Shown here: positions 1 through 64,000 of the stretch, piece by piece
Numbering within the stretch: position 1 is the stretch's first letter
Layout of the letters: every line of letters starts with the position of its first letter
Assembly (NCBI GenBank): GCA_030832085.1
Contig: JAURJU010000059.1
Span: 1-64,000, forward strand
Length of the DNA: 64,000 nt
Source: Chitinophagales bacterium
GTDB lineage: Bacteria > Bacteroidota > Bacteroidia > Chitinophagales > Chitinophagaceae
Reading direction: 5' to 3'
Made by a program: the position numbers and the translations under genes
Notes under the pieces: model-generated
The model's input: only the letters and a program-made list of their open reading frames with translations
Told to the model about the DNA's origin: nothing
Database searches by the model: none

Positions 1-492
1 GATTTAATTAATGATTTTAATGAGAGAAAATTAAGTAGGAGTAGTACAAAAAGTTTATCTGAATCAATTAATAAGTTACTTAAAGTTCGTTTAACTGAAT
101 TAGGTTGGATAGCAGAATCTCCTATTTTTAGAGAAGAGCCTTATGATTCCACAAACAATAGTGCATGGAGATTGGATTTTGCAAAAAATAATATTTCTAT
201 TGAAGTAGCGTTTAATCATGGGGAGGCAATTGCTCACAACATTATTAAACCTGTTTTAGCTAGTGAATTAAATCATGTTCAAAAGAATATTCAAACAAAA
301 TTAGGTGTAATCATAACTACTAATGAGGATATGAAACGAAAAGGTGGGTTTGATGGGGCAGTTGGAACTTTTGAAAAATTTATATCTTATTTTAAACCAT
401 ATAGTAATATAGTTACAACTCCAATTGTGTTAATTGGATTGAAAGAACCTAAAACTTTTGAGATAGTAAATAAGGAAGTAATTTACTATTGA
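1..492 (+). CDS. BglII-like type II restriction endonuclease, 5'-truncated by the window edge
   Basis: The reading frame is open from base 1 and ends with TGA at 490-492, so only about 163 C-terminal residues are visible. A D-F...I-E-V-A-F-N-H stretch (about residues 58-71 of the visible part) fits the acidic catalytic pattern of PD-(D/E)xK enzymes of the BglII/BstYI family. A later TTPIVLIGL strand resembles the V-P-L-V-L-I-G-I element of that family. The gene is followed on the opposite strand, after a single base, by a C5-cytosine DNA methyltransferase, which is the expected partner. Codons are strongly AT-rich, as in the rest of the 1-3.5 kb segment and unlike the genes beyond. The nuclease role is inferred from motifs and context; the recognition sequence cannot be read. 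The real start lies outside the window. Confidence 0.6.
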   Translation, partial: DLINDFNERKLSRSSTKSLSESINKLLKVRLTELGWIAESPIFREEPYDSTNNSAWRLDFAKNNISIEVAFNHGEAIAHNIIKPVLASELNHVQKNIQTKLGVIITTNEDMKRKGGFDGAVGTFEKFISYFKPYSNIVTTPIVLIGLKEPKTFEIVNKEVIYY

Positions 493-493
493 G

Positions 494-1864
494 TTACTTC
501 AAAAAACTAGTTAGTGATACCCCGATTTTCTCAATAATACCAACAACCAAAGCATTACCCATTAAAAATGCTCGTTTTGTATTATTTACTACCTCTAAAT
601 TAGTAAAGTTGTCTGGGAACATATTTAATCTTTCTAGTTCTACCGGAGTTAATCTTCTAAATTTTCCTTTTTGTTCTACCACATGTTTGAATCTTGATGG
701 AGATTTTCCACCTTCTGAAGTGATGATTGTTCTTGAAGGTAAATCTAATAAATCTGGGAAGTTCATTCCTCCTTCACTAAAAGTGTAAGTATGTCCTGAA
801 GCAGATATTCTTTCTTTTTTCTTAGCACCCTTTTCTATTTCCCATTTTTTTAAATCTTTAGAATCAATCCAAAATTCTTCTTCAACTTCTTTTGAATCTA
901 TTAGTATATCTGCTAATGTTGTTTCATAATTTACTTCTGATGGTTTTACATCAATTGTAATTACTTTTCTATTAGATGAAATTCCTGAATTATGAAAAAT
1001 TGATTTTCCTTTATCTGAACCATAATTTTTTGAAATAGATTCTAAATCACCTTTTATCTCAAATTCATCTTGTAATTCTTTTGAGTTACATGGAAATCCG
1101 TTACCCAATACTCCATCTGATTCAATCCAATCAATAGGATTTACTTTCTTTCTTTGTTTCTCAATTTCAGTACTATTTAAATAACCAACAATAAAAACTC
1201 GTCTTCTTCTTTGTGGTAAACCATATTCGGCTGCATTTAATACCCTCCATTCCACTGTGTAACCTAAATCATTTAATGAAGCTAACATAACAGCAAAATC
1301 TCTACCTCTTTTATTTACAGGACTCTTAATCAATCTATCAACATTCTCTAATATCAAAAATTTAGGTTTATTCTTACCTAAATCAGAAAGAATTCTTTCA
1401 ATTTGCCACCACAAAACACCTTTTTTCCCTAACAAACCTTTTGAAGTTCTTAATGAATTAGCCACTGAATAATCTTGACATGGAAATCCTCCTACTAAAA
1501 CATCACATTTTTCTTTTAACTCTTTTACTGATAATTCAGATATATCAGAATTGAAGTGACCTTCTTTCCCAAATCTATGTTCATAGACCATTGAGGCATG
1601 TTGAATTTTTGTAGATGGTTCCCATTGGTTACTATAAACAACTTTAAATTGAGTTTTATTATTCAATGATTTCTTATAACCACTTAATGAAGATTTACCT
1701 TTATAACCTTCCAACCCTAACCTAAATCCTCCAACTCCTGCAAAAAGTTCAATTATTTTTAATGTTTTGTTTTCCATACTTAATTTTTGATTACCACTTA
1801 TACCCACAACACGGTCAAATGTTTTAAAATTGTTTAATTTCTTCATTGGTAATGTGTCTCCCAC
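494..1864 (-). CDS. DNA (cytosine-5-)-methyltransferase of a type II R-M system
   Basis: This enzyme transfers a methyl group from SAM to C5 of cytosine and would protect host DNA from the convergent nuclease. Motif I is FAGVGGFRLGLE, motif IV GGFPCQDYS holds the catalytic Cys, motif VI is ENV, motif VIII is QRRRRVF, and motifs IX/X are RRLTPVELERLNMFPDNF and GNALV. The length (456 residues) suits a single-domain enzyme with a full target-recognition region. The start is uncertain: ATG at 1864 overlaps the upstream gene by 41 bases, ATG at 1846 is next, and ATG at 1777 would put motif I near the N-terminus, as is usual in the family. Sequence specificity cannot be told from the motifs. Confidence 0.93.
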   Translation of the reverse strand: MGDTLPMKKLNNFKTFDRVVGISGNQKLSMENKTLKIIELFAGVGGFRLGLEGYKGKSSLSGYKKSLNNKTQFKVVYSNQWEPSTKIQHASMVYEHRFGKEGHFNSDISELSVKELKEKCDVLVGGFPCQDYSVANSLRTSKGLLGKKGVLWWQIERILSDLGKNKPKFLILENVDRLIKSPVNKRGRDFAVMLASLNDLGYTVEWRVLNAAEYGLPQRRRRVFIVGYLNSTEIEKQRKKVNPIDWIESDGVLGNGFPCNSKELQDEFEIKGDLESISKNYGSDKGKSIFHNSGISSNRKVITIDVKPSEVNYETTLADILIDSKEVEEEFWIDSKDLKKWEIEKGAKKKERISASGHTYTFSEGGMNFPDLLDLPSRTIITSEGGKSPSRFKHVVEQKGKFRRLTPVELERLNMFPDNFTNLEVVNNTKRAFLMGNALVVGIIEKIGVSLTSFLK

Positions 1865-2327
1865 TTTTCCAAAATGATTTTGATATTCTATCAGAAAATA
1901 TTACACATTTCTCATAGTTTGAAGGAATTTCAGTATTGATAAGTTCTTTAATTTCTTCATAATTAAAAGTATTTGTAGTTAATTCGTTATTAACTAAATC
2001 TTTTATTTTTAGTGAAACACCCTTAATGAAATCTTGTTTAAAATCATTTAGAATTCTAAATAATACTGTAAGTTTTAACTTTAAATCTTCTTGTTCTTTT
2101 TTGTATCGTTTAACTCCAGTAATATCATTATTAATTATTGAATCATCCATTTTCTTTTCTAAATCTTTGTATTTCTCAGTAAGATTATCAATTGTACTTT
2201 GAACTGTCATTACTCTCACTTTAAGATTACTGATTGTAATTTTTTTCCCACTAATTTCTAGAGCCTTTTTTTTGAAGAAAAGGTAATATTGTTCCTGAGG
2301 TGTTTTAAATATATTAAATATGTTCAT
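1824..2327 (-). CDS. Hypothetical coiled-coil protein of the island
   Basis: I do not recognise this 167-residue protein. Its middle part (about residues 30-95) is rich in Lys, Glu, Asp and Leu with heptad-like spacing and probably forms a coiled coil. The C-terminal third contains a W-K-S-G-R-H segment. There is no signal peptide or membrane segment. It lies just upstream of the methyltransferase on the same strand and overlaps its longest form, so the two may be translated together. Such a protein next to an R-M pair could be an accessory or a phage-type cargo protein, but nothing in the sequence decides this. Base use is AT-rich like its neighbours. Confidence 0.6.
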   Translation of the reverse strand: MNIFNIFKTPQEQYYLFFKKKALEISGKKITISNLKVRVMTVQSTIDNLTEKYKDLEKKMDDSIINNDITGVKRYKKEQEDLKLKLTVLFRILNDFKQDFIKGVSLKIKDLVNNELTTNTFNYEEIKELINTEIPSNYEKCVIFSDRISKSFWKSGRHITNEEIKQF

Positions 2328-2358
2328 TTTATAGGTTACTTAAAATTCATAATTTATT

Positions 2359-2727
2359 CTACCATTTATAGCCACAACATGGACAACTATTTTTTGTTAT
2401 TAACTTTCCATTTCCTTCAGATTCCTTTGGAAGAATAAGTTTAGTTTCTGGGTTATATCTACTTAACCATCTCCTTACAGTTTCTTTACTTAAACCTGTG
2501 TCCCGAAGATAGTTCTCCCAACCCAACTTCACACCATTTGGGTCTAAGTCGTTCCTAACACCCTGTGATAGGAGTTTGGTTTTTGCAATGTGAAGTTCTT
2601 GTAGAATTTCAACAGAAATATTTTTCCAACTAACCACTAATTTTTTCATTTTAGTGACAGATTTCTTATAATCCCAATCTTTAGGAATTTTAGGAGATTT
2701 CATATCATATAAAACAATCTCATCCAT
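2359..2727 (-). CDS. Putative DNA-binding protein with a helix-turn-helix-like region and a C-terminal Cys motif
   Basis: This is a 122-residue protein I cannot assign to a named family. Residues about 37-90 contain a long helix (EILQELHIAKTKL), a W-E-N-Y-L-R segment and GLSKETVRRWLSRY, which looks like a helix-turn-helix recognition unit and recalls phage and plasmid proteins of the DUF3102 kind. The last residues, CPCCGYKW, form a knuckle that could bind metal, perhaps in a dimer because only one Cys cluster is present. It is encoded between the coiled-coil gene and a third unknown gene, all on the minus strand. A role as regulator or DNA-binding accessory of the island is an inference. Confidence 0.55.
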   Translation of the reverse strand: MDEIVLYDMKSPKIPKDWDYKKSVTKMKKLVVSWKNISVEILQELHIAKTKLLSQGVRNDLDPNGVKLGWENYLRDTGLSKETVRRWLSRYNPETKLILPKESEGNGKLITKNSCPCCGYKW

Positions 2728-2781
2728 AGTTCATAGGTTATAAATGGAAATTACTAAAATCTTTAGTAATAGCCTAATTTT

Positions 2782-3093
2782 TTAATTGTTTTTATTTTTG
2801 ATTAACTCATCTAATCTTTCCCAAATCTCCTCAATAACCTCAATTTCTCTTTCCGATATTGGGTGTTCTAATAAGGTTTTGACTTTGTGTTCAAACCTAA
2901 ATAATATTTTCTCTTTAGCCGTCTTTTTTGTTCCAATAAAGTTTTTAGAGAATTGCGAAAAGTGTAAAAAATGAAGTGGAAAAGCATTTACCAAACCATT
3001 GAACCACCAGTATGAAATCATCCCTTGTGGAGGACTAAAACAAAATACTCTCAATTGAGCTAGTGACTTACTTCTATTTTTGTTAACAGACAT
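2782..3093 (-). CDS. Hypothetical protein of the island
   Basis: This 103-residue protein is not recognised. The N-terminal half is aromatic (YWWFNGL, FPLHFLHFSQF) and basic. The C-terminal half is a charged helix (ISEREIEVIEEIWERLDELI), which could mediate dimerisation. It is the first gene of the minus-strand group that leads to the methyltransferase, and the stretch upstream of it (3094-3480) has several inverted repeats. The start at 3093 is the only Met that gives the full frame. It could be a short regulator, but there is no motif to support that. Confidence 0.45.
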   Translation of the reverse strand: MSVNKNRSKSLAQLRVFCFSPPQGMISYWWFNGLVNAFPLHFLHFSQFSKNFIGTKKTAKEKILFRFEHKVKTLLEHPISEREIEVIEEIWERLDELIKNKNN

Positions 3094-3122
3094 AGGTTTT
3101 GAAATTTTTTAGGTTAAAAATT

Positions 3123-3233
3123 CATCACCAGAAAAAATGAGAGAGAATTACATTTTATTTTGACCTGTAAGTCCTCATCGCTTTACCACCGTGGAGTTAG
3201 TTCTCTCGGTTGGTACCCGTTTGGGTTCTTGAT
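3123..3233 (-). ncRNA. Candidate structured leader RNA
   Basis: The complementary 7-mers GAGAGAA (3141-3147) and TTCTCTC (3201-3207) enclose two small hairpins: GAC/GTC at 3162-3173 and CCAC/GTGG at 3186-3194. A further ACCC/GGGT hairpin (3215-3226) follows. An imperfect outer pairing joins CATCACCA near 3123 to TGGTG near 3227. The block lies upstream of the minus-strand gene at 2782-3093 and would form its 5' leader. I match it to no known RNA family; it may simply be AT-rich sequence with chance pairing. Confidence 0.25.
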
Positions 3234-3489
3234 GATGGTGTGAAGATATATAGATTTTTAGATTCTAAATCCGAAAATCCAATTACAATGATTAAATAGA
3301 AGGTGGTACGATATATTTCGTACTAGAAATCCAATGGATTCTTGAATAAAAGACACTATACTCTTAACATCAGTTAATTCAGTGTGTTATTGTGATTGTA
3401 GTATGTGGTTAATTTGAGTATTTTCTCTGAAACTGAACCAAAACAGAGTAAAAAGTGTGGAACCACAGTGTAACGGAGGTATAGACATG
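3234..3489. other. AT-rich stretch without genes between the island genes and tRNA-Asp
   Basis: I see no open frame of useful length here. It contains three short inverted repeats: TTTAGA/TCTAAA near 3260, GTACGA/TCGTAC at 3306-3323, and AATCCA/TGGATT at 3328-3340. They could be binding sites of an island regulator or an integration protein. I found no second copy of the tRNA-Asp 3' end in it, so any partner attachment site must lie left of the window. Confidence 0.4.
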
Positions 3490-3493
3490 AAAA

Positions 3494-3516
3494 AACCCAT
3501 TGAAAATCAATGGGTT
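3494..3516 (-). terminator. Intrinsic terminator of tRNA-Asp
   Basis: A perfect 10-bp stem with a 3-base loop (arms 3494-3503 and 3507-3516) is followed, reading on the minus strand, by a run of T residues at 3490-3493. It lies 13 bases beyond the 3' end of the tRNA and should end its transcript. Confidence 0.75.
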
Positions 3517-3529
3517 ATGTTCTATTTTG

Positions 3530-3603
3530 CGGACCGGACGGGACTCGAACCCGCGACCTCCGCCGTGACAGGGCGGCATTCTAACCAACTGAACTACCGA
3601 TCC
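3530..3603 (-). tRNA. tRNA-Asp (anticodon GTC)
   Basis: Read on the minus strand, the gene has the acceptor stem GGATCGG/CCGGTCC, a D-loop with GTTCAGTTGGTTAGAA, the anticodon loop CTGTCAC giving GTC, and a T-loop GGTTCGAGTCC. The discriminator base is G and CCA is not encoded. The AT-rich island starts on its 3' side, which is the usual integration site of tyrosine-recombinase elements. A TATCTTTG promoter box lies 33 bases upstream. Confidence 0.96.
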
Positions 3604-3635
3604 TACTTTTGATGAAAAACATCAAATTCGGGTTG

Positions 3636-3643
3636 CAAAGATA
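3636..3643 (-). promoter_or_regulatory. -7 box (TATCTTTG) of tRNA-Asp
   Basis: This is an exact match to the Bacteroidetes -7 consensus TAnnTTTG on the minus strand, 32 bases before the tRNA-Asp 5' end. A TTG that could serve as the -33 element lies about 22 bases upstream. Confidence 0.6.
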
Positions 3644-3695
3644 ATGCTTTTGTGTTTTTTAAAGAACAATTTCTTGAATTTTTTATTCAACGCAG

Positions 3696-4271
3696 TTATT
3701 GTTCAATATCTAAACCATATGCATCCAGCAACCCAGTGATACCAGGCCATGCAAATTTGGCTTTTTTGAGTTTGTTCTTCTCAGGATCAATGGAATAGTT
3801 GAACGCGCTCCTGAAGTCAGCCTTTTCAAGCCTTGATCCATCAAAGATGGATCCCAACAGGTCGCAGCGTTCGAAAAATGCTCCAACAAGGTTGGTTTCA
3901 GTGAAGTCAACTTCATGCAAGGCAGAATTGCTGAACCTTGTGCTTTGCATGTTCAATTTGACAAAAGAACAGAGTTTTATTGAGCAGTTGTCAAATTGTA
4001 CTGTAAAAAGGAACTTGCTGCAATCTTCAAAGTGAAGCCCTATTATCTTGCATTCCTTGAAGGTTACGTTCCTAAAAGTTGTGTGTTTGAGTGATGTCAT
4101 GCTGAATTGGCAGCCGATAAACATTGAATCGGCAAAACTTGAACCGGAAAGGTCGCAAGAAGAAAAATCGCACTGGTCAAATTCACATTCCTCATGGTCG
4201 CTGGCCGGGTAGGTTGCTCCGGAAAAGGAGACTTTTTCAAGGTGTATGCCCTCGTGCATTGGTCTTTCCAT
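3696..4271 (-). CDS. Pentapeptide-repeat protein
   Basis: This 191-residue protein is built of A(D/N)LXX-type repeats (for example CDLSGSSFADSMF, and ETNLVGAFFERCDLLGSIF), which fold into a right-handed quadrilateral beta-helix. Its size and the ending KKAKFAWPGITGLL recall the Qnr/McbG-like group that mimics DNA, though many such proteins have no known role. The frame is open up to 4370, but the Met at 4271 is preferred because the RNase Z gene ends at 4279, seven bases upstream. It is the last gene of a STAS - RNase Z - pentapeptide unit on the minus strand. Protection of gyrase is only a possibility. Confidence 0.85.
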   Translation of the reverse strand: MERPMHEGIHLEKVSFSGATYPASDHEECEFDQCDFSSCDLSGSSFADSMFIGCQFSMTSLKHTTFRNVTFKECKIIGLHFEDCSKFLFTVQFDNCSIKLCSFVKLNMQSTRFSNSALHEVDFTETNLVGAFFERCDLLGSIFDGSRLEKADFRSAFNYSIDPEKNKLKKAKFAWPGITGLLDAYGLDIEQ

Positions 4272-4278
4272 GTTTCGA

Positions 4279-5088
4279 TCAGTTGATGAGATAGGTAATG
4301 CCTTCCTTTGATATTTTTGCACCAGGGAATGTTTTGCGGGCTTCCATTTCAAATGGTGACAGGTCTGCATATTTGCTGCTGAAATGGCCTAAAAGTAGCT
4401 TTTCTGCTCCTGCTTTCAGGGCAATGGTGGCCGCATCCGAACTGGTAGAATGAAACCGGGCCGCTGCCTTTTCGGCCTGATTATCAAGATAGGTAGCCTC
4501 ATGGTAAATCAGGTTGCACCCCTTGACGTACTCTAAAATAGATTCATCGTATTTGCTGTCTGCACAGAAAGCATATGATTTCGGTGGGATTGGAGCCCTA
4601 AGGGTTTCGCCCTCCTTTACCCGCGCAGGTTTCCCTTTGGTTTTGAAAAGAAAGCCCCAACAGGGAATCCTGTGCGAAACAGGAAAACATTCAACTGAAA
4701 TACCCGGCAGGTCCAGGAGGGTTGCTGCTCCTGTAATGGGGTGGAAGATGAATTCGAATCCAAAGCTGGAACTTGAAATCTTTAGCTGCAGGTCGATCAA
4801 CGTTTTCAATTCAGGAGTTGCATACAGGTGCAATGGGGCAATCCTGTTGGTCAAACTAAAGGTGTTCAGCAAGCCGGGGAGCCCATAGTAATGATCCCCA
4901 TGCAGATGAGAGATGAAAATATGGTTGATCTTGCTTTTTTTGATTTTGTAGCGCTCCATCTGGAGTTGTGTGGCCTCTCCGCAGTCAACCAGAAAAAGCT
5001 GGTCTTCCGATGTAACGACCTGGGCAGTTTGGTGCCTGTTGTGCATGGAAAGGGCTGAATTGTTTCCAAGGATGGTGACGGCCAGCAT
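4279..5088 (-). CDS. rnz: Ribonuclease Z (tRNA 3'-processing endonuclease)
   Basis: RNase Z removes the 3' trailer of pre-tRNAs in the cytoplasm, a needed step here because the tRNA genes in the window do not encode CCA. The protein has 269 residues, the size of the short bacterial form. The metallo-beta-lactamase signature is HLHGDH, preceded by FLVDCGEATQLQ and followed by FPVSHRIPCWGF, FCADS and LLGHFSSKY, all typical of the ElaC/RNase Z family. The frame could start at 5148, but the Met at 5088 begins the conserved strand MLAVTILGNNSA and does not overlap the STAS gene that ends at 5105. It is the middle gene of a three-gene unit. Confidence 0.95.
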   Translation of the reverse strand: MLAVTILGNNSALSMHNRHQTAQVVTSEDQLFLVDCGEATQLQMERYKIKKSKINHIFISHLHGDHYYGLPGLLNTFSLTNRIAPLHLYATPELKTLIDLQLKISSSSFGFEFIFHPITGAATLLDLPGISVECFPVSHRIPCWGFLFKTKGKPARVKEGETLRAPIPPKSYAFCADSKYDESILEYVKGCNLIYHEATYLDNQAEKAAARFHSTSSDAATIALKAGAEKLLLGHFSSKYADLSPFEMEARKTFPGAKISKEGITYLIN

Positions 5089-5104
5089 ATTCTGTTTCTT
5101 TGGA

Positions 5105-5479
5105 TTATTCTGCGCCCAGTTCTCGCTCGATTTCTTCCATCTGCACAATGTCCCAGGCTTCTGATGCAGTAGGGGTGTGGTTGATGGTGTCCAACAAGTC
5201 TTTCTCTTTTAATTTGTTTTTCACAGCTTCTGAAAGTCCACAGATGACAAAAGAAGTTCCTTTTGCGTAATTGTTTTCGTGCAACTGCAAAAAGACCTCT
5301 GCGATCTTGTCATCCATCGAATCTACCCCATTCAGGTTGATCACCAGGCTCTTATTTTCTTCTTCTTGTTTTTTCGCAACAAGTTCCAAGAATTCTTCTG
5401 CCATATTTGCAGTAAGATCTTTCTCTTCAATGGAAATGACATGAAATATTTCCTTGGTATCAATTTTGACCTTCATCAT
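5105..5479 (-). CDS. STAS-domain protein (anti-sigma factor antagonist-like)
   Basis: This 124-residue protein matches the STAS fold of SpoIIAA/RsbV antagonists: LVINLNGVDSMDDKIAEVF, then SFVICGLSEAVKNKL. The position usually holding the phosphorylated Ser lies in the DSMDD motif, so phospho-switching is possible. It is the first gene of the unit with rnz and is driven by a TATCTTTG box at 5515-5522, back to back with the clpC promoter. No anti-sigma kinase gene is nearby. Its partner is unknown, and the STAS domain could instead act in another signalling context. Confidence 0.8.
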   Translation of the reverse strand: MMKVKIDTKEIFHVISIEEKDLTANMAEEFLELVAKKQEEENKSLVINLNGVDSMDDKIAEVFLQLHENNYAKGTSFVICGLSEAVKNKLKEKDLLDTINHTPTASEAWDIVQMEEIERELGAE

Positions 5480-5514
5480 GGAATTCCTATCTGTTTTTTA
5501 GGTTTTGTTAATCG

Positions 5515-5522
5515 CAAAGATA
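5515..5522 (-). promoter_or_regulatory. -7 box (TATCTTTG) of the STAS-rnz unit
   Basis: This is an exact TAnnTTTG match on the minus strand, 35 bases before the STAS start at 5479. It sits beside the oppositely directed clpC promoter. Confidence 0.55.
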
Positions 5523-5527
5523 CCTGA

Positions 5528-5557
5528 TTTGTTTGTGGGAATTATTCATTATTATTG
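5528..5557 (+). promoter_or_regulatory. Probable clpC promoter
   Basis: TTTG at 5528-5531 is followed after 18 bases by TATTATTG at 5550-5557, one mismatch from the Bacteroidetes TTTG-N19-TAnnTTTG pattern. The clpC ATG is 26 bases downstream. Confidence 0.5.
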
Positions 5558-5583
5558 TAAAGACACGTAAAATCTAAGCTTCT

Positions 5584-8121
5584 ATGGACAATAATTTTTC
5601 AGCACAGGTTAAAGAAATCATCTCCTATAGCCGGGAAGAAGCCTTGCGGCTGGGGAATGATTTTATCGGAACGGAGCACTTGCTTTTGGGTGTCATTCGT
5701 GAAGGTGAAAACACTGCATTAAAGGTGCTTCAAAACCTCAACGTAGATCTCTATGAATTGAGGAAAGAAGTAGAGATGGCCGTAAAAGACAAGACGGGCA
5801 AAAACATACAAAACATCAACAGCCTGCCTTTGACGCGTCAAGCAGAAAAGGTGATTCGGGTAACTGTTCTGGAAGCCAAGGCACTGAAAAGCCCCATGGT
5901 TGAAACAGAACATCTCCTGCTTTCCATCCTCAAGAACAAGGAAAATATTGCAACACAAATCCTCAACCAGTTTGAGGTCGATTACGATTTGTTCCGAAAT
6001 GAGTTGGGTGCTGTCCGAAGCAATGATGTAAAAAGTGAATTTTCTGATGAACCTGAAGAGGAGTTTGATGATGAACGCAAGTCAGGCGCCCAAAAAGCCA
6101 GGCCTGCGCAGGCGGGTGGGAAAAGCAAAACCCCTGTTCTGGACAACTTTGGAAGGGACATCACGAAGCTGGCTGAATCAGGGTCATTGGATCCCATTGT
6201 TGGCCGTGAGGCAGAAATAGAGCGCGTTTCACAGATCCTTTCCCGCAGAAAAAAGAACAACCCCATACTGATTGGAGAGCCTGGTGTGGGCAAGACTGCC
6301 ATTGTGGAAGGGTTGGCACTGCGAATTGTTCAACGCAAGGTTTCCAGGGTATTGTTCGACAAGCGGGTAGTTTCTCTTGATCTTGCAGCCCTTGTCGCAG
6401 GAACCAAGTACAGGGGGCAGTTTGAGGAAAGGATGAAAGCCATCATGACAGAACTCGAAAAGAACCGCGATGTGATTCTTTTCATTGATGAAATACATAC
6501 CATTGTTGGAGCAGGTGGAGCAAGTGGGTCATTGGATGCCTCCAATATTTTCAAACCTGCACTGTCACGCGGTGAGTTGCAATGCATTGGTGCCTCGACC
6601 TTGGATGAGTACCGCATGCACATAGAAAAGGATGGGGCTCTGGACAGGCGTTTCCAAAAGGTACTGGTTGAGCCACCCTCTGTAGATGAAACCATTCAAA
6701 TCCTCAACAACATCAAATCAAGGTATGAGGATTTTCACAATGTGGATTATGCACAGGAAGCAATTGATGCATGTGTCAAGTTGAGCGACCGTTACATGAC
6801 AGACCGTCTTTTGCCGGACAAGGCGATTGATGTTTTGGATGAAGTGGGCGCAAGGGTTCACCTCAAAAACATCAATGTGCCAGAAGATATCATCGAACTT
6901 GAAAAGAAGATTGAGGACATCAAGCTTGAAAAAAACCGCGTTGTCAAAAGCCAACGTTTTGAAGAGGCTGCAAGCCTTCGCGATACAGAGAAAAAATTGC
7001 AAGAAGAACTCGAGGCAGCAAAAAACAATTGGGAAGAGGAATCCAAGCACAAGAGATTTCCAATCGGTGATGAAGACATTGCTGAAGTCGTAAGCATGAT
7101 GACCGGCATCCCCGTAAAGCGGATGGTTCAGGCCGAGACGGAAAAACTAAGGAACATGTCTATCGAGATGAAGGGCATGGTTGTTGGTCAGGACGATGCC
7201 ATCAGCAAAGTGGTGAAAGCAATTCAACGCAACCGTGTTGGATTGAAAGACCCCAAGAAGCCCATAGGGACCTTTATTTTCCTTGGGCCTACGGGTGTTG
7301 GTAAAACCGAACTTGCCAGGGCACTTTCAAGGCAAATGTTCGATTCTGAAGATTCACTGATCAGGATCGACATGAGTGAGTACATGGAAAAGTTTACCGT
7401 GAGCCGTTTGATAGGAGCGCCTCCCGGTTATGTAGGATATGAAGAAGGCGGTCAACTTACTGAAAGGGTAAGAAGAAAGCCATATTCAGTGATCTTGCTT
7501 GATGAAATAGAAAAGGCACACCCGGATATTTACAATATTCTTCTGCAGGTGTTGGATGATGGGCAATTGACGGATGGCCTGGGAAGAAAGGTGGACTTCA
7601 AGAATACACTGATCATCATGACTTCCAATATCGGCGTACGCCAGTTGAAGGATTTTGGGGAAGGGGTTGGCTTTGCAACAAGCGCACGCCAGGCCAATGC
7701 AGAGGAAGCCAACAAGGCAGTCATAGAAAAGGCCTTGAAGCGCACCTTCTCTCCTGAATTCTTGAACAGGGTGGATGATGTCATCATTTTCAACTCACTT
7801 GAGAAGGAGCATATTTTTGAGATCATCGATATTCTGATGAAAAGTGTCATGAAGCGGTTGACCAACCTTGGCTTCTCATTGGAGCTGAGCCCGGAGGCCA
7901 AGGACTTCATTGCTGACAAGGGATACGACCAACAATTTGGTGCAAGACCCTTGCACAGGGCCATCCAGAAATACTTGGAAGATCCGTTGGCTGAAGAGAT
8001 CCTGAGCTTGAACATCAAGTCAGGTGATGTGATGGTTGCAGACCTTGACAAGGAAAACCAGAAAATTTTCTTTACCATCAAGCCATTGCTTCCCGGAAAG
8101 AAAGAAAAATCAAAGGCATGA
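5584..8121 (+). CDS. clpC: ClpC-type AAA+ unfoldase of the Clp protease
   Basis: This Hsp100 unfoldase feeds proteins to ClpP in stress and regulatory proteolysis. The 845-residue length is that of ClpC. In order it shows two Clp-N repeats (about 1-140), the D1 AAA+ module with Walker A GEPGVGKTA and Walker B VILFIDEIHT, a UVR-like linker rich in Glu and Lys (about 430-470), the D2 module with GPTGVGKTE and LLDEIEKAHPDIYN, and the D2-small domain with FGARPLHRAI. The C-terminal tail is charged. A perfect hairpin terminator begins 26 bases after the stop. No mcsA/mcsB or ctsR gene is next to it, as expected outside Firmicutes. Confidence 0.97.
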   Translation: MDNNFSAQVKEIISYSREEALRLGNDFIGTEHLLLGVIREGENTALKVLQNLNVDLYELRKEVEMAVKDKTGKNIQNINSLPLTRQAEKVIRVTVLEAKALKSPMVETEHLLLSILKNKENIATQILNQFEVDYDLFRNELGAVRSNDVKSEFSDEPEEEFDDERKSGAQKARPAQAGGKSKTPVLDNFGRDITKLAESGSLDPIVGREAEIERVSQILSRRKKNNPILIGEPGVGKTAIVEGLALRIVQRKVSRVLFDKRVVSLDLAALVAGTKYRGQFEERMKAIMTELEKNRDVILFIDEIHTIVGAGGASGSLDASNIFKPALSRGELQCIGASTLDEYRMHIEKDGALDRRFQKVLVEPPSVDETIQILNNIKSRYEDFHNVDYAQEAIDACVKLSDRYMTDRLLPDKAIDVLDEVGARVHLKNINVPEDIIELEKKIEDIKLEKNRVVKSQRFEEAASLRDTEKKLQEELEAAKNNWEEESKHKRFPIGDEDIAEVVSMMTGIPVKRMVQAETEKLRNMSIEMKGMVVGQDDAISKVVKAIQRNRVGLKDPKKPIGTFIFLGPTGVGKTELARALSRQMFDSEDSLIRIDMSEYMEKFTVSRLIGAPPGYVGYEEGGQLTERVRRKPYSVILLDEIEKAHPDIYNILLQVLDDGQLTDGLGRKVDFKNTLIIMTSNIGVRQLKDFGEGVGFATSARQANAEEANKAVIEKALKRTFSPEFLNRVDDVIIFNSLEKEHIFEIIDILMKSVMKRLTNLGFSLELSPEAKDFIADKGYDQQFGARPLHRAIQKYLEDPLAEEILSLNIKSGDVMVADLDKENQKIFFTIKPLLPGKKEKSKA

Positions 8122-8147
8122 TGATGTCATTTAGAGATTAACTTTGT

Positions 8148-8171
8148 CCCGGCCTTTGGCCGGGATTTTTT
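8148..8171 (+). terminator. Intrinsic terminator of clpC, ending at the sua5 start codon
   Basis: A 7-bp G/C stem (8148-8154 with 8158-8164, loop TTT) is followed by ATTTTTTT. The T-run ends at the base immediately before the ATG of the next gene. Confidence 0.85.
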
Positions 8172-9137
8172 ATGTACAATACATCGATTGGTAAGGACAT
8201 TGAAAAAGCGAAAGCACTGCTGGAAGCGGGTGAGCTGGTGGCCATCCCCACAGAAACCGTCTATGGACTGGCAGGAAATGGATTGAGTGAAACGGCCATT
8301 GAAAAGATTTATGCAGCGAAAAACCGTCCACAGTTCAATCCATTGATCCTGCATGTGGCCAGCATTGAACAGGCAGAGCGCTGGGTTGCTGAAATGCCTT
8401 TGTCTTGTAAATTGTTGATGAATTCCTTTTCGCCCGGCCCCATTACCTATCTTTTGCCAAAATCATCGCTTGTGCCAGATCTTGTAACGGCTGGCAGTTC
8501 AAGGGTCGCCATCCGCATCCCCAATCATCCAATGACCCTGGATCTTTTGCACAGGCTTGATTTTCCGTTGGCTGCGCCAAGTGCAAATCCATCAGGATAT
8601 GTAAGTCCAGTTTCAGCAGCGCATGTGTTGCAGGGCTTGACCGGTAAGATACCTTACATCCTTGATGGTGGAAATTGCAGCGTGGGGTTGGAATCAACGA
8701 TTGTCGGTTTTGAAAACAATATCGTTGTCATTCACCGCTTGGGGGGCATCACTGCCGAGCAAATCTTTCAGGTGAGTGGTGCCGAAGTAAAAACAGTTTT
8801 ATCGCATGCATCCCCAACCGCCCCTGGGCAATTGAAAAGTCATTATGCTACTTCAAAGCCTTTTTACCTCGGTGATATTCCTGCATTGTGTCAGGCATTT
8901 CACGATAAAAAGATTGGTGTGCTTTCTTTTGATAAACGGTCAGGACAAGCTGTTGCGGAAGAAATCCTGCTTTCTACTGCTGGAAGCATGGAAGAAGCTG
9001 CAGAAGGGCTTTATGCTGCCATGCGGGCATTGGATTGTTCTGATATTGATGTCATTGTTGCCGGACGACTGCCAGATGCAGGAATTGGCAGGGCCATCAA
9101 CGATAGGTTGGAAAGGGCTGCTTACAAAAACAATTAG
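8172..9137 (+). CDS. L-threonylcarbamoyladenylate synthase (Sua5/YrdC family)
   Basis: The enzyme makes threonylcarbamoyl-AMP from Thr, bicarbonate and ATP for the t6A37 modification of ANN-decoding tRNAs. At 321 residues it is the long Sua5 type: a YrdC domain (about 1-200) with IPTETVYGLAGNG, K-R-P-x-F-N-P-L-I-L-H and SANPSGYVSP, then a short C-terminal Sua5 domain containing APGQLKSHYATSKPF. No in-frame start exists between the stop at 8139-8141 and the ATG at 8172, so the start is fixed. That ATG directly abuts the clpC terminator, so it needs read-through or a promoter inside clpC or the terminator. Its stop codon overlaps that of the convergent ABC-F gene. Confidence 0.95.
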   Translation: MYNTSIGKDIEKAKALLEAGELVAIPTETVYGLAGNGLSETAIEKIYAAKNRPQFNPLILHVASIEQAERWVAEMPLSCKLLMNSFSPGPITYLLPKSSLVPDLVTAGSSRVAIRIPNHPMTLDLLHRLDFPLAAPSANPSGYVSPVSAAHVLQGLTGKIPYILDGGNCSVGLESTIVGFENNIVVIHRLGGITAEQIFQVSGAEVKTVLSHASPTAPGQLKSHYATSKPFYLGDIPALCQAFHDKKIGVLSFDKRSGQAVAEEILLSTAGSMEEAAEGLYAAMRALDCSDIDVIVAGRLPDAGIGRAINDRLERAAYKNN

Positions 9138-11014
9138 CAGATTTCACTCAGTTCCAGCCAACGCAATTCCTTCTCATCCACGGCATTGCTTATTTCACTG
9201 AACCTGTTGGATAGTTTTTCGATTTCTGCGTAGGGCAGGGAAGCATCATTCAATTTTTCTGTAATGCTGGCTTTCTCTTCCGTCAACTTTTTTATTTCTT
9301 TTTCCAACAACTCAAATTCTCTTTTTTCATTGAAGCTGGGCTTTCGTTTTTCGGGTTTTGTCTCTTTCTCCGGTTCACGGTTGACGATGATCTGGGATTT
9401 TACTTTCTCCGGATCGGCAGATTTCTCTGCAACTTCAATTCGGTACTCTCCATAGTTGCCAGGGAAATCCCTGATCACCCCTTCACCTTCAAAAACAAAG
9501 AGATGGTCAACAATCCTGTCCATGAAATATCGGTCGTGGCTGATGATGATCAGACAGCCAGGAAAGTCAAGTAAAAAATTCTCCAGCACGGATAGGGTAG
9601 GAAGATCAAGGTCATTGGTAGGCTCATCAAGGATAAGGAAGTTTGGGTTCTTGAAAAGAATGCTCAGCAGGTGCAGCCTTCTTTTTTCGCCACCACTCAA
9701 TTTGCTGATATAGCCATATTGTTGGTCAGGGGTAAAGAGAAACAGTTCCAGGAATTGGGCTGCACTCAATGTCCCGCCATTGGCCAACGGGAAATTTTCC
9801 GCAATGTTTTTGACAAATTCGATGACCCTTGAATCTTGTTTTATTTCCAGGCCTTTTTGAGAGAAATTCCCGAAAACAATCGTGTCTCCAATGTTGATTT
9901 TGCCACTATCGGTTGCTTCAAGCCCTTGCAGCATGTTGATGAAGGTGGTTTTTCCTGCCCCATTTTTTCCGATGATGCCAACCCTTTCCCCTTTTTTGAA
10001 GGTATAGTCCAATCCATTGAGGATGACTTTTTCACCAAATTTCTTGTACACTTTTTTCAGTTCTGCGATCTTTCCTCCAAGCCTGCTCATTTTCATTTGA
10101 AGGTCCAGCTGCTTGTCTTCAATCTTGCGCTTGGCCACCTTTTCGATTTCATAAAAATTATCCTGTCTGCTCTTCGATTTGGTGGTTCTTGCCCTTGGCT
10201 GCTTTCGCATCCATTCCAGCTCTTTACGGAAGGTATTTTTTGCCTTGTCGATGGTGGCCATTTCGCTTTCTATCCGTGCGGCTTTCTTTTCAACATAGTT
10301 CTGGTAATCGCCCTTGTAGACATATATTTTGCTGTTGTCCAGTTCCCATATTTCATTGCACACGGCATCCAGAAAGTACCTGTCATGTGTAACCAGCAAC
10401 AATGTGATGTTCTCCTTGTCCAAATAATGCTCCAGCCATTCGACCATTTCCACATCCAGGTGATTGGTGGGTTCATCCATGATCAGGAGGCAGTGGTTGT
10501 TGTTGAACCCAATGTCGATAAGGGTTCTGGCAAGTGCCACCCTTTTTCTTTGTCCACCGCTCAGGCTGCCCACTTTCTGGTCCATCTGGTGAATGTTGAG
10601 CTTGCTCAAAATCTGTTTCACCTTGGAGTCAAAATCCCAGGCATCATGGTCGTCCATTTCAATCAATGCGTTGGATATTTTTTCAGGATCGTTGGAGTCT
10701 TCTGCAGCCTCATATTTTTTGATGGCATTGATGACGGGATGGTTGTGCGCAAAAATATTGTCGAGGATACTCGAGTTTTCACTGAATTGAGGATCCTGTT
10801 CAAACAATACCGTGTTCACATCCTTGTTGATCCATACTTTTCCTTGCTCCGCAGTTTCCGTTCCTGAAAGAATGCGCAAAAGGGTTGATTTTCCTGATCC
10901 GTTTCTGGCAATCAGTGCGATTTTATCACCTTCGTTGATGTGAAACGATATGTTGCTGAAAAGTGGTTTGATTCCGTAGGATTTGCCGAGGCCCTCAACT
11001 GTTACATAGTGCAT
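9134..11014 (-). CDS. ABC-F family ATPase (Uup-like)
   Basis: This 626-residue protein has two ABC ATPase domains and no membrane segment, the mark of ribosome-acting ABC-F proteins. Domain 1 has ARNGSGKST, LSGGQRKRVALA and LLIMDEPTNHLD; the linker LEWMRKQPRARTTKSKSRQ is typical of Uup; domain 2 has GKNGAGKTT, LSGGEKRRL and LILDEPTNDLD. A Lys/Glu-rich C-terminal coiled coil (about 540-626) also fits Uup. ATG codons at 11017 and 11014 both lie within four bases of a TATCTTTG box, so the message should be almost leaderless. The longer frame to 11032 would start upstream of that promoter. Its role in translation or transposon excision is known only from relatives. Confidence 0.93.
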   Translation of the reverse strand: MHYVTVEGLGKSYGIKPLFSNISFHINEGDKIALIARNGSGKSTLLRILSGTETAEQGKVWINKDVNTVLFEQDPQFSENSSILDNIFAHNHPVINAIKKYEAAEDSNDPEKISNALIEMDDHDAWDFDSKVKQILSKLNIHQMDQKVGSLSGGQRKRVALARTLIDIGFNNNHCLLIMDEPTNHLDVEMVEWLEHYLDKENITLLLVTHDRYFLDAVCNEIWELDNSKIYVYKGDYQNYVEKKAARIESEMATIDKAKNTFRKELEWMRKQPRARTTKSKSRQDNFYEIEKVAKRKIEDKQLDLQMKMSRLGGKIAELKKVYKKFGEKVILNGLDYTFKKGERVGIIGKNGAGKTTFINMLQGLEATDSGKINIGDTIVFGNFSQKGLEIKQDSRVIEFVKNIAENFPLANGGTLSAAQFLELFLFTPDQQYGYISKLSGGEKRRLHLLSILFKNPNFLILDEPTNDLDLPTLSVLENFLLDFPGCLIIISHDRYFMDRIVDHLFVFEGEGVIRDFPGNYGEYRIEVAEKSADPEKVKSQIIVNREPEKETKPEKRKPSFNEKREFELLEKEIKKLTEEKASITEKLNDASLPYAEIEKLSNRFSEISNAVDEKELRWLELSEIC

Positions 11015-11018
11015 CATA

Positions 11019-11026
11019 CAAAGATA
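11019..11026 (-). promoter_or_regulatory. -7 box (TATCTTTG) next to the ABC-F start codon
   Basis: This is an exact TAnnTTTG match on the minus strand. Only one base separates it from the ATG at 11017 and four from the ATG at 11014, which implies a leaderless or nearly leaderless transcript. Confidence 0.55.
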
Positions 11027-11059
11027 CAACAATCACAAGGGGATAAAACGGTTTGGCGA

Positions 11060-11707
11060 TTATTTGGCCAATTTGAAGATGATCCAACAAATGATCATTG
11101 TTAAAACAAAGACCAATGGCATTGTGAGCCTCTTCATCTTCATTTCCAACTGTTTTTTTCTCAATAATCTTTGCCAAGCCAATTGTTCAGCCGGATGCTC
11201 TTCTAAGATTCTTCCAAATTGTTGATACAGCCATTCTACACCGGTTAGATCCAACCTCCATGCGATCCTGAGTGCCATCTGCAATGCTGCAGTCTTTATC
11301 TGCACATCACCCTCGACCATAAGTGTTTCCATCCTATCATCGCTAAACAGTTCTTTCAAATGATTCAGTAGAACAATTGTATCCATCCTGAAATGATCTG
11401 TTCCTGCAATGTATTGATCGGCTTTGATGAACAATTGCAAGATTTGTTCTGCCCTCAGGGCATGGTCCAGTGCATGCCCCAATAACTTTTCCAGCCATCG
11501 TTGATAGAGGTATTCTTCTTTTTTTTGGGGATCGGATAAAACAAGGTATGCCTCCTGGATTTCCCTGTAATAGTGCTCATCAAGCTGGTTCCCATTGCAC
11601 TTGTCTGGGTGGTATTCCATGGCCAATGTCCTGAAAGCCCTTTTAACCACAGCCGCGTCAGCACCTGGAGGAACTTTTAAAATGGCATAATAATCTTTCA
11701 GGGGCAT
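11060..11707 (-). CDS. J-domain protein with a C-terminal membrane anchor
   Basis: Residues 1-70 form a J domain (YYAILKVPPGADAAVVKRAF ... EYHPDKCNGN), with the HPD triad that stimulates Hsp70 ATPase. There is no Gly/Phe-rich region, no Cys repeats and no CTD substrate domains, so this is a class III co-chaperone. The middle (about 75-190) is helical and of unknown fold. The last 20 residues (MPLVFVLTMIICWIIFKLAK) are a single transmembrane helix, which would place the J domain on the cytoplasmic face of the inner membrane. A TAACTTTG box lies five bases before the ATG. The substrate is unknown. Confidence 0.85.
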   Translation of the reverse strand: MPLKDYYAILKVPPGADAAVVKRAFRTLAMEYHPDKCNGNQLDEHYYREIQEAYLVLSDPQKKEEYLYQRWLEKLLGHALDHALRAEQILQLFIKADQYIAGTDHFRMDTIVLLNHLKELFSDDRMETLMVEGDVQIKTAALQMALRIAWRLDLTGVEWLYQQFGRILEEHPAEQLAWQRLLRKKQLEMKMKRLTMPLVFVLTMIICWIIFKLAK

Positions 11708-11737
11708 TGATACAAAGTTATTAATTGGATATATTTG
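11707..11737 (+). promoter_or_regulatory. Promoter of the NIPSNAP gene
   Basis: TTG at 11707-11709, a 20-base spacer and TATATTTG at 11730-11737 match the Bacteroidetes promoter. The ATG at 11756 is 18 bases further. It overlaps the divergent promoter of the J-domain gene, so the two are probably expressed in relation to one another. Confidence 0.6.
11713..11720 (-). promoter_or_regulatory. -7 box (TAACTTTG) of the J-domain gene
   Basis: This is an exact TAnnTTTG match on the minus strand, five bases before the ATG at 11707. It implies a leader of only a few bases. Confidence 0.5.
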
Positions 11738-11755
11738 TTCATATCAAATTTTACG

Positions 11756-12538
11756 ATGAAAAAAATCTTCTTATTTCTGTTGATCAGTGCTTCTGCAATG
11801 GCCAGCGCACAGACGTCAAAACCATCCAAGACACAGCATTTCTTTGAGTTGAAAGTATACGAGTACAAGACTGCCGAGCAACAGGCAGTGATTGACCAAT
11901 TTCTTTCAGATGCTTATCTTCCTTACCTGCACCGGAAAGGGATTCAGCATATTGGTGTTTTCACGGGTATTGCCAATGATACCGCTGCCATAAAGAAGTT
12001 GTATGTATTGATTCCCTATACAAAACTCGGTGAAATACCCGCCATCAACAAGGCCATGTTCAAGGACAAGGAAGTGGCTGAAAAGGGCGCTGCCTATCTT
12101 GATGCCACCAGCGAAGCCCCTGCATACAGCAGAATTGTTACCTATATCCTGGAAGGATTCAGGCTTGCACCGGGGCTGACGCTACCCAAGTTGAAAGGTG
12201 CTGTAGAAGACAAGGTCTACGAATTGAGGAGCTACGAAGGTGCATCAGAGAAAAAGTACTGGAAGAAAGTTGAAATGTTCAATGAAGGCGGAGAAATTGA
12301 TATTTTTTCAAGGTTGAATTTCAATCCTGTTTTTTACGCAGAGGTCATCAGTGGACCAACCATGCCGAACCTGATGTACATGACCAGCTTTGAAAGCAAG
12401 GCTGACCGTGATGCGCATTGGCAATCGTTCAAGGACGATGCACAATGGAAAGCACTTTCCGCCAAAAAGGAATATGAGAAAACGGTAAGTAAAAATGTTA
12501 CCCTGTTTCTCAGGGCAAGGCCTTACTCAGACTATTGA
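11756..12538 (+). CDS. Secreted NIPSNAP-family protein
   Basis: The mature protein carries two ferredoxin-like alpha-beta repeats of the NIPSNAP family: FELKVYEYKTAEQQ ... VFTGIANDTAAIKKLYVLIPY in the first half, and VYELRSYEGASEKKYW ... MYMTSFESKADRDAHWQSF in the second. The start at 11756 is chosen over the in-frame Met at 11735 because it opens a standard signal peptide (MKKIFLFLLISASAMASAQ) and lies after the promoter at 11707-11737. The protein (260 residues) is exported to the periplasm. The family's biochemical activity in bacteria is not known, and no neighbour suggests one. Confidence 0.85.
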   Translation: MKKIFLFLLISASAMASAQTSKPSKTQHFFELKVYEYKTAEQQAVIDQFLSDAYLPYLHRKGIQHIGVFTGIANDTAAIKKLYVLIPYTKLGEIPAINKAMFKDKEVAEKGAAYLDATSEAPAYSRIVTYILEGFRLAPGLTLPKLKGAVEDKVYELRSYEGASEKKYWKKVEMFNEGGEIDIFSRLNFNPVFYAEVISGPTMPNLMYMTSFESKADRDAHWQSFKDDAQWKALSAKKEYEKTVSKNVTLFLRARPYSDY

Positions 12539-12614
12539 TGGTGCCTGCGCGATGATGGCGCTTCTGTTCGGTGCATCTGTTCCATCCATTGCAATGCGCC
12601 AAGGGGAAAGGCAT

Positions 12615-12622
12615 TATCTTTG
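12615..12622 (+). promoter_or_regulatory. -7 box (TATCTTTG) of the nucleoside phosphorylase gene
   Basis: This is an exact TAnnTTTG match 15 bases before the ATG at 12638. It rules out the longer frame that would start with TTG at 12620. Confidence 0.6.
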
Positions 12623-12637
12623 CCCAAATTTGCTTTT

Positions 12638-13468
12638 ATGGATGAATTGAGCAAGATAAATGAGGCCTTAAACCTCATCAGGTCCAGGTACGGAAAAAAA
12701 CCTGAGGTCGGTGTAGTGCTGGGAAGTGGACTCGGTGGTTTTACTGAACATGTTGTTGTAGGAGCAGAAATCCCATACAATGAAATACCCCATTTTCCGG
12801 TCTCAACTGTTGAGGGGCATAGCGGTAAATTGATACTGGGGACGATGGGAGACAAGGAAGTGGTCGTTATGGCGGGCAGGTTCCACTATTATGAAGGGTA
12901 TACGCCAAACGAAGTTGTTTTCCCCATTCGTGTGATGCAGGCCTTGGGCGCAAAGTACCTCTTTGTTTCCAATGCTGCAGGCGGTGTCAATCCCGGGTTT
13001 AAGGTTGGAGACCTGATGGTCATCAAGGACCATATCAGTTTTTCAATTGTCAACCCTCTTTTGGGAAAGAATTTTGATGCATTGGGGCCGCGTTCCCCTG
13101 ACATGAGTGAGCCGTACTCGAAAGCGCTGATTGGAAAGGCCCAGAGCATTGCTGCAACACTGGGTCACGAACTCAAGGAAGGAATTTATTTTGGTGTTAC
13201 GGGTCCAACTTTTGAAACCAGGGCTGAATATAAAATGATTCATCTTCTTGGTGCTGATGCCGTAGGGATGAGTACAGTGCAGGAAGTCATTGCTGCAGTC
13301 CATTCTGGCATGACCGTTTTTGCAATGAGTGTAATTACTGACATTGGCATCAGGGACGAAGAAAATACCATCACGCACCAGGAGGTGCTTGATGCGGCGA
13401 ATGCCGCTGCTCCAAAACTAACAGCTGTTTTCAAGACAATGATTGAGACATTGAACCTTGGAATTTAA
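12638..13468 (+). CDS. Purine-nucleoside phosphorylase (trimeric, PNP/MTAP family)
   Basis: It splits purine nucleosides with phosphate into base and (deoxy)ribose-1-phosphate for purine salvage. The 276-residue length is that of the homotrimeric class. The sequence has VVLGSGLGGFTE (phosphate site), VSTVEGHSGKL, GRFHYYEGY, the LFVSNAAGGVNPGF loop, TGPTFETRAE and VGMSTVQEVIAA, which together define PNP rather than MTA phosphorylase. The start at 12638 follows the promoter box and gives the usual N-terminus. The gene is co-directional with the porin gene 14 bases downstream, probably by chance. Confidence 0.96.
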   Translation: MDELSKINEALNLIRSRYGKKPEVGVVLGSGLGGFTEHVVVGAEIPYNEIPHFPVSTVEGHSGKLILGTMGDKEVVVMAGRFHYYEGYTPNEVVFPIRVMQALGAKYLFVSNAAGGVNPGFKVGDLMVIKDHISFSIVNPLLGKNFDALGPRSPDMSEPYSKALIGKAQSIAATLGHELKEGIYFGVTGPTFETRAEYKMIHLLGADAVGMSTVQEVIAAVHSGMTVFAMSVITDIGIRDEENTITHQEVLDAANAAAPKLTAVFKTMIETLNLGI

Positions 13469-13482
13469 TTTCGGTTTCTTCA

Positions 13483-15564
13483 ATGCACATGAAACGCAAT
13501 ACCCATCATCCAACTGCATGCTGTTCCATCACCGGTAAAATTCATCTTCCGGTGATGCTCATCTTGCTGTTGTTTTGCTCAAGTGTTTCAGGTCAAATGC
13601 GGGGGATGATGCGTGGAATGCAGGGCATGGGTTCCAGGATGGGTGGTGCTGGTGGTGGCGCCAGGGGAGGAGGTGGAGGAAGTGATTCCCTTAGTTTTGA
13701 AAAGCGCAAGTTTTCAGATGATTCCGTGAATGTTCGTTTTCGGTACCTTGATACAGCCCGCTACAGTGTTTTTGACTCCTCCATCAATGATTTTTTCCGA
13801 AGGGTTCCTCTCAAGGCTGAACTCATCAACATTGGCCACAATGGCAATGCCACGAGACCAATATTGCATTCACCATTGCGATCACCCGGTTGGGATGCCG
13901 GTTTTCATGCATTGGATCCTTTTGCGTTTAAGATTTCAGACACAAGGTTCATGAATACCACCAAGCCCTTCACAGAATTGGGTTATCTGGTAGGAAGCAA
14001 GGCGGAGCAGCAGATTAGTATTTTGCATACGCAAAATGTACAGCCTGATTGGAATTTTGTGCTGGAATACAGGCTGGTCAATGCACCTGGTACCTTCAAT
14101 TCACAAAATACCAATCACAACAACATCAGGTTCAACTCCGACTATACATCAAAAAGCCAACGTTATCATGCTTACCTGATCCTTCTTTCCAATGTACTGC
14201 AAACAGCAGAGAATGGTGGAATTACCGATGAGTCCTTGTTGGTAAATCCTAATCCGGCATATGATGACAGGTTCAATATTCCCACCAATCTTGCTTCTGC
14301 AGCCTACACTTCCAGAAACTTTTTCAATGTCAAGCTGATCACAGGGAACAAGTATACAGACAAACATTTTTTGCTCAGGCAGCAATATGATTATGGCAAA
14401 AAAGATTCGGTGATAACTGATTCTTCGGTAATCCGTTTTTTCCTGCCCAGGCTCAGGTTTGAGCATACCCTTCATTCCAGTGGATACGGATACCAATTTC
14501 TTGATGTCCAGGCCCGAAACGCAGAAAACTTCTACAAAAGCAATTATGGATTTGCATCGGTTCCAGATACGGTGGACCTGAACAGCCAGTGGTCAGTATT
14601 GAAAAATGATTTTTCCATCATTCAGTTTCCTGAAGCAAAAAATCCATTGCAGTTTCTTAAAGTGGGCATCGGCATTCAGCAGTATGTTTCATCGCCTGAT
14701 TCCCTGCGGGATGCATTTGGCAACCTGATGCTGCATGGGGAATACCGCAACAGGACCAGGAACAAAAAGTGGGATATGCTCTTGTATGGTGAGTTTTATG
14801 CTGCAGGACGGGATGCCGGGAATTATGACCTGAAGGCAAACCTCCAAACCCAATTGGGCAACCTGGGTGCACTGGAGTTGGGATTCCAGAACATCAACAG
14901 GTCTCCCTCATATCTGTATGCCAGAAAAACCGCTTTCCCAGTCAAAAGGGCAAACAGTTTCAATGACGAGAATGTCACAGCAATTTATGGAGCGCTGTAT
15001 CTCAAAAAGCTGAAGGCGCGGTTGAGTTTCCATTACTATTTACAGTCCAACTATACCTATTTCAAGGACTACAGGACTGTTGCACAATATTCGACAGTTT
15101 TCAATTTTGTTCGGGCAGGTTTCAACAGGGAAACCAGCTTGGGTAAAAAGTGGAAATGGTACCTTGATGTCCAGGTGCAAACAGTTGCTGGTTCGGCCCC
15201 CATCCATTTGCCGGCTTTGTATACCCGAAACCGCTTGTCTTATGAGGCAAAGCCTTTCCGAAACCTGGTGGTTGCTTCTGGCATTGATATGCGTTATTTC
15301 AGCGCGTACTATGCAGATGGATATTCCCCTTTGACAGGGCAGTTCTTTTTTCAGGACAAGAGGAAGTTGTCGCCCCGTCCAGACATCGCAGCATTCACCA
15401 ACTTCAGGATCAGGAGTTTCACGGCATACCTGAGGCTTGAAAACCTGAATACTGCCACATTGCAGTACGGATTTGGATTTAAGGAGAACAACCTTTCCGC
15501 CCCACTGTATCCCAATCCGGGCATGGTTTTCAGGCTGGGGATTTTTTGGAATTTCGTGAACTGA
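13483..15564 (+). CDS. Putative outer-membrane porin (Porin_10 family) with a Met/Gly-rich N-terminal segment
   Basis: The 693-residue protein starts with a long signal peptide (hydrophobic core VMLILLLFCSSVSG, about residues 23-37). After cleavage follow about 30 residues very rich in Met, Gly and Arg (GMMRGMQGMGSRMGG and a Gly run), then a large beta-barrel region with alternating aromatic strands that ends in LGIFWNFVN, a barrel-type C-terminal Phe/Asn strand. The overall pattern fits the Bacteroidetes 'putative porin' family PF14121. The substrate is not known. The Met-rich N-terminus might bind a soft metal, which would fit the efflux genes that follow, but such low-complexity heads also occur without that role. 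Confidence 0.8.
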   Translation: MHMKRNTHHPTACCSITGKIHLPVMLILLLFCSSVSGQMRGMMRGMQGMGSRMGGAGGGARGGGGGSDSLSFEKRKFSDDSVNVRFRYLDTARYSVFDSSINDFFRRVPLKAELINIGHNGNATRPILHSPLRSPGWDAGFHALDPFAFKISDTRFMNTTKPFTELGYLVGSKAEQQISILHTQNVQPDWNFVLEYRLVNAPGTFNSQNTNHNNIRFNSDYTSKSQRYHAYLILLSNVLQTAENGGITDESLLVNPNPAYDDRFNIPTNLASAAYTSRNFFNVKLITGNKYTDKHFLLRQQYDYGKKDSVITDSSVIRFFLPRLRFEHTLHSSGYGYQFLDVQARNAENFYKSNYGFASVPDTVDLNSQWSVLKNDFSIIQFPEAKNPLQFLKVGIGIQQYVSSPDSLRDAFGNLMLHGEYRNRTRNKKWDMLLYGEFYAAGRDAGNYDLKANLQTQLGNLGALELGFQNINRSPSYLYARKTAFPVKRANSFNDENVTAIYGALYLKKLKARLSFHYYLQSNYTYFKDYRTVAQYSTVFNFVRAGFNRETSLGKKWKWYLDVQVQTVAGSAPIHLPALYTRNRLSYEAKPFRNLVVASGIDMRYFSAYYADGYSPLTGQFFFQDKRKLSPRPDIAAFTNFRIRSFTAYLRLENLNTATLQYGFGFKENNLSAPLYPNPGMVFRLGIFWNFVN

Positions 15565-15615
15565 TCCATTTCAGTTAAAGTTCAGTTTCCGTGTTTTAAA
15601 TCTGATTTTCTTTTC

Positions 15616-15623
15616 TATTTTTG
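15616..15623 (+). promoter_or_regulatory. -7 box (TATTTTTG) before the heavy-metal locus
   Basis: This is an exact TAnnTTTG match whose last base is four bases before the GTG start at 15628. It would give an almost leaderless message for the first gene of the metal-efflux locus. Confidence 0.5.
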
Positions 15624-15627
15624 CAAT

Positions 15628-16005
15628 GTGAAAAGAATACTCTCAATATTGTTGTTGGTGATTTATACTGCTGCAAGCGGCGGTACGGTCATCAGTGCAC
15701 ATTATTGCATGGGTGATCTGGCATCTATTTCTATCGGAGAACGAGACACCAAAGGCTGTGCGTACTGTGGCATGGAAGATGAGGGATGTTGCCATGATTT
15801 GCCACAGGTCATCAAGATGGAAAATTCCAATCTTGAAAATCCCGGCGTCACATTTTCTTTATTCCACCCAATTGCTTACTTCAGCGCCTTTCCATGGCGT
15901 TTTAACAAGGTAGATCCCGCTCCCATTGCGGATGCCCAGTTGGTATTGACTTATAAGGTCCTCAAACCTCCGGCATTTCTGCTGAATTGCAATTTCAGGA
16001 TTTGA
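15628..16005 (+). CDS. HYC_CC_PP family small secreted protein
   Basis: The 125-residue protein has a signal-like N-terminus followed by the three sequence marks that name this Bacteroidetes family: HYCMG (residues about 25-29), a CAYCGM/EGCCHD Cys cluster (about 46-59) and KPPAF near the end. The Cys and His pattern suggests metal binding in the periplasm, and it opens a locus of HMA proteins and an RND metal pump. The start codon is GTG; no ATG in frame would leave the signal peptide intact. The exact role in metal handling has not been established as far as I know. Confidence 0.8.
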   Translation: MKRILSILLLVIYTAASGGTVISAHYCMGDLASISIGERDTKGCAYCGMEDEGCCHDLPQVIKMENSNLENPGVTFSLFHPIAYFSAFPWRFNKVDPAPIADAQLVLTYKVLKPPAFLLNCNFRI

Positions 16006-16092
16006 TTTGAATTGTTTTTGGGTAGTAGTTATCTGCTCAAAGACTTTGGTAATTGTTGTGCTTTATATTTATCCACGTTCAAATCAATTGAC

Positions 16093-16581
16093 ATGAAAAA
16101 GAATTTATCAGTTTTCGTACTTCTCCTTTCATTTTTCCTTTCCACTTCAATATTTGCCCAAAAAACCGAAGAAATCAAGGTTTGGGGCAATTGCGGTATG
16201 TGCAAAAAAACCATTGAAACTGCGGCACTCAAAGCAGGGGCTAAGACAGCCAGTTGGAGCGAAGAAACCAAAATGCTCACCGTAGCATACAAGCCCAAAA
16301 AAACTGACGCAAAGGCCATTCAGGAAGCCGTCGCAGCATCAGGATATGACACCCAGGATGTTACTGCTCCCAACGAGGTTTACAGCAAGCTCCACGGATG
16401 CTGTCAGTACGACAGAAAACCTGCACAGGAAGTTGCCAAGAATGACATTAAAAAGGAGTGTTGTGGAATGGAAAACTGTGACCACAAAATGGATTGTTGC
16501 AAAGAAGAAAAATGTGAAAAGGACAAGTCATGTTGCAAGGACGGAAAATGTGAGAAGGGTAAATCCTGCTGTACTAAATAA
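16093..16581 (+). CDS. Periplasmic HMA-domain protein with a metallothionein-like Cys-repeat tail
   Basis: After a signal peptide (MKKNLSVFVLLLSFFLSTSIFAQ) comes a single heavy-metal-associated domain with the GNCGMCKKTIE metal loop (CxxC) at about residues 36-46. The tail from base 16459 repeats the pattern CC-x4-C-x5 three times and ends with a fourth CC, giving 11 Cys with a period of 12 residues, rich in Lys, Glu and Asp. This looks like a metal store or buffer attached to a CopZ/MerP-like carrier. The Met at 16093 is preferred over the frame start at 16012, because only it gives a signal peptide. It probably passes metal within the efflux locus. Confidence 0.88.
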   Translation: MKKNLSVFVLLLSFFLSTSIFAQKTEEIKVWGNCGMCKKTIETAALKAGAKTASWSEETKMLTVAYKPKKTDAKAIQEAVAASGYDTQDVTAPNEVYSKLHGCCQYDRKPAQEVAKNDIKKECCGMENCDHKMDCCKEEKCEKDKSCCKDGKCEKGKSCCTK

Positions 16582-16595
16582 TCAATCCATCATCA

Positions 16596-16622
16596 AGGGC
16601 CTGTTTCCCATCGGCAGGCCCT
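16596..16622 (+). terminator. Hairpin between the two HMA genes
   Basis: The arms AGGGCCTG (16596-16603) and CAGGCCCT (16615-16622) form an 8-bp stem, followed by AATTATTTT. The T-run is weak, so it may only attenuate transcription into the next metal gene. Confidence 0.5.
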
Positions 16623-16634
16623 AATTATTTTCAA

Positions 16635-17183
16635 ATGAACAAGACACTATGTGTGGTCATGGCGATGTTGCTTGTGACCAATTTTTCCTTTTCTCAAATC
16701 AAGCGTGCAACTTTACAGGCGAGTGGATTGACTTGTGCACTGTGTGCTAAATCCATTTTTACCAACCTCGATGCGCTTGATTTTATTGACAGTGTTGATA
16801 CCGATCTCGAGTCATCTTCCTTTCTGCTTACGTTCAAGGAAACTGGAAAATTCGATATCAACGCCATCAGAAAAAAAGTGAAAGATGCAGGCTTTTCTAT
16901 CTCGAAGCTCTTGTTGACAGTGGATTCTGGGGTATTTAACCTTGGTGCTGATCCCAAAATACGGATAGGGGATAACATGTACCATTTCATCAGTGCAGAA
17001 AAGAAAGCTGTTTCGTCCCCTTTTGAAATGCAGGTCATGGATCCCTCATTCCTGTCTGCCAAGGAATACAAAAAAATCAGCTCCCGATCTTCGCTGCCAT
17101 GTTTCCAGCCAACAAAATCCTTACCCTGCACAATTCCATCTTCAGAAAATGGTGTATTGGGCATATACCATGTCAGTTTATGA
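16635..17183 (+). CDS. Secreted HMA-domain protein
   Basis: A signal peptide (about 20 residues, ending NFSFSQ) precedes an HMA fold with the loop GLTCALCAKSI, a CxxC metal site shifted by one residue from the GMTCxxC norm. The C-terminal half (about 95-182) is a conserved extension of this Bacteroidetes family ending in GIYHVSL, with two further Cys (SLPCFQ and SLPCTI). The length of 182 residues looks complete. Its stop codon overlaps the ATG of the next gene (ATGA), which points to coupled translation. It probably binds or senses the metal handled by the pump downstream; copper is the usual ligand of such domains. Confidence 0.82.
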   Translation: MNKTLCVVMAMLLVTNFSFSQIKRATLQASGLTCALCAKSIFTNLDALDFIDSVDTDLESSSFLLTFKETGKFDINAIRKKVKDAGFSISKLLLTVDSGVFNLGADPKIRIGDNMYHFISAEKKAVSSPFEMQVMDPSFLSAKEYKKISSRSSLPCFQPTKSLPCTIPSSENGVLGIYHVSL

Positions 17184-18046
17184 AATTTCGAAAGTTGTTT
17201 TTTTCTTCCTTGACTCTTTTTCATTTGGCGCCATTCCCCAAAGTTGGGGCCCAGGAGCTTTATGTGTACAGCGAGCCCGCATCCACAGTTCCGGCAAAAT
17301 CGCTTTCGCTGAAATATGCCAGCAAGTGGATGACGGAGTCAGCGCTGGGCCATGAACATACTTCCTCCAGGCACATGATTGAATCAACCCTGGGCCTGAG
17401 CAAATATTTGACCTTCAGGCCCGGAATCAGCTTTGGGAACATGTACAATGCGTATCCAGATCTAAAACTCAGGTTTGAAGCAATATCCCTATATGCCAAG
17501 TTGCGGTTGTTGTCAATTGATGATGTCCACAAGCATTTTCGCATGGCGGGCTTCGTAAAAGCTGTTGTCAGTAAAAATGACCTCAGGTATGAGGAATTGA
17601 CTGCAGACGGTGACCAGACCGCTTTTCAGGGCGGGCTTATCCTTACACAACTCTTGCACAAGCTTGCTGTTTCTGGAACCGGTTCCTTGGTTGAAGTACT
17701 ACATGCTGACCGCTGGAAGGATTTTGGGGCACCCACTTTTTACGGCTATCGGAGTTTCAATTATAGCGTATCCGCCGGTTATTTGCTCTTCCCAAGAAAA
17801 TACACCAGCTACAATCAAACCAACCTCAATCTTTACATTGAGGTGATGGGCTCAAAAGGTTTGGACCGGAAATATGCTTTTGCTGATCTCGCACCTGCGG
17901 TACAACTGATCATCAACAGCAATGCCAAGTTCAATGTGGGGTACCGTTTTCAGATTGGCGGTGGTGCATATCGAATGGCTAATAAATCCTTGTCCGTCAG
18001 CTATGAGCGCACTTTTTTGAATGCATTGAAAGCCAGGAAAAAATGA
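17180..18046 (+). CDS. Predicted outer-membrane beta-barrel protein of the metal locus
   Basis: The 288-residue protein starts with a signal peptide (MKFRKLFFSSLTLFHLAPF...VGA). Its body has alternating hydrophobic and aromatic strands, for example FRPGISFGNMYNAY and YRFQIGGGAYRM, and ends in an SYERTFLNAL-type strand, as in small outer-membrane barrels. I do not recognise a named family. The start overlaps the stop of the HMA gene by ATGA, and the in-frame Met at 17099 would lie well inside that gene. Strict coupling to a metal-binding protein suggests a role in metal binding or passage at the outer membrane, which is an inference. Confidence 0.7.
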   Translation: MKFRKLFFSSLTLFHLAPFPKVGAQELYVYSEPASTVPAKSLSLKYASKWMTESALGHEHTSSRHMIESTLGLSKYLTFRPGISFGNMYNAYPDLKLRFEAISLYAKLRLLSIDDVHKHFRMAGFVKAVVSKNDLRYEELTADGDQTAFQGGLILTQLLHKLAVSGTGSLVEVLHADRWKDFGAPTFYGYRSFNYSVSAGYLLFPRKYTSYNQTNLNLYIEVMGSKGLDRKYAFADLAPAVQLIINSNAKFNVGYRFQIGGGAYRMANKSLSVSYERTFLNALKARKK

Positions 18047-18152
18047 GGACGGCCATTCACTCATTTCAATCCTTGTGAGAATTGGATGTTGTGAAAAATT
18101 AAGCATTTCAACCTTTGTCTTGAATTTCGCGTGAAAATCTTACCTTCAAAAG

Positions 18153-18530
18153 GTGAAAAGGATCCTTTTTTTCATTGTTGCCATTCAGGTCATTACTTCC
18201 GGTCATTTTATGGATGAATTGGTGAAGTTTGACAACCTCATTGATCATTACTATGAGCACAAGCAAAGTGATCAGCCCCTTTCTGCCATTCAGTTTATTC
18301 AATTCCATTATTTTGACAGCATCCATGAGAAATCCGATCCTATAAGGCATGCGTCGCTTCCGCTAAGAAATACAGGCATTTCCTTTGCACAGGTATATCA
18401 TCCTCCTGTCGAATCATTTCTTTTATCTCCCATCTGGAATACATGTCTTTCCGATTTTAACCCTGTCAGCAAAGGCTTGGTACCACAATGCCATCAATGC
18501 GCTGTTTTTCAGCCTCCTAAAGTTGTCTGA
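18153..18530 (+). CDS. Small predicted exported protein upstream of the RND pump
   Basis: This 125-residue protein has a hydrophobic N-terminus (KRILFFIVAIQVITSG) and then HFMDELVKFDNLIDHYYEH, rich in His and acids, and later QCHQCAVFQPP with a CxxC. The start is GTG, as in the HYC_CC_PP gene, and the first residues of both are alike (V-K-R-I-L). I know similar small proteins in front of CusA-type genes in other Bacteroidetes but no described function. His and Cys residues suggest metal contact in the periplasm. It lies 36 bases before the pump gene. Confidence 0.65.
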   Translation: MKRILFFIVAIQVITSGHFMDELVKFDNLIDHYYEHKQSDQPLSAIQFIQFHYFDSIHEKSDPIRHASLPLRNTGISFAQVYHPPVESFLLSPIWNTCLSDFNPVSKGLVPQCHQCAVFQPPKVV

Positions 18531-18566
18531 TTTTTGACAGTATAGTTTTCATTAAAATCAGAAAAA

Positions 18567-21500
18567 ATGTTGAATGCAATCATCCGCTTTTCCGTCAGGA
18601 ACAAGCTTATCATAGGATTATTTACACTGGGATGGATCGTTTGGGGAGCCATAGAATTGTTCAAGCTACCCGTTGATGCACTACCAGACATTACTTCCAA
18701 TCAAGTTCAAGTGATCACCGTTTCACCCACGCTGGGTTCACTTGAGGTGGAAAGGTTGATTACCTTTCCCATTGAGCAGGCGTCTTCGAATATACCAGGT
18801 ATAAAGGAAATACGCTCCATCTCAAGGTTTGGGCTCTCTGTTGTTACAATTGTTTTCGATGACGACAAGGACATTTATTGGGCCCGTCAACAGGTCAGCG
18901 AAAGGATGTTGTTGGTGAGGGATGAGATTCCCAGGGAAGCGGGTACTCCGGAGCTTGCACCTGTTACAACCGGATTGGGTGAAATTTACCAGTATATCGT
19001 TCGTCCAAAGAAGGGCTATGAAGATAAATACGACCTGACCGAATTGCGCACCATTCAGGATTGGATCATCCGAAGGCAATTGTTGGGAACACCTGGCGTT
19101 GCAGATGTCAGCAGTTTTGGTGGGAAGCTCAAGCAATATGAAGTGGCAATCGATCCTGTCAAATTGAAGGGTGCAGGCGTCAACTTGGACCAGGTATACA
19201 ACGCCATCCAGAGCAACAACCAGAATTCGGGTGCCGCTTATATTGAGAAGGGTCCTTCTTTGCTTTTTGTACGCTCAGAAGGGCTTGTAAAATCTGTTGA
19301 TGATATCCACAATATCTATGTTGCCAAATCATCCTCAGGCACACCCATATACATCAGGGATGTTGCAGAAGCCAGGATAGGAAGCCCGGTACGCTATGGC
19401 GCACTCACCTATATGGATGAGGGCGAAGTTTCAGGGGCTGTGGTGCTCATGCTCAAGGGAGAAAACGCCACTGATGTAATTGGTCATATTGAGGATCGGA
19501 TGAAGCAGATTCAAAAATCATTGCCCGAAGGTGTTGAAGTAATTGCGTTCTTGGACAGGACAAAAATGGTCAACCGTACCCTGGGTACAGTGAAGACCAA
19601 TTTGCTGGAAGGCGCAACAATTGTTTTGCTCATTCTTGTTTTCTTTCTGGGAAATATTAGGGCAGGAATAGTAGTGGCTTCCGTGATTCCATTGGCCATG
19701 CTTTTTGCCGTTGGAATGATGAATCTTTTTGGAGTGACCGGAAACCTCATGAGCCTTGGGGCACTTGATTTTGGATTGATTGTGGATGGGGCAGTAATCA
19801 TTGTGGAAGCCGTTCTTCACCGCTTGCATTCTAACAAACACCAAGGGCTTCAATTGCAACAGGCGCAAATGGATCAAACCGTTGAACAGTCTGCCGGCAG
19901 AATGATGGGAGCAGCGGTGTTTGGACAAATCATCATTCTGATCGTTTACATTCCCATTCTGAGCCTTACAGGTATAGAAGGCAAGATGTTCAAGCCCATG
20001 GCGCAAACGGTTGCCTTTGCGCTTGTAGGAGCCTTCATTCTCTCGCTTACGTATGTTCCGATGATGACAAGCATCGTGTTGAATAAAAAGTTGAACAACC
20101 ATGATAATTTTTCAGACAGGATGATGCTGAAACTTCAGGGAGGATTTCAAAAAGCCCTTTCGCGTTTGTTGCAGCATCCCAAGAAAGTGGTACTCGGATC
20201 TGTTGTATTGCTGGTCCTGTCTATTTTTGTTGCAGGTACGCTTGGGGGAGAATTCATACCAGAACTGGAGGAGGGAGACTTTGCCATTGATGCAAGACTG
20301 ATGACCGGAAGTTCATTGGATGAAACAATCGATGCAACCACCAAGGCGGTTCATGAATTGAAAAAGTTTCCTGAGGTGCAAAAAGTGGTAACAAGAATCG
20401 GGTCCAGTGAAATTCCTACCGACCCAATGCCCATAGAAATGACTGACATCATCGTCAACCTAAAACCCAAAAAAGAATGGACCAGCGCTGAAAATTATGA
20501 TGAGCTGGCCAACAAAATGAGTGCTGCTATCGGTAAGGTGCCTGGACTGACAGGTGGTTTTCAATACCCTGTTCAGATGCGTTTCAATGAATTGATTGCG
20601 GGTGCCAAACAAGACGTGGTCTGCAAGATTTTTGGCGAAGACCTGGATACCCTTGCTTATTATGCAGCCCAATACGAAGCGGTCATACACAAGGTAGAAG
20701 GGGCAAAAGACGTGTTTACTGAAAGGGTAACCGGATTGCCCCAGATTGTCATCAAATACAAGCCAGCAGCCATCGCAGCATACGGGTTAAGCATTGCCGA
20801 TGTAAACAGGGTGCTCCGGGCTTCTTTTGCGGGTGAGGTTGCCGGCCAGGTATATGAAAACGAGAGACGGTTTGACCTGGTGCTTCGGTTGAAGGAATCA
20901 AGAAGGAATGACCTTTCTGATATCAGGAACCTCATGGTAACCAATCCTGATGGGATGGCCATCCCCATATCGCAACTGGCAGAAATTGCAATTGAAGAAG
21001 GGCCTAATCAGGTGCAGCGCGAAGATGCCAAACGCAGAATAACCGTGGTATTCAACGTTCGGGACCGCGATGTTCAATCCGTTGTGAAGGAATTGCAGTC
21101 AAAGGCAGAAACGAAAATCAAATTGCCGGCAGGTTACTATGTGAAATTTGGCGGGCAGTTTGAAAATTTGGTGGAGGCCAAAGAAAGGTTGATGATCGCT
21201 GTTCCAATTGCCTTGCTTTTGATTTTGCTGATCCTTTATTTTTCATTCGGCTCATTGCGCTATGGATTGCTGATCTATACTGCTATTCCCCTTTCTGCCA
21301 TTGGCGGCATCCTCTTGCTCTGGATGCGTGACATGCCTTTCAGCATCTCCGCTGGGGTAGGCTTCATAGCACTTTTTGGTGTGGCAGTTTTGAATGGTAT
21401 CGTTTTGATCAATGAATTCAACCGCTTGAAAAACGAAACTACATTGGACATGAAAGATTTGGTATTGAAGGGCACTTCAACAAGACTGAGACCAGTGTTA

Positions 21501-22952
21501 ATGACGGCAGCTGTAGCATCGTTGGGATTTCTTCCGATGGCATTGAGCACAAGCTCTGGAGCAGAGGTACAGCGGCCATTGGCCACAGTGGTGATAGGTG
21601 GATTGATTTCAGCAACATTGTTGACGCTTTTTGTCTTGCCCGTTTTATACGTGTGGGTAGAGCGCAGAAAAGGTTCCATCAAGGCTCCTGCACTTTCATT
21701 CCTCTTGGTATTCCTCTCAATCACTGGCAGTAGCCAGACAACTGTAGAAGAAATGCATGGATACATCAATACCAGGCCTACTGCCTCAATGCCCATTGAC
21801 TCCATCATTGCCATGGCAGACAGGAATGCCATATCGCTCAAGCTGGCAGGAAAGCAGATGGACTATTATGCAGCATTAAAGAAAAAATCTGCTGAGATTC
21901 CAAAGACTTCCATGGGGGTTGAATACGGAAACATCAACAGTGCTTTGAATGATACCCGATTTTTTCTAAACCAGCAGTTTCAATTGCCCAAGGTTTATGC
22001 AAGGCAAAAAGCAGTTTATGCTGGTTCAGAGGCCTTGTATGCGGCAAAGAAAGACCTTAGACAGGCGGCATTGCATCTTGAGATCAGACAAATCTGTTAC
22101 AAGATCATGGACCTTGACAGAAGGGACGAGATCCTTTACCGTTTCTTGCGGGTATTTTCCAGTTGGGAAGAAAAGGCAAAGGTTCAACAGGCGGCGGGTG
22201 AAATCAATGCTGCGGTCTTGAATGGCATAGCCCTTCAAGCCAAGCAGTATCTCTTTCAGAAAAAGGAATTGGAAGCCGATCGCTATACCCTTATCCAAGA
22301 GCTCAATAGCATGATCATGTCTGGTAGCAATTACAAACCGTCATTGGACAATACAGTAGAAAAAGAAATTCCAAGTTTGGTGACATCTTTTGCATCGCAT
22401 CCAGCAATAAAAGCTGCGGAGGAAAAGGTGAAGTTGAGCCAGGCAGAAACAGCGTTGGAAAAAAACAGGCTTGCACCGGATTACAGCCTGGGATACAGCA
22501 ACCTTTCCATCCAGGGCTGGCAATCTCCAGATGGGCTTACCCAAAAATACTATTCACCTTCAAACAGGTTCGGCATTTTTCAATTCGGTGCATTGATTCC
22601 CATTTTTAATGGTGCTTCCAAAGCGAGAATCAATGCTGCGAAAGCTGCGGAAACCATGGCTTCCCTCGAAAAACAACAGGAACAGGAAAACCTCAACCGG
22701 AAACTGACGGATGTGATTTCTCAGTTTCGGGCCGCAAAGGAGGCTTATGATTATTATCAATCTACAGGCCTGAAATTGTCGATTGAGTTATGGCAGCAAG
22801 CAATGAAAAGGCTGGAACTTGGAGACATTTCATACGCTGAGTATACCATGTTGCTGTCCCAGCACCTGCAAAGTTTGATTTCACACGCGGCATCCATTCA
22901 TCAACTGCAAATGGCATCGGCATCACTTCAATTTCTAACCGAAAAAAAATAA
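18567..22952 (+). CDS. HME-type RND metal efflux pump fused to a TolC-like outer-membrane channel
   Basis: Residues 1 to about 1034 are a complete heavy-metal RND transporter: N-terminal helix, LPVDALPDITSNQVQV, two periplasmic porter halves and twelve membrane segments. TM4 carries DFGLIVDGAVIIVE at about residue 400, the DFG-x3-DGA-x3-VE proton-relay form seen in divalent-metal (Zn/Co/Cd type) pumps rather than the Cu/Ag form. After the last helix comes SFLLVFLSITGSSQ, which looks like an internal signal sequence, and then about 400 residues of an OMF protein with long heptad helices (EKVKLSQAETALEKNRLAPD and similar). Separate CzcA and CzcC genes are the norm elsewhere; this fused form is seen in Bacteroidetes. 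The adaptor gene follows after three bases. Confidence 0.93.
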   Translation: MLNAIIRFSVRNKLIIGLFTLGWIVWGAIELFKLPVDALPDITSNQVQVITVSPTLGSLEVERLITFPIEQASSNIPGIKEIRSISRFGLSVVTIVFDDDKDIYWARQQVSERMLLVRDEIPREAGTPELAPVTTGLGEIYQYIVRPKKGYEDKYDLTELRTIQDWIIRRQLLGTPGVADVSSFGGKLKQYEVAIDPVKLKGAGVNLDQVYNAIQSNNQNSGAAYIEKGPSLLFVRSEGLVKSVDDIHNIYVAKSSSGTPIYIRDVAEARIGSPVRYGALTYMDEGEVSGAVVLMLKGENATDVIGHIEDRMKQIQKSLPEGVEVIAFLDRTKMVNRTLGTVKTNLLEGATIVLLILVFFLGNIRAGIVVASVIPLAMLFAVGMMNLFGVTGNLMSLGALDFGLIVDGAVIIVEAVLHRLHSNKHQGLQLQQAQMDQTVEQSAGRMMGAAVFGQIIILIVYIPILSLTGIEGKMFKPMAQTVAFALVGAFILSLTYVPMMTSIVLNKKLNNHDNFSDRMMLKLQGGFQKALSRLLQHPKKVVLGSVVLLVLSIFVAGTLGGEFIPELEEGDFAIDARLMTGSSLDETIDATTKAVHELKKFPEVQKVVTRIGSSEIPTDPMPIEMTDIIVNLKPKKEWTSAENYDELANKMSAAIGKVPGLTGGFQYPVQMRFNELIAGAKQDVVCKIFGEDLDTLAYYAAQYEAVIHKVEGAKDVFTERVTGLPQIVIKYKPAAIAAYGLSIADVNRVLRASFAGEVAGQVYENERRFDLVLRLKESRRNDLSDIRNLMVTNPDGMAIPISQLAEIAIEEGPNQVQREDAKRRITVVFNVRDRDVQSVVKELQSKAETKIKLPAGYYVKFGGQFENLVEAKERLMIAVPIALLLILLILYFSFGSLRYGLLIYTAIPLSAIGGILLLWMRDMPFSISAGVGFIALFGVAVLNGIVLINEFNRLKNETTLDMKDLVLKGTSTRLRPVLMTAAVASLGFLPMALSTSSGAEVQRPLATVVIGGLISATLLTLFVLPVLYVWVERRKGSIKAPALSFLLVFLSITGSSQTTVEEMHGYINTRPTASMPIDSIIAMADRNAISLKLAGKQMDYYAALKKKSAEIPKTSMGVEYGNINSALNDTRFFLNQQFQLPKVYARQKAVYAGSEALYAAKKDLRQAALHLEIRQICYKIMDLDRRDEILYRFLRVFSSWEEKAKVQQAAGEINAAVLNGIALQAKQYLFQKKELEADRYTLIQELNSMIMSGSNYKPSLDNTVEKEIPSLVTSFASHPAIKAAEEKVKLSQAETALEKNRLAPDYSLGYSNLSIQGWQSPDGLTQKYYSPSNRFGIFQFGALIPIFNGASKARINAAKAAETMASLEKQQEQENLNRKLTDVISQFRAAKEAYDYYQSTGLKLSIELWQQAMKRLELGDISYAEYTMLLSQHLQSLISHAASIHQLQMASASLQFLTEKK

Positions 22953-22955
22953 TTC

Positions 22956-24092
22956 ATGAAATATTCAACGCAATTGTTCATCCTTATCTGGTTCTTCATC
23001 CAAAGTTGTTCAGGAACCAAAACAGCACCTGCCGAAGCAGCTGCTGTTGAAGAAAGCAACGCCATCCATCTTACCCAGGATCAGTTGAAAGTACTGGGCC
23101 TTCAATTTGGAAATCCTGTTAAGACAAGCATGAGCAGTGTCATTGCAGTGCAAGGCAAAATAGACCTGCCTCCACAAAATCTCATCTCTGTTAACTTTCC
23201 GATGGGAGGATACCTCAAGCGTACAAAACTCATTCCCGGTATGCACGTATCAAAAGGGGAGGTGATTGCCATCATGGAAGATCAGGCCATTGTTCAACTG
23301 CAACAAGATTATCTTTCTGCTGTTGCACGTCTGGACCTTGCAGGCCTTGAACTTGAAAGGCAAAAAGCACTTGCTGACGCGCGTGCAGGAACCTCAAAAG
23401 CGTTGCAACAAGCCCAGGCCGAGCAGAAGCTACAGGCAGTCGCTGTAAGGTCTTTACAGGAAAAACTGAAGTTGATTGGCATTGATGTAAACGTACTCAA
23501 TGAATCCAATATCTCAGGCCAGGTCTCTGTAAGGTCAACCATCAACGGATACGTATCTAAGGTCAATGTGAATACCGGAAAGTATGTTCAGCAGACTGAG
23601 ACCATGTTTGAGTTGATTGATCCGGAAGATATTCATGTGGCACTTACCCTTTTTGAAAAGGATTTGCCGTATGTGCATCAAGGAAACCAGGTCAGCATTC
23701 ATTTCATGGATGAGCCAGAAAAAACCTATGCTGCAGAAGTTATATTGGTCAACAAAGGACTGGATGATGACAGGACGGCTACAGCACATTGTCATTTCAA
23801 AGTTCATCCCAAAAATCTCTTGCCAGGCATGTTTGTGGAAGGTGAGTTGGCTGTAAAAAATAAACAGGTCGTCGCTGTTCCAGATGAAGCCATTGTAAGA
23901 CTGGGCAACAATCAGTATATTTTTATCAGAAAATCTGACAATGTGGTTGAATTGAAATCAGTGGCTACGGGTCTTTCCAAAGATGGAAAAACAGAATTGA
24001 TTACCGGCTATGAAGGCATTCCTGCAGGCGCTGTCGTTTTAAACCAGGCCTACAAATTGTTGGGAATCCTCAAAAACAGCGGGGAAGAATAA
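22956..24092 (+). CDS. Periplasmic adaptor lipoprotein of the RND pump (CusB/CzcB type)
   Basis: The protein (378 residues) links the inner-membrane pump to the channel. It is a lipoprotein: the signal peptide ends in IQSC at about residue 18. Next come a beta-barrel strand (VIAVQGKIDLPPQNLISVNF), the lipoyl half-motif GYLKRTKLIPGMHVSKGEVIA, an alpha-hairpin coiled coil (about 115-175), the second lipoyl half with STINGYVSKVNVNTGKYVQ, and the C-terminal barrel and membrane-proximal domains. It starts three bases after the pump stop and ends two bases before the convergent cupin gene. There is no metal-binding N-terminal Met/His stretch as in CusB. Confidence 0.93.
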   Translation: MKYSTQLFILIWFFIQSCSGTKTAPAEAAAVEESNAIHLTQDQLKVLGLQFGNPVKTSMSSVIAVQGKIDLPPQNLISVNFPMGGYLKRTKLIPGMHVSKGEVIAIMEDQAIVQLQQDYLSAVARLDLAGLELERQKALADARAGTSKALQQAQAEQKLQAVAVRSLQEKLKLIGIDVNVLNESNISGQVSVRSTINGYVSKVNVNTGKYVQQTETMFELIDPEDIHVALTLFEKDLPYVHQGNQVSIHFMDEPEKTYAAEVILVNKGLDDDRTATAHCHFKVHPKNLLPGMFVEGELAVKNKQVVAVPDEAIVRLGNNQYIFIRKSDNVVELKSVATGLSKDGKTELITGYEGIPAGAVVLNQAYKLLGILKNSGEE

Positions 24093-24094
24093 TT

Positions 24095-24412
24095 CTATTC
24101 GCGGTAGTCTTCCCGAACAGGGCTGAATACATCAATCAAAACACTGTCTGAATGGGCGATGGCTGAGTGTGGAGTATTGGCGGGAATGACCTTCACCACA
24201 CCCGGCTCAAGCAGAAACGTTTCATCACCGATTTGCATTTCCATTTTTCCCTCAAGCATCAGGGTAATTTGTTCGTGGGGATGATGGTGCGCAGGAAGTT
24301 TTCTGCCTGCCTTGATGGTAACCCATCCCAAGGTTGTGCTGTCGCCATGAACATACTGGCCGACAATGCCTTCTGTGAGCAATTTCTTTTTCAATTCGCT
24401 GATCCTTGGCAT
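24095..24412 (-). CDS. Small cupin-domain protein, last gene of the amidoligase operon
   Basis: This is a single beta-barrel cupin of 105 residues. Motif 1 reads LPAHHHPHEQITLMLEGKMEM, with the metal-binding His pair and Glu, and motif 2 reads VIPANTPHSAIA, with the third His. It therefore should bind a divalent metal. It starts 12 bases after the stop of the ATP-grasp-like gene, so it belongs to the five-gene operon read from 28567. Such stand-alone cupins can be isomerases, dioxygenases or sensors; here it may act on the product of the ligases, which is inference from position only. Confidence 0.85.
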   Translation of the reverse strand: MPRISELKKKLLTEGIVGQYVHGDSTTLGWVTIKAGRKLPAHHHPHEQITLMLEGKMEMQIGDETFLLEPGVVKVIPANTPHSAIAHSDSVLIDVFSPVREDYRE

Positions 24413-24424
24413 GTTGTTGATTGT

Positions 24425-25618
24425 TTATTGTTCAAAATAGGCCACGCTGCCGCCCACCCAATCCTTATCCTTGTTGTAACGCACACCAATCATTTTTCCT
24501 TTGCTCAACCTTGCAAGGTTCGTGGCCAGGGTTGGTCTTTCTTTTCCATTTTCCCAGATATACATCAGTCGAACTTCTGCCTTGGCAGGTTCTTCGGGTG
24601 TTGATATGCAGGGGGCATAATTTACTTTGCGTTGAAGAATCCAGTTTTCAGGATCTGCAATTCCTTCGATATGTGCTCTTGTTAGATCAATGACCACGCC
24701 TTGTCCAGCAAATGAAAACAGCGGCTTCAAGACATAATTTTCAAGATCCGCAGGAATGCTTTTCAGTTCATTCAGAAAAAAGGTTGTTGGTATGAACGGG
24801 TGGTTTAGAAACGGAAGGGTAAATTTTGATATTCTGTAAAACCAGTTGGGGTGGGGGACCCATTCAACATCAAGGTCTGAAGTCATATCGATGATCGGAC
24901 CAAGTTCATTTTTTACTGCATTCAATTCATCTGCGATGATCCGGTTGTACATCCGCTTTACCCTTGTTTTGATGCCATTGTGAATATAATATATTTCTCT
25001 TCCTTCTTGCTTCAAATCAGTAATACAAACCGGCCTGATGCCTAAATAATCAGAAGTGCAAAAAAAATCAATCCTGGTCTTTTGGGTTTCAGGTTTTATT
25101 TCAAGTAGAATTACTTCTTCTGGTTTGTGCTCCCCGATGATCACACGCCTGAGCAATGCGATATAACCTGGTTTGTCAAGTTCATTGAAATAATGTGAAA
25201 AGCCATCTGGAATTGTAAAATGCCTTTCCAGGATCTCGGGATAGAACGCTTGCATTCCAAAAAGCGTTGGGAATCCTTGCATCTCAATCAAAGCGGGGAA
25301 AAACAGTCCTTCATGATTTTCGCAGATGCCAAAGTCAAACGAAATAAAGTGACAGATGTCATTTTGGTGCGGCACAACTTCTGACGGAGGTATTGATCTT
25401 GCAGTGCATGCATCGAAGTCAGGACTTTTGATGAAGTCAATGATGTACTCACAGGTGTCCATCATCTGTTGGCCAAATTTTCTGTCAATGAATATGGGAG
25501 TTTCTGCAATGCGAAAATCAATTGCACCTGGGTGGGCGCTGTTCAGTTCCTTGAGGAAGTTTTCATATTTTTCCCGGCTGAATGATGCATTAAATTCTTC
25601 CCTAATCCATTTGATCAT
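24425..25618 (-). CDS. ATP-grasp-like protein of unknown specificity
   Basis: This 397-residue protein has no named family that I can recall. Its C-terminal third carries ATP-grasp features: the strand YVLKPLFSFAGQGVV (Lys and Gly-rich loop), WILQRKV, AEVRLMYIW (Arg of the R-motif) and WVGGSVAYFEQ. The N-terminal two thirds contain HQNDICHFISFDFGICEN and long helices without clear motifs. The pattern recalls the glutathionylspermidine-synthase-like branch. It lies between the amidotransferase (12-base gap) and the cupin (12-base gap). It probably forms an amide or ester bond at the cost of ATP; the substrates are unknown. Confidence 0.7.
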   Translation of the reverse strand: MIKWIREEFNASFSREKYENFLKELNSAHPGAIDFRIAETPIFIDRKFGQQMMDTCEYIIDFIKSPDFDACTARSIPPSEVVPHQNDICHFISFDFGICENHEGLFFPALIEMQGFPTLFGMQAFYPEILERHFTIPDGFSHYFNELDKPGYIALLRRVIIGEHKPEEVILLEIKPETQKTRIDFFCTSDYLGIRPVCITDLKQEGREIYYIHNGIKTRVKRMYNRIIADELNAVKNELGPIIDMTSDLDVEWVPHPNWFYRISKFTLPFLNHPFIPTTFFLNELKSIPADLENYVLKPLFSFAGQGVVIDLTRAHIEGIADPENWILQRKVNYAPCISTPEEPAKAEVRLMYIWENGKERPTLATNLARLSKGKMIGVRYNKDKDWVGGSVAYFEQ

Positions 25619-25630
25619 GGTTCGTTGGGT

Positions 25631-26467
25631 TTATGAAAGGCTGTATGGGTTTATTATTTTTGCGATAGACTGCATGATGAAGTTGGGCAGCATTAGGCTG
25701 TTGGTCATGCCAATTTTTTCCGGGTCGTTCAATTGCTCAATCATGGATTCCCACTTTTCATGGCCGTGGTTTTCAATCACTGTTTTTTTCTTGTCTTCTC
25801 TTTTGAGGTACATACTCATGCCTTGTGCATCTGCCTCAGGATGAAATTGTGTTCCAACCATGTATGGGTTGAACCGGATCGCCATGATGGCCCGCTCAAG
25901 GTCTATATGAGGCCTTTCCTTTTCAATACATAGCATCGTTGCGTCCAACGCTTGCATTCTGGAAAGATTTGGCTGAATGACCTGAAAGTCTCTGCTGTCA
26001 ACAGCAAAGAAAGGGTCTGCGAGTCCGTTGAATACTGGTTCGTCCTGACCATTTTGCATCCTGTGCATGGGGAATACGCCAAACGCAGTTGATTTCCTTT
26101 TGGTAACAGTGGCCAAAGCAAAATACCTGCAGGCCAGTTGATAGGAATGACAAATGAAAAAAGCGAATTTCCTGTTGATGTTCTTGGGATTGTTGTTCCA
26201 GTTGACGAGGGTGGAAAGCCATTGGCAATAAGCCATGTCCCATTTGCTTCCTTCGCTGTCCAGTGGACTTCCTGGACCGCCTGATGATATGAAAATATCA
26301 TGCTCAAGGGATGGAAGCTCAATCCTTTTTCTTACTTCGAATTCTTCCCATACAAGATCCACTTGCTGTTCATTCTTGAGCCGGTCCAATATTTCCCGGA
26401 TGCAACGCATGCCCTCGTTCTGCTGACCTTCATAAAGGTCCAATATGGCTATCCTGATCTGCTTCAT
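25631..26467 (-). CDS. Class I glutamine amidotransferase-like protein
   Basis: The 278-residue protein has the GATase-1 fold: ISSGGPGSPLD in the oxyanion region, the nucleophile in FFICHSYQLACR (Cys about residue 109, elbow I-C-H-S rather than the usual G-x-C-x-G), and the His-Glu pair in GTQFHPEAD. The triad is therefore complete, and the enzyme could release ammonia from glutamine or hydrolyse gamma-glutamyl bonds. It carries an extra C-terminal helical tail of about 50 residues. In the operon it sits between the GCS2 gene (18-base gap) and the ATP-grasp-like gene, so it may supply ammonia to a ligase or trim a gamma-glutamyl product. Confidence 0.88.
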   Translation of the reverse strand: MKQIRIAILDLYEGQQNEGMRCIREILDRLKNEQQVDLVWEEFEVRKRIELPSLEHDIFISSGGPGSPLDSEGSKWDMAYCQWLSTLVNWNNNPKNINRKFAFFICHSYQLACRYFALATVTKRKSTAFGVFPMHRMQNGQDEPVFNGLADPFFAVDSRDFQVIQPNLSRMQALDATMLCIEKERPHIDLERAIMAIRFNPYMVGTQFHPEADAQGMSMYLKREDKKKTVIENHGHEKWESMIEQLNDPEKIGMTNSLMLPNFIMQSIAKIINPYSLS

Positions 26468-26485
26468 TTCTGGTACAAAGGTACA

Positions 26486-27592
26486 TCAAAGGCTGCCAAG
26501 AAACTTGGACTCAATGTAAGCAGTAACCGCCTGAAAACTCTTGGTTTCTTCATATACCTTGAGTTGCCGGTCGGCACCGGTTCCTTTTTCAAGTATGTTG
26601 GTGATGCTTTTGAGTGCTGCTCTGCAGCCCAATTCATCCACCACATCGTCTATAAAATCAAGCAGTTCAAGAATCAATGACCTGGTGTTCACTTCCTGTT
26701 CCTTCCCAAAATCAATCAGCTTATCATCAATCCCGTAGCGGGAGGCCCGCCATTTGTTTTCATTCACCAATGCACGGGGGTAAATCATGAAATTCAGGTT
26801 GGAAGAACGCAGTTTGTAAAGTTTTGCGCATATGCACTGGAATAGGGCTCCAAAGCCAATGCTTTCATCCACGGTCAAAGGAACATCACATACCCTGAAT
26901 TCAACAGTGCCATAAAAAGGATGTACCCGGAGATCCCACCAGATCTTTTTTGCATTGTCGATACAATTGGTTTTGATCAGCAGGTTCACATAGTTTTCGT
27001 ATGCACTGTAATTGTCAAAGTAATCCGGTATCCCTGTTCTTGGAAACTTGTCGAACACCTTTGTCCTGTATGATTTGAATCCCGTTACACGTCCTTCCCA
27101 GAAGGGGGAATTTGCACTCAGTGCAAAAACGTGGGGAAGGAAATACCTTGCGGAGTTGGCTATGTGAATTGCCATTTCTTTGGAAGGCATACCAACATGC
27201 ACATGAAGACCAAAAATGAGGTTTGATCTTGCCGCATCCTGCATTTCATTGACGATTTCCTGGTAGCGAATATGGTCTGTAATCAGTTGTTGGCGCCAAG
27301 TGCTGAAGGGATGGGTTCCTGCGGCACCAACACTGAAGCCCAGTGAATCAGCAATGCCGTGGATTGTTTTTCTGAGGGTATAAATATCATGCCTTGCCTC
27401 TTCAATGTTGTCGCACACATCTGTGCCGACTTCGACCACCGCTTGGTGCATTTCAGCCTTTACCTTTTCACTGATGATTTTCTGACCTTCTGTAACAATC
27501 TTCTGTTCATGGCTGATCAGCTCTTTTGTGGCAGGATCGATAACCATGTATTCTTCTTCGATACCGACAGTGAAATGCTTATGGTTGATCAT
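26486..27592 (-). CDS. Carboxylate-amine ligase, GCS2/YbdK family
   Basis: GCS2 enzymes join the gamma- or alpha-carboxylate of an amino acid (often Glu) to an amine using ATP. The 368 residues show GIEEEYMVIDP at the start, GAAGTHPFSTW, NLIFGLHVHVGMPS and FRVCDVPLTVDE, all diagnostic of the family. E. coli YbdK has weak glutamate-cysteine ligase activity; actinobacterial relatives act in ergothioneine synthesis. This organism appears to make bacillithiol (bshC lies in the same window), so plain glutathione synthesis is not the obvious role. It is second in the operon, 15 bases after the ATP-grasp gene. Confidence 0.93.
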   Translation of the reverse strand: MINHKHFTVGIEEEYMVIDPATKELISHEQKIVTEGQKIISEKVKAEMHQAVVEVGTDVCDNIEEARHDIYTLRKTIHGIADSLGFSVGAAGTHPFSTWRQQLITDHIRYQEIVNEMQDAARSNLIFGLHVHVGMPSKEMAIHIANSARYFLPHVFALSANSPFWEGRVTGFKSYRTKVFDKFPRTGIPDYFDNYSAYENYVNLLIKTNCIDNAKKIWWDLRVHPFYGTVEFRVCDVPLTVDESIGFGALFQCICAKLYKLRSSNLNFMIYPRALVNENKWRASRYGIDDKLIDFGKEQEVNTRSLILELLDFIDDVVDELGCRAALKSITNILEKGTGADRQLKVYEETKSFQAVTAYIESKFLGSL

Positions 27593-27607
27593 GGCAAAGT
27601 GTTTTTT

Positions 27608-28567
27608 TCATTTGGTGAGGGGTTTGCCAACCGTACTTTTTTTGATATAGTCTCCCCATGAAAGATTGTCCGCCCCTTCACGCACATTTTGTGCAGTTTC
27701 AATGGCATGGTTGGCGGATGTTTCAACCACCCAATCAAAATTTTCCTGACCAACGCTTTTGAGGTCTGCATCTGGTGCAGGATTGCAGAAATCAATGGCA
27801 TAGGGAACGCCATCCCTGATGGCCAATTCTACGGTGTTGAAATCATACCCAAGATGGTTGTTGATGTTCAGTACAATCTCTTCCATGGTTTTTAGCATCT
27901 TCGCAGATGGCTTGAAGCCCGCAACATAGCGGAGGTGGTGGGGGTTTCGTGGTTCATAGGGCATGATGCGCACATGCTTCCTGCCGATACAGTAACACCT
28001 GTAGTATTCCTCAAATACAATTTCTTCCTGCAGCAACATCACCAATTGTCCGGTTTCTGCATGTCTTTCAAAAAACTCATCCCTGTCGTTCAGGCGATAA
28101 ACATTCTTCCAACCGCCACCGGCGAATGGTTTCATGTAAGCGGGGAATCCAACATAGCCAAATATCCCTTCCCAGTCCAATGGGTAGGCAAGGTTGGAAA
28201 ACGACTCGGATGAGGTATCGTCTGGCAATTCCCTTGAGGGAAGAATGACAGTCTTGGGTACTGGCACACCAATTTTTGTGGCAAGTGCATTGTTGAAAAA
28301 CTTTTCATCTGCGCTCCACCAAAAGGGGTTGTTGATGACTGCGGTTCCGGAAATCGCGGCGTTCTTTAGAAATGCCCTGTAAAAAGGAACATCCTGGGAG
28401 ATCCGGTCAATGATGACAGCATATCCAGAAGGTTCTCCTTGCATCACCTTGTCAATTTTCACAGGTTCTGCAACAATCCCCTTTATATTTTTTTCATTGA
28501 TTTTCTTGATCAGTGCCTCTGGGAAAGACCGTTCTTTCCCGTGCAGAATTCCTATTTTTTTTGTCAT
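27608..28567 (-). CDS. ATP-grasp ligase (D-Ala-D-Ala ligase/RimK-like)
   Basis: This is the first gene of the five-gene operon. Its 319 residues show the ATP-grasp core: NPFWWSADEKFF in the pre-ATP region, YVGFPAYMKPFAGGGWKNVY (Lys and Gly-rich loop), MLLQEEI (Glu/Gln hinge), RIMPYEPRN, and the metal-binding VELAIRDGVPYAIDFCNPAP (Glu and Asn near the end). It would activate a carboxylate as acyl-phosphate and join it to an amine or thiol. The neighbouring GCS2, amidotransferase and second ATP-grasp genes suggest successive bond-forming steps. The substrates cannot be read from the sequence. Confidence 0.88.
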   Translation of the reverse strand: MTKKIGILHGKERSFPEALIKKINEKNIKGIVAEPVKIDKVMQGEPSGYAVIIDRISQDVPFYRAFLKNAAISGTAVINNPFWWSADEKFFNNALATKIGVPVPKTVILPSRELPDDTSSESFSNLAYPLDWEGIFGYVGFPAYMKPFAGGGWKNVYRLNDRDEFFERHAETGQLVMLLQEEIVFEEYYRCYCIGRKHVRIMPYEPRNPHHLRYVAGFKPSAKMLKTMEEIVLNINNHLGYDFNTVELAIRDGVPYAIDFCNPAPDADLKSVGQENFDWVVETSANHAIETAQNVREGADNLSWGDYIKKSTVGKPLTK

Positions 28568-28648
28568 GATTTTTCTTGTTGACCCAAGTTAATGAATTTA
28601 TTGATGACCCATGGCAACAAGTCAAGCCCAATAGAAGGATCCTTTTGT

Positions 28649-28656
28649 TATTTTTG
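28649..28656 (+). promoter_or_regulatory. -7 box (TATTTTTG) of the divergent esterase
   Basis: This is an exact TAnnTTTG match 31 bases before the ATG at 28688. It excludes the longer frame that begins at 28592, upstream of the promoter. Confidence 0.55.
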
Positions 28657-28687
28657 CGCCATACAATCAAGGCAACAAATAGGAGCG

Positions 28688-29473
28688 ATGGGCAACTTCA
28701 ATACCATACTCGTTCATTCAGGGTATCTTTCAAGGACAGTGGAAGTGGATATCTATGGACTTTTGGGAATACCCTCTTCTGTTCCCGTAAAATTGTTGCT
28801 CATGAACGATGGCCAGGACTTGCAAAAAATGAATTTTGCGTCCATCGTGGAAAAGTCCATTCCTCCATCATTTCACCTCGTTTGTATTGGTATCCATGCA
28901 GGCCCTGATCGAAAGCTTGAATATGGTATTTCTGGTTTTCCTGATTTTATGCAAAGGGGCAATAGGGCCACTGCATACACTGCATTCGTGATGGAAGAAC
29001 TGCTTCCTGCCATCCAAGTGCAATTGGAGGGCAGAGCCCATAGCCATATTTTTTTATCAGGATTTTCTTTAGGAGGGTTGATGGCTTTCGATATGGCAAT
29101 TGATTTTCCTGCTGTTTTCAGTGCCGTTGGCGTATTCAGTGGATCATTCTGGTGGAGGTCCAAGGCGTTGGACAATGGATATGATGAAGCCCGTGACCGC
29201 ATCATGCATGCCAAGTTAAAGACCAGCAGGTATCATGAAAACCGCAGGTTTTTTTTACAGGTTGGTGCCTTGGATGAGACAGTAGACCGCAACAACAACG
29301 GCATCATCGATGCGATTGATGATACATTGGATATCATCAGGGAATTGGAGTTGTTGGGATATGAAAAAGGAACGCAGATCAGATACCTTGAATTGCATGA
29401 TGGTCGCCATGATGTTGAAACATGGGGTAGGGCGATGCCGGAATTCATGGGATGGCTCGCCAGCCTTGCGTAA
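28688..29473 (+). CDS. Alpha/beta-hydrolase esterase (enterochelin-esterase-like)
   Basis: This 261-residue esterase of the D/Fes-like fold has LLLMNDGQDL near the start, the nucleophile in FLSGFSLGGLMAF, an Asp in the ALDETVDRNNNG loop region and the His in LHDGRHDVETWGRAM. No signal peptide is seen, so it should act in the cytoplasm. It is read away from the amidoligase operon with an intergenic space of 120 bases. The start at 28688 follows the promoter box and, unusually for this genome, an AGGAG sequence at 28681-28685. It may cleave an ester or amide made by the operon, which is inference from context. Confidence 0.85.
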   Translation: MGNFNTILVHSGYLSRTVEVDIYGLLGIPSSVPVKLLLMNDGQDLQKMNFASIVEKSIPPSFHLVCIGIHAGPDRKLEYGISGFPDFMQRGNRATAYTAFVMEELLPAIQVQLEGRAHSHIFLSGFSLGGLMAFDMAIDFPAVFSAVGVFSGSFWWRSKALDNGYDEARDRIMHAKLKTSRYHENRRFFLQVGALDETVDRNNNGIIDAIDDTLDIIRELELLGYEKGTQIRYLELHDGRHDVETWGRAMPEFMGWLASLA

Positions 29474-29474
29474 A

Positions 29475-29507
29475 AAAAGGCATTCCGATTTGATCGAAAT
29501 GCCTTTT
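29475..29507. terminator. Bidirectional terminator between esterase and DUF2911 gene
   Basis: The arms AAAAGGCATT (29475-29484) and AATGCCTTTT (29498-29507) pair, with inner CGAT/ATCG pairs. A/T runs on both sides let it serve both convergent genes. Confidence 0.75.
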
Positions 29508-29524
29508 GTATGGTTTTTAAATTC

Positions 29525-30031
29525 TTATTTCACCTTGAAAGAAACCTCAGCATTTTCCCAACGGATATAGACCTTGTTTCCTGCAACTTCGAAACTCAAT
29601 TTTTCATTGAAAGAAGAGGAGGTTCCAGCTTTTACCTTTACGCGCAATACATCTTCCTCTTGCTTGTAGCTGTAGGATCCCCATTGCTTTGGATTTTTAT
29701 TGATGATGATGGTCCATTCCTTCTCTTCAGGGATGGTGAACAGGGCATATTTTCCTTTTGCAAGGGGTTGGCCTTCGATTTTTACATCTGCATCAACTTC
29801 AAAAGTGGTGGCATCATTGGCACCTGTTCTCCACACTTTACCATAGGGAACGAGTTCTCCCCAAATTTTTCTTCCTTTGACAGAAGGAGCTCCATAGTTG
29901 ATGGTTACTGTTGCATCTCCGGCCTTGCCCGTAGCTGTTGCCGCAGGGCTTGGTTTGGAGTTTTGTGCAAATGTAGAAATGCTGAAGCAAGATAAGACGA
30001 GGAACATTGTGCAATAAAGTAGATGTTTCAT
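29525..30031 (-). CDS. Secreted DUF2911 protein
   Basis: The 168-residue protein has a signal peptide (MKHLLYCTMFLVLSCFSISTFAQ) and then the DUF2911 domain: VTINYGAPSVKGRKIWGELV, PYGKVWRTGANDATTFEVDAD, KGKYALFTIPEEKEWTIIIN and the final IRWENAEVSFKV. The family is common in Bacteroidetes, exported, and has no established activity. The Met at 30031 is preferred over 30073 because it begins the signal peptide and avoids overlap with pdxJ, which ends at 30070. It shares a terminator with the convergent esterase gene. Confidence 0.9.
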   Translation of the reverse strand: MKHLLYCTMFLVLSCFSISTFAQNSKPSPAATATGKAGDATVTINYGAPSVKGRKIWGELVPYGKVWRTGANDATTFEVDADVKIEGQPLAKGKYALFTIPEEKEWTIIINKNPKQWGSYSYKQEEDVLRVKVKAGTSSSFNEKLSFEVAGNKVYIRWENAEVSFKVK

Positions 30032-30069
30032 GTGTTTTTTTTTATTTAACGCAGTTACAAGGGATTGGT

Positions 30070-30789
30070 TCAAATGGTCAATTGCCGTTTATAGAGTTGG
30101 ATGGTATTTTCGAGGCCATAATACAACGCATCACAGACTAGGGCATGTCCTATACTTACTTCATCAATGTATGGAATTTGTTGGACAAGATAATTGAGGT
30201 TGTCCATATCAAGATCATGTCCAGCATTGATGCCCAGCCCCAGGTTTTTTGCCAATGCCGCTGCTGAAACAAAATCGGCAATGGCTGATGCGGGATTTGA
30301 TTTGAATTGTTTCGCATATGAGGCCGTATACAGTTCAATCCTATCAGTTCCTGTCCTTGCGGCACCTTCAACCATCTGGTTGTCTGGATTGCAAAAAATG
30401 CTGGTTCTTATTCCTGCATTTTTGAAAACGCTAATCATCTCAGTAAGGTAATCATGGTGTTTGAGGGTGTCCCAGCCATGGTCAGACGTGAGTTGACCCT
30501 CTGCATCTGGCACCAGCGTTACCTGTTCAGGCTTAACTTCCAGAACAAGCTGGATGAATTTTTCCTCTCTGCAATTTCCCTCAATGTTGAATTCGGTTTT
30601 GATCACGGACATGAGTTCCCTGACGTCGGAGTAGCGGATGTGTCTTTCATCCGGACGAGGATGGACCGTGATTCCTTCTGCACCGAATGCTTCAACATCC
30701 AATGCAACCTTGATCAGGTCAGGGTTGTTTTCGCCCCTGCTGTTCCTCAAAGTGGCAATTTTGTTGATATTGACGGAAAGGCGGGTCAT
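30070..30789 (-). CDS. pdxJ: Pyridoxine 5'-phosphate synthase
   Basis: PdxJ condenses 1-deoxyxylulose-5-phosphate with 3-amino-2-oxopropyl phosphate in the DXP-dependent vitamin B6 pathway. The TIM-barrel protein of 239 residues has the family motifs RLSVNINKIATLRNSRG, GITVHPRPDERHI, VTLVPD, LTSDHGWD, RIELYTASYA, GINAGHDLD and EVSIGHALV. The start at 30789 gives the conserved N-terminus; the longer frame would run into ahcY, which ends at 30806. The 16-base gap suggests one transcript with metK and ahcY. Confidence 0.97.
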   Translation of the reverse strand: MTRLSVNINKIATLRNSRGENNPDLIKVALDVEAFGAEGITVHPRPDERHIRYSDVRELMSVIKTEFNIEGNCREEKFIQLVLEVKPEQVTLVPDAEGQLTSDHGWDTLKHHDYLTEMISVFKNAGIRTSIFCNPDNQMVEGAARTGTDRIELYTASYAKQFKSNPASAIADFVSAAALAKNLGLGINAGHDLDMDNLNYLVQQIPYIDEVSIGHALVCDALYYGLENTIQLYKRQLTI

Positions 30790-30805
30790 GATATATTGAC
30801 GAGGT

Positions 30806-32128
30806 TTAATACCTGTACTGCTCCGATTTGAACGGACCACTCTTGGCAATGCCAAGGTAGTCTGCCTGTTCTGTGGTCAGCTCATCCAAGACAACACCAA
30901 TCTTTGAAAGATGCAACATGGCAACTTTCTCGTCCAGGTGCTTTGGAAGGACATATACATTCTTATCGTACTGGGCATTGTTGGTCCAGAGTTCAATCTG
31001 TGCCAGGGTTTGGTTGGTGAAGGAGTTGCTCATCACAAAGCTGGGATGACCTGTGGCACAACCCAGGTTGACCAGACGGCCTTCAGCAAGCAGGATGATG
31101 TCCTTGCCATCCACATTGTAGATGTCAACCTGTGGCTTGATGGTATCCTTTGTATCGCCATGGTGGGTATTCAACCAGGCAACATCGATTTCAATGTCAA
31201 AATGCCCAATGTTGCACACAATGACCTTGTCCTTCATGGCCTTGAAATGGGCACCTGTGATCAGGTCGCGACAGCCTGATGCGGTAACAACAATGTCCGC
31301 TTCTTTGACGGCATCGATCATTTTCTTCACCTCAAACCCGTCCATTGCAGCCTGCAAAGCGCAAATCGGGTCAATTTCGGTTACAATCACACGGCAACCG
31401 GCACCTGCCAATGAAGCTGCAGATCCCTTGCCCACATCCCCATAACCACCCACAACAGCCACCTTGCCGGCAAGCATCACGTCAGTGGCCCTTCTGATGG
31501 CATCCACCAGTGATTCCTTACAACCGTATTTGTTGTCGAACTTGGATTTGGTAACAGAGTCGTTTACGTTGATGGCTGGCATCGGAAGGGTTCCCTTGGC
31601 CACGCGCTCATACAACCTGTGAACACCGGTAGTGGTTTCTTCAGAAATTCCCTTTACATGAGGTACCAACTGGGGGAACTGGTCTAATACCATGTTGGTC
31701 AGGTCTCCGCCATCGTCAAGGATCATGTTCAGGGGCCTGTCGTTGCTGCCAAAGAAAAGGGTTTGCTCAATGCACCAGTCAGCCTCTTCAATGCTTTGGC
31801 CCTTCCAGGCAAACACACCGATACCTGCAGCAGCAATAGCGGCAGCCGCATGGTCTTGGGTGGAAAATATATTGCAAGAGCTCCATTTGACCTCGGCACC
31901 AAGGGCCACCAGGGTCTCAATCAAAACGGCAGTTTGAATGGTCATGTGCAGGCAACCGGCAATCCTGGCGCCTTTCAAAGGCTGGGAAGCGCCGTATTCC
32001 TCACGAAGGGCCATCAGTCCGGGCATCTCTGCCTCAGCCAGCCTGATTTCCTTTCTGCCCCATTCTGCAAGGGTGATATCTTTGACCTTATAAGGCAATG
32101 CAAAGTCGAGTTGTGCGATATTTGACAT
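30806..32128 (-). CDS. ahcY: Adenosylhomocysteinase (SAH hydrolase)
   Basis: It splits S-adenosylhomocysteine into adenosine and homocysteine and so relieves product inhibition of methyltransferases. The 440-residue protein has [14 protein letters not shown], the substrate-binding [13 protein letters not shown], the Lys/Asp segment [11 protein letters not shown], the NAD Rossmann motif [13 protein letters not shown], and a C-terminus ending [12 protein letters not shown] with the conserved Lys and Tyr. It lies 18 bases after metK, which supplies the SAM whose product it recycles. The segment between NAD and substrate domains is short, as in the bacterial form without the 40-residue insert. 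Confidence 0.97.
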
Positions 32129-32146
32129 GAATTTTATTTTTAATTG

Positions 32147-33397
32147 TTAGATCCCAAATGCTTTTTTCACCTTGGAAACATAATCCAGCTTTTCCCAGGT
32201 AAACAGTTCCACCTTAAGAGTCTTGCTCTTTCCACCGGGAGATTTGAAAGTTTTGGTCACCACCTCATTTTTTCTTCCCATGTGACCATAGGCAGCTGTT
32301 TCGCTGTACATCGGATTCCTGAGCTTCAGTCGTTGTTCAATGAAATAAGGGCGCATGTCGAAAAGGCCTTCAACAACTTTTCCGATTTCACCATCAGTAA
32401 GACCCACCTTGGAAGTTCCATAGGTATTGACATTGATGCTGGTAGGTTTTGCAACCCCGATTGCATATGATACCTGCACCAAAACCTCATCTGCGACTCC
32501 TGCGGCTACAAGGTTTTTGGCAATATGGCGGGTGGCATAGGCTGCAGAACGATCGACCTTGCTGGGATCTTTTCCGCTGAAAGCACCACCACCATGGGCT
32601 CCGCGGCCACCATAGGTATCCACAATTATTTTTCTGCCCGTCAGCCCGGTATCCCCATGCGGTCCACCAATGACAAACTTGCCCGTAGGATTGACATGGA
32701 AAGTGATGGAACTGTTGAACAGCTTGGCGTATTTAGGGAACTTCCTCTTGATCCTTGGAACAAGGATATTGATCATGTCTGCCTTGATCTTCTCCTGCAT
32801 TTGCTTCTCAGTGGCAAAGTCGTCGTGTTGGGTAGAAACCACGATTGTATCAATCCTTATCGGTTTGTTGTTGTCGTCGTATTCAATGGTGACCTGGCTT
32901 TTGGCATCTGGACGGAGGTATTGGATCTGCTTGTTTTCCCGCCTCAATACTGCTAATTCCAACAAAATCTTATGTGCAAGATCCAATGTTAATGGCATGT
33001 AATCCGCTGTTTCATTGGACGCATATCCAAACATCATTCCCTGATCTCCAGCACCCTGCTCTTCCTTCTTTTTCCGCTCAACACCCTGGTTGATGTCGGA
33101 TGATTGCTCGTGAATGGCAGAAAAAATGCCACAGCTGTTGGCATCAAACATGTATTCACTCTTGGTATAGCCAATTTTGTTGATCACGCCCCTTGCGATT
33201 TCCTGGACGTCCAAATAGGATTTGGACTTCACCTCCCCTGCCAGTACAACCTGACCGGTTGTTACCAGGGTTTCGCAGGCCACTTTCGATTGCTTGTCGA
33301 AAGCAAGGAAATTATCAATCAAGGCATCGGAGATCTGATCAGCCACTTTATCAGGGTGTCCTTCTGAAACACTTTCTGAGGTAAACAAATAAGGCAT
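32147..33397 (-). CDS. metK: S-adenosylmethionine synthetase
   Basis: MetK makes SAM from methionine and ATP. The 416-residue protein has [42 protein letters not shown], the P-loop-like [37 protein letters not shown] and AYGHMGR. It is the first gene of a metK-ahcY-pdxJ unit. The 108 bases upstream hold a TAATTTCG box at 33418-33425, one mismatch from the -7 consensus, and the same variant occurs before lpd. I see no SAM riboswitch in this space; it is too short for the common classes. Confidence 0.98.
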
Positions 33398-33505
33398 AGG
33401 TGTATTTTATTTTTGGCGAAATTACTGCAAAAAAGCATGAAAATGAAAGCGCATTGAGATGCAGTATGCAAGAGTTTTGAAGTGGTTGCCGGCTAAATGC
33501 GACCC

Positions 33506-34324
33506 CTACTCAAAAAACACCTTCACCGTCTGGTAATACTGCCTTTTTTCATGGTGGTGCTGACCACTGCCTGAAAACTCTCCCAGCCCGAACAATGGGG
33601 CGGCGTACCCTTTGTTGACAGCTATCTCCAGATAACCGGCTTCATTGAAAAAGGCCAGCTTCTCCCCTTCTGGAACATCGGCATAGTGGTCGCTGATTTT
33701 TTCGATAAAGGCATCCCTCAGCAGCACGATCTTGAAGGACCTACCCCTCCTGCTCTGCTCAAATTCCTCCTGGGTAATGTTGATGATCACATTCAGGAAC
33801 CTGTCGATCATAAGTATCTGGCCTTCAATGTATTGATCAGAAGCAAAGGGCTTCATGAGGTGTTTTTCCTGGATTGCAATCGAGGCATTTCCCAGTTTTT
33901 CCAACTTGACACCACTGAGCAGGGCTGAAAAAGCTTCTACCAGCAGCGAAGTGAAATTCCGGATATTTTTTTTAAAGCCTGGAGGAAATGGAATGGCCAC
34001 CACCTCATCCGGCAACCCGTTTAAGACCATGGTAATCAGTCCATTGTCGGGCATACCCAGGATCTGGCCTTTGTGGCGTACCAGCAACAAATGGTTCAGG
34101 TTGCTGTCGAAGGCATTCACCAAGACCAGGTGAAAAGATTCAGGAGGGAATGCTGAAAAAATATTGCGGCAAACATAGGCCGCCTGCATGAAATTATACG
34201 GAATGATGTCGTGCGTAATGTCTATGATCTGAAATCCCTCGTTCAATTTCAAGATCTCACCCTTCACCCCTCCGACCAAATGGTCAGAAGAACCGAAATC
34301 GCTGGTGAAAGTGAGGATGGGCAT
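33506..34324 (-). CDS. DUF62 (SAM hydroxide adenosyltransferase-like) protein, divergent
   Basis: The DUF62 family hydrolyses SAM to adenosine and methionine or, in fluorinases, adds a halide. The 272 residues keep the family frame: LTFTSDFGSSDHLVGGVKG, DITHDIIPYNFMQAAYV, GMPDNGLITMV and ILMIDRFLNVIINIT. The catalytic loop that reads DPGVGT-x-R in characterised enzymes is replaced by NAFDSNLNHLL, so the usual Asp and Arg are absent, a variation I recall also in other Bacteroidetes members. Activity on SAM is therefore uncertain. The gene lies directly upstream of metK and ahcY on the same strand, which fits a role in SAM control. Confidence 0.82.
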   Translation of the reverse strand: MPILTFTSDFGSSDHLVGGVKGEILKLNEGFQIIDITHDIIPYNFMQAAYVCRNIFSAFPPESFHLVLVNAFDSNLNHLLLVRHKGQILGMPDNGLITMVLNGLPDEVVAIPFPPGFKKNIRNFTSLLVEAFSALLSGVKLEKLGNASIAIQEKHLMKPFASDQYIEGQILMIDRFLNVIINITQEEFEQSRRGRSFKIVLLRDAFIEKISDHYADVPEGEKLAFFNEAGYLEIAVNKGYAAPLFGLGEFSGSGQHHHEKRQYYQTVKVFFE

Positions 34325-34383
34325 GTATTGGAATGGGTTGAGGTATTGATTGAACTGGCCACCAAAGGTTGGGGCCTAAAAAT

Positions 34384-35199
34384 CTATTTAACCAGTTCCC
34401 CTTTTTTAAAGAAAAACTTTCTCACGAGCATGTCTGCCAGGGAGGGGAAAAATCTATTGAGAAAAACCGTTTGCTTGCCCTGAAAAGTCATCACAACCGT
34501 TCTTTTCCGCTTGGCAATGGCGTTGAGAATGATGTTGGCACAGGTAGAAGCATCCATCAGCTGATTTTCATCCAATGGCGACTCTCCCTGGGCAGCACCA
34601 GTTTGGTCCAAAGCAACATTCCTGATGTTGGATGCCGTGAACCCCGGACTTACCCACATGACATGTACCCCCTTGTCAACCAATTCTGTTTTCAAAGACT
34701 CCAGCCAACCCTGCAGGGCGAATTTGGATGCAGAGTATCCGCTTCGCCCCGGCAACCCCCTGTATCCTGCAATGGATGAAATCCCAACAACAACACCCCT
34801 TGAATGAATCAAATGCGGCAAGGCAAATGTTGTGCTATGCACTGCACCAAAAAAATTGATGTCCATTACCTTTTTGATGACGGGTATGATGCCCTTCCCC
34901 CCTTCTTCCATCAACCCCCGCATGGAGATACCTGCATTGTTAATCAACACATCAATTCCGCCGAACATCTTGACAGCATGGTTTATCAAGCGCTCGCAAT
35001 CTTTTTCCACTGCAACATCAACATTGAGCACGCAAAGCTTGCCAATGGGTGATTCTGCTTCAAGTTCCAGAATTTTCTGTTGGCTCCTGCCACAGGTGAC
35101 CACCTGAGCACCCAAGTCCAGAAGATGCAGCACCAAGGCCCGACCTATTCCATCGGTTCCACCGGTGACCACAACTGTTTTATTGGCGAATTGGTTCAT
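34384..35199 (-). CDS. SDR-family oxidoreductase
   Basis: This is a classical short-chain dehydrogenase of 271 residues. The cofactor motif is TGGTDGIGRAL, followed by NVDVAVEKD, the NNAG strand (LINNAGISMRG) and the catalytic Ser-Tyr-Lys in GISSIAGYRGLPGRSGYSASK. The C-terminus is basic and aromatic (VLNRFFPSLADMLVRKFFF), which may bind a membrane, as in sphinganine or ketoacyl reductases of the DHRS7 type. No Arg is placed to read NADP clearly. The substrate cannot be told. The gene lies 94 bases downstream of tRNA-Lys, with a strong terminator between them. Confidence 0.9.
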   Translation of the reverse strand: MNQFANKTVVVTGGTDGIGRALVLHLLDLGAQVVTCGRSQQKILELEAESPIGKLCVLNVDVAVEKDCERLINHAVKMFGGIDVLINNAGISMRGLMEEGGKGIIPVIKKVMDINFFGAVHSTTFALPHLIHSRGVVVGISSIAGYRGLPGRSGYSASKFALQGWLESLKTELVDKGVHVMWVSPGFTASNIRNVALDQTGAAQGESPLDENQLMDASTCANIILNAIAKRKRTVVMTFQGKQTVFLNRFFPSLADMLVRKFFFKKGELVK

Positions 35200-35261
35200 G
35201 CAACAAATTTACTCATAAAATCAAAAGAAGAACCCCTGGACTTGATTTTGTATAAAATGGA

Positions 35262-35288
35262 AAAAGCCACCTTAAAAAGGTGGCTTTT
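35262..35288. terminator. Terminator of tRNA-Lys
   Basis: A 12-bp stem (35262-35273 with 35277-35288, loop AAA) has A and T runs on its outer flanks, so it can end transcription in either direction. It separates tRNA-Lys from the SDR gene. Confidence 0.8.
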
Positions 35289-35293
35289 GTGAG

Positions 35294-35366
35294 TGAACCC
35301 GCTGGGACTCGAACCCAGGGCCCATACATTAAAAGTGTATTGCTCTACCAACTGAGCTACGAGTTC
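35294..35366 (-). tRNA. tRNA-Lys (anticodon TTT)
   Basis: On the minus strand the acceptor stem is GAACTCG/CGGGTTC (with T-G and C-G pairs), the D-arm GCTCAGTTGGTAGAGC, the anticodon loop CTTTTAA giving TTT, and the T-loop GGTTCGAGTCCC. The discriminator is A and CCA is not encoded. Its promoter matches the full clade consensus. Confidence 0.96.
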
Positions 35367-35389
35367 TTTCCACTCCGTAATTGGGAGTG

Positions 35390-35420
35390 CAAAAATAATG
35401 GGTTTTTTCATTCCATCAAA
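35390..35420 (-). promoter_or_regulatory. Full-consensus promoter of tRNA-Lys
   Basis: On the minus strand TTTG (35420-35417), exactly 19 bases, and TATTTTTG (35397-35390) match the Bacteroidetes TTTG-N19-TAnnTTTG promoter without mismatch. The tRNA begins 23 bases further. Confidence 0.8.
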
Positions 35421-35471
35421 AAGAATTTGGACTCGCAATCAGTTTTATTTCAAACCACAATCATTTGCTTG

Positions 35472-36869
35472 CTAATGCGTGAGGAACAGGTAGGGCACAA
35501 ATGCTGCACTGAAAAATTTCCTGTCAACATCCCTTAGATAGGGTGGTATATGGTCGCCAACAATTAAAACATCATCCCAGTCCGCGGGTTGAATGGCAGA
35601 AATAAAATACAAAAGCTCAATTGCCAGTCGCTTCATCTGATTTTTGGCCTCATCAGAAATGGGCAATGCAGAAATCTCTGCGAATATCTCCCCGGGCACA
35701 TCCCCGATCTCTTGGGTAAATGGCAAATGCGTATTGACAGTTAGAAAATAGACAAACTTTTTTTTGATGTCCTTGGTTTGTTGCACCATAAAATCAAACA
35801 TCTCTTCGTCCTTGAGAGATGGGAATGGAGAGTTGCCATCCAATTGTTTGATTTTTCCAATTTTGCTGGTCAATATTTCATCCCTGAAAAAAACATGGTT
35901 CAACCCAATGTTGTGCCACCATGTGGCCCTTGCAAACATTTTTCCTGTAAATGAATGGAACCCATAGGTATCATAACCGGCAGCTTTTTTCTTGTCAAAC
36001 ACAGATGGAAACTCAGCTGCTGATGTGTGGTGAAGGAAATACATGTAATTGCCCTTTACATGCATGAGTTCTCTCAATTCAGCAGAAGTTGTACTCCCCC
36101 TGAAACGCGTTTGTCCCCATTCTGGCTTGAGATGGTGTTGAACAGCCCAGCTGGAAATGATCTTTTGAAACTTTGTTTGAAAGTCAACATTCTTTGACAA
36201 GCCCCAGGATTCCATGATGATCAGCAATTGTTTGTTCGAACTATCCCACATCAAATGCTGCTGGGTTGCAGACACCTCAGACTTGGAAAGGACAACCGGA
36301 ACTGACTTGTCGTCTTGGAGACGCTGTTTAAAAAAATAAAAATATTCTTTCAAAAGAAAACTCGATACATTTTTTTGGGTAAACCTGAAAACCTTTTCGA
36401 TTGTAACAATTTTACTTGATCCATTGCAGATATCAATGGAAAAAATCAATGCATAAAAAAATAGAAACCCAAGTAAAAAACCATTCCTGTTCGATTTGAT
36501 TTTTGGAGCATAGTGTTTTAGTGCATAAAAAATAACTGCACAATATACCAGCACTGCAAAAAAGGCCAGCACATGTGTCAAAGAGAGCGAGAACAGAGAG
36601 GCGTACTTTATATTGGACAAAAACTCACCAATGGAAAAAAGATAGGAACTTGAAAAAAGATTCAAAAGATCCAGCAGAAAAATAAAGGAAAAAGCCATGC
36701 AAGCATATGCAGGTTTCTTGAAAAAAAGAAGGCAGCCCAACACCAAGGCATACTCATAGTAGAAAACAGACCTGGGCAGGAACATTAAAAATCCAATCAA
36801 TCCAAAAGAATTGACAACCAGCAACGGAACCAAGGGTTCAAGCTTCTTAAAAAACAAATGCTTTTTCAA
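35472..36869 (-). CDS. Membrane-bound LTA-synthase/EptA-like phosphotransferase
   Basis: The 465-residue protein has about five N-terminal membrane helices (to about residue 150) and a C-terminal alkaline-phosphatase-superfamily domain. By analogy with LtaS, E220 in LLIIMESWG would bind the metal, T260 or T261 in GSTTSAELREL would be the nucleophile, H381 in FLTVNTHLP and D439-H440 in LIVGDHIPP complete the site, and GYDTYGFHSFTG matches the substrate loop. Such enzymes move phosphoglycerol or phosphoethanolamine from a phospholipid to an extracellular glycan. Its start overlaps the upstream PgsA-PgpA fusion gene by 23 bases, so phosphatidylglycerol is the likely donor. The acceptor is unknown. 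Confidence 0.82.
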   Translation of the reverse strand: MKKHLFFKKLEPLVPLLVVNSFGLIGFLMFLPRSVFYYEYALVLGCLLFFKKPAYACMAFSFIFLLDLLNLFSSSYLFSIGEFLSNIKYASLFSLSLTHVLAFFAVLVYCAVIFYALKHYAPKIKSNRNGFLLGFLFFYALIFSIDICNGSSKIVTIEKVFRFTQKNVSSFLLKEYFYFFKQRLQDDKSVPVVLSKSEVSATQQHLMWDSSNKQLLIIMESWGLSKNVDFQTKFQKIISSWAVQHHLKPEWGQTRFRGSTTSAELRELMHVKGNYMYFLHHTSAAEFPSVFDKKKAAGYDTYGFHSFTGKMFARATWWHNIGLNHVFFRDEILTSKIGKIKQLDGNSPFPSLKDEEMFDFMVQQTKDIKKKFVYFLTVNTHLPFTQEIGDVPGEIFAEISALPISDEAKNQMKRLAIELLYFISAIQPADWDDVLIVGDHIPPYLRDVDRKFFSAAFVPYLFLTH

Positions 36870-37863
36870 ATAAATAGATTGAAATTATTGTATACACCAT
36901 GGCAAGCAAATCATCTGCCAATACCTTCATTGCTGGTGAAAGCGCGCTGGCTTTTTCAAGATTGCGGATGCCCAAGGGTTTTAAAATATCATAGAACCTG
37001 AACAATACAAATCCCAAAATCCAAATCACACCTGCATTGAAAGGCATCAACCAAAAACACATCAATGCCAACACTTCATCCAGCGTATAATTGGATGGAT
37101 CATCCTCATTGGCCCATCGTGCAAAGCTTTTGTACAAAACAAAATGTGCGATTAAAGCAACAGCAAAAATGGACAATTTTATGTCGAAAGCAATGTCCTT
37201 CCACAAGTAAAAAACCGCCATGAAAACCAGGGATGTAATGGTGCCGGGCATTTTTTTTACCAAAAAGGAACTATAAAGCCCGGATCCAAACATTAGCGCT
37301 GTAGAATGAGTGATGTATTTTTTCTTTGGAAACAGCAGGCTTTGGTAAAGCGAAACAAGGCTGACCATGATGATGGTAAACTGAACCATGTTTTTAAATG
37401 CAGAAAAAACCTCTTGCGCCACAAACGCAAAGTTCATGTTCAAATAAATGACTATGATAAAAAAATAGACCAGGATTGTTTTCAATTTCCCCAAAACATT
37501 GGAGTCTTTGGAAAACAGCCCCAATGCCCTGCCTGGAAGAATGACCATTTCCCTTGCAAAAAACAAGATGATGAACCAGAGATGAATCTCTTGGTTAAAA
37601 TAAAGCAATAAAAAAAAGTACACCGTGACCACCTTGTCTGCCACCTGATCAAATTGACGGCCAAATTTTGACACAGAATTCAACCGGCGGGACAAAAAAC
37701 CATCCAGGAAGTCAGAAAATGCTGCCCAGCTGATGGCAAAAAGCAAGAACATTGGATGGTTGAAATGCACCGTAAAAAATAAAACCGCAATCCTTGAAAA
37801 AGTAATGAAATTGACAAACCAGGTCTTGGGGTGAATATTGTGTATGCTGGGTTGTTTTATCAC
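36847..37863 (-). CDS. Fusion of CDP-alcohol phosphatidyltransferase (PgsA-like) and phosphatidylglycerophosphatase A (PgpA-like)
   Basis: The first half (about 1-180) has the CDP-alcohol phosphotransferase motif D51-x2-D54-G55-x2-S58-R59-x8-G68-x3-D72-x3-D76, complete except for Ala to Ser at position 58. The second half (about 188-338) follows PgpA: FGSGL (192-196), P206-G-T, the acidic L-D262-E263, GFVLFRFYDILKP (284-296) and A-D317-D318-L-L. One polypeptide would thus make phosphatidylglycerophosphate and remove its phosphate, giving phosphatidylglycerol. Elsewhere these are separate genes. It is the first gene of a two-gene unit with the LtaS-like protein. The head-group of the first half (glycerol-phosphate or inositol-phosphate) is not proven by the motif. 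Confidence 0.85.
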   Translation of the reverse strand: MIKQPSIHNIHPKTWFVNFITFSRIAVLFFTVHFNHPMFLLFAISWAAFSDFLDGFLSRRLNSVSKFGRQFDQVADKVVTVYFFLLLYFNQEIHLWFIILFFAREMVILPGRALGLFSKDSNVLGKLKTILVYFFIIVIYLNMNFAFVAQEVFSAFKNMVQFTIIMVSLVSLYQSLLFPKKKYITHSTALMFGSGLYSSFLVKKMPGTITSLVFMAVFYLWKDIAFDIKLSIFAVALIAHFVLYKSFARWANEDDPSNYTLDEVLALMCFWLMPFNAGVIWILGFVLFRFYDILKPLGIRNLEKASALSPAMKVLADDLLAMVYTIISIYLFEKAFVF

Positions 37864-38103
37864 TGGTCAACTGGATGTTTGAAATAATTACGGCTCAATC
37901 CGGATTTACAGGTTGTCTAATGACTGGACTAAGACCGCCTGGCTGAATATTGGTTTAATCCAATTGTAAAACTAATTCTTAAAAGCCAATCTACATCCTT
38001 GGGGCTCAAAAAGCCAGGCATTGCTTGCAGGCAATGCAGTGTACCAAAGAAATATTTATTTGACCGGCAAGTCAACTTGAACGCTTATCTCCCCCCAATT
38101 AAT

Positions 38104-38111
38104 TACATTTG
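38104..38111 (+). promoter_or_regulatory. -7 box (TACATTTG) of the DUF2723 gene
   Basis: This is an exact TAnnTTTG match 21 bases before the ATG at 38133. It supports that start over the in-frame ORF start at 38109, which lies inside the box. Confidence 0.6.
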
Positions 38112-38132
38112 CGTATCCAAAAAATATCTATT

Positions 38133-41100
38133 ATGTCGTTTAACAGGATCAACAACATCGTTGGATGGATCGTTACAGCAATCGCTTGCACTGTCTACAT
38201 CATGACAGCCGAGGCAGGTGGAAGCTTGTGGGATTGCGGAGAATTTATCAGCTCATGCTTCAAACTCCAGATACCGCATCCTCCGGGGGCGCCCCTGTTC
38301 GTCATCATGGGAAGGGTTTTCATCATCCTGTTTGGCGACAATCCCCTTACGGCTGCAAAAGCCGTGAACGTGATGAGTGCATTGGCCAGTGGATTCACCA
38401 TCATGTTCCTGTTCTGGACCATCACCCATTTTGCGCGCAAAATCGTTCAAAAGGGAACCGAGGCGCTAAACGGAAACCAGATTTTTTCAATCATGGCTGC
38501 AGGCACTGTTGGTGCATTGGCCTATACCTTCAGTGATTCTTTTTGGTTCAGTGCTGTTGAGGGTGAAGTGTATGCACTTTCCTCCTTCTTCACAGCCCTC
38601 GTGTTTTGGATGATGTTGAAATGGGAACACAATGCAGACCAACCAGGAGCAGACAAATGGATCGTATTGATCTTCTTCATGATGGGCCTTTCCATTGGTG
38701 TGCACTTGCTGAACCTCCTCACCATCCCTGCCATTGTAATGGTGTATTATTACAAGCGTTACAAGGTTACAGGAAAGGGAACTTTCATCGCATTCATCAT
38801 TGGATGCATCATCACGGGTGTTGCTCAAAAGGCAGTCATCCAATACACCATCAAAACCGCTGGAAAATTTGATATTTTCTTTGTCAATTCACTTGGCCTC
38901 CCCTTCTTCAGCGGATTCACCGTATTTTTTGTATTGCTTGCCTTCGCCATTTTCCTCGGCATAAAATATGCTAATTCTCCGAAAATGAAGGCGAATGGAT
39001 ATTTCCTGAAACTTGGTCTTTGGTGTTTTGCATTCATGTTGTTGGGATATTCAACCTATATCACCACCATGATCAGGTCTGCAGCAAACCCTGCCATCGA
39101 CATGTACAATGTTGACAATCCGATGAGCCTTGAAGGATACCTTGGACGTGAGCAATACGGTGATTTCCCATTGCTCTATGGTCAGGTGTTCACGGCAAAG
39201 CCCATCGATTATGAGGAAGGTTCTACCCGTTATGTGAAGGGAAAAGACAAATACCTTGCTGTCGGAAAAGACCAATCTCCTGTTTACGAAGCGGAAGATA
39301 AAATGTTGTTCCCCCGGGTATGGGATGCGAGCAATGACCAAGGCCATGCAACTTTCTACCAGCGTTGGCTCAACCTTGCAGATGGCGAAAAGCCAACCAT
39401 GGCCAACAACATCAGCTGGGCCATCAGTTACCAAATCGGATGGATGTACCTCCGTTATTTTGGTTGGAACTTTGTGGGAAAGCAAAACGACATTCAGGGA
39501 TTTGGCAACAAGCGCGATGGCAATACAGTTACCGGCATCAATGCAGTAGACAACGCCATGTTGGGCAACCAGGACAAGCTGCCTTCAAGCATTCGCAACA
39601 ACAAAGCCAACAACAGGCTTTTTGCACTTCCGTTTATCCTTGGCATCCTTGGAATACTCTATCAATACAAGCAAGACAAAAAGGGTTCTTTCGTTTCTTT
39701 TCTCCTGTTCTTTTTCACTGGACTGGCCATTGTATTTTATTTGAACCAAGCGGGCAACCAACCGCGTGAGCGTGACTATGCCTACGTAGGATCATTCTAT
39801 GCCTTCGCGATTTGGATTGGGCTCGGCGTATTGCAGGTCAAGGACTGGATATCCAAATTCACCAGTGCATCCGTGTCCAATGCAACAGCAGCACTTGTTT
39901 GTCTGTTGGCCGTTCCCGTGCTGATGGCAGCTGAAGAATGGGATGACCACGACAGGAGCAAAAAACAAACTGCGCGGGACCTTGCCAAAAACTACCTTGA
40001 AAGTTGTGCGCCTAATGCGATCCTCTTCACTTTTGGAGACAACGATACCTACCCACTCTGGTATGCACAGGAAGTAGAAGGCATCAGAAAAGACATCAGG
40101 GTGATCAACTATTCTTTGTTGGGCATTGATTGGTACATCAACCAGATGCGCTATAAGGTCAACGAAAGCGCTCCCATAGATGTCATCTGGTCTGCCGACC
40201 AGATTGAAGGCGGAAAGCGCGACTATGTGCGTTTCTTCGAAAGGGAAGGCATTACCGATCAAAACAGGTATGTTGACCTTTACAGCCTGATGCATGATTT
40301 TGTAGGAAGCGATGATCCTTCTGCCCAACTGCAAATGCAGGACGGAACGATGATGAACTATCTTCCGGTCAAAAAAGTAAGTGTGCCGGTGGACATTGCT
40401 GCAGTAAGAAAAAATGGTACCGTTGAACCCAATGACAGTGTTGCCACTGAAATTCGGTTCGATCTTCCCAAAGATATTTTGTTGAAAAATGACATGGCAG
40501 TCCTGAACATCATTGCCGCCAACAAATGGAGCCGTCCGATTTATTTTACTTCTCCATTCGGCGAACTTGGATTTGGACAATACCTGCGCAGCGAAGGCCA
40601 GGCCTATCGCCTTGTGCCTGTGGCTGGACAAAACATGATCAATTCAAGGGTTTCGTACGAAGTCCTGAAAAATAAATTTGCTTTCGGAAGTGCCAACATC
40701 CCTGGAGTATATTTTGATGAAGAGAACAGAAGGCACCTGGTCGGCATCAGGCAATCCTTCGCTGAAACCGCCAACCAGCTTGCAATTGAAGGCCAGACCG
40801 AAAAAGCAAAGGAACTCTTGAACATCGCAGACAAGAACCTGCTTGCCGGAAACTTCCCTTACGGCCTGGTCAGCAGACAAAACCAGCACAATACCATCAG
40901 CATCCAATTCCTTGAAGCAGCATACAAAGCAGGCGACAAAAAACTCGCAGCAAAAGTATTAGCATCCCTCAGCAAAGACCTGAATGAACAATTGGCCTAC
41001 TATGCCTTCATCGGCAGCATGTCAATAGCGGAATTGAACCAAGCCGTTCAAGACCTGATGGCCAACAAAGCAGACAACCTGAACAACGACCAAAGACAGA

Positions 41101-41171
41101 TGTTCATGGAAATCAGACAGGCCTTTATTTTGCAGGAGTATTTACGGGGGTTGGAAGCGGTGAATAAGTGA
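38133..41171 (+). CDS. DUF2723 GT-C-type membrane glycosyltransferase (TMEM260-like)
   Basis: The 1012-residue protein has an N-terminal DUF2723 domain with roughly ten or more membrane helices. The first loop holds GGSLWDCGEFISSCFKLQ and HPPGAPLF, with the acidic pair typical of GT-C glycosyltransferases, and the conserved QAGNQPRERDYAYVGSFYAF (about residues 535-555). The C-terminal part contains FTFGDNDTYPLWYAQEVEG and a helical repeat region (about 880-1012) of TPR-like look. The human relative TMEM260 is a protein O-mannosyltransferase, so transfer of a sugar from a polyprenyl carrier to exported proteins is a fair guess. It ends 9 bases before a heptamer repeat array. Confidence 0.9.
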   Translation: MSFNRINNIVGWIVTAIACTVYIMTAEAGGSLWDCGEFISSCFKLQIPHPPGAPLFVIMGRVFIILFGDNPLTAAKAVNVMSALASGFTIMFLFWTITHFARKIVQKGTEALNGNQIFSIMAAGTVGALAYTFSDSFWFSAVEGEVYALSSFFTALVFWMMLKWEHNADQPGADKWIVLIFFMMGLSIGVHLLNLLTIPAIVMVYYYKRYKVTGKGTFIAFIIGCIITGVAQKAVIQYTIKTAGKFDIFFVNSLGLPFFSGFTVFFVLLAFAIFLGIKYANSPKMKANGYFLKLGLWCFAFMLLGYSTYITTMIRSAANPAIDMYNVDNPMSLEGYLGREQYGDFPLLYGQVFTAKPIDYEEGSTRYVKGKDKYLAVGKDQSPVYEAEDKMLFPRVWDASNDQGHATFYQRWLNLADGEKPTMANNISWAISYQIGWMYLRYFGWNFVGKQNDIQGFGNKRDGNTVTGINAVDNAMLGNQDKLPSSIRNNKANNRLFALPFILGILGILYQYKQDKKGSFVSFLLFFFTGLAIVFYLNQAGNQPRERDYAYVGSFYAFAIWIGLGVLQVKDWISKFTSASVSNATAALVCLLAVPVLMAAEEWDDHDRSKKQTARDLAKNYLESCAPNAILFTFGDNDTYPLWYAQEVEGIRKDIRVINYSLLGIDWYINQMRYKVNESAPIDVIWSADQIEGGKRDYVRFFEREGITDQNRYVDLYSLMHDFVGSDDPSAQLQMQDGTMMNYLPVKKVSVPVDIAAVRKNGTVEPNDSVATEIRFDLPKDILLKNDMAVLNIIAANKWSRPIYFTSPFGELGFGQYLRSEGQAYRLVPVAGQNMINSRVSYEVLKNKFAFGSANIPGVYFDEENRRHLVGIRQSFAETANQLAIEGQTEKAKELLNIADKNLLAGNFPYGLVSRQNQHNTISIQFLEAAYKAGDKKLAAKVLASLSKDLNEQLAYYAFIGSMSIAELNQAVQDLMANKADNLNNDQRQMFMEIRQAFILQEYLRGLEAVNK

Positions 41172-41180
41172 TACTGCAGG

Positions 41181-41346
41181 GACGAGGGACTAGGGACGAG
41201 GGACAAGTGGACTGACAGGGACGAGGGACTAGTAACGGCTGTTTCCCTTGTCCCTTGTCCCTTGTCCCTTGTGCCTAAAAGCCCTTGTCCCTAATGACGG
41301 CTGTTCCCCTCGTCCCTCGTCCCTCGTCCCTAGTCCCTCGTCCCTA
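41181..41346. repeat. G-rich heptamer array A, two opposite blocks
   Basis: The first block reads GGGACGA/GGGACTA/GGGACAA units. Its complement follows as CCCTTGT and CCCTCGT units, so the array can fold on itself. Two copies of a spacer with ACGGCTGTT (near 41232 and 41295) sit between heptamer runs. The array fills the gap between the convergent DUF2723 and MoxR genes. Confidence 0.9.
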
Positions 41347-42825
41347 CAAACCCTCCTCCCTGAAAAACATCCCACCCATCAAATCCCTAAACTCAATCTT
41401 CTCAGAAAGGATTTTTTTGCTGATGAGCGAATAGGCGCTAAGGCCGTAGAGGACAAATTCCATGAGCAGGGCCTTGTGTTTGCCGGTTGCCTTGGGATAA
41501 TATTGCAGAACAAGTTCTGAAAGCCCGACGACGGTGTTCAAGAGTTTCACACGGTCGTTGTCTTTCAAATGAAAGAGCATGTTGATGTGGTTGCCGAGAT
41601 CAAACCATTGTGAGACAATTTTATAGGGGCTTTCAACTTGGGCCTCGCCCTTGCGCTTTTTCTTGAACCCTTCGGGGTCAGGAAAATATTGCGTGAAGAC
41701 GGTTCTGATGGAACGCTCGAGGAGGTTTACACTCACCTGGTAAGGGCCTTCCTGTTCACCTTCATAAACCAACTCAATCTTGCCGGTGATGGCAGGGATG
41801 ATGCCCTGAAGGTCGCTCATCCAAATCTGTGTTCCTTTCTCCTTGTTGATCAGGGCCCTTCTTTCTGCGGCGCTGTAGGCATTTTCCAAAGCGGCAATGG
41901 TAAGCCTAGCAGACACGCCGCTTTTTTGATCCACAAACTCACTGGACCGGGCCTCAAAAGCAATCTGCTCAATGATCCTGGCAACCAGATCGCTCTGGTC
42001 AATGAGCTTTGATTGTGCTGCATGCACATCTGCCTCTTGTGCAGTAATGCTCAATGCAGCCTCCATCGACTTGGGATAATGGGTCAGGATCTGGCTTTCT
42101 ATGCGGTCTTTTAGCGGCGTAACAATGGATCCCCGGTTGGTATAGTCTTCCGGATTTGCCGTAAAGACGAAAACAATGTCCAAGGGCAAGCGCAGCTTGA
42201 ATCCACGGATCTGGATATCGCCTTCCTGCAAAATATTGAACAGCGATACCTGGATGCGTGCCTGCAAATCAGGCAGCTCATTGATCACAAAAATGCAACG
42301 GTTGCTGCGGGGAATAATCCCATAATGGATGACCCGCTCGTCTGAAAAATCCAACTTGAGGTTGGCAGCTTTTACTGGATCAATGTCTCCGATGAGGTCT
42401 GCGACGGAAACGTCCGGCGTTGCGAGTTTCTCACCATACCGCTCAGTCCGGTGCAACCATTCAATGGGTGTACTATCACCATTTTCGATGACCCTGCGTT
42501 TGCCAAAACTTGAAATCGGCAGAAAAGGATCATCGTGTAAATCGCTTCCGGCAATGAATGGAACATACTCGTCCAATAAATCGGTCATCAATCTTGCCAT
42601 ACGAGTTTTTGCCTGTCCGCGCAAACCAAGGAACAGCATGTTGTGCCTTGAAAGGATTGCACGTTCGGTATCTGGAATAACGGTATCCTCATAGCCAACA
42701 ATTCCTGGAAACCGCTCCTCACCTGCCTGCATCCTGGCAATCAGGTTGTCACGCATTTCTTCTTTGATGCTTTTGCTCTTGTAGCCTTGGGCTTTTAATT
42801 CGCCGAGTGTCTTTATGTGGTTCAT
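41344..42825 (-). CDS. MoxR/magnesium-chelatase-I-like AAA+ ATPase
   Basis: The AAA+ core lies at about residues 40-300: Walker A LGLRGQAKTRMAR, sensor and Walker B strand CIFVINELPDLQARIQ, then FTANPEDYTNRGSIVTPLKDRI, typical of ChlI/BchI-type ATPases. The C-terminal 190 residues are helical. It would work with the VWA protein encoded 144 bases upstream, as in other MoxR-VWA pairs that act as chaperones for metal insertion or complex assembly. The frame is open to 42957, but those extra 44 codons cover a heptamer array and are Pro/Ser-rich; the Met at 42825 (MNHIKTLGELKAQGY) is the sensible start. Its specific client is unknown. Confidence 0.9.
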   Translation of the reverse strand: MNHIKTLGELKAQGYKSKSIKEEMRDNLIARMQAGEERFPGIVGYEDTVIPDTERAILSRHNMLFLGLRGQAKTRMARLMTDLLDEYVPFIAGSDLHDDPFLPISSFGKRRVIENGDSTPIEWLHRTERYGEKLATPDVSVADLIGDIDPVKAANLKLDFSDERVIHYGIIPRSNRCIFVINELPDLQARIQVSLFNILQEGDIQIRGFKLRLPLDIVFVFTANPEDYTNRGSIVTPLKDRIESQILTHYPKSMEAALSITAQEADVHAAQSKLIDQSDLVARIIEQIAFEARSSEFVDQKSGVSARLTIAALENAYSAAERRALINKEKGTQIWMSDLQGIIPAITGKIELVYEGEQEGPYQVSVNLLERSIRTVFTQYFPDPEGFKKKRKGEAQVESPYKIVSQWFDLGNHINMLFHLKDNDRVKLLNTVVGLSELVLQYYPKATGKHKALLMEFVLYGLSAYSLISKKILSEKIEFRDLMGGMFFREEGL

Positions 42826-42838
42826 GTAATAAGTTGAA

Positions 42839-42912
42839 AGGGATGAGGGGAAAGGGATGAGGGGTGAGGGATGTGGAGCAGCTTGGAATGAGGGATGAGG
42901 GATGAGAGCGCA
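42839..42912. repeat. G-rich heptamer array B (GGGATGA type)
   Basis: Units GGGATGA, GGGGAAA and GGGGTGA, then two GAGGGAT repeats, lie in the leader of the MoxR gene. Downstream at about 42929-42948 is a perfect inverted repeat GATTCCTG/CAGGAATC. The array lacks the AACAGCCG core seen in the other three. Confidence 0.8.
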
Positions 42913-42969
42913 ACTGGAGATGAGATTGTGATTCCTGGGTTCAGGAATCAAACACAATCAAAGTCACAC

Positions 42970-44067
42970 TCATATCACATTTCGCTTCTTCCCTTTTTCA
43001 AAATCATCGAAAACAAAACTTCCGAGTTTATCGAGTGATGCATAAAAAGCCCTGCCATTGTTGCTTTCGGTGAATGCCCGCACAAAACTCTGCAGATAGG
43101 GGTCGCTGGTAATCATGAATGTGGTGATTTTGATTTTTACTTTCTTGCACTGTGCGGCCAGGTTAAGGCAGCGGTTGGTGATTTTTCTGTCAAGCCCGAA
43201 AGCATTTTTATAATAGTTTTTTCCTTCCTTCAGACAGGTGGGTTTTCCATCCGTGATCATGAAAATCTGCTTGTTGGTATTCTTCCTTCTGCGGAGAATG
43301 TCCATGGCCAGTTCAAGACCAGCCACTGTATTGGTATGGTAAGGTCCGACCTGTAGATAAGGCAGGTCCTTGACTTCAATGGTCCATGCATCATTGCCGA
43401 ACACAACAATATCCAGCGTGTCTTTAGGATATTTTGTTTTGATGAGTTCACTCAAGGCCATGGCCACTTTCTTGGCCGGGGTGATGCGGTCCTCACCATA
43501 CAAGATCATGGAATGTGAAATGTCAATCATCAGCACCGTGGAGGTCTGTGTCTTGAAATCGGCTTCACGGATTTCAAGGTCATCTTCCCGCATGGAAAAA
43601 TTTTCAATGCCGCTGTTGATTTGTGAATTGCGGATAGAACTCACAAAGTCAATCTGGTCAAGCATGTCGCCAAACTGAAAGGGACGGGTTTCCGGATTGG
43701 TCTCGTCACCCTGACCGCTTTTGAAGGTGCTGTGGTTCCCCTTCCTGGCTTTTTTGAGTTTTCCAAATATCTCATCCAGCGAACGTTTTCTGATTCCCTG
43801 TTCCGTCTTTGGCGTGATTTTTATTTCGCCTTTTTCATTGTTGTCATCAATGTATCCTTTCTGCTTCAGGTCTTCAATAAAATCACCAATGCCATACTGT
43901 GGCGTACTGAACTTGTACTCCTTGTCAAGCTCGGTCATCCAGCGCAATGCCTCTTCAGCATCCCCATTGGTATAATCCAACAGCTGCATGAAGATCTCCA
44001 GCATTTTCTCGAAATCCGATTTGCCGTCTTCCCCCTTGGTATATTTTGAAAAATGAAAGCCCTTCAT
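42970..44067 (-). CDS. VWA-domain protein (magnesium-chelatase-D-like)
   Basis: The C-terminal von Willebrand A domain (about 175-345) has the MIDAS metal site: DISHSM (DxSxS), a Thr in HTNTVAGLELA and the ITDGKPT strand. The N-terminal 170 residues are charged and helical, with YGIGDFIEDLKQKGYID and a basic linker, and resemble subunits that pair with MoxR ATPases. It lies just upstream of such an ATPase on the same strand. No membrane segment or signal is present, so it acts in the cytoplasm. The pair could assemble or activate a partner complex; the partner is not visible here. Confidence 0.88.
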   Translation of the reverse strand: MKGFHFSKYTKGEDGKSDFEKMLEIFMQLLDYTNGDAEEALRWMTELDKEYKFSTPQYGIGDFIEDLKQKGYIDDNNEKGEIKITPKTEQGIRKRSLDEIFGKLKKARKGNHSTFKSGQGDETNPETRPFQFGDMLDQIDFVSSIRNSQINSGIENFSMREDDLEIREADFKTQTSTVLMIDISHSMILYGEDRITPAKKVAMALSELIKTKYPKDTLDIVVFGNDAWTIEVKDLPYLQVGPYHTNTVAGLELAMDILRRRKNTNKQIFMITDGKPTCLKEGKNYYKNAFGLDRKITNRCLNLAAQCKKVKIKITTFMITSDPYLQSFVRAFTESNNGRAFYASLDKLGSFVFDDFEKGKKRNVI

Positions 44068-44199
44068 GGTCTCAGGTAAAGATTAAAAGTAGTCAAAATG
44101 AACAACAGAAAACAAACGATTCTGTTCAAAATAAACAGGGAGTCAAACCCAATGCAGCGGAGCAAAATTTCATCCGCATCGGCGGAAGAAAAAAATAAA

Positions 44200-45216
44200 T
44201 CAAAGCAGGTTGACCTCCGGTTCCAATTCAACCCCATATTTCTCCCAGACCGATGCCTGGATGTTGTGCGAAAACGCAAGAATTTCTTTTCCGGTGGCCC
44301 TGCCAAAATTCACCAACACCAGGGATTGTTTTTCATAACAACCAACATTTCCTTCCCGATGGCCCTTCCATCCTGCTGCTTCAATCAACCACCCGGCAGA
44401 CAACTTGAATGCTTCACCAAAAGGAAACGATACGAGATGGGCATCCAATGAACAAATCGCCTCCATCCTTTCTTTGCTGACGACAGGATTTTTGAAAAAA
44501 CTTCCTGCATTGCCCAATTGGACTGGATCCGGGAGCTTTGAACTTCGAATGGAAATCACGGCATTGGATATGTCCCTGATGGAAGCTGATGCTATCCCCA
44601 TCGCCTTCAAGGCCTCATTGATGGCCCCATAACTGCGCTGCAGAACCGGCTTTTTTGAAAGACGAAATACAACACTGGAAATCACAAGTTGCCCTTTTCG
44701 CTGGTGTTTAAAAATACTGGAACGGTATCCAAATTCACATTGATCCCTTGACAATTCAACAAATTCATTCAGGCCCAGGTCCCATGCCCTGACGGAATGC
44801 AAAACATCTTTCAACTCAACCCCATAGGCCCCTATGTTCTGAACAGGAGCGGCACCCACAGTGCCGGGAATCAACGAAAGATTTTCAATGCCGCCCCAAC
44901 CATGGTCGATGCAATGCAAAACAAATTCATGCCAATGGACTCCACTGCCTGCCCTTATCAACACTTCGTCCGCATCTTCGTTGATCAATTCAATTCCACC
45001 AATTTGATTCTTTACAATCAATCCATCAAAATCTTGTGTAAACAAGATGTTGCTTCCGGAGCCAATGACCATTTTTCGTTCATGCTCAAATTGGGCGGAT
45101 GTATAGACTTCCTTCAGGTCATCCTCGGACTTTACTTCAACAAACAGCTTTGCGTTCGCCTCAATACCAAAGCTGTTGTGGGCTTGAAGAGAAATGTTTT
45201 TTTGAAGGGTGATCAT
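44200..45216 (-). CDS. murB: UDP-N-acetylenolpyruvoylglucosamine reductase
   Basis: MurB reduces UDP-GlcNAc-enolpyruvate to UDP-MurNAc with NADPH, the second step of peptidoglycan precursor synthesis. The 338-residue FAD enzyme has HNSFGIEANA, VIGSGSNILFT, LIPGTVGAAPVQNIGAYGVELK (FAD-binding), EFGYRSSIFK with the catalytic Tyr-Arg, QLGNAGSFFKNPV with the Ser proton donor, and SAGWLIEAAGWKG. The insert of type I MurB is present, as in E. coli. It is preceded by the bacillithiol-transferase gene with a 33-base gap on the same strand. Confidence 0.97.
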   Translation of the reverse strand: MITLQKNISLQAHNSFGIEANAKLFVEVKSEDDLKEVYTSAQFEHERKMVIGSGSNILFTQDFDGLIVKNQIGGIELINEDADEVLIRAGSGVHWHEFVLHCIDHGWGGIENLSLIPGTVGAAPVQNIGAYGVELKDVLHSVRAWDLGLNEFVELSRDQCEFGYRSSIFKHQRKGQLVISSVVFRLSKKPVLQRSYGAINEALKAMGIASASIRDISNAVISIRSSKLPDPVQLGNAGSFFKNPVVSKERMEAICSLDAHLVSFPFGEAFKLSAGWLIEAAGWKGHREGNVGCYEKQSLVLVNFGRATGKEILAFSHNIQASVWEKYGVELEPEVNLL

Positions 45217-45249
45217 GGCTTGAAAGGCTTGCTCAAATGAAGTGCTGCA

Positions 45250-45777
45250 TCACCATCCCATTTGTTCGCGAAGATGGGTGATATGCGCAGCATGGTGTTT
45301 TCCATGCCATGCATATATGAGCAGCAACTGCCAGAGCGTAATTTGCCGCTCTTGTTCCGGATGAAAAACAGACCGGTTCCACTCCTCTTCCTTGACGGAC
45401 TTGAGCAATTCATACCACCGGTGGTGCAATGCATGCAAAAGGGTGATGGAAATATTGACAGGAACACTCAACACATCAGCAGTCTCCACCCACTTGTCCT
45501 GGTCATAGGGCTTGATGACGGGCCTGTCTTCCGTCAAGCCCAACTTGAAACGGATAAAGGCATTCATGTGCGAGTCAGCAACATGGTGAACCAATTGATT
45601 CACGGTCCATCCACCCTCCCTGTAGGGCGTTTGCAATTGGGCCTCGTCCAGGTTCAACACTGCATATTCCAGCATCTTTGGAAGAAAGAGAATATCCGCA
45701 AGCCTTGCTTCCTTTTCCTTTTCGGAATATTCAACAAACTGCACTTTACCAATGGGATAACGAAAATCTGTTGTCAT
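45250..45777 (-). CDS. DinB-family bacillithiol transferase (YfiT/BstA-like)
   Basis: The 175-residue protein has the YfiT form of the DinB four-helix bundle: N-terminal YPIGKVQF, GGWTVNQLVHHVADSHMNAF with the first His ligand, and C-terminal YAWHGKHHAAHITHLRE with the His cluster that binds the metal. YfiT/BstA proteins add bacillithiol to electrophiles, such as fosfomycin-like or halogenated compounds. The presence of bshC at 50846-52462 supports that thiol in this organism. No resistance gene is adjacent, so the substrate is unknown. Confidence 0.88.
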   Translation of the reverse strand: MTTDFRYPIGKVQFVEYSEKEKEARLADILFLPKMLEYAVLNLDEAQLQTPYREGGWTVNQLVHHVADSHMNAFIRFKLGLTEDRPVIKPYDQDKWVETADVLSVPVNISITLLHALHHRWYELLKSVKEEEWNRSVFHPEQERQITLWQLLLIYAWHGKHHAAHITHLREQMGW

Positions 45778-45828
45778 GGTGTTGATGGCTTGGTTTAAGA
45801 ATGTTCTCGGGGCAGGTGAGAAATAAAC

Positions 45829-45855
45829 CCTGCTTCAATCTTTTGAAACAGCAGG
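45829..45855 (-). terminator. Terminator of the FKBP gene
   Basis: The outer arms CCTGCT/AGCAGG with inner TCAA/TTGA pairs form a hairpin that on the minus strand is followed by GTTTATTT (45828-45821). It lies 21 bases after the FKBP stop. Confidence 0.6.
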
Positions 45856-45876
45856 CGCTGCCCGTGGCTAAAAAAT

Positions 45877-46650
45877 CTAGCCCTTTACAATCTCTATCAA
45901 CTCGACTTCAAAAATCAACAAAGCTCCACCAGGAATCATTTCACCAGAACCCTGCTCGCCATATGCGAGGTGATAGGGAATATAGAATTTGTACTTTGAT
46001 CCTACACCCATCAGTTGAACGCCTTCTGTCCAACCCCTGATCACCTGGTTCAGCGGGAACTGTGTGGGCTCTCCCCTGTCTTTTGAGCTGTCAAATTTCT
46101 TGCCGTTCAACAAAAAACCTTCGTAGTGCACCTTGACCGCATTGGTGTCGACAGGCTTTGCGCCAGTGCCTTCGACCAAAACCTCATACTGAAGACCGCT
46201 TGCAGTCTGCTTGATGCCAGGCTTCTTTGCATTTTCAGCCAAAAACTTGATGCCCTCATCGATGTTGGGCTGTATCTTTTTACGCACATTTTTTTGCATT
46301 GCTGTACGCACAATCATGTCGCACTGCTCGGGTGTAAAAATGGCCTTCCCTTTCAATGCATCCGCAAATCCTGCTGCAAGCACGGAGGGATTGATTTTTT
46401 CGATACCCTGCGACTTGAAAAAATTTCCATCCAACACACCAATTGAATAGCTCATGGAATCATCAGCATTTTTAAAAACCAAACTGGGCTTTGCAGTCGC
46501 ACTTGCCTTTGCTGCAGGCTTCGCTGTGGTTGCTGCCTTCGGAGCCGCGGCAGCAGCAGGTTTCACAGCAGCTTTTGGTGCTGTTTTTGTTTGTGCTGCA
46601 ACAAATAAACATGTTGTCAAGGATAGGAATACAAAAAATAATTTCTTCAT
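45877..46650 (-). CDS. FKBP-type peptidyl-prolyl isomerase, exported
   Basis: The 257-residue protein begins with a signal peptide (MKKLFFVFLSLTTCLFVAAQ). An Ala/Lys/Pro-rich linker of about 40 residues follows, then an FKBP_N dimerisation domain (DSMSYSIGVLDGNFFKSQ to about residue 150) and a C-terminal FKBP domain with VKVHYEGFLLNGKKFDSS, VIRGWTEGVQLM, YKFYIPYHLAYGEQG and PGGALLIFEVELIEI. It is a FkpA/Mip-like periplasmic folding helper. The start at 46650 lies 18 bases after a TATTTTTG box at 46669-46676, which rules out the longer form. Confidence 0.95.
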   Translation of the reverse strand: MKKLFFVFLSLTTCLFVAAQTKTAPKAAVKPAAAAAPKAATTAKPAAKASATAKPSLVFKNADDSMSYSIGVLDGNFFKSQGIEKINPSVLAAGFADALKGKAIFTPEQCDMIVRTAMQKNVRKKIQPNIDEGIKFLAENAKKPGIKQTASGLQYEVLVEGTGAKPVDTNAVKVHYEGFLLNGKKFDSSKDRGEPTQFPLNQVIRGWTEGVQLMGVGSKYKFYIPYHLAYGEQGSGEMIPGGALLIFEVELIEIVKG

Positions 46651-46668
46651 GGTGGTAAATATGAAATT

Positions 46669-46676
46669 CAAAAATA
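46669..46676 (-). promoter_or_regulatory. -7 box (TATTTTTG) of the FKBP gene
   Basis: This is an exact TAnnTTTG match on the minus strand, 18 bases before the ATG at 46650. Confidence 0.55.
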
Positions 46677-46698
46677 CTGATTTAATGTCAACCCGAAA

Positions 46699-47448
46699 TC
46701 AATCTTCCCGAAGGGTATGTCCGGTCATTTGAATGAAGACATCTTCAAGGTTTGCGCCCTTGGATTCCTTCTTTTTCTCAAAGCCACTTTCCAGCAATTG
46801 ATCAATCAGGCGGTCAGGATGGTCGAGTGAAATGATGCGGCCCGCATCCATGATGGCCACGCGATCGCAGAGGTACTCCGCCTCGTCCATATAATGTGTA
46901 GTAATGATGACAGTGGTCCCCAAAGCACGGATGTTCTTGATCAAATCCCAAAGGTTCCTTCTAGCCTGCGGATCAAGCCCTGTGGTAGGCTCATCCAGGA
47001 AAATGATCCTGGGCGCATTGATCAATGTGGTCGCAATGGAAAACCTTTGTTTCTGGCCGCCACTGAGGGATTTGTACAGGGATTTCGCCTTGTCTTCAAG
47101 GTTCACTTTTGAAAGCAGCGCCATCGGATCCACTTTGCGGTTGTAGAGCCCTCCAAACAATTCAAGCAGTTCAATCAACTTCAATCCAGGATAAAATCCT
47201 GAGGTCTGCAATTGAACGCCAATGATTTTTTTGATTTCATCCGGATCCTTGTCGAGGTCGAATCCAGCGATATTGACTTCCCCTGAAGATTTCAACCGCA
47301 GTGTTTCCATGATCTCAAGGGTGGTGGATTTTCCGGCACCATTCGGACCTAGGAGTCCAAATATCTCTCCCTCGTGCACATCAAAACTGATGCCCTTGAC
47401 TGCTTCAAAACTCCCGTAAGATTTTTTGAGGTTGTTTACCTTGATCAT
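46699..47448 (-). CDS. ABC transporter ATP-binding protein without a neighbouring permease
   Basis: This is a single ABC ATPase of 249 residues: Walker A LLGPNGAGKST, Q-loop IGVQLQTSGFY, signature SLSGGQKQRFSIA, Walker B RIIFLDEPTTGLD and the switch H in VIITTHYMDEAE. A C-terminal extension (ESKGANLEDVFIQMTGH) matches the DrrA/CcmA-like exporter group that works with ABC-2 permeases. The genes on either side are a transpeptidase and an FKBP, so no permease gene is in place. The cargo cannot be inferred. Confidence 0.93.
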   Translation of the reverse strand: MIKVNNLKKSYGSFEAVKGISFDVHEGEIFGLLGPNGAGKSTTLEIMETLRLKSSGEVNIAGFDLDKDPDEIKKIIGVQLQTSGFYPGLKLIELLELFGGLYNRKVDPMALLSKVNLEDKAKSLYKSLSGGQKQRFSIATTLINAPRIIFLDEPTTGLDPQARRNLWDLIKNIRALGTTVIITTHYMDEAEYLCDRVAIMDAGRIISLDHPDRLIDQLLESGFEKKKESKGANLEDVFIQMTGHTLRED

Positions 47449-47493
47449 GTTGATACTGTGCTTGATTTAATGAGGCTCAATTTACATTAACGT

Positions 47494-48273
47494 TCAATAA
47501 AATACATATTCCCCTTTGGGTGAAACCGCTACCACAGGCAGTTTCCTGTGATCTTCAAAAAAATCATATACCCGCCTGAGGTTGGCTTCAAAACTTTTCA
47601 GCGAAGGATCCGCAGTGTATATTTTCTCAAGATAGTCGGCGCTTTTCTCATCCCTGTACTTTGCAGGAAAAATATGGACCGGGATGAACTCTTGACCGGC
47701 CGCCTTTGCATATGCAGAGAGTATATAGAGTTCTTCAATTTGTGGATCTGTGATGGGAATGCATCCCACCGTTACGCAACTGCCATGGATATAGATTTCA
47801 CCGCCAGGCCGCATCGAGTCGGCCAGGAGCTTGTCTGAAGGATTGGGATAGTTCAACCCCAACGACAGGTGATACATGCTGTTGGCATTGAACTCATTGA
47901 TGTAATAAAACCCTTCCGGCACCTGGTAATCGCCTTCCATGCGCTTAGGGCCGACCGTCCCCGCCAGGGCACAGATCCGATACGATTTGAAGAGAGTGAA
48001 GGTGTCTGAGAGCCTGTTTTTCACCCAAACCTGCAAATCACTGTTGAACTTGAAGGAACGGATGTAGATATAATTCATGGGCCAGGCCAGCTTTTTGGCG
48101 GCAAACTGCTTTTTCAGCGTGTCTTCGCGGTTGGCAAATGCCTTTGAAACGCGGGAAAATGACTTTTGGTATTCAACAAAAGAACTTTGTGCCCTACCCG
48201 AAAAGGAATTGAAAATCACTTGAAATGCAAGCAAAAAGACAATATTGCTGAACTTCATGGCATTGAATTTCAT
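47494..48273 (-). CDS. L,D-transpeptidase (YkuD family)
   Basis: It would cross-link peptidoglycan stem peptides or anchor proteins, using a Cys nucleophile. The 259-residue protein has a hydrophobic signal segment (FSNIVFLLAFQVIFNSFSG) and the YkuD catalytic signature IYIHGSCVTVGCIPITD, with His and Cys, preceded by GDYQVPEGFYYINEF. The start at 48273 lies seven bases after a TAATTTTG box; a second Met at 48258 is also possible. The PG-binding domain seen in longer members is missing. The protein is likely periplasmic. Confidence 0.92.
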   Translation of the reverse strand: MKFNAMKFSNIVFLLAFQVIFNSFSGRAQSSFVEYQKSFSRVSKAFANREDTLKKQFAAKKLAWPMNYIYIRSFKFNSDLQVWVKNRLSDTFTLFKSYRICALAGTVGPKRMEGDYQVPEGFYYINEFNANSMYHLSLGLNYPNPSDKLLADSMRPGGEIYIHGSCVTVGCIPITDPQIEELYILSAYAKAAGQEFIPVHIFPAKYRDEKSADYLEKIYTADPSLKSFEANLRRVYDFFEDHRKLPVVAVSPKGEYVFY

Positions 48274-48280
48274 GTCCCTG

Positions 48281-48288
48281 CAAAATTA
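48281..48288 (-). promoter_or_regulatory. -7 box (TAATTTTG) of the L,D-transpeptidase gene
   Basis: This is an exact TAnnTTTG match on the minus strand, seven bases before the ATG at 48273. It implies a leader of only a few bases. Confidence 0.5.
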
Positions 48289-48330
48289 ATGGTTTTGAAT
48301 TAGCGATAAGTTAAAGATATTTGCATTCAT

Positions 48331-49464
48331 ATGATCAAAGCCGGTATTTTGGGAGGAGGCCAGCTCGGAAGAATGCTGTTGCAGGAAGCGGCCAACTACC
48401 CTGTAGAGGTTACTGTAATGGAAAAGGATCCGACTTGTCCTGCTGCGAAACTTTGTCACCATTTCATCCAGGGAGACATCACCAATTACGGTGATGTAAT
48501 CAGGTTTGGTGAAGGACTCGATGTCATCACAATCGAAATTGAAAATGTAAATATTGAAGCGCTGTTTGAGCTTGAAAACAGGGGCTGCCGCATCATCCCG
48601 AAACCGGCAGTGCTTCAGACCATAAAAAACAAAATCCTTCAAAAAGAATTTTACAGCCGCAACGAAATTCCTACTGCAGCATACAAGGTTTTGCAGAGCC
48701 AGGAGGAATTGAGGCAAAACATTGATTTTCTTCCGGCCGTGCACAAACTTGCAACCGGCGGATACGATGGAAAAGGTGTGCAAATCCTAAAGTCAGCAGA
48801 TGAGGTTTCATTGGGATTCGACGCAGCTTCGGTGCTGGAAAAAATGATTTCCATCGACAAAGAGATTGCCATCACGGTTGCTGTTGCGGCCAATGGAAAA
48901 ACTGCCATCTACCCTGCGGTTGAAATGTTTTTTGATCCGGTCTTGAACCTTCTCGACCTTCAACTTTGTCCGGCAGGGATTCCTCAAAAAACACTGTGGA
49001 AGGCCGAGGCCATGGCAATGAGCGTTGCAAGAAACTTGGGCTCGCCTGGCATTTTTGCAATCGAAATGTTTGTTGACAGGGATGGCAATGTTTGGGTAAA
49101 CGAAACGGCTCCAAGGGTTCACAATTCAGGTCACCATACGATTGAAGCGCACTTCAGCTCGCAGTTTGACATGCTTTGGAGAATCATGCTGGATTATCCC
49201 TTGGGAAATACCAACATGATCATGTCGTCCATGATGGTCAACCTGCTCGGCGCTGAAGGCTTTGCAGGAAAGACGCGGTATGAGGGGTTGGAAGAAGTGC
49301 TCTCGATTCCGGATGTTTTTGTTCACCTCTATGGAAAAACAGAAACCAAACCGGGAAGAAAAATGGGGCATGCCACCATCATCAGCAATGAAAAACAAGA
49401 ACTGATCCACCAGGCAAACAGGATAAAATCTGCACTGAAGATCAAAGGCGATAAAACCATCTAA
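48331..49464 (+). CDS. purK: N5-carboxyaminoimidazole ribonucleotide synthase
   Basis: PurK converts AIR, ATP and bicarbonate into N5-CAIR in purine synthesis. The 377-residue ATP-grasp protein has [17 protein letters not shown] at the N-terminus, [14 protein letters not shown], the ATP site [48 protein letters not shown], and [18 protein letters not shown] near the end. A near-consensus GATATTTG box lies seven bases before the ATG. It is the first gene of purK-purE-deoC. Confidence 0.97.
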
Positions 49465-49474
49465 AACCATTCAC

Positions 49475-50017
49475 ATGGCTGCAAGCAAGGCTCCACTCAA
49501 AAAGAAACCAATCGTTAGCATCATCATGGGAAGTGACAGTGACCTTCCTGTCATGGTTGCTGCCGCAGACCAGTTGAATGAATTTGGTATTCCATTTGAG
49601 CTCACGGTTGTTTCTGCCCACAGGACACCCGAACGCTTGGTGAAGTTTGCGTCTACAGCATCCAAAAGAGGAATCAAGGTCATCATAGCAGGTGCCGGGG
49701 GAGCAGCACACCTGCCGGGCATGGTTGCTTCCATCACCACATTGCCGGTGATTGGGGTTCCCATCAAATCGTCCAACTCCATTGATGGATGGGATTCGGT
49801 GCTCTCCATTCTTCAAATGCCCAACGGTATTCCTGTAGCCACAGTTGCACTCAATGGTGCCAAGAATGCCGGTATCCTTGCGGCTTCCATGCTTTCCATC
49901 AACAGCAAACCTTTGGAAAAGAAACTCGTCGCCTTCAAAACCAAAATGAAGAACGAAGTGGGAAAAAAAATAAAGGGGCTGAAGCAAAAAGGATTTGAAA
50001 ATACATTCGACCAATAA
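49475..50017 (+). CDS. purE: N5-carboxyaminoimidazole ribonucleotide mutase (class I PurE)
   Basis: PurE moves the carboxylate of N5-CAIR to C4 and so completes the step begun by PurK, whose gene ends ten bases upstream. The 180-residue protein has [27 protein letters not shown] with the key His, [14 protein letters not shown] and [19 protein letters not shown]. The presence of PurK confirms the class I mutase. A Lys-rich C-terminal tail of about 20 residues exceeds the usual end. The last stop base is also the first base of the deoC ATG. Confidence 0.97.
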
Positions 50018-50691
50018 TGGACCTCGCAAAATACATTGACCATGCTGTGCTTCATCCTACCGCAACGGACAAGGACCTTGAGAAAGGTTGTGCGGTTGCG
50101 CTGAAGTATGGTACAGCCACTGTTTGCGTCAAACCTTGTGCAGTTGCCCGCGCAGCAGAGCTGCTCAAAGGATCGGGGGTCGGTGTCTGCACGGTGATTG
50201 GTTTCCCGCATGGTGGAAACACGACAGACATCAAAGTAATTGAGACCATCGAAGCCTGCAGAAACGGGGCCACAGAAATTGACATGGTGGTCAACATCGG
50301 CAAGGTCATTGGCGGCCAATGGGATGAGGTGGAAAACGAGATTGCCCAAGTGATGGATGCTGCCATGGAGCACAATGCCATCCTCAAGGTGATTTTTGAA
50401 AATGATTACCTCAACGAAGCACAAATAATACAATTGTGCAAGATCTGTTCAGGCTTGCACGTGGCCTTTGTAAAAACATCCACCGGATTCGGATACGTGA
50501 AGCAGAAGGATGGGAAATTTCTCGCAAAAGGCGCTACCCTGGAAGACCTGAAATTGATGCGCGCCAACTGTCCTCCCGAAATTCAAATCAAAGCCTCCGG
50601 CGGAATACGCAACCGCGAAGACATGATGGCCGCCATTGAGGCAGGGGCTACAAGGATTGGGATGTCGGGGACGGAGGGGGTTTTTGGGTAA
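50017..50691 (+). CDS. deoC: Deoxyribose-phosphate aldolase
   Basis: DeoC splits 2-deoxyribose-5-phosphate into glyceraldehyde-3-phosphate and acetaldehyde in nucleoside catabolism. The 224-residue TIM barrel has IDHAVLHPTATDKDLEKGC, VIGFPHGGNTTDIK, EIDMVVNIGKV, the Schiff-base Lys in VAFVKTSTGFG and IKASGGIRNREDMMAAI. The start overlaps the purE stop (TAATG), so the two genes are coupled, although one belongs to purine synthesis and the other to deoxynucleoside breakdown. The stop is followed by heptamer array C. Confidence 0.96.
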   Translation: MDLAKYIDHAVLHPTATDKDLEKGCAVALKYGTATVCVKPCAVARAAELLKGSGVGVCTVIGFPHGGNTTDIKVIETIEACRNGATEIDMVVNIGKVIGGQWDEVENEIAQVMDAAMEHNAILKVIFENDYLNEAQIIQLCKICSGLHVAFVKTSTGFGYVKQKDGKFLAKGATLEDLKLMRANCPPEIQIKASGGIRNREDMMAAIEAGATRIGMSGTEGVFG

Positions 50692-50838
50692 GGGACGAGG
50701 GGGGATGGAAAAGGGACGAGGGACAGGGGGTGAGGGATGAGGGCTCAAGGGACGAGGGACAGGGGACGAGGGACGAGGGGGAACAGCCGGTTCAAGGGAT
50801 GAGGGCTCAAGGGATGAGGGACGAGGGATGGGGGGATG
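50692..50838. repeat. G-rich heptamer array C
   Basis: Units GGGACGA, GGGATGA and GGGACAG, with the phrase GAGGGCTCAAGGGA repeated, surround one GGGGGAACAGCCGG core near 50784-50798. All lie in the same direction. The array fills the space between the convergent deoC and bshC genes. Confidence 0.9.
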
Positions 50839-50845
50839 TCCGTTC

Positions 50846-52462
50846 TTAATTTTTTTCGTTTTCGAAAATGATGACTCCGAATTGTTGCTGGAGGGTCAAC
50901 GAATGTTTCAGGATGGTTGAAATGAATGAGGGGCCGTATTGTGCGTAGTAGGGCATGAAATTATCGACGCGTTCTTGGAGGGAATTGTTGGGAAACAATT
51001 CTGCTTTCAGTTTCCAGATGCGTTGGAGCTGAATGGATTGTTTTTTGCGTTCTGCCTTCAACATTTTCTTTTCCAGTATTTCCAGCTTTTTCAAGTGGTC
51101 CACTTCCAACGAATGCACATGCTGCACAAGGGTTTTGTCGATTTCGGCTGCCCGCCTTCTCAAATGATTGAACAACGCACGGCTTTCCTTTTCTTCAGTC
51201 TTCAATGACATTTCAATACCAGCCCAGCGTTGCACCAATGCGTTGGCCAGGGAAGTTTCTTCCTTGAAAAGGTCTGCATCCTGGATGTCCAATTCTTTCA
51301 TCTTGTGCGCATGGTTGGCATCCATGATGGTAAAGCTGTTGCGCAAAACCAGCATTGGAAAAGGAACCTGGTATGCAGCAAAAAGGTCTTTCAACTGCAT
51401 CCAATACGCCACCTCAGATCCTCCACCCACGAAAAGAACATTGGGAAGAATGGTTTCCTGGTAGATACCCCGCAGGATCACGTTGGGGCTGAACCTTTCA
51501 GGATGGTTGTTGAGCTCTTCAAGGATTTCTGGTTCCGTGAAACGGATGATGGTATCGTCCACCGTATAGAGGTTTCCTCTTTTGTCAATCCTGTTCCGTA
51601 TTCCATCCCGCAGGTAAAATAAATTGACAGGCCTTGGGTTCACCTGAAGCTTGTATTGCGCTTCCAATTGCATGTTGGTTTTTGCAACCAACGCCTGTGC
51701 GGTATTCTGCAAAAGATCGTCCTTGAAAATGGATTTCATTTTTTCCTTGAGCACAGCATTGTCGGGCTGCAACACCAACAATCCATGGTCACGGAACAAT
51801 GCGTTGAGGAGCATGAAAGTTCCCTGTGCCATGTCATTCCCCTTTGCATATGCCTTTCTGAGGATGGAAACCAGTTCCTTTGCATGGGGAAGGTGCGACA
51901 GTTCTGCTTCGACCACGTTGATCAAGTCCTGAACACCCTGGTCTGCCTGCATTCTTCCTACAGCGCCCGTCTGGCTGGTGTTCCAGCGGTATTTTTTCTG
52001 GTGAAGGTTGAAGGCCGACAATTCATCAAGGTCATTGTCTTCGCTTCCGATATAAAAAACCGGAACAAATTTGCAGTCGGGAAAAATTTCAGAAAAATAT
52101 TTCGACAAGGCGATGACATGCGCCGTCTTGTAAATGAAATACAGGTAACCGGAAAAAATATTGGGCTGGTGTGCCGTGCAAATGGTGAAGGTATTTTCGG
52201 CTGCGAGCAAACCAATGTTCTCATTTTGCAATGACGATGCACCAACATTTGAATAGGCTTCCCTGAAAACATCCTGTATGCTGCCCCTGTCTGTGGGAAA
52301 TTTTCTTCTGGCTTCAATCGCAGACAACATGCCCGCTTTGTTGACAGGATGCTGATAAAATTGCCGGATGAATGCTCCATCGTCCAGATAGTCGGAAATC
52401 AACCGAGAAAACATTCCGGTATCCTTGTAGTCAATGTATCTGCAAGAGGTTTCCAATGGCAA
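50846..52462 (-). CDS. bshC: Bacillithiol biosynthesis cysteine-adding enzyme BshC
   Basis: BshC joins cysteine to glucosaminyl-malate, the last step of bacillithiol synthesis. The 538-residue protein has the family's N-terminal IDYKDTGMFSRLISDYLDD, the TAHQPNIFSGYLYFIYKTAHVI segment (HQP motif), VPVFYIGSEDNDLDELS (the HIGH-like region) and PNVLFVGGGSEVAYWMQL. A long coiled coil lies at about 430-500. The bacillithiol-transferase-like gene at 45250-45777 fits. The bshA and bshB genes are not in the window. It is convergent with deoC across heptamer array C. Confidence 0.95.
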   Translation of the reverse strand: MPLETSCRYIDYKDTGMFSRLISDYLDDGAFIRQFYQHPVNKAGMLSAIEARRKFPTDRGSIQDVFREAYSNVGASSLQNENIGLLAAENTFTICTAHQPNIFSGYLYFIYKTAHVIALSKYFSEIFPDCKFVPVFYIGSEDNDLDELSAFNLHQKKYRWNTSQTGAVGRMQADQGVQDLINVVEAELSHLPHAKELVSILRKAYAKGNDMAQGTFMLLNALFRDHGLLVLQPDNAVLKEKMKSIFKDDLLQNTAQALVAKTNMQLEAQYKLQVNPRPVNLFYLRDGIRNRIDKRGNLYTVDDTIIRFTEPEILEELNNHPERFSPNVILRGIYQETILPNVLFVGGGSEVAYWMQLKDLFAAYQVPFPMLVLRNSFTIMDANHAHKMKELDIQDADLFKEETSLANALVQRWAGIEMSLKTEEKESRALFNHLRRRAAEIDKTLVQHVHSLEVDHLKKLEILEKKMLKAERKKQSIQLQRIWKLKAELFPNNSLQERVDNFMPYYAQYGPSFISTILKHSLTLQQQFGVIIFENEKN

Positions 52463-52487
52463 TGGTATGAATATTGTTCTTTAGCGG

Positions 52488-53795
52488 CTACACCAGATCT
52501 CCCTCGAGATCATAGTCGTACGCCTTCGTGATGTTAACATCTACAAAGTCTCCTGGGTTCAGTTTCCTGGAAGAATGCACAATCACCTCATTGTCTACCT
52601 CAACACTGTCAAATGCTGTTCTTCCGATATAACGACCTGCTTCCTTTCTGTCAATGATGACTTTCAGTGCCTGTCCAATCTTGGCTTGGTTTTTTTCAAA
52701 GCTGATGTCTTGTTGAAACGCAATGATTTCCTGGGCGCGTGCTTCCTTTTCCTCGGCACTCACATTGTCCTCAAGTGCATGTGCAGAGGTATCTTCCTCA
52801 TGGGAATAGGTAAAAATGCCCACACGATCGAACTGCATCTCTGCGAGAAATGATTTGACTTCCTCAACATCTTCCCTAGTTTCACCGGGAAATCCTGCAA
52901 TCAATGTGGTGCGCAAACAAATGTCTGGAATCCTGGAACGAATCTCACCGATCAGGTCTTTCATTTCCTGCTGGGTAATTTGACGCTTCATGGCCTTGAG
53001 CATCTTGTCACTCGCATGCTGCAGTGGAATGTCAAGGTAGTTGCACACCTTGGGTTCCTCTTTCATCACATCAATGATCTCCAGCGGAAACTTCGTTGGA
53101 TACGCATAATGCAGCCTGATCCACTCAATGCCCTCAACTGCTGCCAACTTTTTCAAGAGTTCGGGCAACATTCTTTTTTTATAGAGATCGAGACCGTAAT
53201 AGGTAAGCTCCTGGGCAATCAACATCAATTCCTTGACACCCATTTTGACCAGCTTTTCTGCTTCCAAAACCAGCTCTTCCATGGGTTTGCTGCGGTGTTC
53301 GCCACGCATGAGTGGGATCGCACAAAACGAACAGGTGCGGTTGCAGCCTTCACTGATTTTCATGTATGCATAATGGGAAGGCGTGCTGAGCAAGCGCTCT
53401 CCCACCAATTCGGTTTTATAATCCGCATTCAATACGGCAAGCAAGCCTGGCAATTCCATGGTGCCAAAATAGGCATCCACTTCCGGAATCTCCTCTTCCA
53501 GGTTTTGCTTGTAGCGTTCACTCAAACAACCTGTGACATATACCTTGTCCAACTTCCCCTTCTTCTTTAAATCAACTTGGTCCAAGATGGTATTGATGCT
53601 CTCTTCTTTCGCTTTATCAATGAATCCGCAAGTATTCACCACAACAATGTTGTGGTCGAGTTTTTTATTTTCATGGACCACATCGAAGGCGTTGGCCTGA
53701 AGCTGTCCGCTCAACACTTCGCTGTCCACCATATTTTTACTGCACCCCAAGGTGATGATGTTGACCTTGTCTTTTTTGATGGTTTTTGATTTCAT
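52488..53795 (-). CDS. rimO: Ribosomal protein S12 methylthiotransferase RimO
   Basis: RimO adds a methylthio group to an Asp of ribosomal protein S12. This radical-SAM enzyme of 435 residues has the UPF0004 domain (NIITLGCSKNMVDSEVLSGQ, VVVNTCGFIDKAKEESI, VTGCLSERY with three cluster Cys), the radical-SAM motif ISEGCNRTCSFCAIPLMRGEHRS (CxxxCxxC) and a C-terminal TRAM domain (about 370-435). LGCSKN rather than LGCQMN separates RimO from MiaB. It lies between bshC and ftsY on the same strand, with a 93-base gap to ftsY. Confidence 0.96.
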   Translation of the reverse strand: MKSKTIKKDKVNIITLGCSKNMVDSEVLSGQLQANAFDVVHENKKLDHNIVVVNTCGFIDKAKEESINTILDQVDLKKKGKLDKVYVTGCLSERYKQNLEEEIPEVDAYFGTMELPGLLAVLNADYKTELVGERLLSTPSHYAYMKISEGCNRTCSFCAIPLMRGEHRSKPMEELVLEAEKLVKMGVKELMLIAQELTYYGLDLYKKRMLPELLKKLAAVEGIEWIRLHYAYPTKFPLEIIDVMKEEPKVCNYLDIPLQHASDKMLKAMKRQITQQEMKDLIGEIRSRIPDICLRTTLIAGFPGETREDVEEVKSFLAEMQFDRVGIFTYSHEEDTSAHALEDNVSAEEKEARAQEIIAFQQDISFEKNQAKIGQALKVIIDRKEAGRYIGRTAFDSVEVDNEVIVHSSRKLNPGDFVDVNITKAYDYDLEGDLV

Positions 53796-53888
53796 CTAAC
53801 TGTTCTGTGTAAGTTCTGGTTTTTAAAACAACGCATTCCCGGTTCCCATTGTTCAGCCTGTTGATGGCGGATGCAGTCACCCTTTCAT

Positions 53889-54845
53889 TTACAGCTTGAA
53901 CAACCCCTCAACAAATGCTTTCTTATCGAATACGATGAGGTCTGCTGCCTGCTCTCCCACGCCAATGAATTTCACCGGAATTTTAAATTGATTGGCAATG
54001 GCCAATACAATGCCTCCCTTTGCCGTTCCATCGAGCTTGGTGATGGCCAAAGCTGAAACATCGGTTGCCGCTGAAAAATGCCGGGCCTGTTCTATGGCAT
54101 TTTGCCCAGTGGTTCCATCCAACACCAGCAATGTTTCATGGGGAGCATCCGGTATAACTTTTTGGATGACCCGCTTGATCTTGCTCAACTCTTCCATCAA
54201 ATGGGCCTTGTTGTGAAGCCTTCCGGCCGTATCAATGATCACAATGTCAACCTCCTTTGCTATAGCACTGTTCACAGTGTCAAAGGCCACTGAAGCTGGA
54301 TCGCTGCCCATTTCTTTCTTGACGATGGCGACACCTGCACGTTCGCTCCAAATGGTCAACTGGTCCACTGCAGCTGCCCGGAAAGTATCGGCAGCACCCA
54401 GCATAACCGTTTTCCCGGCTGCCTTGAAATTTGTCGCCAGCTTTCCGATGGTGGTTGTTTTTCCAACCCCATTCACGCCCACTACCAGCATCACAAAGGG
54501 CTTCTTGCCTTCTGGAATATCAAATCTTTTCAAGGTATCATCCGCATCATCCACAAGGATGGCCCTGATTTCTTCCTGGAGGATTCCATTCAATTCCTCG
54601 GTTCCGAGGTACTTGTCTCGGGATACCCTTTCCTGAATTTTTTCAATGATGGCGAGGGTAGTATCGACACCGACATCTGCAGTAATCAGGGCTTCTTCCA
54701 GCTGGTCCAATACCTCATCATCCACCGCTGACTTTCCGGCAATGGCTTTGGTGATGCGTGAAAAAAATGTTTCACGCGTCTTTTCAAGCCCCTTGTCAAG
54801 TTGCTCTTTTTCTTTTTTACCAAAAAGCCTGTCAAAAAATCCCAT
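53889..54845 (-). CDS. ftsY: Signal recognition particle receptor FtsY
   Basis: FtsY is the SRP receptor GTPase that hands ribosome-nascent-chain complexes to the Sec translocon. The 318-residue protein has a short basic N-terminus (MGFFDRLFGKKEKEQL), the helical N domain with ALITADVGVDTT, and the G domain with VVGVNGVGKTTTIGKLA, DTFRAAAVDQL, DPASVAFD, IIDTAGRLHNK, TKLDGTAKGG and IGVGEQAADLIVF. The long acidic A domain of E. coli FtsY is absent. The start at 54845 is taken because it gives the usual short N-terminus. Confidence 0.97.
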   Translation of the reverse strand: MGFFDRLFGKKEKEQLDKGLEKTRETFFSRITKAIAGKSAVDDEVLDQLEEALITADVGVDTTLAIIEKIQERVSRDKYLGTEELNGILQEEIRAILVDDADDTLKRFDIPEGKKPFVMLVVGVNGVGKTTTIGKLATNFKAAGKTVMLGAADTFRAAAVDQLTIWSERAGVAIVKKEMGSDPASVAFDTVNSAIAKEVDIVIIDTAGRLHNKAHLMEELSKIKRVIQKVIPDAPHETLLVLDGTTGQNAIEQARHFSAATDVSALAITKLDGTAKGGIVLAIANQFKIPVKFIGVGEQAADLIVFDKKAFVEGLFKL

Positions 54846-54886
54846 TGCGCTTTGTTTTGAATGATGCCGCTGCTGCAAACCTACCC

Positions 54887-54926
54887 TTAAAACAAAAGCT
54901 GTCCCGCATGGTTAAACGGAACAGCT
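54887..54926 (-). terminator. Terminator of the rpmB-rpmG-DUF4295 unit
   Basis: The arms AGCTGT-CCCG and CGGA-ACAGCT (54897-54926) form an imperfect stem. On the minus strand it is followed by TTTGTTTTAA at 54896-54887. It separates the ribosomal-protein unit from ftsY. Confidence 0.7.
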
Positions 54927-54951
54927 CTTAAAATGATTTACCAGGATAAAT

Positions 54952-55122
54952 TTATTGGCCAATATAATCCTTGACCTTGTCCTTGTGAATGATGGCCTCC
55001 TTGAAAGTATAGGCACCAGTCTTGGGGCTTCTTACAGCCTTGATCACCTTGGTCCAGTTCTTGGCTTCTGCAGAAGCTTTAAGGTCTTTTACTTTAGCGT
55101 TTTTTGAAGCTGTCTTTGCCAT
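54952..55122 (-). CDS. DUF4295 small ribosome-linked protein
   Basis: This is a 56-residue basic protein starting MAKTASKNAKVKDLKASAEA and ending IIHKDKVKDYIGQ. It begins two bases after the rpmG stop, so it is coupled to L33 and L28. DUF4295 is confined to Bacteroidetes and constantly lies beside rpmB-rpmG. As I recall, a structure of the Flavobacterium ribosome reports a clade-specific large-subunit protein named bL38 that corresponds to this family; that identity should be checked. Its Lys-rich sequence fits rRNA binding. Confidence 0.88.
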   Translation of the reverse strand: MAKTASKNAKVKDLKASAEAKNWTKVIKAVRSPKTGAYTFKEAIIHKDKVKDYIGQ

Positions 55123-55124
55123 GG

Positions 55125-55307
55125 TTATTTAATTTCTTTGTGAACAGTACATTTCTTTAGGATGGGGTTGTATTTCTTCAACTCCATACGCTCAGGCGTA
55201 TTCTTCTTGTTTTTGGTGGTGACATAGCGACTTGTACCTGCCACGCCGCTGGTTTTGTGCTCTGTGCACTCCAATATCACCTGAACCCTGTTACCTTTCT
55301 TGGCCAT
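55125..55307 (-). CDS. rpmG: 50S ribosomal protein L33
   Basis: The protein has 60 residues with [39 protein letters not shown] and a C-terminal [11 protein letters not shown]. Only one Cys remains at each place where Zn-binding forms have a CxxC pair, so it should be the zinc-free form. It sits between rpmB (21-base gap) and the DUF4295 gene (two-base gap). Confidence 0.96.
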
Positions 55308-55328
55308 TGCTTTGGTTTATTACGATGA

Positions 55329-55565
55329 TTAAATGCTTACGCCTGAAGCCCTCAATTCCTTTACCACACTGTACAGACCATTTTTATTGATGGTGCGGAT
55401 TGCATCTGAAGAAAGCTTCAATGTAACCCATTTGTCCTCTTCCGCAAGGAAGAAACGCTTGGTCTGAAGATTAGGAAGAAAACGACGTTTCGTCTTGATA
55501 TTTGAATGGGAAACCTTGTTTCCGGTAATCGGCCGCTTTCCTGTAACCTGACATACTCGTGCCAT
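55329..55565 (-). CDS. rpmB: 50S ribosomal protein L28
   Basis: The protein has 78 residues with the family motifs [35 protein letters not shown] and [20 protein letters not shown]. It is first in the L28-L33-DUF4295 unit. A TACATTTG promoter box lies 21 bases before its ATG, at 55587-55594. Confidence 0.97.
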
Positions 55566-55586
55566 AAACTAATTTTTTAGGGAGTG

Positions 55587-55594
55587 CAAATGTA
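55587..55594 (-). promoter_or_regulatory. -7 box (TACATTTG) of the rpmB unit
   Basis: This is an exact TAnnTTTG match on the minus strand, 21 bases before the rpmB start. The next upstream feature is a heptamer array. Confidence 0.6.
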
Positions 55595-55660
55595 GCGATA
55601 AAAATGCAAATGAACAAAATAAAAAAGCCCGAAAAGAGATAATCAACAAATATATAGGCC

Positions 55661-55755
55661 CAACCCCTAGTCCCTAGTCCCTTGTCCCTCGTCCCCTGTC
55701 CCTAGTCCCCGGCTGTTCCCCCCTCGTCCCTTGTCCCTCGTCCCTTGTCCCTTTT
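55661..55755. repeat. G-rich heptamer array D
   Basis: Units CCCTAGT, CCCTTGT and CCCTCGT run in one direction, with one CCCCGGCTGTTCCCCCC core near 55706-55722. Read on the minus strand these are GGGACNA units with AACAGCCGG. It separates lpd from rpmB. Confidence 0.9.
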
Positions 55756-55760
55756 GTATT

Positions 55761-57167
55761 CTAAATATCAATCGCCTCCCCATACGCAGCAGCCACAGCC
55801 TCTTTCACAGCTTCGCTCATGGTGGGGTGCGGATGAATGGCATTCAGGATCTCGTGGTGCGTGGTTTCAAGCTTGCGGGCTACTACCACCTCTGCAATCA
55901 TTTCCGTTACCCCTGCACCAATCATATGGGCGCCGAGGAATTCGCCGTATTTCGCGTCAAAAACAACCTTTACAAATCCATCGGTGTTTCCTGAAGCACT
56001 GGCTTTACCGCTGGCCATGAAGGGGAATTTGCCCACTTTTACCTCATATCCTGCATCCTTGGCCGCCTTTTCGGTGAATCCGACAGAGGCGATTTCAGGA
56101 GAACAATAGGTACAGCCTGGAATGTTGTTGTAATCGATCACATCAGGTTTGTGGTTGTATTTTTTCTCAAGATAGCCGATGCTTTCAGCGGCATTGATGC
56201 CCTCTTTTCCTGCAACATGGGCAAGCGCCTGACCAGGAGAACAATCCCCGATCGCATAGATGCCTGCCACAGAAGTTTGTTGACCCTTGTCCACTACAAT
56301 CCTGCCCTTCTCCACCTTGATGCCGTTTTCCTCGAGCCCAATGTTTTCAATGTTGGGAGCAATGCCCACGGCACTCAAAAGAATTTCAGCTTCCAGTATT
56401 GATTCGCCTGCTGCATTCTTGACAGTGGCCTTAACCCCATTGCCTGCAGTATCCACCTTGGTCACTTCGCTTGAAGTAAGGACGGTAATCCCCTTTTTCT
56501 TCAGTTGCTTTTCCAATTCCTTGCTGATGTCAGTATCCTCAACCGGAACAATCCGATCCATAAACTCAACAACCGTAACCTTTGTACCCATGCTGTTGTA
56601 GAAGTCAGCGAACTCAACACCAATGGCACCACTTCCAACGACAATCATTGACTTGGGCTGCTGGGGAAGCACCATCGCTTCCCTGTAACCGATGATTTTT
56701 TTACCATCCTGGGGAAGGTTTGGAAGCTGGCGGGTCCTCGCTCCGGTGGCGATGATGATGTATTTGCCTTCCACCATTTGCTTTTTTCCGTCTGCCGCAG
56801 TGACCTCGATCTTGCCCTTTCCGGCAATCTTTCCATATCCCATCACCACATCAATCTTGTTCTTTTTCATCAGGAACTGAACACCCTTGCTCATTTTATC
56901 TGCTACACCACGGCTTCTTTTTACCACGGCCTCAAAATCATGTTCAACACCGGTGCTTTTGATGCCATAGTCGGCACTGTGCTTCATGTATTCGTATACC
57001 TGGGCACTTTTCAACAGCGCTTTTGTGGGAATACAGCCCCAGTTGAGACAAACTCCACCAAGACTTTCTTTTTCAATGATGGCCACCTTGAAGCCAAGCT
57101 GAGAAGCCCTGATTGCTGCAGGATAACCACCGGGTCCACTACCTAATACAAGAACGTCATATGCCAT
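55761..57167 (-). CDS. lpd: Dihydrolipoyl dehydrogenase
   Basis: This is the E3 subunit of 2-oxoacid dehydrogenase and glycine-cleavage complexes; it reoxidises dihydrolipoamide with NAD+. The 468-residue protein has the FAD motif VLVLGSGPGGYPAAI, the redox disulfide GGVCLNWGCIPTKAL, the NAD motif VVGSGAIGVEFADFYNSMG, AIGDCSPGQALAHVA, and the C-terminal active-site HPHPTMSEAV. A TAATTTCG box near 57191-57198 resembles that of metK. The genes for E1 and E2 subunits are not in the window. Confidence 0.97.
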   Translation of the reverse strand: MAYDVLVLGSGPGGYPAAIRASQLGFKVAIIEKESLGGVCLNWGCIPTKALLKSAQVYEYMKHSADYGIKSTGVEHDFEAVVKRSRGVADKMSKGVQFLMKKNKIDVVMGYGKIAGKGKIEVTAADGKKQMVEGKYIIIATGARTRQLPNLPQDGKKIIGYREAMVLPQQPKSMIVVGSGAIGVEFADFYNSMGTKVTVVEFMDRIVPVEDTDISKELEKQLKKKGITVLTSSEVTKVDTAGNGVKATVKNAAGESILEAEILLSAVGIAPNIENIGLEENGIKVEKGRIVVDKGQQTSVAGIYAIGDCSPGQALAHVAGKEGINAAESIGYLEKKYNHKPDVIDYNNIPGCTYCSPEIASVGFTEKAAKDAGYEVKVGKFPFMASGKASASGNTDGFVKVVFDAKYGEFLGAHMIGAGVTEMIAEVVVARKLETTHHEILNAIHPHPTMSEAVKEAVAAAYGEAIDI

Positions 57168-57202
57168 GAGTGAATATTTTAATTGTTGGCGAAATTAATG
57201 AT

Positions 57203-58213
57203 TTATTTCTTTTTGACGACCACCACACTGGGAACAATCCTTTCTACACCGTTGTCGCCGGGCCTGACTGTTTGCCGGTTGTTCACAATAAAACTGGTGG
57301 ATCCGCCGCCATCGAGGTTGACGGCACCCGAGCAACCCAGTTGTTTCATCATTCCTGCAAGATCGACCAGATTTACCCCGTTGTAACCGCCGCTGGGATT
57401 GTCGCCTTCCACAGCCAAGAGCAATACCAGGCCAGCGCCTGTAAACCCGATGGCAGACCTGGGTCTGGCGGTGGTATTGTTGATGTCAATCAATTCTTCT
57501 GTATCTGTTATTGTCACCGTGCCGGCCTTCAGCAACATGGGTGATCCTCCAATTGCTGAAGGAACCTGCCATTCGGTACCTCCGGTAGGATACGTTTCAT
57601 CCGGTTGTGGCTTGGGCAGTGAACCAGACAGGTTTGCACTGGGAAGGGGATATTGAAAGACCTTGTCGTTGCCCGTGCCAACATGATAAATCCAGGCAAC
57701 ACCGGGATCCCCTGCAGCATTGATGCCAAACGCAGCCCTTGTGGGGTAATATGGAGTGCTCAGTCCATTGTAGGTGCGGTTGACGGATTTGATGTTGGCC
57801 GCCAATACCGCATTGTTGTATTTGACCAGGCTGTAGGATTGGTTGCCTCCGAAAAAACCTCCATTGATGCATGCATACACCACACCCTGTTCCTGCGTGT
57901 AAAATTCACTCAGCTTTTTTGACGCAGCCGACAGTACAGGTTTGAATTCAACTGAACCGCTTTTGGGATTGAATGCCACAGCGAAGGCCTTGACTTTTGT
58001 TCCTTGTACCAGTGAATCGAACTCATAGGCCTCAACAACATCCGGAAAACCGTTGGAAAGATTTACGGAATATTTCCAGCCAGAGGGCAATGTCATCAAC
58101 TTGGCAGTGGTCTTGACAACAGGCGGGGTGACGGGTGTAACTGGCGTTACAGGAACAGTATCGTTTTTCTTTGAGCAGGAAATCAGCAGCAAACAAATCA
58201 GAAACTTGTACAT
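57203..58213 (-). CDS. Phosphodiester glycosidase-family lipoprotein (NAGPA domain)
   Basis: The NAGPA domain removes a sugar that covers a phosphodiester, for example GlcNAc on mannose-6-phosphate in animals; bacterial members act on cell-surface or foreign glycans. The 336-residue protein has a lipobox (LLISC, Cys about residue 13), a Pro/Val/Thr linker of TPV repeats, then VYACINGGFFGGNQSY, RAAFGIN, GGSPMLL, RPRSAIGFTGAGLVLLLAVEG and AVNLDGGGSTSFIV. It is likely anchored at the outer membrane and lies in a locus with two GHL10 enzymes, a symporter and a SusD gene, which suggests degradation of a phosphate-bearing glycan. Confidence 0.88.
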   Translation of the reverse strand: MYKFLICLLLISCSKKNDTVPVTPVTPVTPPVVKTTAKLMTLPSGWKYSVNLSNGFPDVVEAYEFDSLVQGTKVKAFAVAFNPKSGSVEFKPVLSAASKKLSEFYTQEQGVVYACINGGFFGGNQSYSLVKYNNAVLAANIKSVNRTYNGLSTPYYPTRAAFGINAAGDPGVAWIYHVGTGNDKVFQYPLPSANLSGSLPKPQPDETYPTGGTEWQVPSAIGGSPMLLKAGTVTITDTEELIDINNTTARPRSAIGFTGAGLVLLLAVEGDNPSGGYNGVNLVDLAGMMKQLGCSGAVNLDGGGSTSFIVNNRQTVRPGDNGVERIVPSVVVVKKK

Positions 58214-58252
58214 GGTATTTGTATTTTATCAAATCAAGGAATTCGTCAGCCC

Positions 58253-59338
58253 TCAATCCATCTTGAAGGATGGCATCTTGTTCAATGTTTCGAAATAAAA
58301 GAAAACCTCACCCTGAAAACCATATTTCCTGTTCAAGGAAATCATCTGGCGCATCATCTCAGGGCTGGCCTGGTAACCATCGCCCAAAGAAGTAAGTATG
58401 CCTGGATACACTTTTTTCAGGAACGCGGGAGCAACCTGCAACGAAAGTTCTTTCAGGATTTTTTCGTAATCGGCAATTTTATACCTGTAGAGCTGCGGGA
58501 TGATAAAATCTGCATACCCGCCTTCAAGCCATGCCGGCCAATCCTGCAAATACTGCTCTTTTGACCATGGAAAAATACTGGGTGCCCATGACACCAGGCA
58601 TTGGGGATTTTCTTTTTTCACCGCAGTGTAGAGGAATTTACAATACTGACTCAGCTTGTCTGCCTTCCATTGCAGAAAGGATTTGTCCTTGGGATTGGAG
58701 ACAGGCAATGCATTGCCTGTCTCCTGTTTGTACAATTGAGCGGTATAGGCATCAAACCCGCCTTCGGAGGGCATTGCAGGCAACCTGTCATCGCCTTGAA
58801 TGCCATCAACAGCATAATTTTTTACCACTTCCAACACCAACTCCTGTAACATTTTTTGAGGACCGGGATGAAGCGCATTCCACCAATGGAAGCCATTTTT
58901 TTGCAAAGGTTTCCCTTCATTGTTCCTGCCCAACCATTCAGGAAAACGCTTGGCCCAAAAGGAGCCGGTATCCTTGTAGGCATATGAAAATCCAAATTCA
59001 AACCATGCATGCACTTTGATGCCCTGTTTGTGGGCTTCCTCAACCATTTCCTTCAAAGGATCCCTGCCTGCATACTTTTCGTCTTGTTTCAGTCCAATGT
59101 ATTTTTTCAGGACCTTGCTGGGATACATGGTTACTCCCCTGTTCCAAACCACCACGAACAAGTGGTTCAGGCCTGCCGCTTTGCTTTGGCCGATGGCTTT
59201 CCTGATGTTTTCCCTTGAATCCAGTACCCCACTGGCCACATTTGTTATCCATGTGCCACGAATGGGTGGATCCTGAGAAAATGCAACTGATCCCATGCAG
59301 AGGCTTATCCAAACAAGAAAAATCCTACCCATGTTCAT
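58253..59338 (-). CDS. Secreted family 10 glycosylhydrolase-like protein (GHL10, DUF187)
   Basis: The 361-residue protein begins with a signal peptide ending AFSQ (about residue 22) and consists of the GHL10 TIM barrel: RGTWITNVASGVLDS, HLFVVVWNRGVTMYPS, GRDPLKEMVEEAHKQGIKVHAWFEFGF, VDGIQGDDRLPAMPS, SWAPSIFPWSKEQYLQDWP and FIIPQLYRY. The acidic residues in QGDDR and the His/Glu in HAWFE probably line the active site. A paralogue lies at 62199-63404. Its start overlaps the stop of the DUF4434 gene by four bases. The glycan it cleaves is unknown. Confidence 0.92.
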   Translation of the reverse strand: MNMGRIFLVWISLCMGSVAFSQDPPIRGTWITNVASGVLDSRENIRKAIGQSKAAGLNHLFVVVWNRGVTMYPSKVLKKYIGLKQDEKYAGRDPLKEMVEEAHKQGIKVHAWFEFGFSYAYKDTGSFWAKRFPEWLGRNNEGKPLQKNGFHWWNALHPGPQKMLQELVLEVVKNYAVDGIQGDDRLPAMPSEGGFDAYTAQLYKQETGNALPVSNPKDKSFLQWKADKLSQYCKFLYTAVKKENPQCLVSWAPSIFPWSKEQYLQDWPAWLEGGYADFIIPQLYRYKIADYEKILKELSLQVAPAFLKKVYPGILTSLGDGYQASPEMMRQMISLNRKYGFQGEVFFYFETLNKMPSFKMD

Positions 59339-60264
59339 CGCTTGATGTATTCCATGTACCGGTTGTACAAATGGTGCGCTTGCACATACGCGGACTGCGG
59401 GCTCATGAAATGTGAAAATTCAAATGTGATGGCTTCTTCATAGCCGGCCCTTGCTGCCGCTTCCAATTTCAATTTGAGCTTTTCAAATTTGATGGGAAAA
59501 AACTTGATGGGCATGTCGCGGTCAAAGCTTTCGGTATTGGTCCAGGCCTTGATGCCGTATTTGTCTGCCAATCGCTTGTTGACTTCAAGATAACCCTGCA
59601 GATCAGACAGCTCCACATGGCCATCCTGAAAAGCAACAATGTCTACCTGGCGACTGATGCCTGAAAATATCTCGTCCCACTCCTCTTCGTGCTCCTTCAA
59701 GGTAACCACATCAGTTTTTTTCAATACTGCGCTGGATGCTGCAACAGCCTTGGGGCCGTCTATCCACGGAGATATCAAGGTTTGCAACCCTCCACTCATG
59801 TCTTTACACAATTGTCCAAGTGTGGCAAAGGCGGCAACTGCTCCCTTTGTTTTTCTGCTGATCTCCATGCTCAGGTACCAACCTTTGAAAGAGGGATGGT
59901 GACCATATTGCTTCCAGGCCTCTTCTACCACAAACTGATTGGCAAGGATTTCATGTGTCATGTCATTGGTATCCCAATAAAGGCCGCTATCGTACAAGCC
60001 AAAATAAAAAAGCATGCCATGCTTGTCTGCCAATGTCAAAAAAACTGAAACAAGGTCAATGGGTGGCGCAAAACAATTGTGCTTGTCCATCAGGTATGCA
60101 GAGGGATAGGTCAAAAACTTCCGGTAGCCGGACCTGATGAGAATGACCGTATTGATGCCGGCCTTTTTCATGTGCTCAAAGTCCTGTGCCCACTCTTTTT
60201 CACCCCAGTTCTGGTGTGGGATATCATGGCTTATTTCATCCAAAAATGTTCCTGTGATCTGCAT
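59335..60264 (-). CDS. DUF4434-domain protein (predicted glycosidase-like TIM barrel)
   Basis: This 309-residue protein has no signal peptide. MQITGTFLDEISHDIPHQNWGEKEW opens the DUF4434 domain and is followed by AGINTVILIRSGYR, MLFYFGLYDSG, FKGWYLSMEIS (acid at a barrel end), VDIVAFQDGHVEL and EEAITFEFSHFMSP. The pattern is that of a (beta/alpha)8 barrel of the glycoside hydrolase kind, but the activity of DUF4434 is not known to me. It begins one base after the symporter stop and overlaps the GHL10 gene by four bases, so the three are one unit. It may process the imported sugar in the cytoplasm. Confidence 0.85.
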   Translation of the reverse strand: MQITGTFLDEISHDIPHQNWGEKEWAQDFEHMKKAGINTVILIRSGYRKFLTYPSAYLMDKHNCFAPPIDLVSVFLTLADKHGMLFYFGLYDSGLYWDTNDMTHEILANQFVVEEAWKQYGHHPSFKGWYLSMEISRKTKGAVAAFATLGQLCKDMSGGLQTLISPWIDGPKAVAASSAVLKKTDVVTLKEHEEEWDEIFSGISRQVDIVAFQDGHVELSDLQGYLEVNKRLADKYGIKAWTNTESFDRDMPIKFFPIKFEKLKLKLEAAARAGYEEAITFEFSHFMSPQSAYVQAHHLYNRYMEYIKR

Positions 60265-62118
60265 TTATTTTTCGAGTTTATCCCACCAGTATTTTTTCAA
60301 CAACCAGCTTGTGACAAAAAATAAAATGACCCAAACAGCAAGTTGTTGCTGGTCCCTGATCATAAAATAAATGGGAATGACAACCTGTGCCATCTGCCAT
60401 ACCATTCCGACAAGCACATTGAACACATCCCTGCCAAATGATGCGTTGGGAACGAATCCCGGATCTTGCTGCAAGACCATTCGCTTGACAGGTCCCCAGA
60501 AGCCCCATGGATTGGTTTTCATGTAAAAGTTTTTTACATCGTCCAGGTTTTCAAGGGGCACCAGGTAGGTGCCGATCAAACAACCCAACATTGAGAAAAC
60601 AAGTACCAATGGAAAGAGGTAAATGTCTGGAACAATCCCTTTGATGCCAGCAAGGTCCAACAAGGGTTGTTTGAAAAAAAGAATGATGGTGCTCATGATC
60701 AACCCCGCCAGCATACCGCCAAAATAACCATATCCATTGAACCGCCACCAAATCCATTTCAAGACATTGGATGCAGCATATCCACCATAGAGTGCCGAAG
60801 TGATCCAGAGGGTTATGGTATTCAAGGATGCGGCATTGAAACCAAAAACGATACCGATGGCCACCAACACAATGGATGAAACCAAACTGTAGCGGATCAA
60901 CTTTTGTGAGGACGCATTTGGATTGATGTATTTTTTATAAATATCGTTTACAATATAAGCAGGAGCGGCATTGACCACTGCAGAAAACGTGCCCATGAAA
61001 GCGGCCAATAATCCAGCAATCAATACGCCCTTGAATCCGATCGGAACAAACTTGTTGATGGCAAGGGGCAGCACTTTTTCAAAATCAATGTTGGCACCCA
61101 TTCCAACAATCTCAGGCTTGAGGTAAACCAATCCCAACACCGCAAAAGCAGCCACCATCAAGTAACGGGGCATGTACATAACAAGAATCGTGCTCATGCT
61201 CATCTTGGCAGCATCAGCTGCAGTGCGGGTACTCAATACCCTTTGCATGTCATAACTGGGAACAGGTCCGGCAAGTGAGGCGAATACCCCCTTGAACAAC
61301 ATCATCATGAACAAGGCACCAAACAAACCAAAACCATCACCTTCAATCTTGTCGTTGACCAATGGATAAGGCGTGGAAGTCCAATCCAGCCCAAGGTCCA
61401 TGCCAAACCAAAGATTGCCCCAACCACCTGGAACCACGGCTGTGATTTGTTCTGCCGTTACTGCGGAATAGGCAATATAGCCTATCACAAAACAGCTGAT
61501 GGTCATGATGAAAAACTGCAATACTTCTGTAGCCACAACACTGTACATTCCACCCTTTACGGTATATATTGTTGTGATGCCACAGATCAACAATGCATAG
61601 GATTGTTCATTGGATATGATGAAAGAGCCAAGATGAAATGAAATGTCGTATGGCAGGATGGAAGTGCAAAACTTGCCAATGCCTTCAAAAAAATAAGCCA
61701 TGAATCCGACAACACTTACCAAAGCAAAAATAACGATGATGATGTACGAGAGCTTTGCCCCCCTGCCTTCGCCAAAGCGAAAGCTGATCCACTGTGCACC
61801 GGTCATCGCATTGCTCCTTCTCATCCATGCAGCAAGAAAAACAAATACGAATACCTGGTTCCATACAGGCCAAAGCCAGGGAATCCAAGCGCTTTTCAAC
61901 CCATACACGAACAAGATCATGACCGTCCACATGGTGCCACTGATGTCCCACATGCCGGATGCATTTGACAAGCCAAGCATGTACCACTTCATGGTATTGC
62001 CGCCCAGAAAATAAGAGGACAGGTCTTTTGAAGCCTTCTTGGACAAATAGAATCCCAAAAAAAGCGTCATCACCAAATAAGCCGATATGATCAATAGATC
62101 AAGCCAATGCAATTGCAT
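60265..62118 (-). CDS. Sodium:solute symporter (SSS family)
   Basis: The 617-residue protein has 14 or so membrane helices. The SSS pattern is seen in FLGFYLSKKASKDLSSYFLGG, the unwound first core helix LGLSNASGMWDISGTMWT, and GVLIAGLLAAFMGTFSAVVNAAPAYIVNDIYKKYI, with the Na2-site Ser/Thr. Members of this size act on sugars, sialic acids or nucleosides. It is the first gene of a unit with DUF4434 and GHL10 enzymes and probably imports the mono- or disaccharide they release. A start at the ATG at 62118 leaves an AT-rich divergent space of 80 bases to the second GHL10 gene. Confidence 0.93.
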   Translation of the reverse strand: MQLHWLDLLIISAYLVMTLFLGFYLSKKASKDLSSYFLGGNTMKWYMLGLSNASGMWDISGTMWTVMILFVYGLKSAWIPWLWPVWNQVFVFVFLAAWMRRSNAMTGAQWISFRFGEGRGAKLSYIIIVIFALVSVVGFMAYFFEGIGKFCTSILPYDISFHLGSFIISNEQSYALLICGITTIYTVKGGMYSVVATEVLQFFIMTISCFVIGYIAYSAVTAEQITAVVPGGWGNLWFGMDLGLDWTSTPYPLVNDKIEGDGFGLFGALFMMMLFKGVFASLAGPVPSYDMQRVLSTRTAADAAKMSMSTILVMYMPRYLMVAAFAVLGLVYLKPEIVGMGANIDFEKVLPLAINKFVPIGFKGVLIAGLLAAFMGTFSAVVNAAPAYIVNDIYKKYINPNASSQKLIRYSLVSSIVLVAIGIVFGFNAASLNTITLWITSALYGGYAASNVLKWIWWRFNGYGYFGGMLAGLIMSTIILFFKQPLLDLAGIKGIVPDIYLFPLVLVFSMLGCLIGTYLVPLENLDDVKNFYMKTNPWGFWGPVKRMVLQQDPGFVPNASFGRDVFNVLVGMVWQMAQVVIPIYFMIRDQQQLAVWVILFFVTSWLLKKYWWDKLEK

Positions 62119-62198
62119 ACGTCAAGGTAATTCTTTTATCATAATTTTTATTAACCCAAATCGATTTATTAATTATTTTTAAAAACAAATCAAACCCT

Positions 62199-63404
62199 TT
62201 GAAAAAAACTTTGTACAGGTCAATAGCAAAGAAACATATACGCACCTTAACCCTTGCAATCTTTTTCACAACATTGATGGTGGGGTTTGGATCCTGCAAA
62301 AAAAACAATGGCGGCTCAACAACTGGTGGAACAACCACCCCTCCAAAACCACCACCGACACCCGTTTGGGACGCCAATGCGATGAGGGGTGTATGGATCA
62401 CGACAACAGCCAGTACTGCACTGGACAACAACGACAATATTTTGTCGACAGTGGACAACTGCAAAAAAGCGGGCATCAACAATATTTTCGTGGTGGTCTA
62501 CAACAATGCAAGAACCATTTATCCGAGTGATGTGATGTTCAAGCTGACCGGCAACAGACAACTCGAAAAGTTTCAGGGAAGGGATCCATTGAAAGAATTG
62601 ATCAACGCTGCTAAAACCGCAGGCATCAAGGTACATGCCTGGTTTGAATATGGTTTTTCTTCTTCCTATAGTGCACAAGGAGGATCAATTCTTGCCGCCA
62701 AACCAAAATGGGCAGCAAGAGACCAAAATGGATCATTGGTGGTAAAAAACGGCTTTGATTGGCTCAATGCATTTGACCCGGAAGTTCAACAATACATGAT
62801 AGACCTCTTCAAGGAAGTGGTTGTGAACTATGAAGTGGATGGCGTTCAGGGAGATGACCGATTGCCTGCCCTGCCGTCCACTGCAGGATACGACGATTAT
62901 ACGGTCGCACAATACAAACTTGAGAACAATGGAAGTCTTCCCCCAACCAACATCAAGGATGCTGGATGGCTGGCCTGGAGGGCCAAAAGACTCAATGCAT
63001 TCATGAAGCGATTGTACAAGGACATGAAATCCTTAAAACCCGGAATACAGGTCACCATGTCTCCGAGTCCTTATCCCTGGTCAGTCGACGAATACCTACA
63101 AGATTGGCCCACCTGGGTTGACAGTGGTTGGGTAGATGCCATTGTCCCCCAATGCTACCGATATGATATTGCTGCGTATACAGCCACCATTCAGCAGCAA
63201 AAATCATATCACAGAAACAACAATATTCCCATTTATCCTGGCGTGCTCATCAAATCAGGAACCTACCTGGCCACTTCAGGATTTCTCTCGCAGATGATTC
63301 AAGGCAACCGCAACACAGGATTCAAGGGCGAGGTGTTTTTTTTCTATGAAGGCGTCAAGGAAAACCTTTCATGGTTTGAAGGACAGTATCCCTTTATAAA
63401 ATAA
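62199..63404 (+). CDS. GHL10-family (DUF187) lipoprotein, paralogue of the gene at 58253
   Basis: The 401-residue protein opens with TTG (no ATG keeps the signal peptide) and has a basic start, a hydrophobic core TLAIFFTTLMVGFGSC with a lipobox Cys near residue 33, then a Gly/Thr/Pro linker. The barrel repeats the motifs of its paralogue: RGVWITTTASTALDN, GRDPLKELINAAKTAGIKVHAWFEYGF, VDGVQGDDRLPALPS, SPSPYPWSVDEYLQDWP and VPQCYRYDI. It is read divergently from the symporter. Surface anchoring contrasts with the soluble secreted paralogue, so the two may act at different sites on the same glycan. Confidence 0.92.
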   Translation: MKKTLYRSIAKKHIRTLTLAIFFTTLMVGFGSCKKNNGGSTTGGTTTPPKPPPTPVWDANAMRGVWITTTASTALDNNDNILSTVDNCKKAGINNIFVVVYNNARTIYPSDVMFKLTGNRQLEKFQGRDPLKELINAAKTAGIKVHAWFEYGFSSSYSAQGGSILAAKPKWAARDQNGSLVVKNGFDWLNAFDPEVQQYMIDLFKEVVVNYEVDGVQGDDRLPALPSTAGYDDYTVAQYKLENNGSLPPTNIKDAGWLAWRAKRLNAFMKRLYKDMKSLKPGIQVTMSPSPYPWSVDEYLQDWPTWVDSGWVDAIVPQCYRYDIAAYTATIQQQKSYHRNNNIPIYPGVLIKSGTYLATSGFLSQMIQGNRNTGFKGEVFFFYEGVKENLSWFEGQYPFIK

Positions 63405-63405
63405 A

Positions 63406-63430
63406 CGGGGCCGGATTTGATCCGGCCCCG
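63406..63430. terminator. Terminator between the GHL10 and susD genes
   Basis: A 10-bp G/C-rich stem with a 5-base loop lies between the convergent stops. On the minus strand it is followed by TTTATTTTAT, so it mainly serves the susD gene; on the plus strand the following bases are A-rich. Confidence 0.8.
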
Positions 63431-63451
63431 CTAAAAAAAAGTCATTTCACA

Positions 63452-64000
63452 TTACCAACCTGGGTTTTGCTTCAGGTTGGGATTCTTGTCCAATTCTCCC
63501 TGTGGTATTGGCCAGAGCTTGTACTTTAGATTTGAGTTTTCCCTTGTCTGGTTTCTCGTTTTCAACCTTTTTGCGATGGTGGCTGTATAGCTGGGAATTC
63601 CATCTGCATCAAAGCTTGGCGCCAATGCAGGATCGGCAGGGTTCAAAGAAACACCCACCACTGGACCTGTCATGGCCTTGTTGTAAATATCCCACCTGCG
63701 CAGGTCCATCAACCTTACCCCTTCGCCCGCCAATTCAACTGCCCGCTCCCTTCTGATCAATTCCCGCAAGGCAGCTTGTGTACCGCTTGTAACAGCAGGT
63801 TGACCCGCACGCGTTCTTACCGCATTGATGGCAGTAAAAACAGTTGCATCAATTTCGTTGAGTTCAATTTTGGCTTCAGCATAACTCAACAATATGTCTG
63901 CATACCGCATCAGGATATAACCTGTTTTGGTTTCCCAAGAGTATTGGGTAGAATCGATGTACTTGCTCCATACATAACCAACACCGCCTGAAGAGCCCGT
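63452..64000 (-). CDS. RagB/SusD-family nutrient uptake lipoprotein, C-terminal part
   Basis: The frame is open to the window edge, so only the last 182 residues are visible and the N-terminus is missing. The SusD C-terminal signature is clear: LMRYADILLSYAEAKIEL, INAVRTRAGQPAV, LRELIRRERAVELAGEGVRLMDLRRWD, and the ending LWPIPQGELDKNPNLKQNPGW. SusD proteins sit on the cell surface over a SusC TonB-dependent channel and bind glycans; the susC gene would be to the right of the window. With the GHL10 enzymes and symporter it marks a polysaccharide-utilisation locus. Confidence 0.95.
   Translation of the reverse strand, partial: TGSSGGVGYVWSKYIDSTQYSWETKTGYILMRYADILLSYAEAKIELNEIDATVFTAINAVRTRAGQPAVTSGTQAALRELIRRERAVELAGEGVRLMDLRRWDIYNKAMTGPVVGVSLNPADPALAPSFDADGIPSYTATIAKRLKTRNQTRENSNLKYKLWPIPQGELDKNPNLKQNPGW

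Follow-up and report, generated by a model that had tools for sequence, protein, structure and literature searches.

The window, the whole stretch of 64,000 nucleotides that was analysed, originates from an environmental bacterium and holds five open reading frames on the minus strand at 24095-28567, which according to the ORF list are separated by 15, 18, 12 and 12 bases and are read in the order A1, G2, GT, A2 and cupin. The tight five-gene array proposed in the preliminary description is real, with its spacing of 12-18 bases and all genes on the minus strand, and the esterase is, as was also said there, read divergently from it as a plus-strand ORF (28592-29473) matching PF00756. An HlyD/CusB-family gene (22956-24092, plus strand) converges on the cupin gene with 2 bases between them and is outside the operon. 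The features are as follows.

27608-28567, minus strand: A1, ATP-grasp carboxylate-amine ligase, Ddl/RimK/LysX-like (sub-threshold TIGR00768, fold matches)
26486-27592, minus strand: G2, GCS2/YbdK-family carboxylate-amine ligase (PF04107, PRK13515)
25631-26467, minus strand: GT, class-I glutamine-amidotransferase-like protein, predicted gamma-glutamyl/amide hydrolase (PF00117)
24425-25618, minus strand: A2, glutathione-synthetase/GspS/YgiC-fold ligase (AlphaFold model and PDB fold matches)
24095-24412, minus strand: cupin, small single-domain accessory protein (PF07883)
28688-29473 (ORF opens at 28592), plus strand: esterase, alpha/beta-hydrolase, enterochelin-esterase-like (PF00756)
28568-28687, no strand: shared intergenic space, possible divergent promoter region

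The 293-aa esterase ORF matches PF00756 with 63.9 bits (2.6e-17), and S159 and H273 in the numbering of that ORF are kept in at least 30 of 31 rows; no signal peptide was apparent by eye. TAGGAG is located just upstream of the ATG at 28688, and judging from the sequence it is likely that the gene starts there rather than at the ORF opening, which would leave 120 bases between the start codons of A1 and the esterase. For 74 of the 80 named loci, the four genes upstream of A1 include a divergent one of the esterase family. The cupin (PF07883, 53.3 bits, 2.3e-14) had been taken as a full operon member, but proved to be minor and lineage-limited, being found also at loci L097, L129, L131, L143 and L154 (5/80 named loci).

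The assignment of G2 comes from PF04107 (204.7 bits, 2.7e-60), NCBIfam PRK13515 (519 bits) and the YbdK structure 1r8g, which matches at 1e-48 in the PDB. The GhExE motif is present as G10-I11-E12-E13-E14, with G10, E12 and E14 invariant in 10 rows. YbdK has been reported as a gamma-glutamyl:cysteine ligase (Lehmann 2004, as cited in PMC2588565). RimK-family matches of A1 are only sub-threshold (29 bits versus a cut-off of 143), TIGR00768 also stays under its cut-off (4.7e-07), and the best PDB match of the A1 profile is the D-Ala-D-Ala ligase 3r23 (3.9e-4). The top PDB folds for the predicted A1 structure (pLDDT 87.3) are D-Ala-D-Ala ligase, the RimK-domain protein 5i47, ArgX/LysX and PsnB, and K146, E247, D259 and N262 are invariant in 23 aligned rows.

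A2 passes no Pfam or NCBIfam family cut-off (PF03738 gives 10.9 bits versus 29.3, E 0.25), a single-sequence search of the PDB returned no match, and its profile found there only YgiC at E 0.62. However, with the AlphaFold model of A2 (pLDDT 90.4), all 31 PDB folds at E<=0.001 were GSHS or GSHS-like, GspS, YgiC/YjfC or Cp1B. According to the model A2 carries the glutathione synthetase/GspS/YgiC-type fold, and it is the fold, not the family models, that bears out the earlier label of "ATP-grasp-like" for the fourth protein. A local hhalign alignment of A2 with YgiC/YjfC/Gss had an E of 3.5e-4 and a probability of 37 percent, against 0.5 percent for A1 with the same proteins as a control. R-x-D and E-x-N of Gss/YgiC form the metal/substrate motif; at that position A2 seems, by eye, to have the altered F-x-D95...E112-x-Q114, in a segment outside the hhalign alignment. 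Among plasmids no relative of A2 was detected at 1e-8 and none of A1 at 1e-10; the viral fold library gave no A2 match at E<=0.001, and 12 pattern matches to A1 in viral contigs included no relative.

A2 matches the folds of the E. coli Gss and YgiC/YjfC proteins (7uk8, 7uk6, 2io7) and has the P-x-W...K...YVxKP stretch in common with them, whereas the identity in the fold alignments is 14-16 percent and the K-12 stretches examined around ygiC and yjfC hold no GCS2 gene, unlike the operon with its G2. YgiC and YjfC have been identified as peptide-spermidine ligases (Pederick 2023, as cited in the excerpted text of PMC12568646), with which the RefSeq product names agree, and YgiC is described as being without Gsp activity in an excerpt of PMC12506659.

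The distribution of the genes was examined in 392 genomes of the phylum Bacteroidota, representing 174 genera. A1, the most frequent member of the gene set, occurs in 136 genomes (about a third) and in 92 of the genera, A2 in 115 genomes, and both together in 111 (Fisher 5e-67, genomes counted without correction for shared ancestry). These phylum counts exclude a strain-specific accident, and linkage in one strain only, the case that the preliminary description had named as speaking against it, did not hold. The two genes are on the same strand within 10 kb in 64 of the 111 genomes and lack close linkage in the remaining 47. The G2 subfamily was found in 16/17 A1+A2 genomes and 0/11 A1-negative genomes of a tested subset. 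The core of the set is A1, G2 and A2, often not closely linked. Cultured Pedobacter strains (loci L165, L167, L168, L170, L174 and L175) have the complete gene order. Conservation across many genera was as anticipated, but the absence of other linked genes was not, as some lineages have neighbouring genes for an amidase, an amidohydrolase, M17/M29 peptidases and another ATP-grasp. In one family A1 adjoins a histidine ammonia-lyase gene, and the remaining neighbours there look like housekeeping genes.

All but one of 128 clear A1 genomes hold either A2 or a circularly permuted ATP-grasp (PF14403), which adjoins A1 in 16 of the 17 clear A1 genomes without A2, and which in the tested subsets was found in 0/12 A1+A2 genomes and 0/7 A1-negative genomes. 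The best solved structure for the permuted protein is 3n6x, also the best fold match of A2; hhalign between the two is weak (probability 1.3 percent). G2 is missing from 8/16 genomes with the permuted ATP-grasp, so not every version of the pathway makes a GCS2-type bond.

The role of GT can be read in more than one way. It matches PF00117 (34.9 bits, cut-off 22.8, 1.6e-08), its Cys-His-Glu triad is intact (C106, H209 and E211 in 17/17 and 18/18 rows), the SGGPG stretch is conserved, and in 50 of the 70 genomes holding both GT and A2 the two genes share a strand at a distance of no more than 10 kb. All this would suit a true amidotransferase, in which ammonia from glutamine would allow A1 or A2 to amidate a carboxylate, the product ending in a carboxamide. 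That is unlikely, however, as the GT slot is elsewhere filled by M29-type peptidases: proteins of this type above 500 bits were found in nine genomes, all with A1 and A2 and none with GT, at most 1 kb from A2 in eight of them. An amidohydrolase comes before A2 in 6 of the 18 scattered loci, and GT is absent from 42 of the 111 A1+A2 genomes, 33 of which lack the M29-type protein as well. Further, the GT profile has only weak matches in the PDB (homoserine O-succinyltransferase, E 0.0045; an uncharacterised protein, E 0.076), and none of the best is an amidotransferase by name. Because M29-type peptidases hold its slot in some genomes, from sequence we favour reading GT as a hydrolase over a role as nitrogen donor; the family proposed earlier stands with PF00117 and the triad, and of the two roles named for it then, the handling of glutamine nitrogen is the less likely.

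As stated in the preliminary description, bshC is present in the window (PF10079 match), and its own genome gave no PF02955 (GshB) match at E<=1e-5. Since bshC was found in 38/39 A1-positive and 19/19 A1-negative genomes tested, bacillithiol genes do not discriminate, and replacement of bacillithiol by the operon was rejected (bshC in 57/58 genomes tested). The argument from bacillithiol use against glutathione was correct for the genes, but with the GSHS/GspS fold of A2 and a GCS2 ligase next to it, the case against glutathione-type chemistry has become weaker. In glutathione synthesis by gamma-glutamylcysteine ligase and the eukaryote-type glutathione synthetase, a GCS2 ligase is likewise found beside a GSHS-fold ligase, and the A2 fold matches the latter enzyme (1m0w, 8fbz, 3kal; E 8e-13 to 3e-10); the operon differs by its hydrolase, its esterase and a third ligase. 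Of the A1-positive genomes tested, 1/39 has a strong GshB-family match, fewer than among the A1-negative ones (8/19), a difference confounded by family. Ordinary synthesis of a low-molecular-weight thiol (glutathione or gamma-Glu-Cys-X) by the non-orthologous pair G2 and A2 would suit these observations, but we consider it quite unlikely, as bshC is present regardless of A1, the third ligase, A1, is the commonest member of all, and A2 passes no GSHS family model.

Still less probable is tagging of the RimK, graspetide or Pup kind, in which the ligases would act on a protein or a ribosomal peptide instead of a free metabolite. The A1 folds do include RimK, LysX/ArgX (carrier protein LysW) and the graspetide ligases PsnB and 7mgv, and the G2 family has the Pup ligase PafA as a relative (excerpted text of PMC2588565). 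However, at this locus neither the gaps nor the divergent space can accommodate a gene for a precursor or carrier, and the A2-like GSHS, GspS, YgiC and Cp1B act, by name, on small peptides, acids and amines. A RiPP/graspetide cluster was rejected, with only gaps of 12-18 bases and 120 divergent bases as precursor space beside A1, as was a MurT-GatD amidation pair, since Pfam and NCBIfam assigned none of the operon proteins to a Mur ligase family.

It is plausible, in our judgement at middling confidence, that the gene set encodes a small-molecule pathway along the lines of glutathione/glutathionylspermidine synthesis, with a gamma-glutamyl peptide or peptide-amine product and its own hydrolases. 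The basis is formed by families, folds, conserved catalytic residues, linkage, co-occurrence and the pattern of replacement, from which we infer the substrates, the order of steps and bonds, the product and the role of the esterase. G2 would link an amine to glutamate, or to an analogue of it, through the side-chain carboxylate, A2 would activate the carboxylate left free in the G2 product and add a second amino acid or an amine, possibly a polyamine, and A1 would form a further amide bond. GT would cleave one of the amide bonds for turnover, M29-type peptidases or amidohydrolases doing so elsewhere, and the esterase may cleave or transfer an ester or thioester of the product. Of the original proposal, an amide-ligase operon for a gamma-glutamyl or amidated compound, the ligase set and the divergent esterase have held, while the reading of the GATase and the standing of the cupin have changed and the dismissal of glutathione is weakened.

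The operon belongs to a known kind, the amidoligase operons. Predicted amidoligase gene neighbourhoods (Iyer et al. 2009, via excerpts of PMC4431377 and PMC8939145) likewise combine distinct peptide ligases in one operon (PMC4431377). An alternative COOH-NH2 ligase stands, as here, beside a GATase-like hydrolase, a thiol peptidase (PMC2588565), but that ligase family is not GCS2 itself, and the excerpted text mentions no GSHS-fold partner. The literature searched, including the excerpted texts of PMC4431377, PMC8939145, PMC12568646, PMC12506659 and PMC2588565 and with the tables of Iyer et al. 2009 outside its scope, held no description of this operon, which is not proof of absence from print.

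As the set is widespread and its parts are kept without need for linkage, a general metabolite is more likely than a rare antibiotic. More tentatively, the product of A1, G2 and A2 may be an undescribed, cofactor-like metabolite made throughout the phylum, either a gamma-glutamyl peptide or a conjugate of a peptide with a polyamine. The genes are kept even when scattered; in this reading either of two GSHS-like enzymes would serve as the second ligase, and turnover would fall to one or another of several unrelated amide hydrolases. In case the product is glutathione- or glutathionylspermidine-like, these bacillithiol-encoding bacteria would have a second layer of small-molecule chemistry in a major phylum.

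The gene set is apparently a conserved, intact multi-ligase pathway. It lies in the 64-kb window on contig C31 of a 2.89-Mb draft genome, where five minus-strand genes fill 24095-28567 with successive gaps of 15, 18, 12 and 12 bases, and an esterase gene is divergent from them:

27608-28567, minus strand: A1, an ATP-grasp ligase
26486-27592, minus strand: G2, a GCS2/YbdK-type ligase
25631-26467, minus strand: GT, a class-I GATase-like protein
24425-25618, minus strand: A2, a ligase of the GSHS/GspS/YgiC fold
24095-24412, minus strand: a cupin
28592-29473, plus strand: ORF of the PF00756 esterase, likely start codon at 28688

GT retains C106, H209 and E211, and A1 retains K146, E247, D259 and N262 across 23 rows. 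S159 and H273 are conserved in 30 or more of the 31 rows of the esterase family, and G2 retains the GhExE signature, described for GCS2 and PafA in PMC2588565. Judged from these residues, GT, G2, A1 and the esterase family look catalytically intact. Pfam placed four of the six proteins above cut-off (GCS2/YbdK ligase, class-I GATase, cupin and PF00756 esterase); A1 matched the RimK family weakly and A2 received no family assignment in this search. Among the matches listed, the closest named relative of A1 came from a Chitinophagaceae MAG (92 percent identity), and on this ground the genome was assigned to the phylum Bacteroidota. Elsewhere in the window, a single plus-strand ORF of 1461 aa (18567-22952), presumably a CusA/CzcA-type RND pump with a fused TolC-like outer-membrane efflux domain, is followed by a HlyD/CusB adaptor gene. 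Positions 1-4000 have a G+C content of 0.29-0.33, against 0.39-0.50 across the remaining window, and together with the tRNA-Asp at 3529-3603 this makes a mobile or foreign segment possible there.

The structure model of A2, built with 16 relatives (pLDDT 90.4), gave 31 PDB matches at E<=0.001, the next match being already at E 0.28, and all 31 were glutathione synthetases or glutathione synthetase-like proteins, glutathionylspermidine synthetases, YgiC/YjfC or the E-64 ligase Cp1B, with 3n6x as the best. No PDB chain was found with the single sequence of A2, its profile retrieved only YgiC from the PDB, weakly (E 0.62), and in hhalign 48 columns of its ATP-binding region aligned with YgiC/YjfC/Gss at E 3.5e-4 and a probability of 37 percent (0.5 percent for A1, run as a control against these proteins). 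A2 also falls below the cut-offs of the GSHS and GspS family models and, judged by eye, departs from the R-x-D/E-x-N motif, which counts against a pathway of the glutathione type. The model of A1 (pLDDT 87.3) had D-Ala-D-Ala ligases, a RimK-domain protein, ArgX/LysX and PsnB as best fold matches, and its sequence profile agrees with this fold (best match 3r23, E 3.9e-4).

Across 392 evenly drawn Bacteroidota genomes (requested completeness at least 85), A1 matched in 136, A2 in 115 and GT in 87, and among the genomes without A1 four had A2 and two had GT. A1 and A2 occurred together in 111 (Fisher 5e-67, uncorrected for ancestry), and the missing correction for phylogeny is to be held against the glutathione-type reading. 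Eight weak A1 matches (27-44 percent identity, A2 in none) were removed for later counts, leaving 128 clear A1 genomes, 111 with A2 and 17 without. The association of A1, A2 and GT seems to outlive their linkage, as only part of the co-occurring genomes carry them on one strand within 10 kb: A1 and A2 in 64 of 111, A2 and GT in 50 of 70 and all three in 40 of 69, figures that are lowered by broken contigs. G2, tested in 45 chosen genomes, was present in 16 of 17 with A1 and A2 and in none of the 11 A1-negative ones.

A circularly permuted ATP-grasp (PF14403, >680 bits) was detected in 16 of the 17 A1 genomes without A2, and in none of the 12 A1+A2 and seven A1-negative genomes tested. By coordinates it is the gene right after A1 in all 16 genomes, followed in 15 by GT. 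Its nearest solved structure, 3n6x (E 2.5e-8), is the one that also tops the fold matches of A2; the two sequences barely align in hhalign, which weighs against the glutathione-type reading. So does the lack of G2 in half of these genomes, the other eight having it at lower scores (316-420 bits). The 16 genomes belong to nine families, possibly a single clade, and thus do not represent 16 independent events. The 17th genome, G411, has G2 and neither A2 nor the permuted ATP-grasp.

Amide hydrolases are a frequent partner of the ligase set. A profile from four M29-peptidase-like proteins (E<=1e-30) matched 42 of the 392 genomes, nine at >500 bits, a line set once the score gap had been seen; the remainder, at <=132 bits with and without A1, were taken for the general family. 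These nine genomes all hold A1 and A2 and lack GT; in eight of them the M29-type gene is no more than 1 kb from A2, and in seven it sits between A1 and A2. In the remaining 33 A1+A2 genomes without GT this M29-type protein (>500 bits) is also absent, which is a further point against the glutathione-type reading. GT was nearby in two of 20 A2 loci examined; in six of the other 18, A2 directly follows an amidohydrolase-family gene that takes the usual place of GT, with A2 unlinked to A1 (L177, L178, L182, L185, L186, L187). Ahead of GT, Chitinophagaceae-type loci carry an amidohydrolase (L131, L141), an amidase (L166) or both (L143, L172). In three loci from two further families of this class (L061, L062, L068), an M17 aminopeptidase stands near an enlarged core set, which also has a fourth amide ligase, an ATP-grasp of about 400 aa, and extra esterase-family genes. 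GT is read here as one of these amide hydrolases.

From at least 583 confirmed relatives, the best 80 named A1 loci were taken (two without any upstream gene, eight with fewer than two downstream genes). Of these, 74 have a divergent esterase-family gene among the first four genes upstream of A1, and in 74 G2 follows on the same strand within eight genes, immediately adjoining A1 in 64. Within the same downstream range and strand, GT occurs in 20, A2 in 18 and the cupin in four (23, 21 and five anywhere in the locus), and 17 show the order G2-GT-A2. Another 40 loci were picked from many families, three being left out as the A1 ORF was not called; here the esterase-family gene is upstream of A1 in 18, G2, GT and A2 are downstream in 19, 14 and 15, and the complete order is present in nine. 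One distant family (L074, L209, L210, L212, L213, L215) has a histidine ammonia-lyase (HutH; 684 bits, NCBIfam, in L074) after A1 in all six loci with A1 called, three more loci lacking the call. A1 and HutH overlap by one base in two loci, one overlapping ORF intervenes in L212, and lpxH-like and panB-like genes were read upstream of A1.

Regarding thiols, bshC lies in the window, and of 58 genomes tested 57 have it (38 of 39 A1-positive, 19 of 19 A1-negative). PF02955 matched 29 of the same 58 and gave no match in the organism's own genome; above 170 bits it occurred in one of 39 A1-positive versus eight of 19 A1-negative genomes, a comparison confounded by family. The latter eight (L225-L232) carry a GshB-like ATP-grasp (173-191 bits) with a protein of ~610-620 aa nearby in five, and often one of ~260-280 aa, which we take to resemble DUF1704/QEGLA and N-formylglutamate amidohydrolase.

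Most likely, the observed families, folds, linkage and distribution belong to a small-molecule pathway of the glutathione or glutathionylspermidine type, whose product, order of steps and esterase role we infer as follows. G2 would, from its family, form a gamma-glutamyl-type amide, A2 would, from its fold, extend the other carboxylate with an amino acid or amine, and A1 would add one further amide; GT and its stand-ins would hydrolyse, and the esterase may act on an ester or thioester. The set belongs, as a variant, to a known kind, the amidoligase operons, and present evidence does not show it to be categorically new. As a multi-ligase pathway it merits experiment.
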